Origin: a virus
Reading direction: 5' to 3' (one strand)
DNA length: 47,913 nt
IMG/VR virus record: IMGVR_UViG_3300032118_000010
Span: 1 to 47,913 of that record
Shown: positions 1-47,913 of the stretch, piece after piece
Position numbering within the stretch: position 1 is the stretch's first letter
Layout: every line of letters begins with the position of its first letter
The notes under the pieces: model-generated
What the model saw: the letters and a program-made list of their open reading frames with translations, nothing else
Databases searched by the model: none
Told to the model about the DNA's origin: nothing
Position numbers and translations under genes: made by a program

Positions 1-27
1 GGGTCAGACCCGCTGAACACCGAATAG
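1..27 (+). CDS. 3' end of an upstream gene (possible)
   Basis: Frame 1 reads GSDPLNTE and then a TAG at 25-27. This could be the C-terminus of the gene before the scaffold, which in phages of this layout is usually a portal, protease or minor head protein. Eight residues are too few to identify it, and the other two frames are also partly open here, so the assignment is only positional. Confidence 0.25.
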   Translation, partial: GSDPLNTE

Positions 28-68
28 GCGGATGCTCTGTGATTTCCTTTCGGGTGTAAGGAAGTGTT

Positions 69-941
69 ATGTCCATCTCTCTGTATCTGTCCCGTCCGTG
101 GTCCGCGTGTTTCGAGGGTGAGGATGATGCCGCGAAGGCCGCTGCGGAGAAGGCCGCCGCTGACAAGGCCGCAGCCGAGGCGGCTGCCGCTGCTGCCGCT
201 GCCGCAGGCAAAACGTTCACCCAGGAGGACGTGAATCGCATCGTGGCCGCCGACCGCCGCAAGCTGGAAGAGGCGTTGAAGAAGACCGAGAAACAGTACC
301 AGGACTTGCTGGCCAGCCAGAATCTCACCGAGCAAGAACGGAAGGCGCTGCAAGCGAATCTGGAGATGGTGCAAGGCCAACTGCGGTCGAAGGAAGAGCA
401 GCTTCTTCTGGAAAAGAAGCAGATGGAGGAGACCTACGCCGGCAAGTTGCAGGAGATCGAAAAGAAGGCGTCGTGGTTTGAGACGCTGTACCGTGACTCC
501 ACCATCGAACGGGCGCTCCAAGACGCCGCCGTCAAGCACGAAGCGTGGAGTCCTTCGCAAGTCGTCACCCTGCTTCGCGGGCAGACGAAGATGTTGGAGG
601 AAACGGACCCCAGGACCGGCAAGTTGACCGGCAGGTACAAGCCGGTGGTCGAGATGCAGGCCCTCAACACGACGACGGGCGAGATCGAGACCAAGACGTA
701 CACGCCCGAGGACGCCGTGAAGAAGATGAAGGACACGCCCGACACCTGGGGCAACCTCTTCCGCAGCGGCGTGGTTTCGGGCATCGGCGCGGGAACGGCT
801 ACCGGCGGCCTCATGCCGGGTCAAGGCGGCAAACTGGATGCGGCGGCGATTCGCAAGCTGACGCAAGAGCAGTTCCGCGAGATTCGGGCCAACCACCCTG
901 AATGGCTCGGACTCGATCCTTTGCCCAAGAAGGGCCGCTAA
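69..941 (+). CDS. putative capsid scaffolding protein
   Basis: 290 residues. An Ala/Lys/Glu-rich stretch (about 20-47) precedes a long predicted coiled coil (about 50-140), then a compact C-terminal part with a Gly-rich linker and a basic tail ending PKKGR. This helical, charged composition and the position directly upstream of the major capsid gene are typical of phage scaffold (GP20-like) proteins, which act inside the procapsid and leave before DNA packaging. The first residues (SLYLSRPWSACFE) closely resemble the N-terminus of the capsid protein that follows. GGAAG lies just upstream of the ATG. The function is inferred from architecture and synteny; no catalytic motif is present. Confidence 0.7.
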   Translation: MSISLYLSRPWSACFEGEDDAAKAAAEKAAADKAAAEAAAAAAAAAGKTFTQEDVNRIVAADRRKLEEALKKTEKQYQDLLASQNLTEQERKALQANLEMVQGQLRSKEEQLLLEKKQMEETYAGKLQEIEKKASWFETLYRDSTIERALQDAAVKHEAWSPSQVVTLLRGQTKMLEETDPRTGKLTGRYKPVVEMQALNTTTGEIETKTYTPEDAVKKMKDTPDTWGNLFRSGVVSGIGAGTATGGLMPGQGGKLDAAAIRKLTQEQFREIRANHPEWLGLDPLPKKGR

Positions 942-1044
942 CCGTTCGGGGGTCGGCAAACCAAAGGTCTGCTCGGAGCCAGCGCACGTCACGGTGACGA
1001 GGCGCGGCGAGCAGAAGTCACACGAGACACTTCGGAGAGTAGCG

Positions 1045-2436
1045 ATGAACCGTTTGTACCTCAGCCAGCCGTTCACGGCTTGCTACGAAAACAACCTGGA
1101 TGCCTTCATCCCCGAGTTGTGGGCGGACGAGGGCCTGCGCATGTTGGAAGGCAACATGGTCATGGCCAACATGGTCCACCGAGACTTCGAGGACACCGTT
1201 GCCAAGTTCGGCGATGTCGTCAACACCCGCCGCCCCGGCGAGTTCAAGATTCGCCGCAAGAAGGACGGCACCTCGCTGGTGCAGCAGGACGCCGTGGCCA
1301 CCAACGTGCAAGTGCCGTTGAATCAATGGTTCTACTCTTCCTTCGTGATCCGCGACGGCGAAGGGAGCAAGTCCTTCAAGGAGTTGAGCCAGATTTACCT
1401 CCAGCCCGCGATGAAGACCATCGCGGAAGGCGTCGATCGCGCCCTGTTGGGTCAGGTCCACGCCTACCTCGGCACCACGGCCGACCGCGTGGGCAAGTTG
1501 GGTGGCCTGACGAAGGACACCGCCAAGGACTACGTGCTGGACGCCCGCGAGAAGCTGAACATCAACAAAGCCCCCGTGGATGGCCGCAAGCTGGTCATGG
1601 CCCCCACGAGCGAGACGGCCATGCTCAAGACCGACCTGTTCGTCAAGGCCAACGAGCGCGGCGACGGTGGCTCGGCGCTGGAGAGCGCCATCCTCGGCCG
1701 CATCCTCGGCTTCGACACCTACATGGACCAGAACGTCAACTGCGTCCTGTCGGGCAGCGAGACCGACAGCGATCCGGTCACGGAGCCGTATGCGGCCGGC
1801 GCGACGGGCGACCTGGCTTGCGTCTTGACTCCCACGGTCGGTGAGTTCGTGGTCATGGCCGGCAACGATCAGCCGACTTGGGCCGTGGCTGCGGATGCCG
1901 ACAGCTTCCAGTTGAATGAGGCCCTCAAGTACGCCACCGAGGACAACGCCGTGGCCACGCGCTGGGTGAAGTGCGTGACGGCCGCTGCCTACGCGGCCGG
2001 CTACAGCGAGGGCATCGCGCTAACCGTCACGGCGGGCAAGGCACCGCAGGTCGGCCAGTTGCTCGCCTTCGGTGCGACCACCGGCACTCGGCACACCTAC
2101 ACGGTGATCGAGTCCGAGGGGAGCGGCACGGCTTGCACGGTCTACCTGGACCGGCCGCTCGCGGCTGCCGTTGGCGCTGGGGCCGATGCGTTCCCCGGCC
2201 CCTACGGCGCGATGAACCTGGCGTTCCACCGGGACGCTCTGGCCCTCGTCACCCGCCCGCTGGCCCTGCCGGACACCCGCGCGGGCGTCATGGCCGGACA
2301 TGCCGCCTACAACGGCGTCACCATGCGGGTCCTGGCCCAGTACGACATCAACGCGGGCGGGCTGATCGTCAACTGCGACATCCTCGCGGGTGTGGCGGTG
2401 CTGAACAGCGGCCTGCTGGTCCCCGTGCTCGGCTAA
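1045..2436 (+). CDS. major capsid protein (P22 coat-like)
   Basis: 463 residues from the ATG at 1045, which has GGAGAG at 1034-1039. A GTG at 994 would add 17 residues but has no ribosome binding site. The protein begins MNRLYLSQPFTACYENN and has a capsid-like body: a VNTRRPGEFKIRRK strand segment, FVIRDGEGSKSFKEL, and a long segment with LGRILGFDTYMDQNV typical of P22-type coat proteins, then an inserted beta-rich domain (about 250-420) that includes a TAGKAPQVGQLLAFG segment. Position between scaffold and head-tail joining genes supports the call. It would form the icosahedral shell. No prohead protease is visible in the window. Confidence 0.8.
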   Translation: MNRLYLSQPFTACYENNLDAFIPELWADEGLRMLEGNMVMANMVHRDFEDTVAKFGDVVNTRRPGEFKIRRKKDGTSLVQQDAVATNVQVPLNQWFYSSFVIRDGEGSKSFKELSQIYLQPAMKTIAEGVDRALLGQVHAYLGTTADRVGKLGGLTKDTAKDYVLDAREKLNINKAPVDGRKLVMAPTSETAMLKTDLFVKANERGDGGSALESAILGRILGFDTYMDQNVNCVLSGSETDSDPVTEPYAAGATGDLACVLTPTVGEFVVMAGNDQPTWAVAADADSFQLNEALKYATEDNAVATRWVKCVTAAAYAAGYSEGIALTVTAGKAPQVGQLLAFGATTGTRHTYTVIESEGSGTACTVYLDRPLAAAVGAGADAFPGPYGAMNLAFHRDALALVTRPLALPDTRAGVMAGHAAYNGVTMRVLAQYDINAGGLIVNCDILAGVAVLNSGLLVPVLG

Positions 2437-2458
2437 TCCTGTCCGCAACGAGCGAAAA

Positions 2459-2492
2459 GCCGGCCGTCCGGGCGCAAACCCGGCCGGCCGGC
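2459..2492 (+). terminator. GC-rich hairpin after capsid gene
   Basis: Arms 2459-2472 and 2479-2492 (14 nt, one mismatch) around a CGCAAA loop, starting 22 nt after the capsid stop. There is no T-run afterwards, so it may be a partial terminator, a processing site or an mRNA-stabilising hairpin that keeps capsid mRNA abundant. Confidence 0.55.
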
Positions 2493-2535
2493 CCCTCTAC
2501 CATCAACTGCGCCTGCGGGCGGACGGAGATGCCTC

Positions 2536-2835
2536 ATGGAACTGCTCTTTGCACAAGCCGACACGTTTGCCGATGCGATTGCCCTCTTGAAACAGTACGG
2601 GCCGCTGGTCCTCGTGACTGCCGTTCTTCTCTGGCAAAGCTGGGTCCGCGAATGTCGCATGAACAAACGGATCGTGAAGCTCGAAGACGAGCAGCGGAAC
2701 GTGCTCATGCCGCTCGTCGAACGGTGTGCGGACGTAATTGCCCAGAACACCTTGATGATGGAGCGGTTGGAGAAGGCCCTGGACGAGCGCTTCGTGTGTC
2801 CGCTCAGGGATACGTGCGCCCGTCAGCAACCGTGA
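2536..2835 (+). CDS. small single-TM protein, unknown (holin-like?)
   Basis: 99 residues. One hydrophobic segment (about 21-37, YGPLVLVTAVLLWQSWV) is followed by a charged helix predicted to form a coiled coil (KRIVKLEDEQRNVLMPLVERCADVIAQN) and a C-terminal CPLRDTC pair. GGAG precedes the ATG. One TM plus a coiled coil is compatible with a holin, a spanin-like protein or a phage membrane protein of unknown role. Its place between capsid and head-tail joining genes is unusual for a lysis gene. No lysis enzyme is recognisable nearby, so function is left open. Confidence 0.6.
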   Translation: MELLFAQADTFADAIALLKQYGPLVLVTAVLLWQSWVRECRMNKRIVKLEDEQRNVLMPLVERCADVIAQNTLMMERLEKALDERFVCPLRDTCARQQP

Positions 2836-2844
2836 AGCACCGCC

Positions 2845-3357
2845 ATGACGTATCCCGCGAACCACAGCTTGAACCAGCAGATTCGGCGCGTCTTGTATGC
2901 GCTCAAGCGTCAGTACGGCGGCACGATTGTCGTCTATCAGAACGCTTCGGTGATTGCGGATACGAAGACCGGCGAAGTGACCCGGACCAAGACGGCGACC
3001 CGGATTCACCGGGCCGTTGTCCTGCCCGAGACCATCAGCCGCGAAGTCAAGCAGTCGATCTCGCTGATCTCCGCGAACAAGCAGATGGTCACGGGCGGCG
3101 GTTACGAGGCGGGCAAGCGGCTATTCATCATCGAGCGCCGCGACTGCCCCAACCTCGTCCTGAAGGAGAGCGACTGGCTCGTCTACCACAGCCGCAAGTA
3201 CGCGATCGAGAACTTCGAGGAGTACGAGTTCGAGGCGGCCTACATCATCCACGGCAAGGAATTGGTGGGCGAGTCGGTAGGCGTGGCAGGGTCGATCCTG
3301 GAAGAGACGGCCGCCGATACGCTGACGCTCGTCTCCCAGACCCAAGGGGAGGTGTAG
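2845..3357 (+). CDS. putative head-tail connector / head closure protein
   Basis: 170 residues, beta-rich, with no catalytic motif. It contains GGTIVVYQNASVIADTKTGE near the N-terminus and KESDWLVYHSRKYAIENFEE in the middle; a description of data ranges and hydroxyl-like loops of this kind is common in small neck proteins. It lies between the capsid gene and the putative tail terminator and is followed 2 nt after its stop by the next ATG, so the two are probably translated together. Family is not recognised with certainty and the role rests mainly on gene order. Confidence 0.55.
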   Translation: MTYPANHSLNQQIRRVLYALKRQYGGTIVVYQNASVIADTKTGEVTRTKTATRIHRAVVLPETISREVKQSISLISANKQMVTGGGYEAGKRLFIIERRDCPNLVLKESDWLVYHSRKYAIENFEEYEFEAAYIIHGKELVGESVGVAGSILEETAADTLTLVSQTQGEV

Positions 3358-3359
3358 CC

Positions 3360-3851
3360 ATGCCCGCCAATCCGAACTGGGCGCGCTGGGTGTTCGCATC
3401 CGTAGCCACCTACCTGAAGCAAGTCGCCGAGAGTGAGAACCTTCCCGTTCTGATCGAAGGCTTGGACGAGCGGGCCACGGAGTTTATGAGCGCCACGGAT
3501 CGGTGCGAGGTCCGCATCACGGGGCCGTTCACCAGGGAAGTCAGCCGCGACTACTTCCAGATCGAAGTCGTGGTGAACGTCCTGTTCGTGAGCCGCTACG
3601 AAGAGCAGAAGAACCAGTACGCCATCATCCAGAAGACGGGCGTATTCCAGGAGGCAATGGACGGAGCTATCGCCGTCTGCAAGTACGGGACTTTTCCTGG
3701 CGACGACGAACACGTCCTGGTCGGCTGCCTTTCGCCGGTCCAAGGCCGGCATGACGCCATCCGCGTGATGCACTTCGGCCAGATCAATCCAACCGACCGC
3801 CTGAAGCAGAGCATGGTGGATGCCCGTTACCGGATGGAGATCAGCGGGTAG
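3360..3851 (+). CDS. putative tail terminator / tail completion protein
   Basis: 163 residues from the ATG at 3360. It combines an N-terminal helix (NWARWVFASVATYLKQVAE), a central strand EVSRDYFQIEVVVNVLFVSRYEE and a C-terminal strand pair ending DARYRMEISG. This helix-plus-strand pattern, the length and the position immediately before the major tail protein fit tail terminator proteins that cap the tail tube and join it to the head. GGAGG lies upstream of the start (3349-3352 region). It is followed by an inserted GIY-YIG nuclease gene rather than directly by the tail tube gene. Confidence 0.55.
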   Translation: MPANPNWARWVFASVATYLKQVAESENLPVLIEGLDERATEFMSATDRCEVRITGPFTREVSRDYFQIEVVVNVLFVSRYEEQKNQYAIIQKTGVFQEAMDGAIAVCKYGTFPGDDEHVLVGCLSPVQGRHDAIRVMHFGQINPTDRLKQSMVDARYRMEISG

Positions 3852-3852
3852 C

Positions 3853-4461
3853 ATGTTCCTCCACGTGGTAACCAACCTTATCAACGGCAAGCAGTACGTT
3901 GGCATCACGACCAACATTGAACAGCGTCGGCGCGAGCACCTTTCCGGTCACGGATCGAAGCTGCTGCATCACGCAATCAGCAAGTATGGCAGACACAGCC
4001 TGCAATGGGAGGTGTGGTACGAAGGCGACGAAGCCTGGATCAAGATGATGGAGTATCGGGCCATTGTGATGCTCGAAACGCGAGCACCAAATGGCTACAA
4101 CCTCACGCTCGGCGGGGAGGGTTCGGTCGGGTGGCGGCCCAGCGCCGCGACACGTGAGAAGTTTCATCACCGGCGCAATGGGATGAAGGGCAGGAAACAC
4201 ACGGAGGAGACTTGCCAGAAGATCAGGGCAAAGGCTCTTGGAAGAAAACCCCATCCCAAGACGTTGAGGATGTTGACGGATACTGCCGGGGCCAAGAATC
4301 CTCGCGCTCGCCGCGTCACGGTCGATGGCGTTGCCTTCGGCTGCATCAAGGATGCGGCTCTGGCGACGGGCATCAATGTGAACACGCTGTACTCTCGTTT
4401 GCGTTCCTGTCAGAAGTCCGGCCGCTGGCCGGTGGGTTGGGGTTTCAAGACCCCAGTTTGA
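3853..4461 (+). CDS. GIY-YIG homing endonuclease, free-standing
   Basis: 202 residues, ATG one base after the previous stop. The N-terminal GIY-YIG domain is visible: a variant first motif HVV with NGKQYVG as the YIG part, the basic helix NIEQRRREH carrying the likely catalytic Arg, and MEYRAIVMLET followed by NGYNLTLGG with the metal-binding Glu. The C-terminus has NUMOD3-like DNA-binding repeats (GRKHTEETCQKIRAKALGRK) and an IENR1/NUMOD1-like helix-turn-helix (FGCIKDAALATGINVNTLYSRL). Such enzymes cut intron- or intergenic-site-free alleles to spread themselves. It ends 27 bp before the tail tube ATG and 44 bp before the group I intron, which has no ORF of its own. Confidence 0.92.
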   Translation: MFLHVVTNLINGKQYVGITTNIEQRRREHLSGHGSKLLHHAISKYGRHSLQWEVWYEGDEAWIKMMEYRAIVMLETRAPNGYNLTLGGEGSVGWRPSAATREKFHHRRNGMKGRKHTEETCQKIRAKALGRKPHPKTLRMLTDTAGAKNPRARRVTVDGVAFGCIKDAALATGINVNTLYSRLRSCQKSGRWPVGWGFKTPV

Positions 4462-4488
4462 TTCGTCAACTAACAAGAAAGGTCGAAC

Positions 4489-5517
4489 ATGGCACGCATT
4501 GAGCTTAAATCGTAGGCTCCTCGCAGGGCAACTTGCGATGACAAACGGTGCTATATGCTGGGAAGTCTGAGTATCCACCGGTACGCTTTGCGTGAAAATC
4601 TGTGTGGTGCAGATCATCAGCAGGGAAGGCCCGAAGGGGAACCCTCAACGACTACACGCACCGCCCCTTGACCAAGGGTGAAGATATAGTCTGTTCTGCA
4701 TGGCGACATGCAGAGGCGGGCAGAAATGACCCGCCCGACTCGAAAGAGTAGGTAACAGGAAAGACGAGACTGCGATGTCATTCTCCAGGACGGTCTGAAC
4801 GGGACGGCGGCGGTCAACCAGCCCGTCACCCCTCCGGCCGAGAACGACACGCAACTGACCATCGACACCATCGTGTTGAACACGAAAGACCCCGATCTGG
4901 TGCCCCTGGGCGCTCGCTTCAAGATCGCGGGCGAGACGACCCCGGTGTACCACACCGTCACGGCGCGCACCCCGAGCGGGAGCGGCCCCACGACGCAGAT
5001 TACTTTCAGCCCCGCTCTCGGGGCCGGCACGTACACGGATGGCGGCGTGGTGACGTTCTACCCGCAGGAGTTGGAAATCAAGATCGGCGACGGCAACGTC
5101 ACGTACACCGAACACAACGAGTACAAGTACGAGTTGGATCGGGGCGACCTGGACACCGTGCGGGAAGGCAACCAGGTGCCGATGGACGTGAAGCTGGAGG
5201 CCGTCTTCGAGCACATCACCCAGGGCACGAGCGAGCCGGTCAGCCCGGTGGACGCCCTCAAGGGCGTTGGCGGTGCAGCCGAGTGGGTCAGTGCGTCCGC
5301 CGACCTGTGCGAACCCTACGGCGTCCACATGATCGTCCGGCACACCCCGCCTTGCGGAACGGCCCAGAAGGAGCAGGTGGCCTTTCCCGAGTTCCGTTCC
5401 GAGAGCCGGGAGGTGAACTACAAGGAGGCGTCGATCTCGGTCAGCGGCAAGTGCAAGCGCACCGAGCCGCAGGTGGATCGGCTAGGTGCCGCCGACCCGT
5501 GGCCGGACGTGCAGTAA
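4489..5517 (+). CDS. major tail protein, split by group I intron
   Basis: Proposed coding sequence join(4489..4505, 4773..5517), giving 253 residues that begin MARIELDVILQDGLNG. AAAGG lies upstream of the ATG. Unspliced, translation stops after eight codons (TAG at 4513), so exon 2 has no start of its own near its upstream end; the exon 2 frame is open back to a stop at 4753-4755. The spliced protein is beta-rich with a C-terminal SREVNYKEASISVSGKC strand, as in tail tube proteins. Position between tail terminator and tail assembly chaperones fits the major tail protein. The exact splice points come from base pairing and frame agreement; the fall-back is exon 2 alone from a GTG at 4873. Confidence 0.78.
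4506..4772 (+). ncRNA. group I self-splicing intron (267 nt, ORF-less)
   Basis: Visible core: R element CTCAACGACTACACG (4644-4658) and S element GAAGATATAGTC (4680-4691); P7 pairs GACTA 4650-4654 with TAGTC 4687-4691. P8 is CCCTT/AAGGG (4665-4669/4674-4678). P9 is an 8-bp stem 4695-4702/4707-4714 closed by a GCGA GNRA tetraloop, and P9.1 is GGCGGG/CCCGCC (4715-4720/4730-4735). P1 pairs exon GAGCTT (4501-4506) with AGGCTC (4514-4519), giving the expected U-G pair at U4505 and G4515. P10 can form between ATCG 4509-4512 and exon 2 CGAT 4773-4776. The last intron base is G4772. A 3' site after G4766 would also keep frame. Intron certain, ends to a few nt. Confidence 0.9.
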
Positions 5518-5595
5518 ACGGTCGGCGTCGATTCTGAACGACTCCCCGGCTTGCGAGCCGGTTGGGCTGGCCTCTTTGTCAAGAAGACCAGTCGA

Positions 5596-5642
5596 GCGGT
5601 GCCCGCACCAGTGCCGGCACCGCCTTCTTCCTCTTACTCTTT
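5596..5642 (+). terminator. hairpin plus pyrimidine tract after major tail gene
   Basis: Perfect 8-bp arms GCGGTGCC (5596-5603) and GGCACCGC (5616-5623), followed by a T/C-rich tract to 5642. A smaller CCGGCT/AGCCGG hairpin (5546-5561) precedes it. A leaky terminator here would explain high tail tube and lower chaperone expression from one operon. Confidence 0.55.
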
Positions 5643-5655
5643 GCGAGGGAACAAC

Positions 5656-6183
5656 ATGAAGATTGCCGGTATCGACCCGAAAGGGCTCTCGAACGAAGCC
5701 ATCCTCGTCCTGCCGCGCGGCGACCAGAACATCGTGTTCCGCGCCAAGGGCCTGCCCGACATGGACGAGTTCAACACGCTTTGCCCGACGCCGAAGCCGC
5801 CGGGAAAGTACACGAAAGAGGGCTGGGTGCCCAACCTCAACGACCCCACCTATCAGCAAGTCCTGGGCATCTGGGCCAAGAAGCGCCTCGGCTACATGGT
5901 CGTCAAGTCCCTGGCTCCGTCCGACATCGAATGGGACACCGTGAAGGAGAACGATCCGCGGACCTGGCCGAATTGGGAGGAAGACCTGAAGAACGGCAGC
6001 TTGACCCAGGTGGAGACCAATCGCGTCCTGGCGCTGGTGCTTGAGGCGAACGCCCTGGACGAGGCCAAGCTGCAAAAGGCCCGCGAGTCTTTTCTAGCTG
6101 GTCAAGCTCCAATGCCCGAAGAGTTCTCTTCGCCCCTCACCGCACCGGAGAGTTCGCCGTCTGGCGGGCCTGCGAACGGCTAG
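5656..6183 (+). CDS. tail assembly chaperone (gpG-like)
   Basis: 175 residues in the zero frame; GCGAGGG precedes the ATG. Soluble alpha/beta protein with a Pro/Ser-rich C-terminus (PEEFSSPLTAPESSPSGG), no catalytic motif. The position between the major tail protein and the tape measure gene is that of the lambda G gene product. As in that family, an overlapping minus-1 frame extends the protein (next entry). It would coat the tape measure protein during tail assembly and not be part of the final virion. Recognition rests on synteny and on the overlapping coding frame rather than on sequence similarity I can check. Confidence 0.72.
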   Translation: MKIAGIDPKGLSNEAILVLPRGDQNIVFRAKGLPDMDEFNTLCPTPKPPGKYTKEGWVPNLNDPTYQQVLGIWAKKRLGYMVVKSLAPSDIEWDTVKENDPRTWPNWEEDLKNGSLTQVETNRVLALVLEANALDEAKLQKARESFLAGQAPMPEEFSSPLTAPESSPSGGPANG

Positions 6184-6359
6184 GGGTCCGGCCGCCGGGC
6201 GTCAAGCCGTCCTGGGACGAGTGCGGCGTTGAGGCCCAGGCTTTGATCGTCGCCTTCGACCAACTGCGAAGTTACGACGAAGCGAAGCGGGAGGCTCAAT
6301 TGGCTGGGGCACGGATGCCTCTCGGGCGTTCAGAGAGAGGGGCAGATGATAAGCAGTGA
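5656..6359 (+). CDS. frameshifted tail assembly chaperone (gpGT-like)
   Basis: The minus-1 frame is open from a stop at about 6043 to TGA 6357-6359 and reads like real protein: HRTGEFAVWRACERLGVRPP, WDECGVEAQALIVAFDQL, YDEAKREAQLAGA. It has no ATG, GTG or TTG before its conserved-looking part, so it must be reached by frameshifting from the gpG-like gene. Slippage must occur between about 6044 and 6180. Candidate sites are T-TTT-C at 6090-6094, where tRNA-Phe can re-pair perfectly, and GCAAAAG at 6072-6078. Neither is a perfect X-XXY-YYZ heptamer. The product end overlaps the start of the endonuclease VII ORF by 14 nt. Confidence 0.72.
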
Positions 6360-7245
6360 CACGAGCTTGACCGAACATGAGCCACTGCATCGCTGTGCCG
6401 TGTGCGGCGACCAGAAACCACCACACGAGTTTCACACAGCACAGCTTGGAAGAGACAACCGTCGCCCGTGGTGCAAAGCGTGCTGCCGGGACTACCAACT
6501 TCAGAAGAAGTTTGGCCTGAGCCGGGCTGAATATGACGCGATGCTGAGGCAGCAGGGAGGCCGCTGCTCGATTTGTGGCAGCCATGACCCCGGCACCAAA
6601 GCAAAAGGCCAGTTCTGCGTTGACCATGACCATGCGACCGGTGAAGTGCGTGGCCTTTTGTGCAATGGGTGCAACACCGGCTTGGGGGCCTTCAAGGACG
6701 ATCCGCTGGCGTTGCTCAAGGCGGCTGCCTACTTGGAGGGCACCATGAAGTTCACCGCCAGGCTCTCTGCGCCGCGCATCGACGTGTCGGCCTATCGGAA
6801 GGCCCTGGACAAGCACATGACGGCCGCCATCGCCCGGGGCCTCATGGAGTGGCTGGAGGCCGTGCTGGCAGAGATTCCGGTGTGGAGTGGGGCATCGCGG
6901 GCGACGTTCAGCAAACTGGCGAGCCACATCTCATTGTCCATCCCTATCGCCCCCGTGGCCGTGGATCGCGTCGGCACAGGCCAAGCGTCGGGCGACGGCC
7001 AGATGGAAACGGACATCGACAGCGGGCGGTACACCTTCACGTACAGCACGTCGCTGCCCTGGCTGATCTGGAACGAATACCACAACGCCAACGTCGATCC
7101 CGACCCGAGCCTCTTCTATCGCGTGATTAAGGAAGGCCCTTACAACTTCCAGGCCGTAGGTGCCAGGGCGTTCTTGCGGTTCGCGGACGGCGTGGACCTT
7201 CCGCCGGTCAAGCCCCATGTTCGTGCGGTGCGCGTCAACACGTAG
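6346..7245 (+). CDS. endonuclease VII/HNH module fused to tail protein
   Basis: 299-residue open frame, ATG at 6346 after GAGAGGGG. Residues 1-133 are a recombination endonuclease VII-type nuclease: N-terminal zinc pairs CAVC and CKAC, then CSICG, the catalytic VDHDHATGEVRGLLC segment and CNGC. Such genes commonly behave as homing endonucleases in phages. The frame then runs without a stop into a tail-completion-like protein that has its own ATG and GGAGGG ribosome binding site at 6735-6740. Either a real fusion is made, or both products are made from nested starts. The nuclease probably inserted between the gpGT-like gene and the tail gene. Confidence 0.82.
   Translation: MISSDTSLTEHEPLHRCAVCGDQKPPHEFHTAQLGRDNRRPWCKACCRDYQLQKKFGLSRAEYDAMLRQQGGRCSICGSHDPGTKAKGQFCVDHDHATGEVRGLLCNGCNTGLGAFKDDPLALLKAAAYLEGTMKFTARLSAPRIDVSAYRKALDKHMTAAIARGLMEWLEAVLAEIPVWSGASRATFSKLASHISLSIPIAPVAVDRVGTGQASGDGQMETDIDSGRYTFTYSTSLPWLIWNEYHNANVDPDPSLFYRVIKEGPYNFQAVGARAFLRFADGVDLPPVKPHVRAVRVNT
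6745..7245 (+). CDS. putative tail completion protein (internal start)
   Basis: 166 residues from the ATG at 6745, preceded by GGAGGG 6735-6740, nested in the endonuclease VII frame. It contains RGLMEWLEAVLAEIPVWSGASRATF and a C-terminal RAFLRFADGVDLPP, similar in character to HK97 gp10-type tail completion or minor tail proteins. Located just before the tape measure gene, it is probably the ancestral tail gene of this slot. The strong internal ribosome binding site suggests it is translated alone, with the nuclease as an upstream addition. Family assignment is tentative. Confidence 0.6.
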   Translation: MKFTARLSAPRIDVSAYRKALDKHMTAAIARGLMEWLEAVLAEIPVWSGASRATFSKLASHISLSIPIAPVAVDRVGTGQASGDGQMETDIDSGRYTFTYSTSLPWLIWNEYHNANVDPDPSLFYRVIKEGPYNFQAVGARAFLRFADGVDLPPVKPHVRAVRVNT

Positions 7246-7257
7246 CAAGCGTATCTC

Positions 7258-10200
7258 ATGGCTGACGAGATTATCAACAAACTCGGCTTCGACGTGGAAA
7301 GCGCCCTGAGCGCTTTGCAGCGATTGGACTCTGCGCTGCAAGCCTCCAGCACGGCCTTCCAGGCGTTCGGCGCGGTCTTGGACGCCTGGAACAGCCAGGC
7401 GGCCAATGCCCTGGCCACGATGCGGGATATGGCCTCCGCCGCCTCGCGGCTCGCCTCGTCGATGTCGAAGATGGGCACAGGGCCGGCAATGCCCGCCGCG
7501 CAGGCTGCGCCCGCCTCGAAGCTCTGGCTGCCGCCCGATTACTCCCAGGCAACCGCCTCGGCCCAGCAGTTCACCAGCGCCATCGGGCGTGCCGGCCAGG
7601 CCGCCCGGACCACCGGCCAGCAGGCGGCTGCGGCCGCGCAGCAGGCGGCCGGCGGCGCACAGGCCGCGGCCACGCATACCGCGCGGCTGACCGTGACGTG
7701 GGAAACCCTCACGCGGGTCGTGATGACCCAGATGATCGTCCGCGCCTTGAGCCAGCTTCGTGACCTGCTCCGCGAGTCCGTGGACGAGGCCCTCAAGTTC
7801 TCCAAGAGCATTTCGGAAATCCAGACCATCGCCCCGAAGATCGACAAGAACTTCCAGGGGTTGAGCCGGGAGGTCGCCGATTTCTCGCGGTCGTTCAACT
7901 TTCCTCTGCCCGACGTGGCCGAGGCGATGTACCAAACGCTGTCCAACCAGTTTACTTCGGCCGCGCAGCGTTCGGACATTATGACGGCCTCCGCCAAGCT
8001 GGCCAAAGTCGGCGTCATGGAGCTAAATGACGCCGTGCTGCTGTTGACCGGTACGCTCAACGCCTACGGCATGAGGTCCAGCCAGGCGGAAGACGTTGCC
8101 GCCAAGTTCTTCAAGACGATCGAGTTGGGCCGCACCCGTGGTGCCGACCTGACGCCGGTGATCGGGCGGGTCGCGCCGATTGCCAGCGAGTTGGGGGTCA
8201 GCCTGGATGAAGTCAACTCCTCGTTGGTCGCCCTGACCATCGGCTCGATGCGCGTCCCCGAGGCGGCCACGAGCCTGCGGGCGGCCCTGGCCGCGCTCAT
8301 CAAGCCCTCCACTGATCTCCGGCAAGAGTTGCGCGCCCTGGGCTACGACACCGGCCAGCAGATGATCCGTGCCTTGGGCCTCCAAGGCAGCTTTGAGGCC
8401 CTGCGCGACAGCCAGAACGAAGACGTGGCGGCCACGGCGACCCTGTTCCGCAACATCCGCGCCTTGAACGCGGAACTGCGTCTGACCGGTTCGGGTGCTG
8501 AGCAGGCCGAGCAAGCCTTGAAGGTAATGAGCGCCACGTCGCGCGACAGCTTGAACGAGGCATTCAAGCTGTTCACCTCCAGCGACGCCGAACAGTACAC
8601 GAAGGAACTGAACAAGCTCAAGGTCGCCCTGGCGACGGAGATCGGCCCGGAACTGCTCAAGTTCCTGAGCGGCCTGCTCAAGGCGGCAGGCGGGGCCGAT
8701 GGGTTGGTTGCCGCGCTGAAGGGCATCGTGACGACCTTGACGAGCCTGGCCGAACCGCTGGCGATTGCCGGCGGGGCGCTTGCGGCGCTGTCGCTCCGCG
8801 CCAAGCTGGCGGCGGCCAATGCGTCCCTGCTGGGCAACGTCTTCAACAATGTCGTCGCCCCGATGGCGATGATCGTCTGGGGTGCCGACTTCCTGGACCA
8901 GCGTTTGGCCTCCATGCTGACCAACGCCAACGACAATTTCCGCAAGCAGGTCCAGGAGAAGGTAGCGGCCGAAGAAAAGGCCAGCGAAGAGCGGATTGCC
9001 GCGGAGAAGAGGGTATACGACGCAGCCGGCCGGCGGCTGGAACAGTACATGGCCCTGGTCCGCCAGGCGTACAACGCCCAGGTGGACGCCGCGCGGAAGG
9101 CCGACGAAGAGCTAATCACCTCGTCGCGGACCACGATGCAGGCGATGATCTCGACCCGCGAGAAGATCGTCCAGCAGTTCCGCGCGGCCGCCCAGAACGC
9201 CAACCAGGCCGTGGCAGATTCGATGAAGCGCCAATCGGACCTGCAAGGGCGCTACGACGACCTGCTCTTCAAGAATCGGATGCTGGGGTACAAGGACGCC
9301 TACTTCCTGGAGGACCAGTACAGCCGGCACGCCCTTTCCCTGGCGCGGGAGGCGGCTGCGGAACTGGCCAGGGCCGAGACCCCGGATCAGCAGCAGGCGG
9401 CCCAGGCCATCTTCCAACGGGCGATGGCGCACTCCCAGGAAGCTGAGTCGATTGCCTCCTCGGCGAAGAACGAATGGCTTCTGGACGACGCCCAGCGGGT
9501 GTCGTTGTCGATCATCCACCAGCAGATCGACGCAGAAAAGCAATTCCAGACCAACAGCGAGAACCGCGCCGCGCGGGCGGCCCAGGCGGCTGCGCAAGAG
9601 CAAGCCCGCGTGGACCGCATGAAGGTCTTGATGAAGGGCATCCTCGAAGACCTCAACCTCTTTGACAAGAAAGGCCCGCTGGACCCGCTCAAGTCGGCCG
9701 CCAAGTCGGAAGACTTGAAGCAGAAGATGGACGAGTTCAAGCGGCTGTGGATGGCGGGCACGGCCCAGATCGACCTGGGAGAGATGCTGAAGTTCGACAC
9801 CCTGCAACATAGGGTGCAGACCGCCTTGCAGGGCGGCGTCTCGCAGATGGAGGTGCAAAAGCTGTTCGCCGCCCCTCAGACGATCGACCAGTTGCGCGCC
9901 CAGATCGAACACGGCATGGGTGCCGTGGCGGTCGCCCTGAAGCCCTTTGTCCAGCCGGGTGGGGCCGTCACGCCTGAGATGCTGGCCGGCAAGACCCCTG
10001 CCGAGCAGACGGAGATCGTCACCAGGGAGTACCAGCGGCAGGTCGAACTGGTCGGCAAGCTGCAACGCGACCAGGACTCGATTGCCAAGTCCGCGATGCT
10101 CCAGAAGGCGGCCCAGGGCGGCCTGGGTGCCAACCTGGAAATCTACAAGGCCGCGATGGACGACTGGCGGACCTTCCTGGCCGAGGCCACGAAGAAGGGC

Positions 10201-11025
10201 CTCGGCACGATCTTCGGCGGCGGGGACATCCAGAAGGATACGCAAGCCCTGGCCGAACTGTCCCAGCAGTTCCAGAAGTTGTCCAAGACGGGCATTCAGG
10301 GCTTCGGGATGGACCAGTTCCTTGAGTTGCAGAAGAAGGCCACGGAACTGTTGAAGAGTCCCACCATGAGCCAGTTCGACAAGGATTTCATCAGCAACCA
10401 GATGGGTTTCGTGAAGTCGCTGGCGGACCAGGCGGAAGCGATGAAGGCCCTCCGGCAGACGCCCGAAGGCCAAAAGCGCAACGTGGAAGCGGAGTTGCAG
10501 AGGGCGCGGCAGGAGGCCGAACGCCTCAAGGGGATCATCGACCAACTGAATCCCCAGGCGGCGACCCAGATGGGCGAGGGCGCGCAGCAGGCCCAGGCGG
10601 CGCTGAGCGCGATCCCGAGCATGGCGGGCCTGGCCGGCGAGATTCAGGCGGCGGCCTCGGCGATGTGGAACCTGGCGGCGGCCTCCTGGGCGGTCGAGCC
10701 GCCGCCCGCGGTGACGGCGGCGCAGGGGAGGAAGGTCTGGAGTTTCCTTGCCTTCGGCGGGCCTCCCCAGGGCACGGATGTCATTCCGGCCATGCTCTCG
10801 CCGGGGGAAGTGGTCATCAACGCCGCCTCGGCGCGGCGATTCGCCTCGGAACTGACCGCCATCAACGCGGGTGTGCGGCCGGTCTACCGCAGCGAAGGCG
10901 GCAGCGTCACCAACATCGGTGACATCAACGTGACTGTCAACGGCGGCGGATCAAGCCGCCAAACGGCAAGGTCCATCGCCGCTGAGCTACGAAGGGAACT
11001 GCGGCGTGGCACGTCAACCCTGTAA
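7258..11025 (+). CDS. tail tape measure protein (TP901 type)
   Basis: 1255 residues. After an Ala-rich N-terminus, residues about 140-360 form the TP901 tape-measure core (SISEIQTIAPKIDKNFQGL, LTPVIGRVAPIASELGV, RVPEAATSLRAALAALI). Hydrophobic helices follow at about 490-545, then a long coiled-coil-rich region, and a typical C-terminal end with GTDVIPAMLSPGEVVINAAS and VTNIGDINVTVNGG before an Arg-rich tail. It sets tail length and is ejected during infection. By the usual rule of about 0.15 nm per residue the tail would be near 190 nm. It starts 12 nt after the previous stop without a clear Shine-Dalgarno, so translational coupling is likely. Confidence 0.96.
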   Translation: MADEIINKLGFDVESALSALQRLDSALQASSTAFQAFGAVLDAWNSQAANALATMRDMASAASRLASSMSKMGTGPAMPAAQAAPASKLWLPPDYSQATASAQQFTSAIGRAGQAARTTGQQAAAAAQQAAGGAQAAATHTARLTVTWETLTRVVMTQMIVRALSQLRDLLRESVDEALKFSKSISEIQTIAPKIDKNFQGLSREVADFSRSFNFPLPDVAEAMYQTLSNQFTSAAQRSDIMTASAKLAKVGVMELNDAVLLLTGTLNAYGMRSSQAEDVAAKFFKTIELGRTRGADLTPVIGRVAPIASELGVSLDEVNSSLVALTIGSMRVPEAATSLRAALAALIKPSTDLRQELRALGYDTGQQMIRALGLQGSFEALRDSQNEDVAATATLFRNIRALNAELRLTGSGAEQAEQALKVMSATSRDSLNEAFKLFTSSDAEQYTKELNKLKVALATEIGPELLKFLSGLLKAAGGADGLVAALKGIVTTLTSLAEPLAIAGGALAALSLRAKLAAANASLLGNVFNNVVAPMAMIVWGADFLDQRLASMLTNANDNFRKQVQEKVAAEEKASEERIAAEKRVYDAAGRRLEQYMALVRQAYNAQVDAARKADEELITSSRTTMQAMISTREKIVQQFRAAAQNANQAVADSMKRQSDLQGRYDDLLFKNRMLGYKDAYFLEDQYSRHALSLAREAAAELARAETPDQQQAAQAIFQRAMAHSQEAESIASSAKNEWLLDDAQRVSLSIIHQQIDAEKQFQTNSENRAARAAQAAAQEQARVDRMKVLMKGILEDLNLFDKKGPLDPLKSAAKSEDLKQKMDEFKRLWMAGTAQIDLGEMLKFDTLQHRVQTALQGGVSQMEVQKLFAAPQTIDQLRAQIEHGMGAVAVALKPFVQPGGAVTPEMLAGKTPAEQTEIVTREYQRQVELVGKLQRDQDSIAKSAMLQKAAQGGLGANLEIYKAAMDDWRTFLAEATKKGLGTIFGGGDIQKDTQALAELSQQFQKLSKTGIQGFGMDQFLELQKKATELLKSPTMSQFDKDFISNQMGFVKSLADQAEAMKALRQTPEGQKRNVEAELQRARQEAERLKGIIDQLNPQAATQMGEGAQQAQAALSAIPSMAGLAGEIQAAASAMWNLAAASWAVEPPPAVTAAQGRKVWSFLAFGGPPQGTDVIPAMLSPGEVVINAASARRFASELTAINAGVRPVYRSEGGSVTNIGDINVTVNGGGSSRQTARSIAAELRRELRRGTSTL

Positions 11026-11047
11026 CCCTTTATTGTGAGAAACACCC

Positions 11048-11629
11048 ATGAACGACACCATCCATGTCCAGCAAGAGGCGGCCTGCGAGTTGGTTCGCCC
11101 CAGCACCAAGGTCTCCGATCAGATTCACGCCCGCGGTCGCTTCCAGGTGGAGCACTGGCGCGGCGGCCAGTTGATCGGCAAGTACGACATCCGCAACGCC
11201 ATCACGAACGAGGGCAAGAACAAGCTGCTCGATGTGATGTTCCACGGCGTCACGGCCATCGGGACGTGGTACATCCTGCTCGTGGACGGCGCAGGTAGCC
11301 CCTCGCTGGCGGCCGGCGACACCTACGCCCAGATCAACGGGACCAACGGCTGGGATGAGTTCACCGCCTACAGCGAGGCCACCCGTCAGGAGTGGACCGA
11401 GGGCGCGGCGGCCAGCCAGTCCATCACCAACTCCAGCCCCGTGGTCTTCAACATCAACGGCTCAGGCAGCGTCTACGGCCTGGGCGTGGTCGGTGGCGGC
11501 TCGGCCCCTTCGACGAAGAACGACGCGGCCGGCGGCGGCACCCTCTGGGCGGCGGCCCAGTTCTCCAGCGGCACCGTCTCGGTGCTCAACGGCGACCAGT
11601 TGAAGGTGACCTACACCGTCAACGCCTAG
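11048..11629 (+). CDS. putative virion/tail-tip structural protein
   Basis: 193 residues, beta-rich. RGGQLIGKYDIRNAITNEGK and NKLLDVMFHGVTAIGTWYIL precede a Gly/Ser/Asn-rich second half ending GDQLKVTYTVNA. The ITNEG(K)NxLLDVMF pattern is common in small tail or decoration proteins of phages with unknown exact placement. It lies between the tape measure gene and the lectin-fold paralogues and is followed by a strong hairpin, so it may be produced in larger amounts than the genes after it. No enzymatic motif is visible. Confidence 0.6.
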   Translation: MNDTIHVQQEAACELVRPSTKVSDQIHARGRFQVEHWRGGQLIGKYDIRNAITNEGKNKLLDVMFHGVTAIGTWYILLVDGAGSPSLAAGDTYAQINGTNGWDEFTAYSEATRQEWTEGAAASQSITNSSPVVFNINGSGSVYGLGVVGGGSAPSTKNDAAGGGTLWAAAQFSSGTVSVLNGDQLKVTYTVNA

Positions 11630-11646
11630 CGTGTGCTCCCTCGCCG

Positions 11647-11682
11647 CGGCCGGGCCGGGAGGCGTTTTTCTCGGCCCGGCCG
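11647..11682 (+). terminator. GC-rich hairpin with T5 loop
   Basis: Perfect 11-bp arms CGGCCGGGCCG (11647-11657) and CGGCCCGGCCG (11672-11682), 18 nt after the preceding stop and 25 nt before the next ATG. The TTTTT lies in the loop rather than after the stem, so this is better seen as an attenuator or mRNA 3'-end structure than a textbook intrinsic terminator. Confidence 0.55.
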
Positions 11683-11706
11683 ATCTCTTCCTTTGGAGGC
11701 TCGCCC

Positions 11707-12753
11707 ATGCTGCTGTGGATTGAGGGCTTTGAGACCTTTGGTAACTCGACCGGCCAATGGGCGAAGATCGCCACCAAATACTACCCCGATCCGAACTACT
11801 ATTCGGGCGGGGGCTACTACAAGCTGCGCGACGGCCGCTGGGGTGGCTACGCGCTGGAGACGTGGGACAACGACATCCACTTCACCACGCTGACCCTGCC
11901 CACGACGGACCCGACGATGGTGGTGGGGTTCAACTTCCGCACCGCGGCGCTGGCGGACGGCAACTACAACGGCCCGACCCTGGGGTTCTGGGACAGCACG
12001 ATGCAATCCCTCGCGGTGATCCTCCGCGCCACGGGCGAGTTAAGCGTCTACCGTGGTTCCCTGCTTTTGGGCACGACGACCGGTGCGAACATTCAGCCTG
12101 GTGCGTGGTGCCACATCGAAGTCAAGGTCTATTGCCACGCGACCAGCGGCTCGGTCACGATCCGGGTCAACGAGGTGACGAAACTCTCGTTGACTGGCAT
12201 CAATACGAAGGGCGGCAACGACTCCTTTCACAGCCGGGTCCGCTTTCGCGGTGTCAACTCGGCGTGTCAGACCCGCTTCGACGACATCTTCATTCTCGAC
12301 GCTACCGGCGCGGTCAACAACGACTTCCTCGGCCGGAAGCGGGTCGTGGCGATCTTCCCCAACGCAATCGGCGACGTAGCGGCGTGGACGCCCTCGGCTG
12401 GCGACAACTGGGACTGCGTGGACGAGCAGAACCCGAGCACGGCGGATTACGTCCAGACGGCCGTGACGGGCAACAGCGATCTGTACAACTTCAGCGCGGT
12501 CGCCGGCATCACTGGCGGCATCGCCGGTATCCAGATCAACGCCCTGTCCATCTCCACGACCGATGGGATGCCGTGGAGCCTGTCCCTGCCCGTGAAGCCG
12601 TCCGGCGGCAGCCAGGACGACGGCGCTTCCCTGCTGGTCACGTCGTCGTCCGGCTTCGTGAAAAGCCGCCTCCTGGAGACCAATCCGGCGAGCGGGGTGG
12701 CGTGGACCACGACGGACCTGAACGACGCCCAGTTTGGCGTGAAACTCCTGTAG
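11707..12753 (+). CDS. lectin-fold (LamG-like) tail adhesin, paralogue 1
   Basis: 348 residues, first and most divergent of four tandem paralogues. Shared signature: LLWIEGFETFG at the start, PTMVVGFNF, a WCHIEVKVYC strand, TRFDDIFILD with NNDFLG, and a C-terminal ETNPASGVAWT with AQFGVKL. The pattern (jelly-roll strand pairs around a conserved W-x-x-I-E-x-K) is that of concanavalin/LamG-like domains in phage receptor-binding or decoration proteins. No signal peptide. GGAGG lies upstream of the ATG. Its location after the tape measure and before the tail hub suggests surface-exposed tail-tip proteins that bind host glycans; binding is inferred, not visible. Confidence 0.7.
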   Translation: MLLWIEGFETFGNSTGQWAKIATKYYPDPNYYSGGGYYKLRDGRWGGYALETWDNDIHFTTLTLPTTDPTMVVGFNFRTAALADGNYNGPTLGFWDSTMQSLAVILRATGELSVYRGSLLLGTTTGANIQPGAWCHIEVKVYCHATSGSVTIRVNEVTKLSLTGINTKGGNDSFHSRVRFRGVNSACQTRFDDIFILDATGAVNNDFLGRKRVVAIFPNAIGDVAAWTPSAGDNWDCVDEQNPSTADYVQTAVTGNSDLYNFSAVAGITGGIAGIQINALSISTTDGMPWSLSLPVKPSGGSQDDGASLLVTSSSGFVKSRLLETNPASGVAWTTTDLNDAQFGVKLL

Positions 12754-12764
12754 CGAGGTGGACT

Positions 12765-13790
12765 ATGGCACTGCTCTGGATCGACGGCTTCGAGGGGTTC
12801 GGCACGACGCTCAACGGCGCGCCGACGCCGACCGGCGTGTACGGGCGGAAGTACACGGTCCAGTCCGAGAGCGGCTTTCGGGTCGTGACCGGGCGGTGGT
12901 CCGGCTATGCCTTGAAGTTCGTCATCGACACCTGCTATTTCCAGCCGCCCGCCTTGACCACCAATGCCACGATGATCGTCGGCCTGGCGTTCAAGACCCT
13001 CAATGGCCTCAGTCACGAGTTCCTCACGTTCTACGACGGGTCCACGCGGGGGATGAACCTGCGGTGGGTCAACGGCGGGAACCTGGCGGTCTACCGGGCC
13101 GACACGCAGCTTGCGGCCACGGTGGGCCTCGGCCTGGTGGCCGGGACGTGGTACTACATCGAATTCAAGGTCGTCTGCAACGGGACGACCGGCTCCTACG
13201 ACGTGCATGTGGATGGTGTGTCCCGGCTGTCAGCCACGGGCGTCAACACCCAGGCCGGCTCGCACGCCTTCCACTCGACGTTCCGCATCCAGGACGTGTG
13301 GGGCGAGAACCCGACCTTCGACGACCTGTACTGCCTGGACGCCAGCGGCAGCACGAACAACAGCTTCCTCGGCGTGAAGCAGGTGGCCACGCTCTATCCG
13401 AGCGGGGCCGGCGATTCGGCCCAGTGGACGCCTTCGTCGGGAACCAACTATGCCGCCGTCGATGAAGAGTCGATGGACGACGACGCCAGCTACATCCAAA
13501 CCTCCGGCGGCGCGGACCTGGACCTGTACAACTACGCCGACCTGATCGGTGCAGGCGGCGTGAGCGGCGTCCAGATTAACACGGACGCCCGCCGGACCAA
13601 CCCCAACAACACCATGAACCTCTATCAAGCCTCCAAGCTGAGCGCGACGGAGAGCGACGGGTCGGTCGTGGCGGTCGCCGAAGACACCTACACCACGAAG
13701 ACGCGGATCATGGAGACGGACCCGACCGGCGCGGCGTGGACCCCGGCAAACCTCAACAGCACGCAGTTCGGCGTGAAACTCGGATCATAA
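12765..13790 (+). CDS. lectin-fold (LamG-like) tail adhesin, paralogue 2
   Basis: 341 residues, starts MALLWIDGFEGFG, 11 nt after paralogue 1, with GAGGTGG before the ATG. It keeps the family signature TTNATMIVGLAF, WYYIEFKVVCNGTTGSYDV, PTFDDLYCLDASG with NNSFLG, and METDPTGAAWT ... TQFGVKL. The least conserved stretches are the loops between these strands (about residues 30-60, 190-215 and 245-300), which is where binding specificity would sit. Tandem arrangement with 2-11 nt spacing means all four are in one transcript and presumably in one structure or as alternatives. Confidence 0.7.
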   Translation: MALLWIDGFEGFGTTLNGAPTPTGVYGRKYTVQSESGFRVVTGRWSGYALKFVIDTCYFQPPALTTNATMIVGLAFKTLNGLSHEFLTFYDGSTRGMNLRWVNGGNLAVYRADTQLAATVGLGLVAGTWYYIEFKVVCNGTTGSYDVHVDGVSRLSATGVNTQAGSHAFHSTFRIQDVWGENPTFDDLYCLDASGSTNNSFLGVKQVATLYPSGAGDSAQWTPSSGTNYAAVDEESMDDDASYIQTSGGADLDLYNYADLIGAGGVSGVQINTDARRTNPNNTMNLYQASKLSATESDGSVVAVAEDTYTTKTRIMETDPTGAAWTPANLNSTQFGVKLGS

Positions 13791-13799
13791 GGTGCAGCA

Positions 13800-14813
13800 A
13801 TGGCCCTGCTCTGGATCGACGGCTTCGACACCTACGGCACCAGCGGCGACCCGTCCGCGCATTTGCTCCGCAAGTACCTCTCCGTGACCGGCGGTGCGCC
13901 GGCCACCGTGGCGGGCCGCCTCGGCGGCTATGCGATCCGCTGTTCGTCTAACTTCTGGTTTGAGACGCCGCCCCTGACGACCAACGCCACGATGATCGTG
14001 GGCTTCGCGTTCAAGACGGACCTTCAGATGTCCGGCACGATCCTCTATCTCTACGACGAGGATCAACCCGGCATCAATTTGCGGATGCGCAGCGACGGCG
14101 AATTGCAGGTCTATCGTTACTCCACCTTGTTAGGGACGACCAGCGGCAAGGCCGTGTCCCTGGGGACGTGGTACTACATCGAACTGAAGGTGGTCTGCAA
14201 CGCCACTACCGGCTCCTACGAACTTCGGATCAACGGCGTCAACGTGCTCAGTGCGTCCAGCGTCAATACGAAGAACGGAACGCACAGCTATCATACCTCG
14301 GTGTACCTTGCCAACAATCTCTACTCGCAGCCCTGGTACTTCGACGACTACTACATCTGCGACGGCAGCGGGCCGGCGAACAACGACTTCCTGGGCTCCA
14401 TCAAGGTGACGCCGATCTATCCCAACGGCGACACGGCGAGCAAGGATTTCTCGCGGAGCGCGGGCGTGGACAACTACGCCCTGGTGGACGAGAACCCGTC
14501 CAACGGCGACACGGACTACGTGGAATCGTCGGTGTCCGGCAACACGGACCTGTACGACTATCAAGACCCTTCGGTGGGCACCGCGATCTTCGGCGTCCAG
14601 GTCAACACGGACTGCCGCGAGACAGACGCCAACCACCTTAGCCTCAAGATGCCCTGCAAGTCGGGCGTGACGACGGACGAGGGCTCGGCGCAGTTGATCG
14701 GCTCAGCCTCCCAGGTCACGCTGCGGCGCGTCCTGGAGACCGATCCCAATACCGGGGCGGCATGGACGGGGGCGGCCCTCAACAGCGCACAGTTCGGCAT
14801 CAAGGTGGCGTAG
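13800..14813 (+). CDS. lectin-fold (LamG-like) tail adhesin, paralogue 3
   Basis: 337 residues beginning MALLWIDGFDTYGTSG. Shared core: TTNATMIVGFAFK, WYYIELKVVCNATTGSYEL with RINGVNVLS, YFDDYYICDGSG with NNDFLG, NTDCRETDANHLSLK, and ETDPNTGAAWT with AQFGIKV. It is closest to paralogue 4, which shares the NTDCRETDA block and RINGVN/RVNGVN, so 3 and 4 look like the youngest duplication. Predicted all-beta carbohydrate-binding-like fold, no catalytic residues recognised. Confidence 0.7.
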   Translation: MALLWIDGFDTYGTSGDPSAHLLRKYLSVTGGAPATVAGRLGGYAIRCSSNFWFETPPLTTNATMIVGFAFKTDLQMSGTILYLYDEDQPGINLRMRSDGELQVYRYSTLLGTTSGKAVSLGTWYYIELKVVCNATTGSYELRINGVNVLSASSVNTKNGTHSYHTSVYLANNLYSQPWYFDDYYICDGSGPANNDFLGSIKVTPIYPNGDTASKDFSRSAGVDNYALVDENPSNGDTDYVESSVSGNTDLYDYQDPSVGTAIFGVQVNTDCRETDANHLSLKMPCKSGVTTDEGSAQLIGSASQVTLRRVLETDPNTGAAWTGAALNSAQFGIKVA

Positions 14814-14815
14814 CG

Positions 14816-15835
14816 ATGGCACTCCTGTGGCTCGACGGCTTCGATGCGTATGGCACGAGCGGCAGCGCCTCGCCCACGGGCGTGGTGGCCCGTAAGTACG
14901 CATCGGTAGCGGGCAGCATCACCTTGACGGTGGGCGCTGGCCGGCTCGGCGGCTACTCCCTGGGCACGAACTATGGCCAGATCAAGACGCCGGCGCTGAC
15001 GACCGACCCGACTTTGATCGTGGGCATCGCGTTCAAGCCGAGCATTGCCACGGGAATCCTGCTGGCTCTTTACGATGGCTCGCAACAGGGCGTCAACGTC
15101 CGCTTGCGCGGCGACTATCTGCTCCAGGTCTACCGCGACACGACGCTCTTGGGAACGTCGTCCACCCCCGTCCCCTTGAGTCGTTGGTGCTACATCGAAC
15201 TGAAGGTGCTCTGTAGCAGCAGCACCGGCTCCTTCGAGTTGCGGGTCAACGGCGTCAACGTGCTCAGCCAGTCGGGCATCAACACGAAGGCCGGCACGCA
15301 CAACTATCACGACGTTGTGGCGGTCGGCCTGCCGGTCTCGTCAACTGCCTACTATTACGACGATTTCTACGTCTGCGACGGCTCCGGCTCGCTGAACAAC
15401 GATTTCCTGGGCGGCGTCCGCGTGGTGACGCTCTTCCCCAGTGCGGACACGGCCACCAAGGAGTGGACTGCCAGCAGCGGCACGAACCACTCGGCCCTGC
15501 TCAACGAGAACCCGTGTGACGACAACAACAATTACGTACAGGACACGGTATCGAGCCACACGGACCTGTTCGACTTCCAGGACACCCCGGCGACGATTGC
15601 CAGCACGGTCAGCGGGGTGCAGGTCAACACGGACTGCCGCGAGACGGACGCCACCCCATTCAGTCTCAAGACGGTGGTGGTCTCCGGCGGGACGACGGAC
15701 GAGGGGACGGCTAGCGCCATTGGCACGCAGTCCTTCACGACGAAGCGGCGGGTGGTCGAGACGGACCCGAACACCGGCATGGCATGGACGAAGACGGCCA
15801 CCGACGCGGCGCAGTTCGGCATGAGGGTAGGCTAA
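14816..15835 (+). CDS. lectin-fold (LamG-like) tail adhesin, paralogue 4
   Basis: 339 residues, MALLWLDGFDAYGTSG start, 2 nt after the stop of paralogue 3 (TAGCGATG), so translation is coupled. It carries TTDPTLIVGIAFK, WCYIELKVLCSSSTGSFEL, YYDDFYVCDGSG with NNDFLG, NTDCRETDATPFSLK and ETDPNTGMAWT with AQFGMRV. It differs from paralogue 3 mainly in loops, as expected for diversifying receptor-binding proteins. Its stop is followed one base later by the ATG of the large repeat protein, keeping the five genes in one translational unit. Confidence 0.7.
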   Translation: MALLWLDGFDAYGTSGSASPTGVVARKYASVAGSITLTVGAGRLGGYSLGTNYGQIKTPALTTDPTLIVGIAFKPSIATGILLALYDGSQQGVNVRLRGDYLLQVYRDTTLLGTSSTPVPLSRWCYIELKVLCSSSTGSFELRVNGVNVLSQSGINTKAGTHNYHDVVAVGLPVSSTAYYYDDFYVCDGSGSLNNDFLGGVRVVTLFPSADTATKEWTASSGTNHSALLNENPCDDNNNYVQDTVSSHTDLFDFQDTPATIASTVSGVQVNTDCRETDATPFSLKTVVVSGGTTDEGTASAIGTQSFTTKRRVVETDPNTGMAWTKTATDAAQFGMRVG

Positions 15836-15836
15836 G

Positions 15837-18344
15837 ATGGCACTCCGCAGCACCCGACAATACGCCGATGTGCTCGTCACGGGCGACGGCAGGGCGCGGG
15901 TCTCGCGCCAGGCCGTGGAGGTGCTGACGGATGGCAACGGCAAGGCGCGGGTCTCGCGCCAGGCCGTGGACGTGTTGACCAATGGCACAGGCAAGGCGCG
16001 GGTCTCGCGCCAGGCCGTGGAAGTCCTGTCGTCGGTGGACCCGGTTCGCGTCACTCGGCAGTGCGTGGCAGTCCTGTGCGACGTTCCTACGCCGGCCGCC
16101 CGTGTCACCCGTCAGGCCGTGGCGGTCCTGCAAGAGCCAACAACCAGTCGGCGGGTCGCCCAGGAGGCGGTCGAGATCGCCGGGGACGGCCCCACGGGCG
16201 GCAATCTGCGCGTGGTCCAGCACGCCGTCGAAGTCTTGGCAGACCCGCAAGGCATCTACACGGCCGGCGCGGCGGATACCTTGTCGCTGACGCACCTGGC
16301 CGAGATTACGGCCCCGGCGCTCAACGTCTCGGCCGACCACTCTCTTAGTCTCACGCACCAGGCGGCCCGCAACCTGGTTCGGGACGTGGCTGTCACCCAT
16401 GTGCTGGCGCTGAGCGATGGGGCCACCGGCGGGAAAATCCACCTTGTCTCGGCGGCGCACGCCCTGGCCCTTGACGATCAGGCCCAGGGCAGCGTTGTCA
16501 AACCTGTGGCGGACACCCTCTCGTTGTCGCACCAGGCCGAGGGCGGTGTTATCAAGCCGGTGGTCCACACCCTGGCCATGACGCACGACGCAGTGGCCAT
16601 AAAGGTCTTGGAGCGGCTGGCCGTGGATACGGTGGCCGTGACGCAGGAGGCCACGGTTGCTTACGCCAAGCGCGTCAACGCAATCAGCAGCTTGGAGATC
16701 GTGGATCAGGCAGTCGGCGACCGCATCAAGCCGGTTCACCACACCCTGACCCTGACTCACCTGGCCCAGGTGGACCTGCTGCGCCGCAGCAGCGACACTC
16801 TGACGCCGACCCACGAGGCGAGCGTCGTGGTGGTCTACGTCCGGCCCGTCACCCAGGAAACGCTAGCCCTGGTACAGCAGGCCACAGTCAAGGCGGACTA
16901 TCTGCGGCCTGTCGAGGATACCTTGGCGCTGGGCCAAGCGGCCGTGGGCGACCTGTGCAAGGTTGGCACGCACACCTTGACCTTGACCGACGTGGCTGAG
17001 GCGTCGGTAATCCGGCTGGCTCACGACGACCTGGCCTTGACCCATCAGGCCGACTCCAATTGGATTTTCACTCGTCGCCGTGCCGACACGCTCGCGCTGA
17101 CGCACACTGCGGCGAAAAAGATGGTGCGCTCCCGCAGCGTCGTGGCAGCACTGTCGCTTGGGCACGCGGCCAGCGTGGTCAAAACCAAGTCGGTGGTCGA
17201 TACCCTCAGCTTGTCGCACGAGGCGTCGGTGGACAACATCCGCCGCGCGTCGAGCACCCTGGTGCTGAGCCACTCGGCGGAGGCTACGAATACCCGCCTG
17301 GCGGTCCACGACGATCTCATCGGCCTCTCGCACCAGGCCACGGTCGGCTTCGTCAAACAGGTCTCGGCGGCGAGCACGCTGCACCTGACGGACAAGGCCC
17401 GTTCCGGGGTGGAAATCGGCTCGGCGGGCGACACCCTCCAGGAGCTTCACTACCACTTCGATCCCGTCACGGGGCAGTTGGTTCCGTACTACGTCGGCCT
17501 CCAGGACCGGGCGGACGTGGCGGTGGTCCGTGGCACGCCCTATGAGGCGCGGAGCATCCTTTCGCTGTCGGATCGGGCGCTGGGAGTCGTGATTCACGCG
17601 GACGCCATCGCCTGCGAGGCGACGGATGCCCTGAGCGTGACCGACAGCAACGTCGTTGCCCAGTTGCCGTTTTTCCGCACCGGTCAGCAGGCATCCGACG
17701 GCCTTTCACTTGTGCAGGCGGCCGAGGTTGTCTCCTCCAAGGTTGTCTCCAGCACCCTGGCGCTTGCCCATGCGGCCACCGTGGTCATTAGCCGGGCCAC
17801 CTTGGCGGTATCGGACACACTGAATCTCGGTCAGGTAGTCGGGTTCGTGCTGATCTCGGCGGATGTCCTGCATCAGTATCATCCGTTTATCGGGGAGGGT
17901 GTTCCCAGTGCTCCGACCCCGCCTTCGGCGACCTGTCCGACGCCCGCATCAGGGATCGACAACTGCCGGCTGGTCTACCCCGTGTCGCACCCCGCCGAGC
18001 ACGTGGACCTGCGGAACCCAGAGTTTGGCAACAAGGATCGGCTGCAATTCAACCGCATCAGCCGCGAGACACGGGGCGGCACATTGGTGGTGTTCGCTGA
18101 TCCGATCTGGCCGAAGATTGAGACCCAGGCGCTTACTATCACGGGTCTGAGTCGGGAGCAGGTCCAAGCGTACCTGGACTTCGTGGAAGGCCACCTCGGG
18201 CTGGAGGTGGGGTTCGTGGATTGGGATGGGTTCTACTGGAAGGGCGTGATTATGAACCCGACCGAGCCCGCCGTGCAGGACGACCGCAGCGGGTTCACGA
18301 TCAGCTTCGAGCTTGAGTGCGAACCTGCGACGTGGGAGCCATAA
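15837..18344 (+). CDS. large repeat protein with Dit-like C-terminus
   Basis: 835 residues in three parts. Residues 1-140: about eight 17-residue repeats of the ARVSRQAVEVLTDGNGK kind. Residues about 145-670: at least 20 degenerate repeats of 19-24 residues with core D-T-L-x-L-x-H-x-A (for example DTLSLSHQAEG, HTLTLTHLAQV). Residues about 705-835: a globular domain with RISRETRGGTLVVF, LDFVEGHLGLEVGFVDWDGF, WKGVIMNPTE, which resembles the next gene product and suggests a distal-tail-like fold. The protein could be a long fibre anchored by its C-terminal domain to the tail tip. Start ATG 15837. Repeat families are not known to me. Confidence 0.65.
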   Translation: MALRSTRQYADVLVTGDGRARVSRQAVEVLTDGNGKARVSRQAVDVLTNGTGKARVSRQAVEVLSSVDPVRVTRQCVAVLCDVPTPAARVTRQAVAVLQEPTTSRRVAQEAVEIAGDGPTGGNLRVVQHAVEVLADPQGIYTAGAADTLSLTHLAEITAPALNVSADHSLSLTHQAARNLVRDVAVTHVLALSDGATGGKIHLVSAAHALALDDQAQGSVVKPVADTLSLSHQAEGGVIKPVVHTLAMTHDAVAIKVLERLAVDTVAVTQEATVAYAKRVNAISSLEIVDQAVGDRIKPVHHTLTLTHLAQVDLLRRSSDTLTPTHEASVVVVYVRPVTQETLALVQQATVKADYLRPVEDTLALGQAAVGDLCKVGTHTLTLTDVAEASVIRLAHDDLALTHQADSNWIFTRRRADTLALTHTAAKKMVRSRSVVAALSLGHAASVVKTKSVVDTLSLSHEASVDNIRRASSTLVLSHSAEATNTRLAVHDDLIGLSHQATVGFVKQVSAASTLHLTDKARSGVEIGSAGDTLQELHYHFDPVTGQLVPYYVGLQDRADVAVVRGTPYEARSILSLSDRALGVVIHADAIACEATDALSVTDSNVVAQLPFFRTGQQASDGLSLVQAAEVVSSKVVSSTLALAHAATVVISRATLAVSDTLNLGQVVGFVLISADVLHQYHPFIGEGVPSAPTPPSATCPTPASGIDNCRLVYPVSHPAEHVDLRNPEFGNKDRLQFNRISRETRGGTLVVFADPIWPKIETQALTITGLSREQVQAYLDFVEGHLGLEVGFVDWDGFYWKGVIMNPTEPAVQDDRSGFTISFELECEPATWEP
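15894..16021 (+). repeat. 51-nt tandem coding repeat
   Basis: A 26-nt core beginning GCGCGGGTCTCGCG recurs identically at 15894, 15945 and 15996, a period of 51 nt (17 codons). Nucleotide identity is much higher than in the neighbouring degenerate repeats, pointing to recent expansion. Further diverged units follow to about 16260. Confidence 0.9.
16274..17840 (+). repeat. degenerate D-T-L-x-L-x-H-x-A protein repeat array
   Basis: About 25 copies of a 19-24-residue unit (DTLSLTHLAEI, HSLSLTHQAAR, DTLALTHTAAK, STLVLSHSAEA, DTLNLGQVVGF and others). The alternating hydrophobic pattern predicts one or two beta strands per unit, as in a beta-helix or fibre shaft. Diverged at DNA level, so old or under selection for protein only. 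Confidence 0.75.
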
Positions 18345-18346
18345 CG

Positions 18347-18745
18347 ATGTTCACCTTCGAGGCACCCTTCCCAGCGATCCAGACGACATCGCTGCTTCCC
18401 AACCCGCAGTTCAGCGACCAGGAGGGGCTGCTGGCCACTGTGACACGGAAGCTGGCGATGGACGGCACGCGCTACACCTACGTCAAGCGCCGCAACGCCA
18501 GGCGGAAGCTGAGGTGGACCTTCAAGGTCACGCGGAACAAGGGCCTGGAAATTCGCGCCTTTTTCCGGTCCTACTTCGCCTCGAAGATTCGTGTCACCGA
18601 CCACAACGGGCGAGTATGGATCGGCAACTTCGTCAACAACCCGTTCGAGTTTGACACGTCCGACCGGGCGGCCCCGGCGATTGCACCGCTCCCGCGCGGC
18701 GAGTCCCAGGTCATCGAAATCGAGTTCGAGGGGGTGGAACAGTAA
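18347..18745 (+). CDS. putative distal tail (Dit-like) protein
   Basis: 132 residues: TVTRKLAMDGTRYTYVKRR, LRWTFKVTRNKGLEIRAFFR, IRVTDHNGRVWIGNFVNNPFEF, and a C-terminal strand IEIEFEGVEQ. The strand order with D-x-x-G-x-x-W-x-G-x-x-x-N-P-x-E and a final IxFE is shared with the C-terminal domain of the preceding repeat protein. Size and location right before the large tail hub gene match the small single-domain tail-tip proteins that connect tube and hub. Its TAA overlaps the next ATG (TAATG at 18743-18747). Confidence 0.6.
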   Translation: MFTFEAPFPAIQTTSLLPNPQFSDQEGLLATVTRKLAMDGTRYTYVKRRNARRKLRWTFKVTRNKGLEIRAFFRSYFASKIRVTDHNGRVWIGNFVNNPFEFDTSDRAAPAIAPLPRGESQVIEIEFEGVEQ

Positions 18746-21700
18746 TGCGCAGCATCTCCGCAGCAGGACTGGCGAAGCTGGCGGCCCGCCACGGCAACGA
18801 ACCCATCACCATCATCGAGGTGGATTGGGTGCCGGGGCGAGCGCCGCGCTCCTATGCCGACCGGGACGTGGACACCATACCCGGAAGGATCATCGAGGTC
18901 GGAGACCTGGACAACGTAATCGGGGTCTCCCAGAACAACTCCTCCCAGTCTCTTGACGTGACCCTGGACGATACGGACGGCACGATCAAGGCCATCTTCG
19001 ACAGTCACGACGTTCATAAGCGGGACGCCCGCGTCTACCAGTGGTTCGAGGGGCTTGACCTGAGCGACAGGTTTCTCTTGTTCTCGGGCAAGATCAGTTC
19101 GCCCGTGGTCTGGAACGAGCGCGATCGAACGGTGAAGTTCACCGTCGTCTCGCAACTTGAAGACCGCGAAATCGGGTTTTCGGCCGAAGAGGGCCAGTTC
19201 CCTTACCTGCCGGCGGACCTGGTGGGGAAGGCGTGGCCGATGATCTTCGGGACGGTGCAGGACTGCCCGGCCCTTCAGATCAACCATGCGGTGACGGGGA
19301 CCACGCTCACGGGCGTCGGGGTGATTGCCGGCTCGGACCTGTACGGCCGGTTTCCGCTCTACAACACCGGCAGTAACGAGGATGCGGGCATCTTCGCCTC
19401 GTTATGCCAGATTTCGGCGCAGATCAGTACGCTCTGGTGCGCGATGGCGTGCTGGGAGGGGGTGGACGATGCCAAGGCCGACGACATGCTGGACCAGATC
19501 AACCAGCTTGAGGAGCAGCGGGGCAAGATCGTCGCGCAGGCAATGGCCCGGAAACTCTGCGCCCAGTGGCAGCGGCAGAAGCAGCTTGCCGACGCCAATG
19601 CCAAGGGGCTGGGGCCGAATCCGATCAAGGTGTTGGGTGGCGAAGACTTCCCGCAGGACACACCTCTGGTCATCGACATCAACGGGGCATGGTTCTGGGG
19701 CCATTTCCACGGCCAGGATTTCTACGTCACCCGCCGCTACAGCGAGCAACTTGCGCAGCAGGCCCAGGATTCCTACAACCAGCAGACGGAAGAATGCCCC
19801 TACGAGGATAGCGGCGGAAGCGTCATTAAGTACGATTACCGCCAAGAGGTGCCCTGTAGCTGCATGTGGGCGGATTTCGGAACCTGCGAGTGCCGTCACC
19901 ACGGCTTCATCATTCAGACCGGCAGCGGCAGCGCCGATCAGAAGTCGGCCGACCCGATCCTTCAGCAGTTCTGGGCCGACGCGGGGGCGACCGTGCGGAT
20001 TCACAGCGGCGAGCCGATTACCTACATCGTCTCCATCACACCGGGCCAGGTGCTCGCCGTCAAAGCGTACAAGCAGTTCACCGGCGAGCGACGGCTGATC
20101 GCCGTTCCCAACAACCTGTACCGGGTGGAGACGAAGACCTACGGCTCGGTTACGGCTGTGCAAATCGTGTTCGACAAGCCGCTGAGCACGATTACGGACC
20201 AGGGCTGGAGCGACGACATCTACGTCACCTACCAGGCGACCGCGCCGACCTACGGGCCGAATATCGTGGACATCCTGATCCATCTGGTCGGCACCTACAC
20301 GGACCTGGCCTACGACGCGACTTCGTTCAACTACGTCAAGGAGAAGCTGGCCCGATTCCCGGCCAACTTTCCGATCCTGGACCGCAAGAACACCCTCCAG
20401 GTCTTGCAGGAGATCGCCTACCAGGCCCGCTGCGCGCTCTGGATCAGCAACGGGAAGTTCTACATCAAGTACCTGCCGGAGGAGCCAGCAGCGGCAGACA
20501 CCATCACCGTGAGCGACATGGACGCCGACAAGGGCGTCGAAGTGGAGTTGACGCCCACGGAAGACCTCGTGACGAAGATGAGGGTCAAATGGCGGGTGAG
20601 TTGGGCACCGGGGCCGACCGACCGGGAGAAGGACAAGAGCGAGAAGACGATGATCCTTCGCCACAACGTCACACGGTACGGCATCCAGGAGGAGGAGTAC
20701 GACTGGTACATCTACAATCAGCCGGACACGATCCTCAAGTGCGCGACCTTCTGGCTGATCCGTAAGTCGCACACCTGGAAGCGGATCAAGTTCCAGACCT
20801 TCCTGCAAAAGCTGAATCTGGAGACCTTCGACTGTGTGAATCTCAGCTTCGCGGGGGGCTACGTCGCCAGCGGGGCAGTCAAGGCCCTGGTGGAGAAAGC
20901 CAACTACAATTCGGCCGACAACACGGTGGACTTCGAGTGCCTGGTGCCGGTGAAGGCGGGCACCATGTCGCTTTACCCATTCTTCTGGCCGGCAAATCTG
21001 GAAGCCTCGGCCACCTGGCCGCCGTCGGAAGACGTGCTGAACAACGACTGCGGTGGCGGCGGCATCGGCATGGGGGCCGCCGGCACGCTTCCTGTCGGAA
21101 TCACGGAAGGCATCGGCTCCGGCGGCGTGGTGTGGGTCGGAGGCCCAAATGTCGTCTTCCGGCCGCAGAGCGACTGGGGTGACCGGCATCCGGCGGATAC
21201 CGGTTACACGGCCCAGACGGTTATTAACCCGGCCGTCTACGCCGAGTTGGATGCGTCACCGAAGCCGCGTCTGAATCTCCGCACGTACACCGTGCGGCCC
21301 AGCGATCCGCCCGCCCTGATGCCGCTCCCCGGCGGCATCAGCATCGACATCGCCAGGACGAAGTTCGTGGACTCAAGCGGCGACAATCCGCAGGCGCACG
21401 CGACCTTGAACACGCTGCTCAAGGGGATCGGCGAGAACGGCGAATTGCTGCTTCGTGACGATGCCCTCGTTGCCAGTGACGCCGTGCCGGACGGCGCGCC
21501 CTTGAACACGCTGATCTACGTGACGAGCGACAACTACGTGGCCCTGTCGTCCGACGCCTACGTGGCCGACGACGCGCATCCGATGGGCGCGGCGCTCCGC
21601 GACGCCCTGGCGATCGGCGAGAGCGAGTACCTGTGCTTGCAGTCGGACGTGTGGATTACGGGCGGCGATGGGGAGGAGACCAGTTTTGATTTCCGGTACG

Positions 21701-21750
21701 ACGACGAGACCGGGGTGTACGGGGCCGGGACGGCGTTTCTGCAAGATTAA
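18745..21750 (+). CDS. large tail tip / hub protein (Tal-like)
   Basis: 1001 residues. The N-terminal half has ITIIEVDWVPGRAPRSYADR, GDLDNVIGVSQNNSSQSLDV, LFSGKISSPVVWNERDR and AWPMIFGTVQDCPALQ, a pattern seen in baseplate hub/tail-associated proteins of siphoviruses. Around residues 350-385 there is a Cys-rich patch (CPYED, CSCMWADFGTCECRHHGF), then TPTEDLVTKMRVKWRV, LKCATFWLIRKSHTWKRI and FQTFLQKLNLETFDCVNLSF, typical of hub domains. The C-terminal 230 residues are Gly-rich then charged. The start overlaps the previous stop. It would close the tail tube and mediate host entry; no lysozyme or peptidase motif is visible. Confidence 0.72.
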   Translation: MRSISAAGLAKLAARHGNEPITIIEVDWVPGRAPRSYADRDVDTIPGRIIEVGDLDNVIGVSQNNSSQSLDVTLDDTDGTIKAIFDSHDVHKRDARVYQWFEGLDLSDRFLLFSGKISSPVVWNERDRTVKFTVVSQLEDREIGFSAEEGQFPYLPADLVGKAWPMIFGTVQDCPALQINHAVTGTTLTGVGVIAGSDLYGRFPLYNTGSNEDAGIFASLCQISAQISTLWCAMACWEGVDDAKADDMLDQINQLEEQRGKIVAQAMARKLCAQWQRQKQLADANAKGLGPNPIKVLGGEDFPQDTPLVIDINGAWFWGHFHGQDFYVTRRYSEQLAQQAQDSYNQQTEECPYEDSGGSVIKYDYRQEVPCSCMWADFGTCECRHHGFIIQTGSGSADQKSADPILQQFWADAGATVRIHSGEPITYIVSITPGQVLAVKAYKQFTGERRLIAVPNNLYRVETKTYGSVTAVQIVFDKPLSTITDQGWSDDIYVTYQATAPTYGPNIVDILIHLVGTYTDLAYDATSFNYVKEKLARFPANFPILDRKNTLQVLQEIAYQARCALWISNGKFYIKYLPEEPAAADTITVSDMDADKGVEVELTPTEDLVTKMRVKWRVSWAPGPTDREKDKSEKTMILRHNVTRYGIQEEEYDWYIYNQPDTILKCATFWLIRKSHTWKRIKFQTFLQKLNLETFDCVNLSFAGGYVASGAVKALVEKANYNSADNTVDFECLVPVKAGTMSLYPFFWPANLEASATWPPSEDVLNNDCGGGGIGMGAAGTLPVGITEGIGSGGVVWVGGPNVVFRPQSDWGDRHPADTGYTAQTVINPAVYAELDASPKPRLNLRTYTVRPSDPPALMPLPGGISIDIARTKFVDSSGDNPQAHATLNTLLKGIGENGELLLRDDALVASDAVPDGAPLNTLIYVTSDNYVALSSDAYVADDAHPMGAALRDALAIGESEYLCLQSDVWITGGDGEETSFDFRYDDETGVYGAGTAFLQD

Positions 21751-21777
21751 CCTACAGCACCTTTGAGGAGAATCAGC

Positions 21778-21957
21778 ATGGCAAAGAAGTGGATTCAGGG
21801 GGCGATCCAGCACCCCGGCGCGTTGACGAGGAAGGCGAAGGCGGCCGGTATGACGGTTTCGGCTTTCATGGCGCACCCGCCCAAAGGCATCTCGGACACG
21901 ACGAAGCGCCAGATCAACCTGGCGAAGATGCTCAAGAGCTTCCATCGCGGCAAGTAG
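21778..21957 (+). CDS. small conserved phage protein, unknown
   Basis: 59 residues, basic: MAKKWIQGAIQHPGALTRKA and AFMAHPPKGISDTTKRQINL. The ATG at 21778 has GAGGAG at 21765-21770; a TTG at 21763 is not preferred. Small basic proteins with the pattern W-I-x-x-A-I-x-x-P-G-A-L-x-R and a C-terminal LAKxL are widespread in phage genomes near structural genes, without known function. It is the last gene before a strong terminator, closing the virion gene block. Confidence 0.75.
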   Translation: MAKKWIQGAIQHPGALTRKAKAAGMTVSAFMAHPPKGISDTTKRQINLAKMLKSFHRGK

Positions 21958-21992
21958 ACGTTCAAAGGCAAGTGCGGCAAGTGCGTTTGGAC

Positions 21993-22026
21993 AAAGTGCC
22001 CAGGTGGAGAACCACCTGGGCACTTT
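21993..22026 (+). terminator. strong intrinsic terminator-like hairpin
   Basis: Perfect 15-bp stem: AAAGTGCCCAGGTGG (21993-22007) and its complement at 22012-22026, loop AGAA. It lies 36 nt after the last small virion gene and ends 22 nt before the SPFH start. The stem begins with AAA and ends with TTT, so it can act on both strands. It most likely ends the late transcript. Confidence 0.8.
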
Positions 22027-22047
22027 GCGTTTCTGGGAGGGCATCTT

Positions 22048-22623
22048 ATGGAAAGCGCGTTTGCTTGGCTGAACCAGTTGTTTCAGGCCATCTATCAGTT
22101 CTTCCCGCGCATCCTGATCGTGCGGGCCACGCATCGTGGCGTGAAATGGGTGCGGGGCAAGTACGTCAAACTGCTCGTGCCGGGGCTGCACGTTTATTGG
22201 CCGCTCACAACGGACGTGGAGGTGATCGTGACCGCCCGCCAGACGCTCGCCATTCCCGATCAGGTCATGGCCACGAAAGACGGCAAGAAAGTGGTCATCA
22301 AGACGCTGGTGGTCTACAAGATTCCCGACCCCGTGCGGGCCATCGGCAAGCTGAATTGGGACGTGGATACCACGATCAACGACCTGACGCAATCCGCCGT
22401 GGTCCGCGTGATTGCAACGCACACCTACGACGAGATCATGGCAGGAATCAGGGACGAGAGCTTGACGAAGACTTTAACCAAAGAGACCCGCCGCGAATTG
22501 CGGCAGTTTGGCGTTCACGTCACCCGCTGTAAGCTCGTGGACTTCTCCGACTGCAAGGTCTACAAGCTGTTGACCAGCCAGGCGGATCGGCAGGGGATGG
22601 CCACGCACCAGTTCTATCAGTAG
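22048..22623 (+). CDS. SPFH/band-7 domain protein
   Basis: 191 residues; GGGAGGGC precedes the ATG. A hydrophobic N-terminal helix (LNQLFQAIYQFFPRILIV) is followed by the SPFH fold: RGVKWVRGKYVKLLVPGLHV, a strand series around TARQTLAIPDQVMATKDGK, KTLVVYKIPDPVRA and the TQSAVVRVIATHTYDEI helix, then EFGV-like RQFGVHVTRCKLVDFSD. It lacks the long coiled coil of stomatins and prohibitins, so it is a minimal membrane-associated version. In phages its role is unknown; membrane microdomain organisation or interference with host proteases are possibilities. The 3' 281 nt are duplicated at 24477-24757. Confidence 0.85.
   Translation: MESAFAWLNQLFQAIYQFFPRILIVRATHRGVKWVRGKYVKLLVPGLHVYWPLTTDVEVIVTARQTLAIPDQVMATKDGKKVVIKTLVVYKIPDPVRAIGKLNWDVDTTINDLTQSAVVRVIATHTYDEIMAGIRDESLTKTLTKETRRELRQFGVHVTRCKLVDFSDCKVYKLLTSQADRQGMATHQFYQ
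22343..22623 (+). repeat. SPFH 3'-end duplication, copy 1
   Basis: Gap-free counterpart of 24477-24757 (281 nt each). Homology begins at TCGGCAAG and runs exactly to the stop codon. The encoded segments match at 76 of 92 residues, with many silent differences, so the copies diverged in separate lineages before being brought together. Confidence 0.9.
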
Positions 22624-22785
22624 ACGCGGACAGCCGGCCCGTCCGGGTCGGGGACACTTGCGGAACCGCTCAGTTTCCTGCCCGTAACGAACCGCTCTTC
22701 TTCGAGGCCGGAATATCCTCGCTCTAGTGGTGCCGGTCCATCCTGGATGGGTATTCATCGGCAACCTGTTTCCTCCAGCCCCCTA

Positions 22786-22813
22786 TTGCACTGCCGTTCC
22801 GCACAAGTACAAT
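22786..22813 (+). promoter_or_regulatory. sigma70-like promoter of cargo genes
   Basis: TTGCAC (22786-22791), 16-nt spacer, TACAAT (22808-22813), 52 nt before the FmdE-like ATG. It lies in the 240-nt gap after SPFH copy 1, which contains no ORF I can support. An independent promoter fits a moron expressed from a silent phage. Confidence 0.55.
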
Positions 22814-22818
22814 CGGTG

Positions 22819-22845
22819 GTATTACGATTCTTAGTTTCGTAATAC
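22819..22845. promoter_or_regulatory. palindromic operator in cargo leader
   Basis: Perfect 9-bp inverted repeat GTATTACGA (22819-22827) / TCGTAATAC (22837-22845) with a 9-nt spacer, starting 5 nt after the -10 box and ending 6 nt before GGAGG of the FmdE-like gene. The AT-rich dyad over the transcription start looks like a repressor site; a hairpin in the leader is the alternative. Confidence 0.55.
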
Positions 22846-22864
22846 GCGATTGGAGGTCCGAACG

Positions 22865-23434
22865 ATGGTTCGCTACGCCGTGTTCCTCTGGCTGTGTGGC
22901 CCGATAGCGCTGTCTGTTGCAACGGAGCCCGTGGATCGGCTGCCTCAACCTCAGTACGAACGCCAGTCGAGCGACCCGGCATGGCTTGCACAGGTCGTGC
23001 AGTTTCACGGCCATCTCGGGCCTTCGGTGGTCGCCGGGGCAAGGATGGGCATGGCGGGCCTCCGTGCTGTCGGGGCGAAAGGCTACTTCGATGTTGAGGT
23101 CACTTGTGAAGGCCCTTTCGCCCAGCCGCCTCAAGCCTGTTTCCTTGACGGGCTGCAAGTCGCCACCGGTGCGACCTTGGGTAAACGGACGCTTCATTGG
23201 GTCCAGGCCGACCGGATTGCTGTGCGAATGAAGAACACCAAGACGGGGAAAACCGCCGTGTTGCGCCCGACACCCGTGCTCGTGCGTTTGCTCACCTCAT
23301 TCAAGCCTGAGCCCAGAGCCGCGAGCCGACCGGGCACAGGCCGGCAGGCGGCTGATGCCCACCTGGAGTCGGTGGCGCGGAAAATCGCTTCCATGCCGGA
23401 GAAGGAGATCATTACCGCGGAGGAAGACCGATGA
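22865..23434 (+). CDS. exported FmdE-family protein (cargo gene 1)
   Basis: 189 residues from the ATG at 22865 with GGAGG at 22852-22856. An N-terminal signal peptide is visible ([18 protein letters not shown]). The body matches the FmdE family (formylmethanofuran dehydrogenase subunit E-like): [19 protein letters not shown], then [20 protein letters not shown] and [12 protein letters not shown]. The His pair and Cys residues are the expected metal-binding positions. The exported location argues against a direct role in the cytoplasmic C1 enzyme; metal or cofactor handling outside the membrane is possible. Its stop overlaps the next gene by ATGA. It looks like a host gene carried by the phage. 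Confidence 0.8.
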
Positions 23435-24459
23435 ATCTTTCCTTGGTCTCGAATCCTCGGCAGCAGCAACGGAGAGCTAGCCCACCAGCTTTCACGTTGG
23501 TCGAAGTGCTTGTGGTCATTGCCATCATTGGGATGCTCATCGCGCTGCTCTTGCCGGCCGTGCAGGCAGCCCGAGAAGCGGGGCGACGAGTGCAGTGCCA
23601 GAACAATCTGAAGCAGATCGGCTTGGCACTGCACAGTCACGAGGCAGCAAGAGGCCACTTCCCGGCCGCCATCGAGGATAAGGTCACGACCACTTTTCCG
23701 AGCGTGGCGGCACGCAACTATCGCTGGTCTGCGTTGGCGATGCTGACCCCCTATCTGGAACAGTCGGTGATCTACAACCGGCTCAATCTCAACGTGCCGA
23801 TGTACTGCCCGCCCCTGTTCCCACCCTGGTATATCCACCCGGACAACGCGGAAGCCGTGGCTTGCGATGTCAATACGTTTCGTTGCCCCAGCGATAACGA
23901 GCGGCGGGTCGTGCAGGAGTTTGGCCCCACCAACTACGTTGCCTGCTACGGAAGCGGCGCGGGTAGCGGGGCCTACGTCAAGGCCGATGGCGTGTTCTAC
24001 GTCGATTCCAGGACCAGGATCGCAGACATCACGGACGGAACCTCAAACACAGTTTTCTTTTCGGAGAGCTTGGTGGGAGACGGCGCGCCGGACATCCCGC
24101 TTGCCGATGCACTTGCCGCCGGTCAGGCGAAGGAAGTCATGGTTCGCCTCACCACCGTCCCCTTGAGCGAAACGGCCTGCGGAGATACTACGAAACCTGT
24201 GTCGCATTTCCGTGACCAATCATGGGCCGATGGGCTCGCGTGGTCGTCGGGCTACAGTCATTGGCGCGGACCGAATTCTCCTGCCCCCGATTGCTGTTCT
24301 TTCCTGGGGGCCTGGAAGGCGGCGCGCAGCCGCCATCCAGGCGGTGTCAACGCGCTGACGGGCGACGGCGCGGTCCGGTTTCTCGGCGACAGCATCCTCC
24401 TGGAAACCTGGCGGAATCTCGGCTCGCGGAACGACGGCAAGGTGATTGGTGAGTTCTGA
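23431..24459 (+). CDS. DUF1559 prepilin-like protein (cargo gene 2)
   Basis: 342 residues. A classic type IV prepilin N-terminus: basic leader then [20 protein letters not shown], with peptidase cleavage before FTLVE. It continues [20 protein letters not shown] and [19 protein letters not shown], the signature of the DUF1559 (SBP_bac_10-like) family found in great numbers in Planctomycetes. The C-terminal [20 protein letters not shown] and [17 protein letters not shown] complete the family, so the gene is intact. It should be a surface pseudopilin-like protein. It is the strongest host marker in the window and overlaps cargo gene 1 by 4 nt. Confidence 0.95.
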
Positions 24460-24476
24460 TGCTGCGTTTTCGCCTG

Positions 24477-24757
24477 TCGGCAAGGTGAATTGGGACGTGG
24501 ACACAACGATCAATGATTTCACGCAGTCGGCCGTCGTGCGGGTAGTCGCCACGCACAGCTACGACGAGATCATACATGGGATCGCAGACGAGAGCTTGAC
24601 TAGGACGCTCACGAAGGAGGTCCGCAAGGAATTGCGGCCGTTCGGGGTCCACATGACCCGCTGCAAGCTCGTGGACTTTGCCGACAACAAAGTCGTCAAA
24701 CTGCTCTGTTCCCAGGCGGATCGCCAGGGGATGGCGACCCATCAGTTCTACCAATAG
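24477..24757 (+). pseudogene. SPFH/band-7 3' fragment (duplication copy 2)
   Basis: Encodes GKVNWDVDTTINDFTQSAVV through ADRQGMATHQFYQ and a stop, collinear with residues 100-191 of the SPFH protein at 22048-22623. The first 99 codons, including the membrane helix, are missing. The homology starts 17 nt after the stop of the prepilin-like gene. An in-frame GTG at 24446 could give a 103-residue product, but without the N-terminal half it is unlikely to fold as SPFH. Its 3' end overlaps the convergent reverse-strand gene. Confidence 0.85.
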
Positions 24758-25187
24758 GTTCCGGCGGCTGCCCAATGGCGCAGCCCACGGGACAGAGACG
24801 GCAGAAGTCGGCACTGACGATCTCGTACCCCTTCTTCCCTGACCGGGGGTTGAGGCACTGCCCTTCGATCTTCAGGATGCCGTCATCGAGCATTTGCACC
24901 CGGTAGCTGCGGAAGACGCAGGAGACCCAGATCGGCCGCAGGGTCCAGGGATCGCTGGCGTCCGCCTGGTATCCTTCGGGCACGGGCGGCGCGGGGACAT
25001 CCCGCTGGTACTCGATACGCCCATCCGCATGGACGGTCGGCCGGTAACGGCGAATGATGCCGTCGTTGGGCACGGCGGCCCGCATCGCGGCAAAGGGGGC
25101 GTGTGGCGGCCCGCCAGTGTAGACGACGTAGAGCACGCCAGCCGGGCTGTCCAGGGCCGATTTGTCGGGGCAGTTTTCGCATCCCAT
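24696..25187 (-). CDS. unknown Cys-rich protein with DGxIxY repeat domain
   Basis: 163 residues, ATG complement 25185-25187. It opens MGCENCPDKSALDSPAGVLY, then carries one copy of a repeat domain also found twice in the next gene: ADGRIEYQRDV, PEGYQADASDPW, PIWVSCVFRSY, a Cys (GQC) and CRLCPVGC. The last 20 residues (Pro/Gly/Asp-rich) are read from the strand opposite the SPFH fragment, so the original C-terminus was probably altered when that fragment arrived. The Cys positions suggest a zinc- or disulfide-stabilised small domain. Function unknown. Confidence 0.6.
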   Translation of the reverse strand: MGCENCPDKSALDSPAGVLYVVYTGGPPHAPFAAMRAAVPNDGIIRRYRPTVHADGRIEYQRDVPAPPVPEGYQADASDPWTLRPIWVSCVFRSYRVQMLDDGILKIEGQCLNPRSGKKGYEIVSADFCRLCPVGCAIGQPPEPIGRTDGSPSPGDPPGNRAV

Positions 25188-25190
25188 AGG

Positions 25191-25934
25191 TCATTCGGCC
25201 TTGCGTTGGAGGCATTCTTCGCAGGTGGTGTGCTTCACCCGGTCGGCGAACTGGGGCAGGGCGGGATTGTTGCAGCGCATGATTACGTCGATGCAGCCGC
25301 AATTGGCAAAGCGCACGGCAGTTTGATGCCGCAGCCGGCAGTCGGGCCACAACGGCGTGAAGCGAAACGGGTTGTCCGGGTCGCGCTGATAGCCGTTGAT
25401 GTCGCGCGGCGGCTCTTCGTCGCCGTTGTGCTCGTAGCGGATGCTGCCGTCCGGCTCGAAGACCAGTTGCCGGTCACGTCCTTCTTTGAAGGGCGGGAGC
25501 GTTGATTCGATGTCGGCGAGACGCGACCGTTTTGGCAGGGCGAGTGTCGGCCGAGGCTCCGGGACCGGCTTTGGCCCATTTTCGCCGACGATCTGGCAGC
25601 CGTAGGTCGGCGCGTGGCCGTGGACCGGAACCTCGCTTTCAACCGCATTGTCGGGGTGCAGACGCTCATAGTGTCCCTCGGGCGGGTCTTCCCGCTTGTC
25701 GCAGCCGATGCAGGTGGTGTGGCCCACCGTGCCACGGGCAAGCCGGCAGATTGGCGCAATGGCGAGCGTCTTGTTGCTGTAGTTGAGGAGCCGGTGCCGG
25801 CAGGGCTTCCACGGCGGCAGGTAGAGTTGCGGATCGTCGGGGCTGGGCGTCCAGCCTTCCGGGATGGAGTACGGTTCGCGGTGGTAGCGAATCGTTCCGT
25901 CGAGTCCGATGGTGGGCAGTCGTACTTGCTTCAT
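25191..25934 (-). CDS. unknown protein with two DGxIxY/Cys domains
   Basis: 247 residues from the ATG at 25934, preceded by GAGGAG; longer upstream starts are not needed. Two domain copies: residues about 5-75 (GLDGTIRYHREP, PEGWTPSPDDPQ, PPWKPCRHR, CRLARG, CIGC) and about 165-245 (EPDGSIRYEHNG, NGYQRDPDNPF, PLWPDCRLRH, C-x-C, CNNPALPQ, CEEC). Each ends in a C-x-x-C. The linker contains a Pro-rich PKPVPEPRPTLALPKR segment. The start overlaps the stop of the upstream gene (ATGA), and the next stop lies 3 nt away from the downstream start, so the three Cys-rich genes form an operon. No known family recognised. Confidence 0.65.
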   Translation of the reverse strand: MKQVRLPTIGLDGTIRYHREPYSIPEGWTPSPDDPQLYLPPWKPCRHRLLNYSNKTLAIAPICRLARGTVGHTTCIGCDKREDPPEGHYERLHPDNAVESEVPVHGHAPTYGCQIVGENGPKPVPEPRPTLALPKRSRLADIESTLPPFKEGRDRQLVFEPDGSIRYEHNGDEEPPRDINGYQRDPDNPFRFTPLWPDCRLRHQTAVRFANCGCIDVIMRCNNPALPQFADRVKHTTCEECLQRKAE

Positions 25935-27040
25935 GGGCACTCCTCGCCGGCTGAGGTGTCCGAGGTGGCATACATCCGCCAAGTGGATGAACTGTGCCGC
26001 TGTTCGGCTTCCACGCAAGGGTTGCCCGGCCACGGGTCGTGGCAGCCCGGCCCGCAGCAAAAGACCAGCGTGGTGCCGGCCAGCGGCGGCACGAGCAGCC
26101 ACGTTGCGTAGGGAACGCCATTGGGCGTGAACCAGCCCGAGGCAGCGTGGTTCCAATACTGACTTCCTTCGTTCTGCCAAGTGAGGGACCACTGGCCCCG
26201 ACAACGCGACGGGCCGCCGCCGTACCAGCTTGGAGGCAGCTTTTCACAATCCTGATCGGACCAGGGGTGAACCAGGCCCGTGACGAGATGCCACATATTC
26301 ACGCAGTCGGTTTCCACACACTGGGCCATGACGGCGGCCTGCTGCTGGGCGTAGCTGTCGGCTTGCTCCTTGTACTGATTCATCTGCTGCTCGTACTCGT
26401 CACGTTGCTGCGTGTAGTAGTCGAGCCATTCCTGGTACTGGGCCAGCTTCGATTGTTCCGCAGCACAGGCACCGGGATTGGGTGGCTGCTGGCTGCAAAC
26501 CTGATCCACGACGGCTTGCTGGGCGTCCACTTTATCCTGCCACGCATCGACCTGCTTCTGGGCCGAGCAGTACATGACGAAGTAGTCGTCGTAGTGACCG
26601 CTGGCACTCCCAGCCTGATAGCCGAGGGTCAGCGCCTGTTGCTTCACGGTGTTCCAGTTGAATTGCATCGCCTGACATTCAGGGGCATTGGCGGTACAGC
26701 CCGTGGCCTGGATGGTCTCGACGTTCTGTTCCACGAAGCCGTAGTCTTCGCACGGTGGCACGCACTCATCGCAGTTGCACCATCCTCGTGCAATGGCATC
26801 GTTGATCTCGTCAACGATGCTTTGCTTCCATTGGTCCGGGATGTCGCTGAACTGGTTCTCGTCACAGATTTCCTTCAGCTTATCCTGGACCTGCTGGATG
26901 TCGGCCTTCGACCATTTGTGGGGCGGATCGACGGACTCCAACGGGCTGACCGGATCGCACCCTTCGTCGGGATTCTGCGCAAGGTCGTTGACCTGCTGGA
27001 TGATGTTGTTCCAGTCGTTGAGCGTCCAGACTTGTCCCAT
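25931..27040 (-). CDS. unknown Cys/Gln-rich coiled-coil protein
   Basis: 369 residues with a strong ribosome binding site (GAGGAGG). Residues about 10-75 are helical; CNCDECVPPCEDYGF gives a Cys cluster; residues about 150-245 form a Gln/Ala-rich coiled coil (KQVDAWQDKVDAQQAVVDQV, LDYYTQQRDEYEQQMNQYKE). The C-terminal part is Trp/Gly/Cys-rich (WYGGGPSRCRGQWSLTW, FCCGPGCHDPWPGNPC). There is no signal peptide and no enzyme motif. Together with the two DGxIxY genes it could form a virion accessory structure or an intracellular scaffold. Not recognised. Confidence 0.65.
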   Translation of the reverse strand: MGQVWTLNDWNNIIQQVNDLAQNPDEGCDPVSPLESVDPPHKWSKADIQQVQDKLKEICDENQFSDIPDQWKQSIVDEINDAIARGWCNCDECVPPCEDYGFVEQNVETIQATGCTANAPECQAMQFNWNTVKQQALTLGYQAGSASGHYDDYFVMYCSAQKQVDAWQDKVDAQQAVVDQVCSQQPPNPGACAAEQSKLAQYQEWLDYYTQQRDEYEQQMNQYKEQADSYAQQQAAVMAQCVETDCVNMWHLVTGLVHPWSDQDCEKLPPSWYGGGPSRCRGQWSLTWQNEGSQYWNHAASGWFTPNGVPYATWLLVPPLAGTTLVFCCGPGCHDPWPGNPCVEAEQRHSSSTWRMYATSDTSAGEECP

Positions 27041-27050
27041 CGCTGCCTCC

Positions 27051-27671
27051 TCAAAACATCCGCAGCATGGCGTGATAGACTTCGGCCTCAGCGATGCAGT
27101 CGGCCAGAGCGTCGTGCGGATTGGTATTCGTGATTCCCAGCTTCTTGCACATGGCCCCCAGGCCGACGAAGGGGAACGGGACCGGCTCGCCCGCGAAGGC
27201 GGCCTTGTCGTTGAGCGAGATCGCGCAGAGCATCCCGTCGCGGGCGTGGCTGTGGAAGATCAGGTCCATTTCCTCCACGCCGAGCCACGCCTTCAGGAAT
27301 GACGACTCGAAGGCCCAGTTGTGGGCCAGCGGCACGAGGCACTTCTTGAAGGGGAGCTTCAAGTTCAAGAACCAGTCATGGAGCCAGTCGGCCACTTGCT
27401 CGGCCTCCGGCGCGTGGAGCACAAGTTCCGTCATGGGAATCTTGTGCTTGTGCTTCGCGCCGGCGGACTCCCGCTCCGGGTGCTTTGGCTTGACGCGGGT
27501 GTAGAACGGCCGCACGCTTGCGAGGGGCCTGAAATCCGAGTCCAGCGGCACCACGGCGATCTGGATGATTTCGTGGTAGCCGGGCCGCGTGCCGGTGGTC
27601 TCCAGGTCCACGGCCGCCATGAGACAGCCGTTCAGATGGACCAAACCGGGATAGACGATGGAATCAGCCAC
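27051..27671 (-). CDS. DnaQ-like 3'-5' exonuclease (DEDDh)
   Basis: 206 residues. Exonuclease motifs are clear: Exo I MAAVDLETTG (Asp and Glu), Exo II PLAHNWAFESSFL, Exo III NPHDALADCIAEAEVY with the DEDDh His and Asp. The GTG start (27671) has GGAAGG upstream and overlaps the stop of the preceding gene; an in-frame ATG directly before AVDLETTG would still keep the catalytic domain. It may act as a separate proofreading or RNase T-like nuclease in phage replication, although the polymerase at the right end also carries an exonuclease domain. Part of the reverse-strand replication operon. Confidence 0.88.
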   Translation of the reverse strand: MADSIVYPGLVHLNGCLMAAVDLETTGTRPGYHEIIQIAVVPLDSDFRPLASVRPFYTRVKPKHPERESAGAKHKHKIPMTELVLHAPEAEQVADWLHDWFLNLKLPFKKCLVPLAHNWAFESSFLKAWLGVEEMDLIFHSHARDGMLCAISLNDKAAFAGEPVPFPFVGLGAMCKKLGITNTNPHDALADCIAEAEVYHAMLRMF

Positions 27672-28086
27672 GGCGGGTCTTCCTTCCCTTCTTGGCAGGC
27701 TTGCGGGGTGACTTGGCGACTGGCTGGTAGTTCGGCATGTCGTTCAACTCAGCGGGCAACAGGCCGCGCTCGATCATCTCCTCGTAATGGATCAAGGCCA
27801 TCGAGTTGAACATGATCGCGGCAAGATGATCCTCGTCTCGCTTGCCTTGCTGGTACTTCATCAGGTGCCGCTTGAGCGAGGCCACGCACCGCGAGAACGG
27901 CATCCCTTTCTCCCAGTTGCGTTCGGCGTACTTGGCGGCACCCATGCGGAGCCAGTGGCCTTGCCGCTCCTCGGCGAAGGGCGAGATCAGATCGGGCCGG
28001 GGCTTGTCGTCCGCCGTGTCGCGGATCGCCATGCCCTTGCCGAAGGATTGGCGCTTACCGCTGTCGGTCATACCGTACTTGCTCAT
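27664..28086 (-). CDS. DUF5664 dATP/dGTP diphosphohydrolase-like protein
   Basis: 140 residues: RPDLISPFAEERQGHWLRMG, AAKYAERNWEKGMPFSRCVA, SLKRHLMKYQQGKRDEDHLA, AIMFNSMALIHYEEM. The G-A-x-K-Y-x-x-R-N-W-x-K-G and R-x-E-D-H-L-A blocks are characteristic of DUF5664, the family named for dATP/dGTP diphosphohydrolase activity in phages that make 2-aminoadenine DNA; the all-helical MazG-like fold and acidic metal ligands fit. Many members are in ordinary-DNA phages, so the nucleotide role is a hypothesis. The C-terminus is Lys/Arg-rich (RKPAKKGRKTRRG). Overlaps both neighbours by a few nt. Confidence 0.8.
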   Translation of the reverse strand: MSKYGMTDSGKRQSFGKGMAIRDTADDKPRPDLISPFAEERQGHWLRMGAAKYAERNWEKGMPFSRCVASLKRHLMKYQQGKRDEDHLAAIMFNSMALIHYEEMIERGLLPAELNDMPNYQPVAKSPRKPAKKGRKTRRG

Positions 28087-28265
28087 TGATCTTCTCCAGG
28101 GTTCTCTGAATCAGTGGGTTCAACTTCGATGATGTCGCCGTCATATTCATCCGCGAAGGCCGCTTCATCGTCGGGCCGCTGGTCTACTTCAACCTCGGCG
28201 ACCAACTCGGCCCGCAGCACGGAGCGGGAGAGAAAACCGGCGGAACGGTAGATGCGAAGGATCAT
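28083..28265 (-). CDS. small acidic protein, unknown
   Basis: 60 residues, MILRIYRSAGFLSRSVLRAE then a strongly acidic tail (DDEAAFADEYDGDIIEVEPT). The ATG (28265) overlaps the stop of the primase-helicase (ATGA) and its own stop overlaps the DUF5664 start, so it is a true member of the operon. GGAAGGGG lies upstream. No family recognised; size and charge would suit a small replication accessory protein. Confidence 0.65.
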   Translation of the reverse strand: MILRIYRSAGFLSRSVLRAELVAEVEVDQRPDDEAAFADEYDGDIIEVEPTDSENPGEDQ

Positions 28266-30931
28266 TTGCGGTCCCCTTCCTTCGCCGGCTTCAAGGTGAG
28301 GTGGGAAACGTATTTCTGGTTGCCGTGACCGACCCTCGTTGAGTGGCGGACGGGCAAGCCGGCGGAAACGCTCTTCTTTGACCAAGCGTGCTTTTCGTTG
28401 GCTGGGAGCCATTGCTGGAAGCGGTCGAAAAACTCTGCAAATAGGACGTGTTTGTCAGGCGTCCTTTCACAGCACTCCGCGATGAACTGCTCGATGGGGG
28501 TTTGATTTGCTTCCTCGGCGGACAGCTTGCTGGCGGTCGTCACGACGGGCAGCCGCAGGCGGTCGATCATGGGCGGCAGTTCCAGGTGCATGAGCGTGTG
28601 GAGGAAGTGCGGGGCTTCTTGTTCGAGCAGCGGTTCCAGCTTCGGTTTGGCGATGCGTTGCTCGTCCAAGAGATCGCCGACGTAGATGGCCGTAATGCGG
28701 GTGTCGCCGGGGAAGATTGGGCAATGCTCTGTGCTGTTGGCCGTATGCACCCAATGGGTCGCATTGGGCTGCTCGAAACTGTCGTGGCGCAACTTGCGGA
28801 TGGAGATGGTTCGGCCAGTCACCCAGGCTTTGAGCCGTTCGCGGGCACCGGGGCATTTCGAGATGTCCACCTCTTCCACGGCACAGATGATTGCCCCGGA
28901 CAGTTCGCCGTTGAAACCGTCCCGCCCCTCAAGCGGCCGTTTGGCCTGGACCACGCCTTTCGTCACCAGAAGTTGCAGGCACTCGTGGAAGATGCTCTTG
29001 CCGCTGTTCTCAGGGCCAAAGAAGAAGAGGTATGGCGTGGGTTGGAAGGGATCGCGGAAGGCGCAGGCGACCCAGGCGCGGAGATAGTCGGCCCCGGTCC
29101 TGATTCCGGCGTCAACGGCCCAGGGCAATTCCCGTAGGACGGGCGTTAGCTCGTGGCCGATATGATCGAAGATCATGTCCCAATGCGGATGGTACGGCAC
29201 CTCGTCGTCGGCCAACTCGGCGGGCTTGTACTTGAATTGGGCGGCGTCCCGGTTCCATTGCCGGCCGCCGGGATACTCCTCGCGGAAAGGGAGGTTGACC
29301 AATCGCCAGCCACGGGCCACGGCCCCGCCCATGATGGCCTCGGCATCGGCCTTGGCCTGTCCCAGGTTTTGCAGGATCATTTTCACGTTGGCTGCTGGCT
29401 GGCCGACCCATTCCTTCTCCTTCTTGACTACCCAGCCCGCGTGCTCGACAGCGGCGGTCTCCAACGCGCGGATGATCTTGTCAAATTCGTTGAAATCCAG
29501 ATCGTTGTCTTCTTTGGGGTCCGTCTTGACCTGGAAGATTTTGACGTACTTCCCCCTCTTGTCCTCCCATCCTTCCAACGGCTTGTCCTTGTCCTCCTTC
29601 TTCCGTTCGATCTCTACCACGAGCCTGCCATCCTTGTGGGCCTTGAGCGTCACCTTGCGGTCCATGACGCTCGGGTCCAGCACAAGGTCTTCGCCCAGGC
29701 TTTTCGCGGCCTGGATGGCTGCGTCAGCCGAGGCAAAGACATAGCCGCCTTGCTCACGCTCCACACCGCCGAGCAGCGTGCAGGCGGTCTTCAGGTCCGG
29801 GTAGCGATTGAAGTAGCAGGTGGTCCAGCCTTGACCGTCCTGGGTCCAGGTGTCGGCCTCGGCGATGCCGGGCGAGAAGCGATAGACCCGCCAGGCCCCG
29901 TTGGGCAGCGGAAAGAGAAAACAGTTTGGCGTGCCGGGGTCGCGGCCCTCCGAGATCGTTTTGAAGATGCCCACGAGTTTCAGGGCCTTGCCTTCGGGGC
30001 CGTTTAAGAGTTCGCGGAGCGCTGTGGTGTGGGTTTGCAGGAGATGGTGGTCGGCAACCCAGAGCGTGGTGGCCCCCGAGCGCATCAGAGCCTCGATCTG
30101 GGCTTTGTGGCTGTCGTCCAGAGGAATGATCTTCCGGCTAGAGGCCAAAGCCTCGAACGGGTCCACGTCGTCTTCGGCGACCTCGTTGATGCGGACCTTC
30201 GCGCGGCGACCTTTGACTACTTCAATATGGTCCCGCCAGTTGGCCGGCAGATCGGCGAGCGAGAGGCGCTTTTCGGCTGACTTGATGATCTCCAGGCCGT
30301 GGTTTTCGGCCGTCATTTTCCGGTGCCACACCCACATGACGTGTCCGCAGGCGTCGATGGCGCTGGCGAAGTCGAAGCCCACCTCGGCCGACATCATCCC
30401 CAGGATGCAGCGGGCCAGCGCGGCGTGCTCAGTGTGGTTGGCGGTGGGAACGCCCGCATCGTTCAGATCGACGTAGAGGTGGATGCCGCCGCCGCCCGTG
30501 CTGCGGCGGACTTCGACGTAGGGCAAGGCGCAAGCGGCCTGTTTGACTCTCTCTAATTGGGCATCGTCGATGCCGATGCCTTGGGCGTGGCCGGTCAAGG
30601 CATCGAAGTCATAGCCGAACCATCGAGATTGACGGGCCTGCCAGTCCCACCCCGTCATGCCGATCCCTTCGGCGTAGAGGTCAAAGGGATAGCCGATCTT
30701 GTAGTCTTCCCACGTCGGGTCCGTGGCGGCGTTCTTGGGGATGCGGATGGAGTGCCAAGTGTCGCTTCCGTTTGTCCAAGTGGATTTCTTCCCGGCCACC
30801 GGCTCGCCGTCGCCGGCCATCACGTTCACCTGCGTTTCCATTGCCGTGGACCAGCGAGTCACCAGGTCGGCGTTGGCTGCCGTCTTGCGGGCGTGGAGGA
30901 AACTGTAGAGCGATTCGCTTACTAAGGGCAT
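28262..30931 (-). CDS. AEP primase / SF3 helicase fusion
   Basis: 889 residues. N-terminal archaeo-eukaryotic-type primase: FGYDFDA (105-111) supplies the D-x-D pair and STGGGGIHLYV (144-154) the S-x-H-like motif. Middle region unassigned, with a Lys/Asp-rich linker (about 440-490). C-terminal superfamily 3 helicase: Walker A FFFGPENSGKS near residue 640, Walker B-like IICAVEEVD, and motif C HWVHTANS. This domain order is that of phage and plasmid replication proteins that open the origin and prime synthesis. It is the first gene of the reverse operon, directly across from ParB-like protein 1, with a 20-bp inverted repeat between them. Confidence 0.92.
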   Translation of the reverse strand: MPLVSESLYSFLHARKTAANADLVTRWSTAMETQVNVMAGDGEPVAGKKSTWTNGSDTWHSIRIPKNAATDPTWEDYKIGYPFDLYAEGIGMTGWDWQARQSRWFGYDFDALTGHAQGIGIDDAQLERVKQAACALPYVEVRRSTGGGGIHLYVDLNDAGVPTANHTEHAALARCILGMMSAEVGFDFASAIDACGHVMWVWHRKMTAENHGLEIIKSAEKRLSLADLPANWRDHIEVVKGRRAKVRINEVAEDDVDPFEALASSRKIIPLDDSHKAQIEALMRSGATTLWVADHHLLQTHTTALRELLNGPEGKALKLVGIFKTISEGRDPGTPNCFLFPLPNGAWRVYRFSPGIAEADTWTQDGQGWTTCYFNRYPDLKTACTLLGGVEREQGGYVFASADAAIQAAKSLGEDLVLDPSVMDRKVTLKAHKDGRLVVEIERKKEDKDKPLEGWEDKRGKYVKIFQVKTDPKEDNDLDFNEFDKIIRALETAAVEHAGWVVKKEKEWVGQPAANVKMILQNLGQAKADAEAIMGGAVARGWRLVNLPFREEYPGGRQWNRDAAQFKYKPAELADDEVPYHPHWDMIFDHIGHELTPVLRELPWAVDAGIRTGADYLRAWVACAFRDPFQPTPYLFFFGPENSGKSIFHECLQLLVTKGVVQAKRPLEGRDGFNGELSGAIICAVEEVDISKCPGARERLKAWVTGRTISIRKLRHDSFEQPNATHWVHTANSTEHCPIFPGDTRITAIYVGDLLDEQRIAKPKLEPLLEQEAPHFLHTLMHLELPPMIDRLRLPVVTTASKLSAEEANQTPIEQFIAECCERTPDKHVLFAEFFDRFQQWLPANEKHAWSKKSVSAGLPVRHSTRVGHGNQKYVSHLTLKPAKEGDRK

Positions 30932-31016
30932 GACATCTCTCTAAAAGGCCGCGTCGGTTGATCCCTGGTGAGCGTATAAACGTGCTCGGCGTCGGGCCTC
31001 GATAGCGGGCCGTGTA

Positions 31017-31102
31017 GACACCTACACATAACTCCCGAATGGTCGCAATTTTCCGCGATTCGTTGGAAAAAACGGGGATTTTGGGAGTTATGTGTAGGTG
31101 TC
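31017..31102. repeat. 20-bp perfect inverted repeat, divergent control region or origin
   Basis: Arms 31017-31036 (GACACCTACACATAACTCCC) and 31083-31102 (its exact complement), spacer 46 nt, located in the 166-nt gap between the divergent primase and ParB-like genes. Each arm carries GGGAG and GTG pointing toward its own gene, so leader and operator may be duplicated. I see no convincing sigma70 promoter in the gap. Binding of one of the ParB-like proteins or origin function are reasonable guesses. Confidence 0.85.
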
Positions 31103-32054
31103 CATTTATGACGCGGATGCACCGATGCCTGAGCAACTGCCTGACGAGTTCCGCCCGATTCCTCTGGACCAGATCGTCGAGCCGTGGGTCGTCCTGCGGG
31201 TCGTGAACCGGGAGTCCATCGAGTACCTGGAACTGCGCGATTCGTTGGCGGCAGTCGGCCCACTGAATTCCATCTGTGTACGACCGTCCGTGCGGCGGCT
31301 GGGCTACTACGAAGTCGTGGACGGCCTTTATCGGTACACGGCTGCCGTGGAATTGCGGCTGCCGGCGCTGCCTTGCATCGTCAAGCACAACCTCACGGAC
31401 GACGACGTACTGGCGCTTCAGATTCAGGCCAACGCCTTGCGGCCCGAGACGACGGCCGTGGAGTACGCGCGGCAGATCAAGCGGATCATGGACGCCCTCA
31501 CGGCTCGGCAGGGCATGGACGCAACGCTGGCCGACGTGAGCAATCTGATCCACAAAGGGACCGCCTGGATCGGCGATCAACTCCGACTGCTAAGTCTACG
31601 GCCGGACATTCAGAAGGCCGTGGAGCGTGGCGAGATACCGCTGAAATCGGCCTATACGCTCGCCAAGCTGCCACGCATCCATCAGGCGCAGATTGTGGAA
31701 CTGGCAAAGACTGCCTCGTCGCGGGAGTTCGTTCCCGTGGCGGCTCGCCTGGTCAAGCAGATTCAAGAGGCCGCCCGTCAAGGGAAGCTGCATGATCTCT
31801 GCAAGGACTTCGAGCCGGTGCCTCACTTGCGGCCCTTGAAGGATGTATTGGCCGAGTACCGCGAGCACCGGCTTGGCGGTTTGGCACTCACAAAGGCTGA
31901 CGGTAAGACGCCGGTGGATGGCTGGTATCTGGCCCTGGAGTGGGCGCTGAACCTGGATCAGGAGAGCATCCGCGAACAACGAGAGAGAGTCCTAGCGCGA
32001 AGCCGCGCGAATCTCTTGGAACGGAGGGTAGAGCCATGTGACGACAACGAGTGA
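31098..32054 (+). CDS. ParB-like protein 1
   Basis: 318 residues from a GTG at 31098 (GGGAG 10 nt upstream); the ATG at 31125 would remove nine residues and is also possible because the GTG lies in the inverted repeat arm. ParB/sulfiredoxin-like N-domain: FRPIPLDQIVEPWVVLRVVN, YYEVVDGLYRYTAAVELRLP (in place of the usual GERRxRA motif), then a helical region with EYARQIKRIMDAL and a helix-turn-helix around TLADVSNLIHKGTAWIGDQL. It probably binds DNA, maybe the neighbouring inverted repeat. No ParA is visible in the window. The weak motif II suggests CTPase activity may be lost. Confidence 0.8.
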   Translation: MSIYDADAPMPEQLPDEFRPIPLDQIVEPWVVLRVVNRESIEYLELRDSLAAVGPLNSICVRPSVRRLGYYEVVDGLYRYTAAVELRLPALPCIVKHNLTDDDVLALQIQANALRPETTAVEYARQIKRIMDALTARQGMDATLADVSNLIHKGTAWIGDQLRLLSLRPDIQKAVERGEIPLKSAYTLAKLPRIHQAQIVELAKTASSREFVPVAARLVKQIQEAARQGKLHDLCKDFEPVPHLRPLKDVLAEYREHRLGGLALTKADGKTPVDGWYLALEWALNLDQESIREQRERVLARSRANLLERRVEPCDDNE

Positions 32055-32073
32055 CCCACCTTCTCGAAGCCCG

Positions 32074-32099
32074 AACCCTGAATCCTGAAACCTGAAACC
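32074..32099 (+). repeat. 7-nt tandem repeat AANCCTG
   Basis: AACCCTG, AATCCTG, AAACCTG, then AAACC (32074-32099), in the 62-nt gap before the next gene. Short and non-coding; possibly a slipped-strand product. Confidence 0.8.
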
Positions 32100-32116
32100 G
32101 AACAGAGAGAACAACA

Positions 32117-32854
32117 ATGTCCGACACCGCTTTGGTTCCCATCAATCTCGACCAGCTTCCTTCCACCCAGATCGGCACCGACGACCAGTTCGCGGAACTG
32201 GCCAAGGGCGGCGACTACATCGGCCGGATGCAACTCTACACCAAGAGCAAGGCCAACATGAAGGGCCTGATCCCTCAAGGTCACTATGGCATCCCCGAGT
32301 CCGATGAAGAGATCATCGACCTGGGGCCTGCCGTGGACCTGCTCCCATTGGCCCGCCGGCCCAAGGCCATCGACATGACCGACATGGAGGCGCTGGTCAT
32401 TTCCTACGACATGGAATCGGAGGAGTTCAAGCGGGTCGCCGCCAAGTCCACCGAGGCCGATTCCCACTGCCAATACGGCCCCTCGTTCCTCATCTACGAG
32501 CGCTCGACTGGCCGGTTCCTGGAGTTCTTCTGCGGCAACAAGTCGAGTCGCATCGAGGCCAAGAAGCTCTTTCCCTTCCTGCCGCTCACCCAGGCGGACA
32601 TCAACTCCAAGGCGGCGGCCGGCAATCCGGTCGGCGATCTGAAGCCGCACGGCCCGATCCCCGTCACCTTGAAGGTCAAGGTGGCTGAGAACCGCAAGGG
32701 CACTTGGCATGTTCCGGTTGTGGTGATGTGCTCCACACCGTTCACCCGGCTGTTCTCCGACGACGTGATCCGGCGTGAGATCGTCAAGTTTCTCACCGTC
32801 AAAGACAACGGCGTCGAGAAGGTCCAGGACAGCAAGCCGGCCCGCGCCCGGTAG
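32117..32854 (+). CDS. unknown phage protein, possible ssDNA-associated
   Basis: 245 residues: LVPINLDQLPSTQIGTDDQF, MQLYTKSKANMKGLIPQGHY, DLLPLARRPKAIDMTDMEAL, VISYDMESEEFKRVAAKSTE, YGPSFLIYERSTGRFLEFFC, then TWHVPVVVMCSTPFTRLF. Proteins of this build, with a beta-rich body and short charged C-terminus, are common beside phage replication genes, and some are thought to bind single-stranded DNA. The window has no other SSB candidate, which makes the idea attractive but unproven. A terminator hairpin follows immediately, so it may be highly expressed. Confidence 0.6.
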   Translation: MSDTALVPINLDQLPSTQIGTDDQFAELAKGGDYIGRMQLYTKSKANMKGLIPQGHYGIPESDEEIIDLGPAVDLLPLARRPKAIDMTDMEALVISYDMESEEFKRVAAKSTEADSHCQYGPSFLIYERSTGRFLEFFCGNKSSRIEAKKLFPFLPLTQADINSKAAAGNPVGDLKPHGPIPVTLKVKVAENRKGTWHVPVVVMCSTPFTRLFSDDVIRREIVKFLTVKDNGVEKVQDSKPARAR

Positions 32855-32866
32855 TCTTCTCTTCTG

Positions 32867-32910
32867 CCGAGGGCGGCGATGGCGACCGCCCTCGGTCTTT
32901 CCTCTCCTCC
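32867..32910 (+). terminator. intrinsic terminator
   Basis: Perfect 10-bp stem CCGAGGGCGG (32867-32876) / CCGCCCTCGG (32886-32895) followed by a T/C-rich tract (TCTTTCCTCTCCTCC), starting 12 nt after the stop of the 245-residue protein. Confidence 0.75.
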
Positions 32911-33017
32911 GCTTGGCCTTATCGCGGCCTGACCGTGGGAAGCTGGAACAGGTGTGCCACGGCCTCAACCGGATTGTCGGTGAAGGGGATTCCAGCAAGC
33001 GGAGCCATTGTGAAACC

Positions 33018-33542
33018 ATGATGCCTGATGCCGTCCTGATCCAAGTCCCGTCCATCGACTTCCGCACCTTTATTGGCCTCAGCCATAAGGTGCTCGGTCG
33101 GTCGCCGGCTGCGTCCTCGGATGCCTGCCGGCGGGAGTTGTCGGACGCCGAGCGGTTCCTGAGCTGCCTCGCGGCGATGCGGGACGAGCGGGCACCCGTG
33201 GGACTGTCGCCCCATCTACTGAAGCACGTCTCGTTCAGCGCCTTCATCGGGGCCGACGAGCGGGACATGCTGGAAATTCTGCAACTGGCGGGGATGCCGT
33301 TTGTAGTGGTGGAGACGATTGTGCGGGGCGTACAGGCAGCGGTCGTCACCGGCACCCTCTCCCAATGGCGGGATGCCGTTGTCTCGGGATGCGGCAAAGG
33401 CGTCCCTACGCCCGTGCGGCACTGCTTCAACAAGTTGCACGGCCTCTTCACCGCCGCCGGCCTGAACGTCTGGGGCGACTACTCGCCCCGCAGTGCCCCG
33501 GACCAGACTTTTCTGCTCCTGGAAGACAAAAGGGGCCGGTAG
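33018..33542 (+). CDS. unknown protein
   Basis: 174 residues from tandem ATGs at 33018/33021. Helical, with IDFRTFIGLSHKVLGRSP, LSDAERFLSCLAAMRDERAP, LLKHVSFSAFIGADERDMLE and a C-terminal VPTPVRHCFNKLHGLFTAAG ... TFLLLEDKRGR. No known family recognised. Because the stretch 32896-33017 before it has no gene, it probably starts a new transcript after the terminator. It precedes the methyltransferase by 72 nt. Confidence 0.6.
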   Translation: MMPDAVLIQVPSIDFRTFIGLSHKVLGRSPAASSDACRRELSDAERFLSCLAAMRDERAPVGLSPHLLKHVSFSAFIGADERDMLEILQLAGMPFVVVETIVRGVQAAVVTGTLSQWRDAVVSGCGKGVPTPVRHCFNKLHGLFTAAGLNVWGDYSPRSAPDQTFLLLEDKRGR

Positions 33543-33566
33543 CACTCCAGATTCACGTCCGTTTTA

Positions 33567-33586
33567 CGATCTCCCAGCGGAGTGAC
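33567..33586 (+). repeat. 20-nt direct repeat, copy A
   Basis: CGATCTCCCAGCGGAGTGAC, identical at 46723-46742. Here it lies 29 nt before the methyltransferase ATG. Contains CTCC(C)AGCGGAG, a small dyad. Confidence 0.9.
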
Positions 33587-33614
33587 TATCATTGCTTTCG
33601 CGTAAGCGCCTATC

Positions 33615-35309
33615 ATGCAGCCCTTCTTCGAGCACAACAACCTGAGCCTGTATTGCGGCAACTGCCTCGACGTGCTCGCCACGCTCCCCGAGGCGTCCGT
33701 GGATTACGTCGTGACCGACCCACCCTACCTTCTCAACTTCATGGAGAAGGATTGGGACGCTGCTGGTGGCGACATCCCAACAAGCGAGTTGGTATTTCGG
33801 TCCTGGTTCGCCGGTTTGGTTGCCGGGGAGGCGTGCTTCCGAATCCACCGTGAAAAGGACGGAAGCTACTACGCTTGTGAGTTCAGCATCAAGATGCGCG
33901 CCGATGAAGGCCCGCTGCTGCGGGCGTTAGCTCGGCGCATCGAAGCAGGGAACGTGCAGGACATTCCGGCTGAGTCGCGCGCTGTGAATAGTGGACCGGA
34001 CGTGAAGTGGGTTGTCCATTCCCGCGAGGATTGCTGGAAGATCGCCCGCTTGTTGGACGGCACGCCACTCTATGCGAAAAAGCAACGTGAATACGATCTG
34101 TGGCGCAGAGCCCTGAACGTCTGGACGACAACGCCGCGTGGCAACCGTTGGTGTGGTCCGCGCGACAATTCGGCAATGGAATCCTTGTGGGAGGAGATGA
34201 AGACGCTGCGGCCGTTCGATCAGGACTTGGCTGATGGCGACTTCGATCCGCTGCGGCAACCGGATTACCTCTTCCACAATCGTTGGGCGAAAGCCTGCCT
34301 GCGCGTTGTGAAACCCGGCGGCCTCCTGCTGGCGTTTGGCGGTACACGCACCTATCACCGGCTGACTTGCGCAATCGAGGACGCCGGGTGGGAGATTCGG
34401 GACGCGCTGATGTGGCTCTATGGGCAGGGGATGCCCAAGTGCGGCGACATCGGCAAGCTGATCGACAAGTCAAAAGGCGCGGAGCGCGAAGTCATCGGCG
34501 ACAAGTTGGATCGTCCCGGCTACCACTTGCACGAAGGCAAGGGAAACGGGTGCTACGGCGGCGGCAACGGACTTCATGCCCCTGGCACGGACGCTCGGCT
34601 TCGCGCCGCGCAGATAACGGCACCGGCTACTCCCGACGGCGCGAAGTGGACCGGCTGGGCGATGGCGTTGAAGCCGGCCTGGGAGCCCATCGTCCTGGCA
34701 ATGAAGCCGCTGGACGGCACGATTGCCCACAACGCCCTGACCTGGGGCGTGGCCGGCATGAACATTGAGGCTTCCCGCATCGGCAACGAGAGCACGATAC
34801 GCACGCGCGGGGACAGCTTGACGGACGCCGGCTGGGCCAGCACGAACCGCTCGCCTCTGGGCGGGTCGGAATGCGGGCGATGGCCGGCGAACTTACTGCT
34901 GGACGAGGAAGCGGCCGTTCAACTGGACACTCAAACGGGCACGCTTACGAGCGGCACCAACTGCGTCCGCACGAAATCCGGCGACGGCTACCACGGCCGT
35001 CTCGGTAGGGCGGGCGATGTGCAGATCAGCTACGGCGACTCCGGCGGAGCGAGCCGGTTTTTCTACTGTGCTAAAGCGACACGCACGGAGCGCGGGCCGG
35101 GCAACGACCATCCGACCGTTAAGCCTCTGGCCCTCATGGAGTACCTGTTGACGCTGCTCTCGACCCCGGATGGCGGCGTGATTCTGGACCCCTTCGCCGG
35201 CAGCGGCACCACGCTCTTGGCCGCCAAGCGCCTGGGCCGCCGTTGCATTGGCGTCGAGTTGACCCAGCACAACTGCGAGATCGCCCGAGGGAGATTGCAT
35301 GTCGCTTGA
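33615..35309 (+). CDS. DNA methyltransferase with inserted LAGLIDADG domain
   Basis: 564 residues. Beta-class amino-methyltransferase order: motif IV TDPPYLL (DPPY at 35-38) near the N-terminus, then RVVKPGGLLLAFGGTRTYHR and EIRDALMWLYGQGMPK, and the SAM-binding motif I LDPFAGSGTTLLAAKRLGRR near the C-terminus. Such enzymes make N6-methyladenine or N4-methylcytosine and protect phage DNA from restriction. Residues about 54-216 do not belong to the fold: they are a LAGLIDADG endonuclease domain between motif IV and the next strand (separate entry). The gene overlaps the helicase by 11 nt. No cognate restriction enzyme is visible. Confidence 0.88.
   Translation: MQPFFEHNNLSLYCGNCLDVLATLPEASVDYVVTDPPYLLNFMEKDWDAAGGDIPTSELVFRSWFAGLVAGEACFRIHREKDGSYYACEFSIKMRADEGPLLRALARRIEAGNVQDIPAESRAVNSGPDVKWVVHSREDCWKIARLLDGTPLYAKKQREYDLWRRALNVWTTTPRGNRWCGPRDNSAMESLWEEMKTLRPFDQDLADGDFDPLRQPDYLFHNRWAKACLRVVKPGGLLLAFGGTRTYHRLTCAIEDAGWEIRDALMWLYGQGMPKCGDIGKLIDKSKGAEREVIGDKLDRPGYHLHEGKGNGCYGGGNGLHAPGTDARLRAAQITAPATPDGAKWTGWAMALKPAWEPIVLAMKPLDGTIAHNALTWGVAGMNIEASRIGNESTIRTRGDSLTDAGWASTNRSPLGGSECGRWPANLLLDEEAAVQLDTQTGTLTSGTNCVRTKSGDGYHGRLGRAGDVQISYGDSGGASRFFYCAKATRTERGPGNDHPTVKPLALMEYLLTLLSTPDGGVILDPFAGSGTTLLAAKRLGRRCIGVELTQHNCEIARGRLHVA
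33774..34262 (+). mobile_element. in-frame LAGLIDADG homing endonuclease insertion
   Basis: Codons about 54-216 of the methyltransferase. WFAGLVAGEACFRIHRE (64-80) is the LAGLIDADG helix and following strand; YYACEFSIKMRADEGPLLRA, VKWVVHSREDCWKIARLL and PLYAKKQREYDLWRRAL complete a single-motif domain that would act as a dimer. There are no intein features (no N-terminal nucleophile block; the HN at 221-222 is followed by Arg) and no group I intron core. Methyltransferase homology resumes at RWAKACLRVVKPGG. Boundaries are estimated within about 15 codons. Confidence 0.8.
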
Positions 35310-37335
35310 CTCCGTGAAAGTCGAAGCCCAGACATCCAGCGGCACGCGGATTCGTGTGCCTGTGCTGTTGAAGAAGAAGGATGGCCGCATCTATTTCTGG
35401 GATGGCAAGGTCGGCACGAAGACCCGCTACGGGCTGATGGCGGAAGTCAAGGCCATGCGCGGCGCGCATTTCCACGGCTACGACGACGAGGGTGAATACG
35501 CCAAGATCAAGGTCTGGTCGGTGGACGACTGCCAGCGCAACCGTTTCCAGATCGCCTATCTCTGCGGCGAGGATGTCTACGCCTGGTTCGACCGCCCGCT
35601 TGTGCGTCACAAGTACCGCCCGCTGATGCGCGGCGGCGTGCCGCAGAACTTCATGCCGCATCAGGCGGACATGGCCGACGCCGGCCTGACGTACCACTAC
35701 CAGATATTCGGGGCCGAAATGGGCACCGGCAAGACCCTGGCTGCCCAGATGGTGATTGAGAAGTCGGGCGTCGATCTGGTGTGGTGGGCAGGCCCCAAGA
35801 CCAGCATCCCAAACATCAAGCGCGAGTTCAAGCTGTGGGGCTTCCCCTTCGACCGCATCCAGGTGGAGTTCTTCACCTACGAGGGGTTGGTCCGCGTGAT
35901 GGACGAGTGGGACGGTTCGCAGACCTTGCCTCGGTTCTTCGTGGCCGATGAATCGAGCCGGTGCAAGAACGACACTTCGCAACGATCCAAAGCCTGCCAG
36001 AAGCTAGCGGACCTGATCCGCGCGAAGTATGGCCACGACGGCTACGTGATCGAGATGTCTGGCACGCCGTCGCCGAAGACGCCATGCGATTGGTGGAGCC
36101 AGTGCGAGATCGCCTGGCCGGGCTTCTTGAAAGAGGGCAGCCGCCGCGCGATGGAAGAGCGGCTGGCGTTCATGGTCGAGCAGCAATTCGATGCCGGCAA
36201 GTTCAAGAAGCGGATCGGCTGGAAGGATGACGAACGGAAATGCGCCCAGTGCGGAGAGACGTTCGAGGAGGGACCGCACGAATTGGACGGCGTAACGGAC
36301 CCAGACGATTACCACAAGTTCGACGCCAGCAAGAACGAAGTCGCCTACCTCTACGACCGGCTCAAAGGGCTGGTTGTCATCAAGCACAAGAAGGACTGCC
36401 TGCAACTGCCCGAGAAACGATACCGCAAGATTGTCTGCAAGCCGACCGCTAGCACCTTGCGCGTGGCCGAGGCCCTTGTCGGCGCTGCACCCAACGCCGT
36501 GACGGGCATGACCCTGCTGCGGGAATTGAGCGACGGCTTCCAGTACCGCGAAGTCCAGGACGGCATGACCCGTTGCACGCACTGCACGGACGGCACGGTC
36601 GCCGAGTGGGTGGACCCGAACGATCCCGAGGCCACTTACCAGGCCATCGACCTACTGGACCCAGAGTTGAAGGCCCGGTTGGTCAAGCAGACCGTCCGTT
36701 GCCCGGCGTGCGGCGGTAAGCGGGAAGTACCGAGGATGGTCCGCGTTGCGCGGGAAGTCCCGTGCCCGAAGGACGCCGCCCTGAAGATGCTCTTGGACGA
36801 GAACGAGGAGGTCGGGCGGGTAGTGATCTTCGCCGGCTTCACCGGCTCCGTGGATCGCATCGTCAAGCTGTGCCTCAAGGAAAAGTGGGACGTAGTGCGC
36901 TGCGACCAGGGGAACTTCCAGGTGTTCCGGGCCAAGAGTGACAGCCCGGAGGGCGCGTTGGCGACGGAAGAAGAGCCACTGGATTACTGGGCCAACTTGG
37001 AAGGCCACGGCAAGGTCGCCTTTGTGGCCAACCCGGAGTCAGGCGGCATGAGCCTGACCTTGGTGGAGGCCCGCATGGCGGTGTACTGGTCCAACAGTTG
37101 GAAACCAGAGTACCGCGTGCAAAGCGAGGACCGCATCCATCGCAAGGGCATGGACGAGAACCTGGGATGCACCATCGTGGACTTGATCCATCTGCCCAGC
37201 GATGAGCGCGTGCTCGACGTGATTCGCGCCAACCGGAAGTTGGAGCTAATGACGATGGGCGAAATCCTTCAAGGCGTCGATTGGAAGGACGCTGGCGAAG
37301 ACGGCGAAATGTCCGTGGAGGAAGCGACGCCGTGA
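35299..37335 (+). CDS. SNF2-type SF2 helicase/translocase
   Basis: 678 residues. Helicase motifs: PHQADMADAG (Q-like), Walker A GAEMGTGKT (138-147), motif II FFVADESSRCKN, motif III MSGTPSPKTP, motif V ESGGMSLTLVEA and motif VI QSEDRIHRKGM. Two Cys clusters lie between the helicase halves (CAQCG at about 314, and CTHC with CPACG at about 430-475), likely zinc ribbons. Phage members of this family are thought to help recombination, replication or DNA access. Start overlaps the methyltransferase end; the pair may work together as a modification-linked translocase, which is speculative. Confidence 0.9.
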   Translation: MSLDSVKVEAQTSSGTRIRVPVLLKKKDGRIYFWDGKVGTKTRYGLMAEVKAMRGAHFHGYDDEGEYAKIKVWSVDDCQRNRFQIAYLCGEDVYAWFDRPLVRHKYRPLMRGGVPQNFMPHQADMADAGLTYHYQIFGAEMGTGKTLAAQMVIEKSGVDLVWWAGPKTSIPNIKREFKLWGFPFDRIQVEFFTYEGLVRVMDEWDGSQTLPRFFVADESSRCKNDTSQRSKACQKLADLIRAKYGHDGYVIEMSGTPSPKTPCDWWSQCEIAWPGFLKEGSRRAMEERLAFMVEQQFDAGKFKKRIGWKDDERKCAQCGETFEEGPHELDGVTDPDDYHKFDASKNEVAYLYDRLKGLVVIKHKKDCLQLPEKRYRKIVCKPTASTLRVAEALVGAAPNAVTGMTLLRELSDGFQYREVQDGMTRCTHCTDGTVAEWVDPNDPEATYQAIDLLDPELKARLVKQTVRCPACGGKREVPRMVRVAREVPCPKDAALKMLLDENEEVGRVVIFAGFTGSVDRIVKLCLKEKWDVVRCDQGNFQVFRAKSDSPEGALATEEEPLDYWANLEGHGKVAFVANPESGGMSLTLVEARMAVYWSNSWKPEYRVQSEDRIHRKGMDENLGCTIVDLIHLPSDERVLDVIRANRKLELMTMGEILQGVDWKDAGEDGEMSVEEATP

Positions 37336-37697
37336 GTTTTGTTGCGTGCGAGATTGTGTTGTCCAAAGGGCGATGGAACTATCCTCCGTCTCTCCAGCGG
37401 GTACGGCGAAAGTTATGGCGACTCTTCGAGGACTCGTTGCTTGCCGTGACCTTCCGCGATCACCGTGACGACAACGCAATTGAAGCGGAAGTCAGTGTGG
37501 ACGGCTGGGAGACGTGTGAACGGACCTGCGACATCATCTTCCGAGCCTTCCTGGAATGGAAGCCCGAGTACGAGAGCATGGTCGAAGTCGAAATCCTCCG
37601 GGTGCCAGAGGGGCCTTTTGACGACCCCTTCGAGCCGGTCGAAGGCGACTGGGACGAGTGGGAGGAGTTCGGCAAAGTTGAACGAGTCTGGCATTGA
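37332..37697 (+). CDS. unknown acidic protein
   Basis: 121 residues from a GTG at 37332 that overlaps the helicase stop (GTGA), with GGAGGA upstream. MSFVACEIVLSKGRWNYPPS, FRDHRDDNAIEAEVSVDGWE, CDIIFRAFLEWKPEYES, and a strongly acidic C-terminus (DDPFEPVEGDWDEWEEFGK). No family recognised. Tight coupling to the helicase suggests a partner protein or a small inhibitor; the acidic tail could contact DNA-binding proteins. Confidence 0.6.
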   Translation: MSFVACEIVLSKGRWNYPPSLQRVRRKLWRLFEDSLLAVTFRDHRDDNAIEAEVSVDGWETCERTCDIIFRAFLEWKPEYESMVEVEILRVPEGPFDDPFEPVEGDWDEWEEFGKVERVWH

Positions 37698-37734
37698 TCT
37701 GCGAAACCTCTTCTAACCCTGTGGAGTTGCAACG

Positions 37735-38697
37735 ATGAAGTACGTGCTGTTGGTCCTGACTCTGATCGCCCTAGCCGCAGCGCCGGCGGTCGCCAGCGTC
37801 CCCGACGATTTGCAGCGTGTGAGCGTCACCATCAAGGCGGGCCGAGCCCAAGGCTCCGGCACGCTCGTGACCCGGCAGGTGGGCGACGATACCGTGACCT
37901 TCATCTGGACGGCCGCGCACGTCGTCGATGGCCTTCGGACCACACGCACCGTGGTCACACCGCAAGGCACCCCCAGGATTCTCGTCGAGTATAAGGACGC
38001 CGAGATCGTCCAGGAGCGGCAGCAAGACGGCCGCCGCGTGGGCGAGGTCAAATACGACTGCAAGGTCATTAAGGTCAGCGATGCCGACTACGGCGAAGAC
38101 TTGGCGGTGCTCATGGTCCGCTGCAAAGGCGCGTACCCGCTGAACGTCTGCGCCAAGTTCCACAGAGACCCGAACTACATCCCGCCCATCGGCGTCGATC
38201 TGAGTCACTGCGGCAGTCTCCTGGGCCAGTTCGGGGCCAACAGCTACACGACCGGCGTGCTCTCCCAAGTAGGACGCACTTTGCCCATGAAGGGTGCCAA
38301 CGTCAAGGTCTTCGATCAGGTTACGACCGTCTCGTTCCCCGGCTCCTCCGGCGGCGGCATGTACTTGAAGGACAACGGCCTGTACATCGGCATGTTGACG
38401 CAGGGCGTCATGCAGTTGCAGGGCTTCAACTTCATTGTTCCCGTGCGGCGCATCCATGCCTGGGCGAAGCAGTCGAAGATCGAGTGGGCTATCGACCCCA
38501 CGGTGCCAATGCCCAGCTTGAAAGAGATCGACGCGATCCCCGTGGAAGACGCCGGCCAGTCGCCGGGCGGCTATCCCGACCGCAACCCGGCCGCCGGCCC
38601 CGACGAGCCGCCCGCCTTCAAGCCGCCATTCAACTTCGGCAACGCCATCAACTGGGTCGAGCGACTGTTCAACCGCGCGGGCCGTCGGTCCTCTTGA
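37735..38697 (+). CDS. secreted trypsin-like serine protease
   Basis: 320 residues. Signal peptide MKYVLLVLTLIALAAAPAVA (1-20). Chymotrypsin-fold catalytic triad is complete: TAAHVV (H62), EDLAVL (D122), PGSSGGGM (S205 in G-S-S-G-G). A Pro-rich, likely disordered C-terminal region (about 275-320) ends in an amphipathic FNFGNAINWVERLFNRAG helix. The gene sits alone between the helicase operon and the phosphoesterase. An exported protease is odd for a phage: it could degrade periplasmic or envelope proteins of the host at lysis, or protect the infected cell. It lacks a PDZ domain, so it is not DegP-like. Confidence 0.88.
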   Translation: MKYVLLVLTLIALAAAPAVASVPDDLQRVSVTIKAGRAQGSGTLVTRQVGDDTVTFIWTAAHVVDGLRTTRTVVTPQGTPRILVEYKDAEIVQERQQDGRRVGEVKYDCKVIKVSDADYGEDLAVLMVRCKGAYPLNVCAKFHRDPNYIPPIGVDLSHCGSLLGQFGANSYTTGVLSQVGRTLPMKGANVKVFDQVTTVSFPGSSGGGMYLKDNGLYIGMLTQGVMQLQGFNFIVPVRRIHAWAKQSKIEWAIDPTVPMPSLKEIDAIPVEDAGQSPGGYPDRNPAAGPDEPPAFKPPFNFGNAINWVERLFNRAGRRSS

Positions 38698-38824
38698 GGC
38701 CGTCCCTCTTGTTCTGCCCCTTGCTCTGCCTCTTGTGACCGACAGCACTTGAGCCGGGTGGCGGCGGGCAGCGCCATCCGCCCTCTCTTACACCACCAAC
38801 CGGCGAGGGCGATACGGAGAGACC

Positions 38825-40141
38825 ATGAAGCTGACAAAGAAGAAGGTTGAGAAGATCAAGACCGCCATCGTCGAAGGCGTCACGCAACCCGAGATCGCCA
38901 AACGGTTCAAGATCAGCCGTTCCGTGGTTTCAGACATTGCCACGGGCCGGGTCCACAAAGACGTGGAATGGCCGGGCGGCGAAGCGCCGACGCCCAGGCG
39001 GGCGGGCGGACAGCACAAGAACATCCCGGACTACGACCCGACCGACAAGCGGGTCTTGGAGTTGGAGGCCGAGATCGTTCACCTGACCGAGGAGCGGAAC
39101 CGCGAGCGGCAGAAGGTCAAGGCCGGGGCGAAAATCGTCGGCTTGTTCAAGGCCGTGGTCTCCGAGATGGAACAGCGCATCAAATCGTTTGAGCCGCTGC
39201 CGCAGGCGGTGGAGTTCCGCCGCAAGGCGGAGATCGTCGAACACGTCGTCATGCACCTTTCGGACGGCCACCACGATCAGGTCGTGCGGCCGGAGGAGGT
39301 CGGCGGGCTGGAAAACTACAACTTCCCTGTCTCTTGCTGCCGTGCCGAGCGATACGTGGACACGGTAGTCGAATGGTGCCACGACACGCTGGCCCCGAAG
39401 TTCGCGTTTCCGGTCTTGTGGGTCTTGGCCTATGGCGACTACACCAGCGGCGAGATTCACCGGGCGTGCGAGCGGTCCTACTACAGGAACCAGTTTAAGA
39501 ACTGCCTCGCCATCGGCCAACTCCACGCGCTGATGTGCCGCGACCTAGCGGCGCACTTCGAGCAGGTAAACGTCCTCTACCTGGCGGGGAACCACGGCCG
39601 CCGCACGCCCAAGAAGGATTACCTGGGTGCCCACGACAACTGGGATTACCTCGTCGGTGAGGTGGCCCGGTTGCATTGCCGCGATCTGGGCAACGTCCAC
39701 TTCACCATTCCCGATGCGTGGAGCGCCAACGTCAACATCAATGGCGTCGGCTTCAACGTGAGCCACGGCGACGACGTTCGCTCCAACCTGGGCATTCCCT
39801 GGTATGGAATGGTCCGCCGGCAAAAGGGCCTCATTGCCTTGGGGGCGGCGGCCGGTGCCGAACGTTGCCGCTATTTCTGCGTCGGCCACCACCACGCTGC
39901 CAGCGTGCTGTCCGACGTGGACGGCGAACTGCTGGTCAACGGTTCGTGGGTGGGCACCGATGCCTATGCCTACAACGCCCTGTCTGGCTACCGCGAGCCA
40001 TCGCAGTGGTTGCACGGCGTCAATCCGAAGCACGGTATCACTTGGCGGATGAACTGCAAGCTGCGCCATGAGAACGAGAAGAACGGTCCCAAGCGCTACC
40101 TGATCGACGGTGGCCGCGACGTGGGGCCGCTGAAGACCTGA
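38825..40141 (+). CDS. HTH-metallophosphoesterase fusion
   Basis: 438 residues. Residues about 1-40 are a helix-turn-helix (VTQPEIAKRFKISRSVVSDI), then a coiled coil (about 75-120). The rest is a calcineurin-like phosphoesterase with the five metal motifs: LSDGHHD, AYGDYTSG, LAGNHGR, VSHGDD, VGHHHAA. Enzymes of this type act on nucleic acids or nucleotides in phages, perhaps in DNA processing or recombination. The HTH could direct it to DNA or it may resemble a terminase-small-like HTH. GGAGAG precedes the ATG. Before it, 38698-38824 holds no gene that I can support. Confidence 0.82.
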   Translation: MKLTKKKVEKIKTAIVEGVTQPEIAKRFKISRSVVSDIATGRVHKDVEWPGGEAPTPRRAGGQHKNIPDYDPTDKRVLELEAEIVHLTEERNRERQKVKAGAKIVGLFKAVVSEMEQRIKSFEPLPQAVEFRRKAEIVEHVVMHLSDGHHDQVVRPEEVGGLENYNFPVSCCRAERYVDTVVEWCHDTLAPKFAFPVLWVLAYGDYTSGEIHRACERSYYRNQFKNCLAIGQLHALMCRDLAAHFEQVNVLYLAGNHGRRTPKKDYLGAHDNWDYLVGEVARLHCRDLGNVHFTIPDAWSANVNINGVGFNVSHGDDVRSNLGIPWYGMVRRQKGLIALGAAAGAERCRYFCVGHHHAASVLSDVDGELLVNGSWVGTDAYAYNALSGYREPSQWLHGVNPKHGITWRMNCKLRHENEKNGPKRYLIDGGRDVGPLKT

Positions 40142-40154
40142 CCCGGAGTAGATC

Positions 40155-40328
40155 ATGCCGATCCATCGCACAACGAAGAACGGAAGGCCGGCGCTTCAAT
40201 ACGGCACAACGGGTGCCAAGTACACCTACACGCCCGGCAATGTGGCGAGCCGCGAGGCCGCCAAGAAGAAAGCCGTCAAGCAGGCCCTCGCCATTGCACG
40301 CCGCACTGGGAAACCTGCCCATCTGTAG
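40155..40328 (+). CDS. small basic phage protein
   Basis: 57 residues: MPIHRTTKNGRPALQYGTTG, AKYTYTPGNVASREAAKKKA. This pattern (RTTKNGxPAxQxGxxGxKYxY ... ASRxxAxxKA) is a widespread family of tiny basic phage proteins of unknown function. CCGGAG lies upstream of the ATG and the gene follows the phosphoesterase by 13 nt. Confidence 0.75.
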   Translation: MPIHRTTKNGRPALQYGTTGAKYTYTPGNVASREAAKKKAVKQALAIARRTGKPAHL

Positions 40329-40343
40329 ACCTGCGAGACGCTT

Positions 40344-40544
40344 ATGACCACATGCACCATCGAGCACCACCGGGACGGCGAGTGCATCGAGAAGTGGAAC
40401 GTCACGGAGGAAATGATCCACCGTGACGGTGACGTGGCACGAGTCGTCTTCCCCGTAGGGCAAATCGTCCTGGCCAGCTATGACGAACTGCACTTCTGTC
40501 TCAGTGACGGGCTGGACGTTTTGAGCGAGGTCCAGCAACGGTGA
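40344..40544 (+). CDS. small unknown protein
   Basis: 66 residues: MTTCTIEHHRDGECIEKWNV, ARVVFPVGQIVLASYDELHF. Soluble, mildly acidic, no recognised family. It is 15 nt after the previous gene and is the last gene before the palindrome and the recombinase-in-trio element. A comparable small gene resumes after the element at 43983, so the element probably landed in the gap between two small genes. Confidence 0.6.
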   Translation: MTTCTIEHHRDGECIEKWNVTEEMIHRDGDVARVVFPVGQIVLASYDELHFCLSDGLDVLSEVQQR

Positions 40545-40567
40545 AGTATCGCGCCTTTTTCATCGGT

Positions 40568-40593
40568 GGTTTATGTTGTCCACAACATAAACC
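40568..40593. repeat. 26-bp palindrome at RIT left border
   Basis: GGTTTATGTTG (40568-40578) TCCA CAACATAAACC (40583-40593), perfect 11-bp arms, ending one base before the 29-bp terminal repeat of the RIT element. It may be the terminator of the preceding transcript, the insertion target, or an outer recombinase site. Confidence 0.85.
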
Positions 40594-40594
40594 T

Positions 40595-40623
40595 CCTTAT
40601 GTGGCGCAGCCAGTTATGTGGCG
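40595..40623 (+). repeat. RIT left terminal inverted repeat (29 bp)
   Basis: Begins CCTTATGTGGCGCAGCCAG and contains two TTATGTGGCG decamers 17 nt apart. Exact complement of 43947-43975. Confidence 0.97.
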
Positions 40624-40738
40624 TTTCTCGTTTCTCCGTCGGTATTTCAGCGTTTCGCCAGTTTTCTGCGCCACATAATTTTGGCGTTACGCTATGGGGA
40701 GAAGGTTTTCTTTCCCTGTTCTCCCCGGAGGTTTGACT

Positions 40739-41944
40739 ATGTTCGATCAGCTTTACACCTGCCCCGCCATATTGGCACGCCATCGCTCAGGCCCCTTGTT
40801 GGAGGAACGTCTTGCCTACCTGACGCATCTTGTGAACCAGGAACATGCCCGAAGCACCGTGCGGGAGGCCGCCAGTGATCTTCTCCTGATTGTGAAGATG
40901 CTTGAATTGGCTAACCGGCCTCGAAAGGCCATGACTCGTGACGAGGTAAGGCGGAAGGTGGCCAAACCCCGCCGTCTCCACGAACTGGCCGTTCGATGGC
41001 TCAAGTTCATGGGGCGACTGAAACAGCGACCCGTTCCGATCAGTCCCTATGCGAAGAAGATCAAAGCATTCGCGGATTACATGGAGCATGAAGCGGAACT
41101 GTCGCCCGCGACCATTTTCAACCGTTGCTGGTACGCCACGCGGTTCCTTGATCGGTTGCATATCAAAGGCAATTCTCTGCACGACATCACACCTCAGCGG
41201 ATCGACATGGCGTTTCAGAAGTTGCTCGAACCAGGAGGTTATTCGCGGGCGACGGTCCAAACCTGCGCCGGCTCAGTGCGGGCCTTCTTTCGGTTTGCAG
41301 AACGGCAGGGCTGGTGCCGTAAAGGCTTGGCGGCATCCATTCTGACTCCGCGTGTTTACTCGCAGACATTGTTGCCGCTGGGGCCGTCGTGGGACGACGT
41401 GCGGCGGTTGCTCGCCATGACCGAAGGCGATAAGCGGTCCAACATCCGTGCCCGGCCAATACTGATGCTGCTGGCGATCTACGGCCTCCGGCGCGGGGAG
41501 GTGAGCCGTCTGCGGCTGGAGGATTTCGACTGGGAGCATGAAGTGTTCCGCGTCGTATCTTCCAAGACGAGGCGGGTCCGAACCTATCCGCTAACGCGAT
41601 CCGTCGGCGATGCCATCCTCCGTTACCTGCAAGAGGTGCGACCGCGATCATCGCATCGGGAAGTATTCTTGACACTGTACGCTCCCTTCCGGCCTGTGAG
41701 CAGCATTGGACTGTGGTGCATCGTCGGCGCACGCCTGCGGTCTCTGCACCTGTCGCTTCCACACTACGGGCCTCACGCCCTACGTCATGCCTGCGCCACA
41801 CGGTTGCTGGCCGCCGGCCTGTCTCTCAAGGAGATCGGCGACCAATTGGGACACACGCAGCTCGAAAGCACGCAGGTGTATGCGAAGGTCGATCTCGCCG
41901 GTCTTCGTGAAGTCGCCGATTTCGACATGGGAGGTGTCCTATGA
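40739..41944 (+). CDS. ritA: RIT tyrosine recombinase 1 (RitA-like)
   Basis: 401 residues from the ATG at 40739, GGAGG at 40727-40731. A GGGGAGAA/TTCTCCCC hairpin (40696-40703/40719-40726) sits just before the ribosome binding site and may regulate it. SAM-like N-terminal core-binding domain (about 120-220), then the catalytic domain: GLRRGEVSRL (Arg I), SKTRRVRTYP (beta-hairpin Lys), HALRHACATRLL (H-x-x-R), LGHTQLESTQVYAKVD (His and Tyr nucleophile). All catalytic residues are present. It ends in an ATGA overlap with the second recombinase, so the trio is translationally coupled. Confidence 0.92.
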   Translation: MFDQLYTCPAILARHRSGPLLEERLAYLTHLVNQEHARSTVREAASDLLLIVKMLELANRPRKAMTRDEVRRKVAKPRRLHELAVRWLKFMGRLKQRPVPISPYAKKIKAFADYMEHEAELSPATIFNRCWYATRFLDRLHIKGNSLHDITPQRIDMAFQKLLEPGGYSRATVQTCAGSVRAFFRFAERQGWCRKGLAASILTPRVYSQTLLPLGPSWDDVRRLLAMTEGDKRSNIRARPILMLLAIYGLRRGEVSRLRLEDFDWEHEVFRVVSSKTRRVRTYPLTRSVGDAILRYLQEVRPRSSHREVFLTLYAPFRPVSSIGLWCIVGARLRSLHLSLPHYGPHALRHACATRLLAAGLSLKEIGDQLGHTQLESTQVYAKVDLAGLREVADFDMGGVL

Positions 41945-42879
41945 ACCTCCAATGCCTGATCGAACAGTACATTTCCTTCCAGCGGTCCCTTGGATCGTCG
42001 TTCAACTCGGACGCAATGGTGCTCCGGGCCTTCGGCCGTGCCTGCGGCCCACGAGCCAGCGTTGCCAGTGTTCGCCTTCGGCATGTGGATGCGTTCCTGG
42101 GCAAAGCTAGGCCCGTGACCAGGACGTGGTTCAGCAAGTTGACGTGTTTGCGGTGCTTCTTCCGATATGCCGCGAGCCGTGAGCACATCGCCACAATCCC
42201 TCTTCCGACGGTAATGCCGAAGCGCCCGCCGAAGTTCGTTCCCTACATCTACACGCGCGAAGAACTCCGCCGTCTTATCCAAGCGATTGAGCTTCACCCG
42301 CATTACCACGACACCCTGGAGCCCGTGACGATCCGCACGATGATTCTGCTGTACTATGGGGCCGGCTTGCGGCTGTGCGAGGCAACGAACCTGACTCGCG
42401 CCGACGTGGATTTGAGCGAGTCGATCCTGACGATTCGGGACACGAAGTTCGGGAAGACGCGGCTGGTTCCTATTGGACCGCAACTGAACCGGGTCTTGGT
42501 TCAGTATGACCGCACTCGGCCGAAGAAACGGCCAGCGGACGCCCCCTTCTTCACGACGAACAAGGGCGGCCCCGTCCGGCCGTGGAGGCTCGAAGTGAAG
42601 TTCCGAGTTCTGCGCGCTCGCGCGGGCATCCGGCGCGCCGGTGGAGCACGCCAGCAGCCGCGAATTCACGACATGCGACATTCGTTCGCTGTTCATTGTC
42701 TCACCTCCTGGTATCAGCAGGGTGCCGACGTGCAGCGGCTTCTGTACCAACTGTCGGTCTACCTGGGCCACGTCTGTCTGCGGGACACGCAGGTGTACTT
42801 GAGCATGACGCCTGAGCTTCTTCGTGAGGCCAACCAGCGCTTCGAGCGCTATGCCTGGAAGGAGCGACACCATGCCTAA
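41941..42879 (+). CDS. ritB: RIT tyrosine recombinase 2 (RitB-like)
   Basis: 312 residues. N-terminal SAM-like domain (MNLQCLIEQYISFQRSLGSS, WFSKLTCLRCFFRYAASREH), then the catalytic domain with GAGLRLCEATNL (Arg I), RDTKFGKTRLVP (Lys region), IHDMRHSFAVHC (H-x-x-R), YLGHVCLRDTQVYLSM (His and Tyr). Complete catalytic set. Starts within the last codons of the first recombinase and its own end overlaps the start of the third. Confidence 0.92.
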   Translation: MNLQCLIEQYISFQRSLGSSFNSDAMVLRAFGRACGPRASVASVRLRHVDAFLGKARPVTRTWFSKLTCLRCFFRYAASREHIATIPLPTVMPKRPPKFVPYIYTREELRRLIQAIELHPHYHDTLEPVTIRTMILLYYGAGLRLCEATNLTRADVDLSESILTIRDTKFGKTRLVPIGPQLNRVLVQYDRTRPKKRPADAPFFTTNKGGPVRPWRLEVKFRVLRARAGIRRAGGARQQPRIHDMRHSFAVHCLTSWYQQGADVQRLLYQLSVYLGHVCLRDTQVYLSMTPELLREANQRFERYAWKERHHA

Positions 42880-43882
42880 CACCGATTTGCTGAGTCCTTG
42901 GGTCCGCCGCTTCTTGTTGGAGCACCTCGTTGTCGAGCGGAACCTCGCCCGCAATACGCAGACGAGTTACCGGGATACCTTGCAGCAATTTCTGCCGTTC
43001 ATCGCTCGCGCCGCCCATCGACGGATCGAGGAGCTTCGCGTGGACGATGTTTCGCCAGCCCGCGTCCGAGCTTTCCTCCAAGATTTGGAGAAGACTCGCC
43101 GCTGTGGGATCGCCACGCGGAATCAGCGCCTCGCGGCGATCCATTCCTTGGCTCGGTTCATCGGATCGCGCAGCCCGGAACACCTGGAATGGTCCGGCCA
43201 GATTCGGATCATTCCGATGAAGAAGGTCGCGCGCCCGCTGATCGGGTACTTGGAAAAAGACGAACTGGATGCGTTGCTGAAAGCGCCCGATCGCCGCACT
43301 CCCCAAGGCCGTCGGGATTACGCAGTGCTTCTGTTTCTTTACAACAGCGGCGCTCGGGCGGACGAAGTGGCCCAGGTGCAGATCGGTGATCTTGACCTCG
43401 GTGCCGCATCCAACCGCGATTCCTCGTTCGTTGTTCTGCGCGGCAAGGGAAACAAACGCCGCCGCTGTCCGCTTTGGCCGAGGATGGTTGACGAATTGCA
43501 TCCTCTCATTGATGGTCGAGACGCATCCCAGCATGTCTTCCTCAACCGTCGCGGCCAACCCCTGACTCGATTCGGGGTATACGCGGTGGTCGAACGCTAC
43601 GCGGCTCGGGTGGTAACAAAGCTGCCATCCGTGGCGAAGAAACGTGTGACTCCCCACACGATCCGTCACACGACGGCGACCCACCTGCTTCGAGCCAGCG
43701 TGGACATCAACACGATTCGAGCGTGGCTGGGTCATGTATGCGTCAGTACGACCAACGTGTATGCAGAAGTCGATCTGAAGATGAAGGCCAAGGCACTTGT
43801 GAAGTGCGAAATCAAGGGCGGCAAGCCGAAGAAGCCTTGGCGCAAGAATCGAGGACTCATGGAGTTTCTGCGAAGCCTGTAG
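42872..43882 (+). CDS. ritC: RIT tyrosine recombinase 3 (RitC-like)
   Basis: 336 residues from the ATG at 42872, AAGGAG at 42859-42864, overlapping the RitB stop. XerC/D-like layout: LSPWVRRFLLEHLVVERNLA, NQRLAAIHSLARFIGSR, then NSGARADEVAQV (Arg I), RGKGNKRRRCPL (Lys), PHTIRHTTATHLL (H-x-x-R), WLGHVCVSTTNVYAEVD (His and Tyr). The C-terminus has a Lys-rich extension (KGGKPKKPWRKNRG). Complete and apparently functional. It ends 9 nt before the inner decamer of the right end. Confidence 0.92.
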   Translation: MPNTDLLSPWVRRFLLEHLVVERNLARNTQTSYRDTLQQFLPFIARAAHRRIEELRVDDVSPARVRAFLQDLEKTRRCGIATRNQRLAAIHSLARFIGSRSPEHLEWSGQIRIIPMKKVARPLIGYLEKDELDALLKAPDRRTPQGRRDYAVLLFLYNSGARADEVAQVQIGDLDLGAASNRDSSFVVLRGKGNKRRRCPLWPRMVDELHPLIDGRDASQHVFLNRRGQPLTRFGVYAVVERYAARVVTKLPSVAKKRVTPHTIRHTTATHLLRASVDINTIRAWLGHVCVSTTNVYAEVDLKMKAKALVKCEIKGGKPKKPWRKNRGLMEFLRSL

Positions 43883-43946
43883 AACCGAAATTATGTGGCG
43901 TCCAGCACAGTAACGACCCCTGGAATCCCGGACGATTCGTGTTGGA

Positions 43947-43975
43947 CGCCACATAACTGGCTGCGCCACATAAGG
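43947..43975 (-). repeat. RIT right terminal inverted repeat (29 bp)
   Basis: Exact complement of 40595-40623; contains CGCCACATAA at 43947 and 43964. The preceding inner decamer at 43891 starts 9 nt after the RitC stop. Confidence 0.97.
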
Positions 43976-43982
43976 TGGCCCG

Positions 43983-44168
43983 GTGGACGGACAGGAACGT
44001 GTCCTGGTGCATCGCAATCGCTACATCGGGATGCGTGACCAGCCGCAGTGCGTCTACCGGCTGCTGTTTGCCTTCGGCGAACCGCACACACTGGTCTACT
44101 CGCTCTATGGCGTCGAAGAGACCTTGAACCGATTGTGGCACCGCTATGCGGGAGAAGACCATGCGTAA
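43983..44168 (+). CDS. small unknown protein next to RIT border
   Basis: 61 residues from a GTG at 43983, eight bases after the RIT end: GQERVLVHRNRYIGMRDQPQ, CVYRLLFAFGEPHTLVYSLY, GVEETLNRLWHRYAG. The in-frame upstream stop (TAA 43971-43973) lies in the RIT terminal repeat, so the original start may have been lost on insertion. An ATG at 44031 is the alternative. The stop overlaps the next ATG. No family recognised. Confidence 0.55.
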   Translation: MDGQERVLVHRNRYIGMRDQPQCVYRLLFAFGEPHTLVYSLYGVEETLNRLWHRYAGEDHA

Positions 44169-44499
44169 GCCGGACCAGTTTTACGACCTGCTGCGGCTCG
44201 TCGCGCACAAAGACCCGTGGAGCGAGCAGGTGGAGTTCATGCTGCTCCACCACGTCAGCGGCAAGCCGCGAGCGGTCTGCGGCCCGCTGCAATTCACCGA
44301 GATTCCTGAAGGTGCCCAGGTCAACCCGACTTTTTGCCTCTATGCCCCCGAGGCCCAGGAACTAATGGACATGCTCTGGAACTGCGGGCTGCGCCCCACC
44401 CAGGGCCAGAGCAGCGCCGGGCAACTGGATGCCGTGGAACGTCACTTGGCCGACATGCGGGCCATCGCCTTCAACAAGCTGGAGATCCAACCGTGCTGA
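44161..44499 (+). CDS. unknown protein
   Basis: 112 residues, ATG 44161 inside the last codons of the upstream gene. FYDLLRLVAHKDPWSEQVEF, HHVSGKPRAVCGPLQFTEIP, FCLYAPEAQELMDMLWNCGL, RPTQGQSSAGQLDAVERHLA. Alpha/beta, soluble, no recognised family; the last part (DAVERHLADMRAIAF) is a helix common at the end of small phage proteins. It overlaps the next gene (GTGCTGA). Confidence 0.6.
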   Translation: MRKPDQFYDLLRLVAHKDPWSEQVEFMLLHHVSGKPRAVCGPLQFTEIPEGAQVNPTFCLYAPEAQELMDMLWNCGLRPTQGQSSAGQLDAVERHLADMRAIAFNKLEIQPC

Positions 44500-44738
44500 G
44501 CAAAGTGTGCTGGTGTTTCTGGCAACTGTTTCCTTGCACCTACCGGACCTTCTACGGCGACGAGTTCGGCCGAATCCACTTTGCCGTCTGGAAGATGTGG
44601 TTCGGCCGGTGCTACCGAGTCAATGACGTGATCGTGGACACCTTCACCACCGCATTGGACAGCACCCTGCGTCTCTTGGACGCGCTGTGTGCGGCCAACC
44701 GAACCCGCGAGTGCTGCGGCGAGTGCCGCAGCAAATAG
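44493..44738 (+). CDS. small Cys/aromatic-rich protein
   Basis: 81 residues from a GTG at 44493 with GGAG upstream, overlapping the previous stop. MLSKVCWCFWQLFPCTYRTF, YGDEFGRIHFAVWKMWFGRC, and a C-terminal RTRECCGECRSK. Nine Cys residues in 81 and many Trp/Phe residues are unusual. It could be a small metal-binding or membrane-associated protein. No family recognised. Confidence 0.55.
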   Translation: MLSKVCWCFWQLFPCTYRTFYGDEFGRIHFAVWKMWFGRCYRVNDVIVDTFTTALDSTLRLLDALCAANRTRECCGECRSK

Positions 44739-44762
44739 CCCCTTCCTCAACAGGAGACACCC

Positions 44763-44963
44763 ATGCCCGCCGACGACCTGCGTTACCCCCAGTTGCCCGA
44801 GGATCGGGACGACGACTTCGAGGATGAAGACGACGACTGGGAAGACGACTTCGACGAAGACGATCCGTACTTCGACGACGACGACGATCTCGATGACGAC
44901 GAGTGGGAGGACGAAGACGACGACTGGGACGACGAAGACGAGGAGGACGAGTACGGAGCATAG
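44763..44963 (+). CDS. extremely acidic small protein
   Basis: 66 residues, of which 43 are Asp or Glu and only two are Arg; there is no Lys. Acidic runs are spaced by single aromatic residues (W at 26, 48, 55; F at 19, 30, 37). AGGAGA precedes the ATG and the gene is 24 nt after the previous stop. Such a charge pattern can mimic DNA, as in phage anti-restriction proteins, or bind basic proteins and cations. Composition alone cannot show which. No homologue is recognised. Confidence 0.7.
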   Translation: MPADDLRYPQLPEDRDDDFEDEDDDWEDDFDEDDPYFDDDDDLDDDEWEDEDDDWDDEDEEDEYGA

Positions 44964-45025
44964 TCGAGCCACCATGCGTGGAAACGATTCCCTCACCGTG
45001 GCCTCGCGGCGACGGTGAGAGCCGT

Positions 45026-45098
45026 TGTGGCGTAGCTCAGTTGGCAGAGCGGGTGCCTGTTGAGCACCGGGTCGCTGGTTCGAGTCCAGCCGCTACAG
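45026..45098 (+). tRNA. tRNA-Asn(GUU)
   Basis: 73 nt cloverleaf. Acceptor TGTGGCG/CGCTACA (one G-U), D-stem GCTC/GAGC, anticodon stem GGTGC/GCACC with loop CTGTTGA (anticodon GTT), variable loop GGGTC, T-stem GCTGG/CCAGC with loop TTCGAGT, discriminator G. CCA is not encoded. It reads AAC/AAU codons. It is the only tRNA in the window. Confidence 0.95.
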
Positions 45099-45119
45099 CC
45101 TCGATCTTGGAGAAAGCCA

Positions 45120-45920
45120 ATGCCTATCTTTTGCGTGAGTGACCTACATCTGTGCGACCGCGGCTACCGCGACAACTTCGCGGTCGAAGGCCGCGAGGCC
45201 CGCTTCTACAAGTTCCTGGACTACGTGGAGACCGAAGGCGGCCTACTGTATGTCCTGGGCGACCTGTTCGATTGGTGGCAAGTGAACCTGAGTCGGTCGA
45301 TTCGTGCCTATCAAGACCTGTTGGCACGCTTGGCTCACATCGGATCGCTGGGGGCCTTGTGGGTGGTCGGCAACCACGATAACGCTTTGACCGATTTCAT
45401 CGGCAGCAACATCAAATTGGAGGGCCTTAGTTTGCCCGCGATGTCCAGGGCCTTCGAGGCGAGCATCGGCGGTCGGCGGTTTGCCTTCCTCCACGGTCAC
45501 GAATCCGACCCGTACTGTCGGGACGCCAACCCTGGCACGGGCGAGATTACCGCGATCATTTCCGGCCTGCTGGAAGACCGCAACCGAGGGCCGTTTTCGA
45601 CGAATCATCATGCCGTGGAAGACCAGTTCGTCGGCACGTTGGAAGGGGCCTTGACCCTCTGGCGGAAGTTGACCCTCCAGCACGGCCGTATGGACGAGAT
45701 GCTCGACGGCGTGGAAGCCTACCGCAAGGAAGCCGGGGCCGATGCGGTGGTCTACGGCCACACTCACGAACCGGGCCGCATCGGCGACCATCACTTCAAC
45801 ACCGGCACCTGGGCGCGAACCAACGACACCTTCGTGCGGATCAACGACGACGGCAGCACAGCCGTCTGGGAGTGGCGGTACGATAACCGGCCGGTGCTGT
45901 TTTCCCGTGTATTGCGATGA
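45120..45920 (+). CDS. calcineurin-like phosphoesterase (LpxH-like)
   Basis: 266 residues from the ATG at 45120, with TTGGAGAAAG upstream; a start inside the tRNA is rejected. Metal motifs: VSDLHLCD, LGDLFDWW, VGNHDN, LHGHESD, YGHTHEPG. The GDLFDWW and the overall length resemble UDP-2,3-diacylglucosamine diphosphatase-type (LpxH) enzymes, though many phage homologues act on nucleotides. It may alter lipid A precursors or nucleic acids; substrate cannot be judged from sequence. Overlaps the next gene (ATGA). Confidence 0.85.
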   Translation: MPIFCVSDLHLCDRGYRDNFAVEGREARFYKFLDYVETEGGLLYVLGDLFDWWQVNLSRSIRAYQDLLARLAHIGSLGALWVVGNHDNALTDFIGSNIKLEGLSLPAMSRAFEASIGGRRFAFLHGHESDPYCRDANPGTGEITAIISGLLEDRNRGPFSTNHHAVEDQFVGTLEGALTLWRKLTLQHGRMDEMLDGVEAYRKEAGADAVVYGHTHEPGRIGDHHFNTGTWARTNDTFVRINDDGSTAVWEWRYDNRPVLFSRVLR

Positions 45921-46741
45921 CGCCGCTGGAACAGTACCAGGCGTATCCCATCCCGGCAGCGGCCATCTACTACGATGCCGCCTTCAACTGCCGGGGCGAG
46001 TTCACGCTGCAATCCGTCAGGGAACTGGCCGAGAGCATCGCCCAGGCAGGGCGGCTGATCTGCCCGGTCGCCATCCAGCCCTGGACGGAGGAACCTGGCT
46101 GCGAGTACCGCCTGATCGTCGGGCATCGCCGCTTTCGGGCCGTGACCGCCTTCCTGAAATGGACGGAGATACCGGCCTACGTCTGCGAGGGCTTGAGCGA
46201 CCATGAAGCCCGGATGCTAAACCTGGTGGAGAACCTGCAACGCAAGAGCCTCAACATCCTGGAAGAGGCCCGTGCAATCCAGAACCTTTATCCCAAAGGG
46301 GCGAGCGTGCGGGAGGCGGCCCGCGAGCTAAAGCGGGACACGCGATGGGTCTGGGTCCGCGTGCGGCTGTTGCGGATGCCCGATGCCATTCAGCAGAAGG
46401 CCGCTGCGGGTCTGCTCTCGCAGTGGAACCTCGATACGCTGGCGGGCATCGAGTCACCCGACGAGCAAATCGCGGCTGCTGACAAGATTGTTGAGGCGCG
46501 AGAACGCGGGAAGGGCAAGTTCTTGCCCGGTCTGAGCAGAGCGTATAAACGCCGTCGAAGTGTCCGGCGGCGCGAAGAGATCAATCGCATGATCGAGCGG
46601 ATGCTGGCCGCCGGCATCGGTGGCCTGCCGCCCCGCGTGGCCGCGTGGTGCGCCGGTCAGGTCTCTGACGAGGCATTGCTGAAAGAAATCGAGGCGGCGA
46701 CTCCAGAAAGCGCGACAAATCCCGATCTCCCAGCGGAGTGA
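45917..46741 (+). CDS. ParB-like protein 2
   Basis: 274 residues. ParB N-domain with RGEFTLQSVRELAESIAQAG, IVGHRRFRAVTAF (motif II, well kept) and MLNLVENLQRKSLNILEEA (motif III), then an HTH around ASVREAARELKRDTRWVWVR. It ends in a basic/helical C-terminal region (RRREEINRMIERMLAAGIGG). Unlike ParB-like protein 1, the nucleotide-binding motifs are well preserved, so CTP-dependent DNA clamping is plausible. No ParA or clear parS (TGTTTCACGTGAAACA-like) sequence is visible. Phages use such proteins in replication and gene control too. Confidence 0.88.
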   Translation: MTPLEQYQAYPIPAAAIYYDAAFNCRGEFTLQSVRELAESIAQAGRLICPVAIQPWTEEPGCEYRLIVGHRRFRAVTAFLKWTEIPAYVCEGLSDHEARMLNLVENLQRKSLNILEEARAIQNLYPKGASVREAARELKRDTRWVWVRVRLLRMPDAIQQKAAAGLLSQWNLDTLAGIESPDEQIAAADKIVEARERGKGKFLPGLSRAYKRRRSVRRREEINRMIERMLAAGIGGLPPRVAAWCAGQVSDEALLKEIEAATPESATNPDLPAE

Positions 46742-46742
46742 C
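46723..46742 (+). repeat. 20-nt direct repeat, copy B
   Basis: Identical to 33567-33586. It spans the last codons of ParB-like protein 2 and ends 6 nt before the next ATG, where GGAG can serve as ribosome binding site. Confidence 0.9.
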
Positions 46743-46747
46743 ATCTG

Positions 46748-47107
46748 ATGAACACGCCGATCAAGCCGCCGGTTGAGCCGGGGATCGACATACGAAAACT
46801 GAAAGCAGATACCACCATCCTCTTGGAGGCTGACCCCTATCTCTATGAAATGCGGGTCATGTACCCGGTCCACGGCATTGTGGAGATCAGTTCGAGCGAT
46901 CCCGCGCTGCGGGTTGCCACCGTGGGGCAGGTGCTCCACAGCTTCCATTGGTCCAGCCCGGCAGCGCCGATTTCCTCCTGGATCGGCAAGGGTCTCGCCC
47001 TGGAAATCCGGTTCCGCAACGGCCTCTACCGCACGAAGCCGGTGACGGCCGCCAGTGTGAACGGGAAACACGAAGGTGGTCGGCACTGGTCCTACGAGGT
47101 CTTTTAG
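46748..47107 (+). CDS. unknown protein
   Basis: 119 residues: MNTPIKPPVEPGIDIRKLKA, DTTILLEADPYLYEMRVMYP, VHGIVEISSSDPALRVATVG, then SSWIGKGLALEIRFRNGLYR. Beta-rich, no family recognised. GGAG of the 20-nt repeat lies 10 nt upstream of the ATG. It lies between ParB-like protein 2 and the DNA polymerase, with a 3-nt gap to the latter, so it may serve in replication. Confidence 0.6.
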   Translation: MNTPIKPPVEPGIDIRKLKADTTILLEADPYLYEMRVMYPVHGIVEISSSDPALRVATVGQVLHSFHWSSPAAPISSWIGKGLALEIRFRNGLYRTKPVTAASVNGKHEGGRHWSYEVF

Positions 47108-47110
47108 GCT

Positions 47111-47913
47111 ATGAGCAATCACGCGCCGAAGCTCTACCTCGATACGGAAACCTGCGGGCTGCACAGCATGATGGTGCTGTTGCAGTATGCCGTGGAAGAC
47201 GGCCCTATCACTCTGTACGAGGTCTGGCGGCGGCCCATCCGCGAGACGCTGGCGCTGATCGAGTGGATATGCCAGCACACCGTTGTGGGTTTCAATCTGT
47301 CCTTCGACTGGTTCCACGTCTGCAAAATCTACACCGTCTTTCGCCTTTGCCACCCGGACTGGATTCCCGAGGAGCATATCGACGAGATCGCCATGCTGGA
47401 GCCGCAGGGGCAGGAAGGCCCTTGCATCAAGCCGGCGGCGGTCCTGGACCTGATGCTTCACAGCCGCAAAGGCCCGATGCAATCACTCATGGCCCGCGAA
47501 GATATACGCATCAAGCGGGTTCCCACATTTCTTGCCTACGCGCTGGCCCGAGAGCTAGAGGCCCGCATTGAATTCGACAACATTTACTTTGCGAAGCGAG
47601 CCGACCCGGAAGCGCCCAAGTGGCAGGTCTTCGACCGGCACGATTCTTTCGGCGATCTGGATACCGAGTTCAAGGATGTCGTCTTGAAGTTCAACCCGGC
47701 TGGTGGCCTCAAATTCCTCGCCGAGCACGCCCTGAAGCTCAAGCCCAAGTATCACTACAAGGACGTGGAGCCGCCCCCGGCGTGGCGGCCCTACGAGTTG
47801 GGCTATGCGCCCACGGCCCTTGCCGTGTCGAGCCCCGAAAAGGGCTGGGCAATCGAGGCTGACGAAGACGGCGGCAAGAAGGTCACGAAATACGCCTGGC
47901 CCGGCGTGATTCG
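47111..47913 (+). CDS. family A DNA polymerase, N-terminal part (runs off end)
   Basis: 267 codons visible, no stop. N-terminal 3'-5' exonuclease domain: Exo I KLYLDTETCGL (D and E), Exo II HTVVGFNLSFDWFHV, followed by PAAVLDLMLHSRKGPMQSLM. Further on, FNPAGGLKFLAEHALKLKPK and WRPYELGYAPTA look like the entry to the polymerase domain of phage family A enzymes. The catalytic palm lies beyond the window. It is the likely replicative polymerase working with the primase-helicase on the other strand. Whether it is in the clade linked to 2-aminoadenine DNA cannot be judged from this part. Confidence 0.8.
   Translation, partial: MSNHAPKLYLDTETCGLHSMMVLLQYAVEDGPITLYEVWRRPIRETLALIEWICQHTVVGFNLSFDWFHVCKIYTVFRLCHPDWIPEEHIDEIAMLEPQGQEGPCIKPAAVLDLMLHSRKGPMQSLMAREDIRIKRVPTFLAYALARELEARIEFDNIYFAKRADPEAPKWQVFDRHDSFGDLDTEFKDVVLKFNPAGGLKFLAEHALKLKPKYHYKDVEPPPAWRPYELGYAPTALAVSSPEKGWAIEADEDGGKKVTKYAWPGVI

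What the first reader, a model, noticed from the sequence alone, without database searches (positions are those of the whole stretch)
40595..43975. Intact RIT element in a phage with mirror-symmetric decamer ends
Three complete tyrosine recombinases lie between 29-bp perfect inverted repeats. Each end has two TTATGTGGCG decamers 17 nt apart and one inverted inner copy 45-46 nt further in, exactly mirrored. Three enzymes and three sites per end suggest one site per recombinase. RIT elements are mostly known from bacterial chromosomes and plasmids, so a phage-borne copy could be a transfer vehicle.
Basis: partly seen in the sequence, partly recalled or inferred. Interest (0 to 1): 0.75.

Follow-up and report, generated by a model that had tools for sequence, protein, structure and literature searches.

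The report
Phage-borne three-recombinase transposon with palindromic cap
A phage genome carries an intact RIT transposon, and comparison with empty sites shows that the true mobile unit is the three recombinase genes plus a 20-base palindromic cap, inserted with a 6-base target duplication; this suggests how these poorly understood elements move.

Summary
In detail: an intact recombinase trio with mirrored three-decamer ends lies in a tailed-phage genome. The borders are incomplete. Four related phages lack the insert; against them the inserted unit is window 40571-43973: a 20-bp palindrome (40571-40590), a 6-bp spacer B, and the RIT (40597-43973), flanked by a 6-bp target duplication (GGTGGT/GGTGGC).

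The same anatomy occurs in other phages, Planctomycetota, rhizobia, Burkholderiales, complete E. coli plasmids and (cap at a RIT end) classical pHG1. The palindrome co-varies with each element's own end sequence; B is usually an inverted copy of the target 6-mer. Near-identical units occur in both orientations at one target; where the cap is asymmetric, RIT and cap flip together while the cap stays on the same target side.

Best model (inferred): a circle of RIT plus cap carries two equivalent core sites (RIT end, 6 bp, cap) and integrates conservatively through either. 'One site per recombinase' is not supported. Movement between phages is supported by 99.97-100% identical RITs between diverged flanks; phage-to-host transfer is not shown.

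It is a RIT family member. Cap, target duplication and two-core logic were not in the literature I could read; key papers were unavailable.

The parts
40565..40570 (+). Outer 6-mer A (GGTGGT): left copy of the duplicated target
   Evidence: Single copy (GGCGGT or GGAGGT) in empty sites L103, L104, L163, L108; matches to the two flanks overlap by exactly 6 bp there
40571..40590 (.). 20-bp palindromic cap TTATGTTGTCCACAACATAA, part of the mobile unit
   Evidence: Absent from the empty sites; same cap 6 bp from a RIT end in many other RITs, co-varying with the RIT's own arms
40591..40596 (+). Inner spacer B (ACCTCC), near-inverted copy of the target 6-mer; with the cap arm and the first RIT arm it forms a complete core-like site
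40597..40606 (+). Left end arm 1, TTATGTGGCG
40614..40623 (+). Left end arm 2, TTATGTGGCG
40669..40678 (-). Left end arm 3, inverted decamer
40739..41944 (+). ritA; start ATG 40739 behind GGAGG is inferred, the frame is open from 40694
   Evidence: Pfam Phage_integrase 1.2e-27; catalytic motifs
41941..42879 (+). ritB; ATGA overlap with ritA
   Evidence: Pfam Phage_integrase 3e-17; catalytic motifs
42873..43882 (+). ritC; 7-bp overlap with ritB
   Evidence: Pfam Phage_integrase 1.5e-30; first Met conserved in alignment A1; catalytic motifs
43891..43900 (+). Right end arm 3 (inner, inverted relative to the other two)
43947..43956 (-). Right end arm 2
43964..43973 (-). Right end arm 1; last base of the mobile unit is 43973
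43974..43979 (+). Outer 6-mer C (GGTGGC): right copy of the duplicated target
40541..44168 (+). Small phage ORF interrupted by the unit (40541-40570 continued at 43980-44168, about 72 codons; inferred by reading the joined flanks)
   Evidence: Uninterrupted in L103, L104, L108, L163; reading frame from sequence

Best explanation
The element is a RIT transposon whose real mobile unit is [palindromic cap - 6-bp spacer B - RIT]. Shown by comparison: the unit inserts as a whole with duplication of a 6-bp target; at one target the half x always meets the cap and the half y the RIT; near-identical units occur in both orientations at one target, and where the cap is asymmetric the cap flips together with the RIT. 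Inferred: the trio excises the unit by recombining outer sites A and C into a circle (RIT - B - cap - N). That circle holds two equivalent tyrosine-recombinase core sites of the form 'RIT end arm - 6 bp - cap arm'. Integration exchanges strands across 6-bp spacers that resemble each other (donor spacer versus target 6-mer). Using one core gives one orientation, using the other gives both parts flipped. Arms 2 and 3 of each RIT end are probably accessory binding sites; the cap supplies a bare core arm without accessory sites and so sets polarity. The internal core B stays live and can attack a second target copy, giving y-RIT-y joints. Which recombinase cuts where is not known.
For: Empty sites with exactly 6-bp overlap for the window insertion (4 phages) and for the L096/L097 locus (22 contigs); an E. 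coli MTase insertion compared with an empty plasmid. Spacers A, B (reverse complement) and C agree at 5.1-5.3 of 6 positions against 2.1-2.3 in shuffles, 0 of 20,000; cap arms match their own RIT arms, 7.2 of 8 against 5.8, 1 of 20,000. One E. coli strain: three plasmids, 100% identical 3,920-bp units, one with RIT and cap both flipped and the cap still on the x side; the same coupled flip in Mesorhizobium L047/L078 versus L073. L096 versus L097: RIT 100% identical, inverted between flanks 91% alike. y-RIT-y joints in L006, L007 and in the complete plasmid behind L050/L075.
Against: No excision circle or activity was observed. The predicted reciprocal product x-cap-x was not found. Simple reciprocal integration gives one target and one donor 6-mer, yet A=C in several units; this needs donor and target spacers that already agree, or later correction. 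Coupled flips rest on two informative contrasts (the L096/L097 cap is a perfect palindrome and cannot show a flip). Some RITs have unclear ends or no visible cap (L051, L074, L079, L080, L083-L085).
Confidence: 0.68

Rival explanations
1. The cap acts as a single-stranded hairpin, as attC sites do in integrons or as in the copy-out route proposed for SE elements: one strand of the unit is moved, the 32-nt A-cap-B palindrome folds and pairs A with B, and replication fixes the product. This would also explain why B is the reverse complement of A.
For: A-cap-B is a near-perfect 32-mer palindrome in many units; SE elements, which also use a 6-bp spacer, are modelled as single-strand copy-out (PMC10214605).
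Against: In L078, L095, L097 and L012 A and B pair poorly, so perfect pairing is not required. Coupled flips are explained more directly by a double-stranded circle with two cores. Nothing strand-specific was tested.
Confidence: 0.22
2. The palindrome was already in the phage and is the preferred landing site: RIT elements insert 6 bp away from pre-existing palindromes.
For: The cap lies outside the inverted repeats and on one side only.
Against: Empty sites of the window locus, of L096/L097 and of the E. coli MTase gene have no palindrome and a single 6-mer. The cap co-varies with the RIT's own arms.
Confidence: 0.03
3. One reading: the element ends at the 29-bp repeats and each of the three sites per end serves one recombinase.
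For: Three genes and three decamers per end.
Against: The three sites are one repeated sequence, identical in the window and near-identical elsewhere. The cap adds two more. The borders are refuted by empty sites.
Confidence: 0.05
4. y-RIT-y joints and flips are assembly artefacts of repeated RIT sequence, and only the unit with its target duplication is real.
For: L006 and L007 are metagenome contigs with diverged arms (91% and 64-73% alike).
Against: The flipped copy and the y-RIT-y joints also occur in complete plasmids (L263, L050/L075).
Confidence: 0.15

Closest known systems
RIT (recombinase in trio) elements, e.g. C. metallidurans CH34 ritA1B1C1 and C. necator pHG1 (PMC2864759, PMC3414803)
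   Same: Three overlapping recombinase genes in the order A-B-C, about 3.4 kb, terminal inverted repeats near 30 bp; the pHG1 RIT has the same arms, 17-nt spacing and a 20-bp cap.
   Different: Phage-borne; here the unit is shown to include cap and spacer, with a 6-bp target duplication. The accessible papers mention only inverted repeats and an 'overlapping palindromic sequence'.
SE and GInt elements (PMC10214605, PMC5385486)
   Same: Several tyrosine recombinases, a 6-bp spacer at the joined ends, site preference.
   Different: Four genes, shorter inverted repeats, no 20-bp cap described, 6-bp footprint on one side; a copy-out route is proposed.
Tn916 and Tn554 type tyrosine-recombinase transposons
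   Same: 6-bp core or coupling sequence next to the ends; circle or joined-end intermediates (established knowledge, and PMC10214605 for Tn554 and Tn916).
   Different: No trio, no cap; one donor and one target coupling sequence rather than a target 6-mer on both sides plus an inverted inner copy.
Integron attC cassettes
   Same: A palindromic recombination site read by a tyrosine recombinase (established knowledge).
   Different: No integron integrase; here the palindrome is a constant part of the element and varies with its ends; hairpin use was not tested.

Membership tests
RIT element | Three adjacent tyrosine recombinase genes ritA-ritB-ritC with short (4-8 bp) overlaps | tested here: met
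   Overlaps of 4 and 7 bp, Pfam Phage_integrase in all three; criterion from PMC3414803
RIT element | Each protein matches its own Rit class of a named RIT in the right order | tested here: met
   P0001, P0002 and P0003 best match the consecutive pHG1 genes WP_011154055, WP_011153963 and WP_011153962 at 32, 34 and 36% identity
RIT element | Catalytic residues present in all three | tested here: met
   R, K, HxxR, GH and Y motifs in each protein
RIT element | Terminal inverted repeats near 28-34 bp, length about 3.5 kb | tested here: met
   33-nt arms, RIT 3,377 bp; criterion
RIT element | RitA with two core-binding domains, RitC with an extra C-terminal helix | tested here: inconclusive
   RitA has about 120 residues before its SAM domain and RitC extends past the catalytic domain, but no structure was predicted
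RIT element | Demonstrated mobility | not testable with these tools
   Movement is inferred from identical copies between diverged flanks and from empty sites
SE / GInt element | Fourth conserved gene (Srap/GinD) and two or three integrases between short inverted repeats | tested here: not met
   Only three genes lie between the ends
Phage integration module | Recombinases fixed as part of the phage genome, with attP | tested here: not met
   Close relatives have the locus without the trio

The most novel reading that the evidence does not exclude
RIT elements in general are two-part transposons: a recombinase trio and a separate 20-bp palindromic cap travel in one circle with two equivalent 6-bp core sites. 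The cap makes insertion polar, lets the unit enter in two orientations, and leaves a live internal site that can join a second target, producing inverted joints in phages and plasmids.
Probability: 0.6. Interest if true: 0.82.

Novelty: new member of a known kind. Interest (0 to 1): 0.72.

Why it matters
RIT elements are widespread, yet a 2023 overview lists their target specificity, empty site and mode of movement as untested (PMC10214605). The comparison made here gives their exact borders, target duplication, core sites and a cap that ordinary annotation would miss, and makes their mechanism directly testable with a 3.9-kb unit present in complete E. coli plasmids. It also shows that phages carry RITs and exchange them, with target sites in conserved protein motifs of phage and plasmid genes.

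Tried and rejected
Palindrome as a pre-existing phage feature: rejected by empty sites. Site-per-recombinase idea: no sequence distinction among the sites. Host of the phage: the major head protein gave no match in 294 Planctomycetota genomes at E 1e-15, which shows nothing by itself, so the host stays unknown; the RIT's nearest cellular relatives are Planctomycetota MAGs. Identical RIT in plasmids (for L097) or a similar RIT in INPHARED phages (for the window): none. Reciprocal x-cap-x product in the Ca. Megaera plasmid and in viral contigs: not found. In a sample of 294 Planctomycetota genomes RitC matched at E <= 1e-80 in only one. Key papers Van Houdt 2009, Ricker 2013 and Nielsen 2017 were not available, so novelty of the cap cannot be settled. 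L006/L007 were first taken for assembly chimeras; L050/L075 in a complete plasmid made that less likely but did not exclude it. Several plasmid RITs (L051, L074, L079, L080, L083-L085) have degraded or unclear ends and were not counted.

Full report
What is there. The window is a whole IMG/VR virus record of 47,913 bp. It has tailed-phage genes: head scaffold 69-938, major head protein 994-2433, tape measure 7258-11022, helicase 35299-37332, exonuclease 38825-40138. At 40565-43979 lies a transposon insertion. The three recombinases are RitA (40739 or 40694-41944), RitB (41941-42879) and RitC (42873-43882). They overlap by 4 and 7 bp and carry complete tyrosine-recombinase motifs.

True borders. 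A search with the upstream exonuclease returned 80 related viral contigs. Four of them (L103, L104, L108, L163; flanks about 86-93% identical) run straight from window 40570 to window 43974, with the two matches overlapping by exactly 6 bp. The empty site reads TTCATC-GGCGGT-CCTGTGGACGG in L103; the window reads TTCATC-GGTGGT-[insert]-GGTGGC-CCGGTGGACGG. The insert is therefore 40571-43973, 3,403 bp. It begins with a 20-bp palindrome, TTATGTTGTCCACAACATAA, then 6 bp ACCTCC, then the RIT proper. The palindrome came with the RIT. The insertion splits a small phage ORF of about 72 codons. A fifth relative, L106 (= L009/L011), keeps only the ritC end of a RIT at the same place.

The same anatomy elsewhere. 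A scan of fetched loci found x - A - cap20 - B - RIT - C - y in phage contigs (L008, L089, L092, L094, L095-L098), Planctomycetota genomes (L013/L086, L014), and Mesorhizobium, Paraburkholderia, Cupriavidus and E. coli plasmids, and the cap at a RIT end in the classical pHG1 array. In the last, CGCGGT-TCATGCCGCTAGCGGCATGA-ACCGCG is a perfect 32-mer. Where RIT ends read TTATGCCG the cap reads TTATGCCG...CGGCATAA; where they read TAACTCCG the cap reads TAATTCCG...CGGAATTA. Over 12 units at independent targets, cap arms fit their own RIT arms better than shuffled ones (7.2 versus 5.8 of 8; 1 of 20,000 shuffles as good). A, C and the reverse complement of B agree at 5.1-5.3 of 6 positions against 2.1-2.3 in shuffles, 0 of 20,000. 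Of 14 viral contigs holding the exact cap pattern TTATGTGGTNNACCACATAA, 11 have a RIT end (or, in L004/L005, an IS91-like element between cap and RIT) at the expected place. Each RIT end has arm 1, arm 2 at +17 and an inverted arm 3 after 45-47 nt; in L013 the gap is 56-57, one helical turn longer (L073's right end and L052's left end are less clear). So the mirrored three-site end is a family trait, not special to this phage.

Empty sites elsewhere. The E. coli plasmid RIT sits in a DNA methylase gene at the motif DPFAGSG. The methylase flank is found in 4,586 E. coli records, only 7 of which cover most of the RIT-bearing query; the empty junction read in L053 is CTA-GACCCG-TTTGC, against CTG-GACCCG-[cap]-CGGGTC-[RIT plus one extra gene]-GACCCG-TTTGCAGG in L035. 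For the phage locus of L096/L097, about 22 contigs show the empty site with exactly 6-bp overlap, CGGGCG in most of them. In L004, L005 and L048 an IS91-like element lies between spacer B and the cap; in L048 the outer 6-mers (TAGCGG) still agree, and in L004 they agree at 4 of 6.

Clues to mechanism. In E. coli WP4-S18-ESBL-07 three plasmids carry 100% identical 3,920-bp units at the same target. On pWP4-S18-ESBL-07_1 the RIT is flipped and so is the asymmetric cap, yet the cap still lies on the x side. In Mesorhizobium pMspAR02c, L047/L078 and L073 show the same coupled flip: GGGTT cap with the ritA end, AACCC cap with the ritC end. In viral L096/L097 a 100% identical RIT sits in opposite orientations between flanks that are 91% alike. 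A circle of RIT, B, cap and N has two core sites, both of the form RIT end - 6 bp - cap. Entering through one or the other gives exactly these two products, and the non-palindromic 6-mer fixes which target half meets the cap. Spacer B then records an earlier round, as in L095 (A=C=CTTCCG, B CGGGCG), L097 and L078. The internal core B, acting on a second target copy, would yield y-RIT-y joints. Such joints are seen in phage contigs L006 and L007 and in a complete Ca. Megaera plasmid, where the two arms of L075 are 92% alike, i.e. probably two different IS66 copies. What is shown by comparison: unit, duplication, polarity, coupled flips, recent movement. What is inferred: the circle, the conservative exchange, and the roles of the arms.

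Targets. RITs repeatedly interrupt codons of conserved motifs: HDLRH of RitB (L013, L073), DPF, NPPF and HPPYW of DNA methylases (L035, L089, L014), GFGSF in what looks like an HU-type protein (L052), DDYSGYKN of IS66 (L048, read by eye), and a small phage protein that is a hot spot in L004-L008, L275 and L278. Motif readings are from translation of joined flanks; only the E. coli MTase is annotated as such.

Phage carriage. About 20 viral contigs carry RITs or RIT ends. L004 and L006 share a 99.97% identical RIT between phage flanks 66-75% alike over most of their length, so RITs pass between phages. No copy identical in a phage and a cell was found, so the transfer-vehicle idea is only half supported.

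Known and new. It meets the RIT definition. Published text mentions inverted repeats of 28-34 bp and an 'overlapping palindromic sequence' (PMC3414803, PMC10214605) and lists target specificity, empty site and movement of RITs as not tested. I could not read Ricker 2013, Van Houdt 2009 or Nielsen 2017, so parts of the anatomy may have been noted there. I label the object a new member of a known kind; the two-part mobile unit is the new claim.

Noticed in passing
L004:7152-9902, L048:6170-8780; the same end also in L077 and L082: An IS91-like element (tyrosine recombinase plus IS91-type transposase in L004) whose end reads TTG-ACTAA-CCGC lies exactly at the 6-mer next to a RIT end in several unrelated RITs, between spacer B and the cap where both can be seen.
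   Followed up: partly
L035:6214-6789: The E. coli RIT unit carries an extra gene (WP_024216357, no Pfam match) between ritC and the right end: a RIT with a passenger gene.
   Followed up: partly
window about 2719 (ORF 1971-3851): This phage position is a RIT hot spot in relatives (L004-L008, L275, L278); the window itself is an empty site there.
   Followed up: yes
window 33615-35309: DNA methyltransferase ORF with a LAGLIDADG endonuclease domain inside it, possibly an intein.
   Followed up: no
window 44166-45089: 923 bp with a tRNA-Asn gene (45026-45100) and a strongly acidic small ORF, missing from the close relative L106/L011.
   Followed up: no
window 3820-4461: Homing endonuclease-like gene near the structural genes.
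   Followed up: no
L086:5131-8546 (same element in L013): A second, different RIT with TTATGCCG ends is inserted in the HDLRH catalytic motif of ritB of a RIT related to the window's: one RIT inside another.
   Followed up: yes
L013/L086 ends: Gap between arm 2 and arm 3 is 56-57 nt instead of 45-47, one helical turn more, suggesting helical phasing of the end complex.
   Followed up: partly
L270, L273, L277: Three viral contigs hold the exact cap pattern with no recognisable RIT nearby; chance palindromes or leftovers.
   Followed up: no
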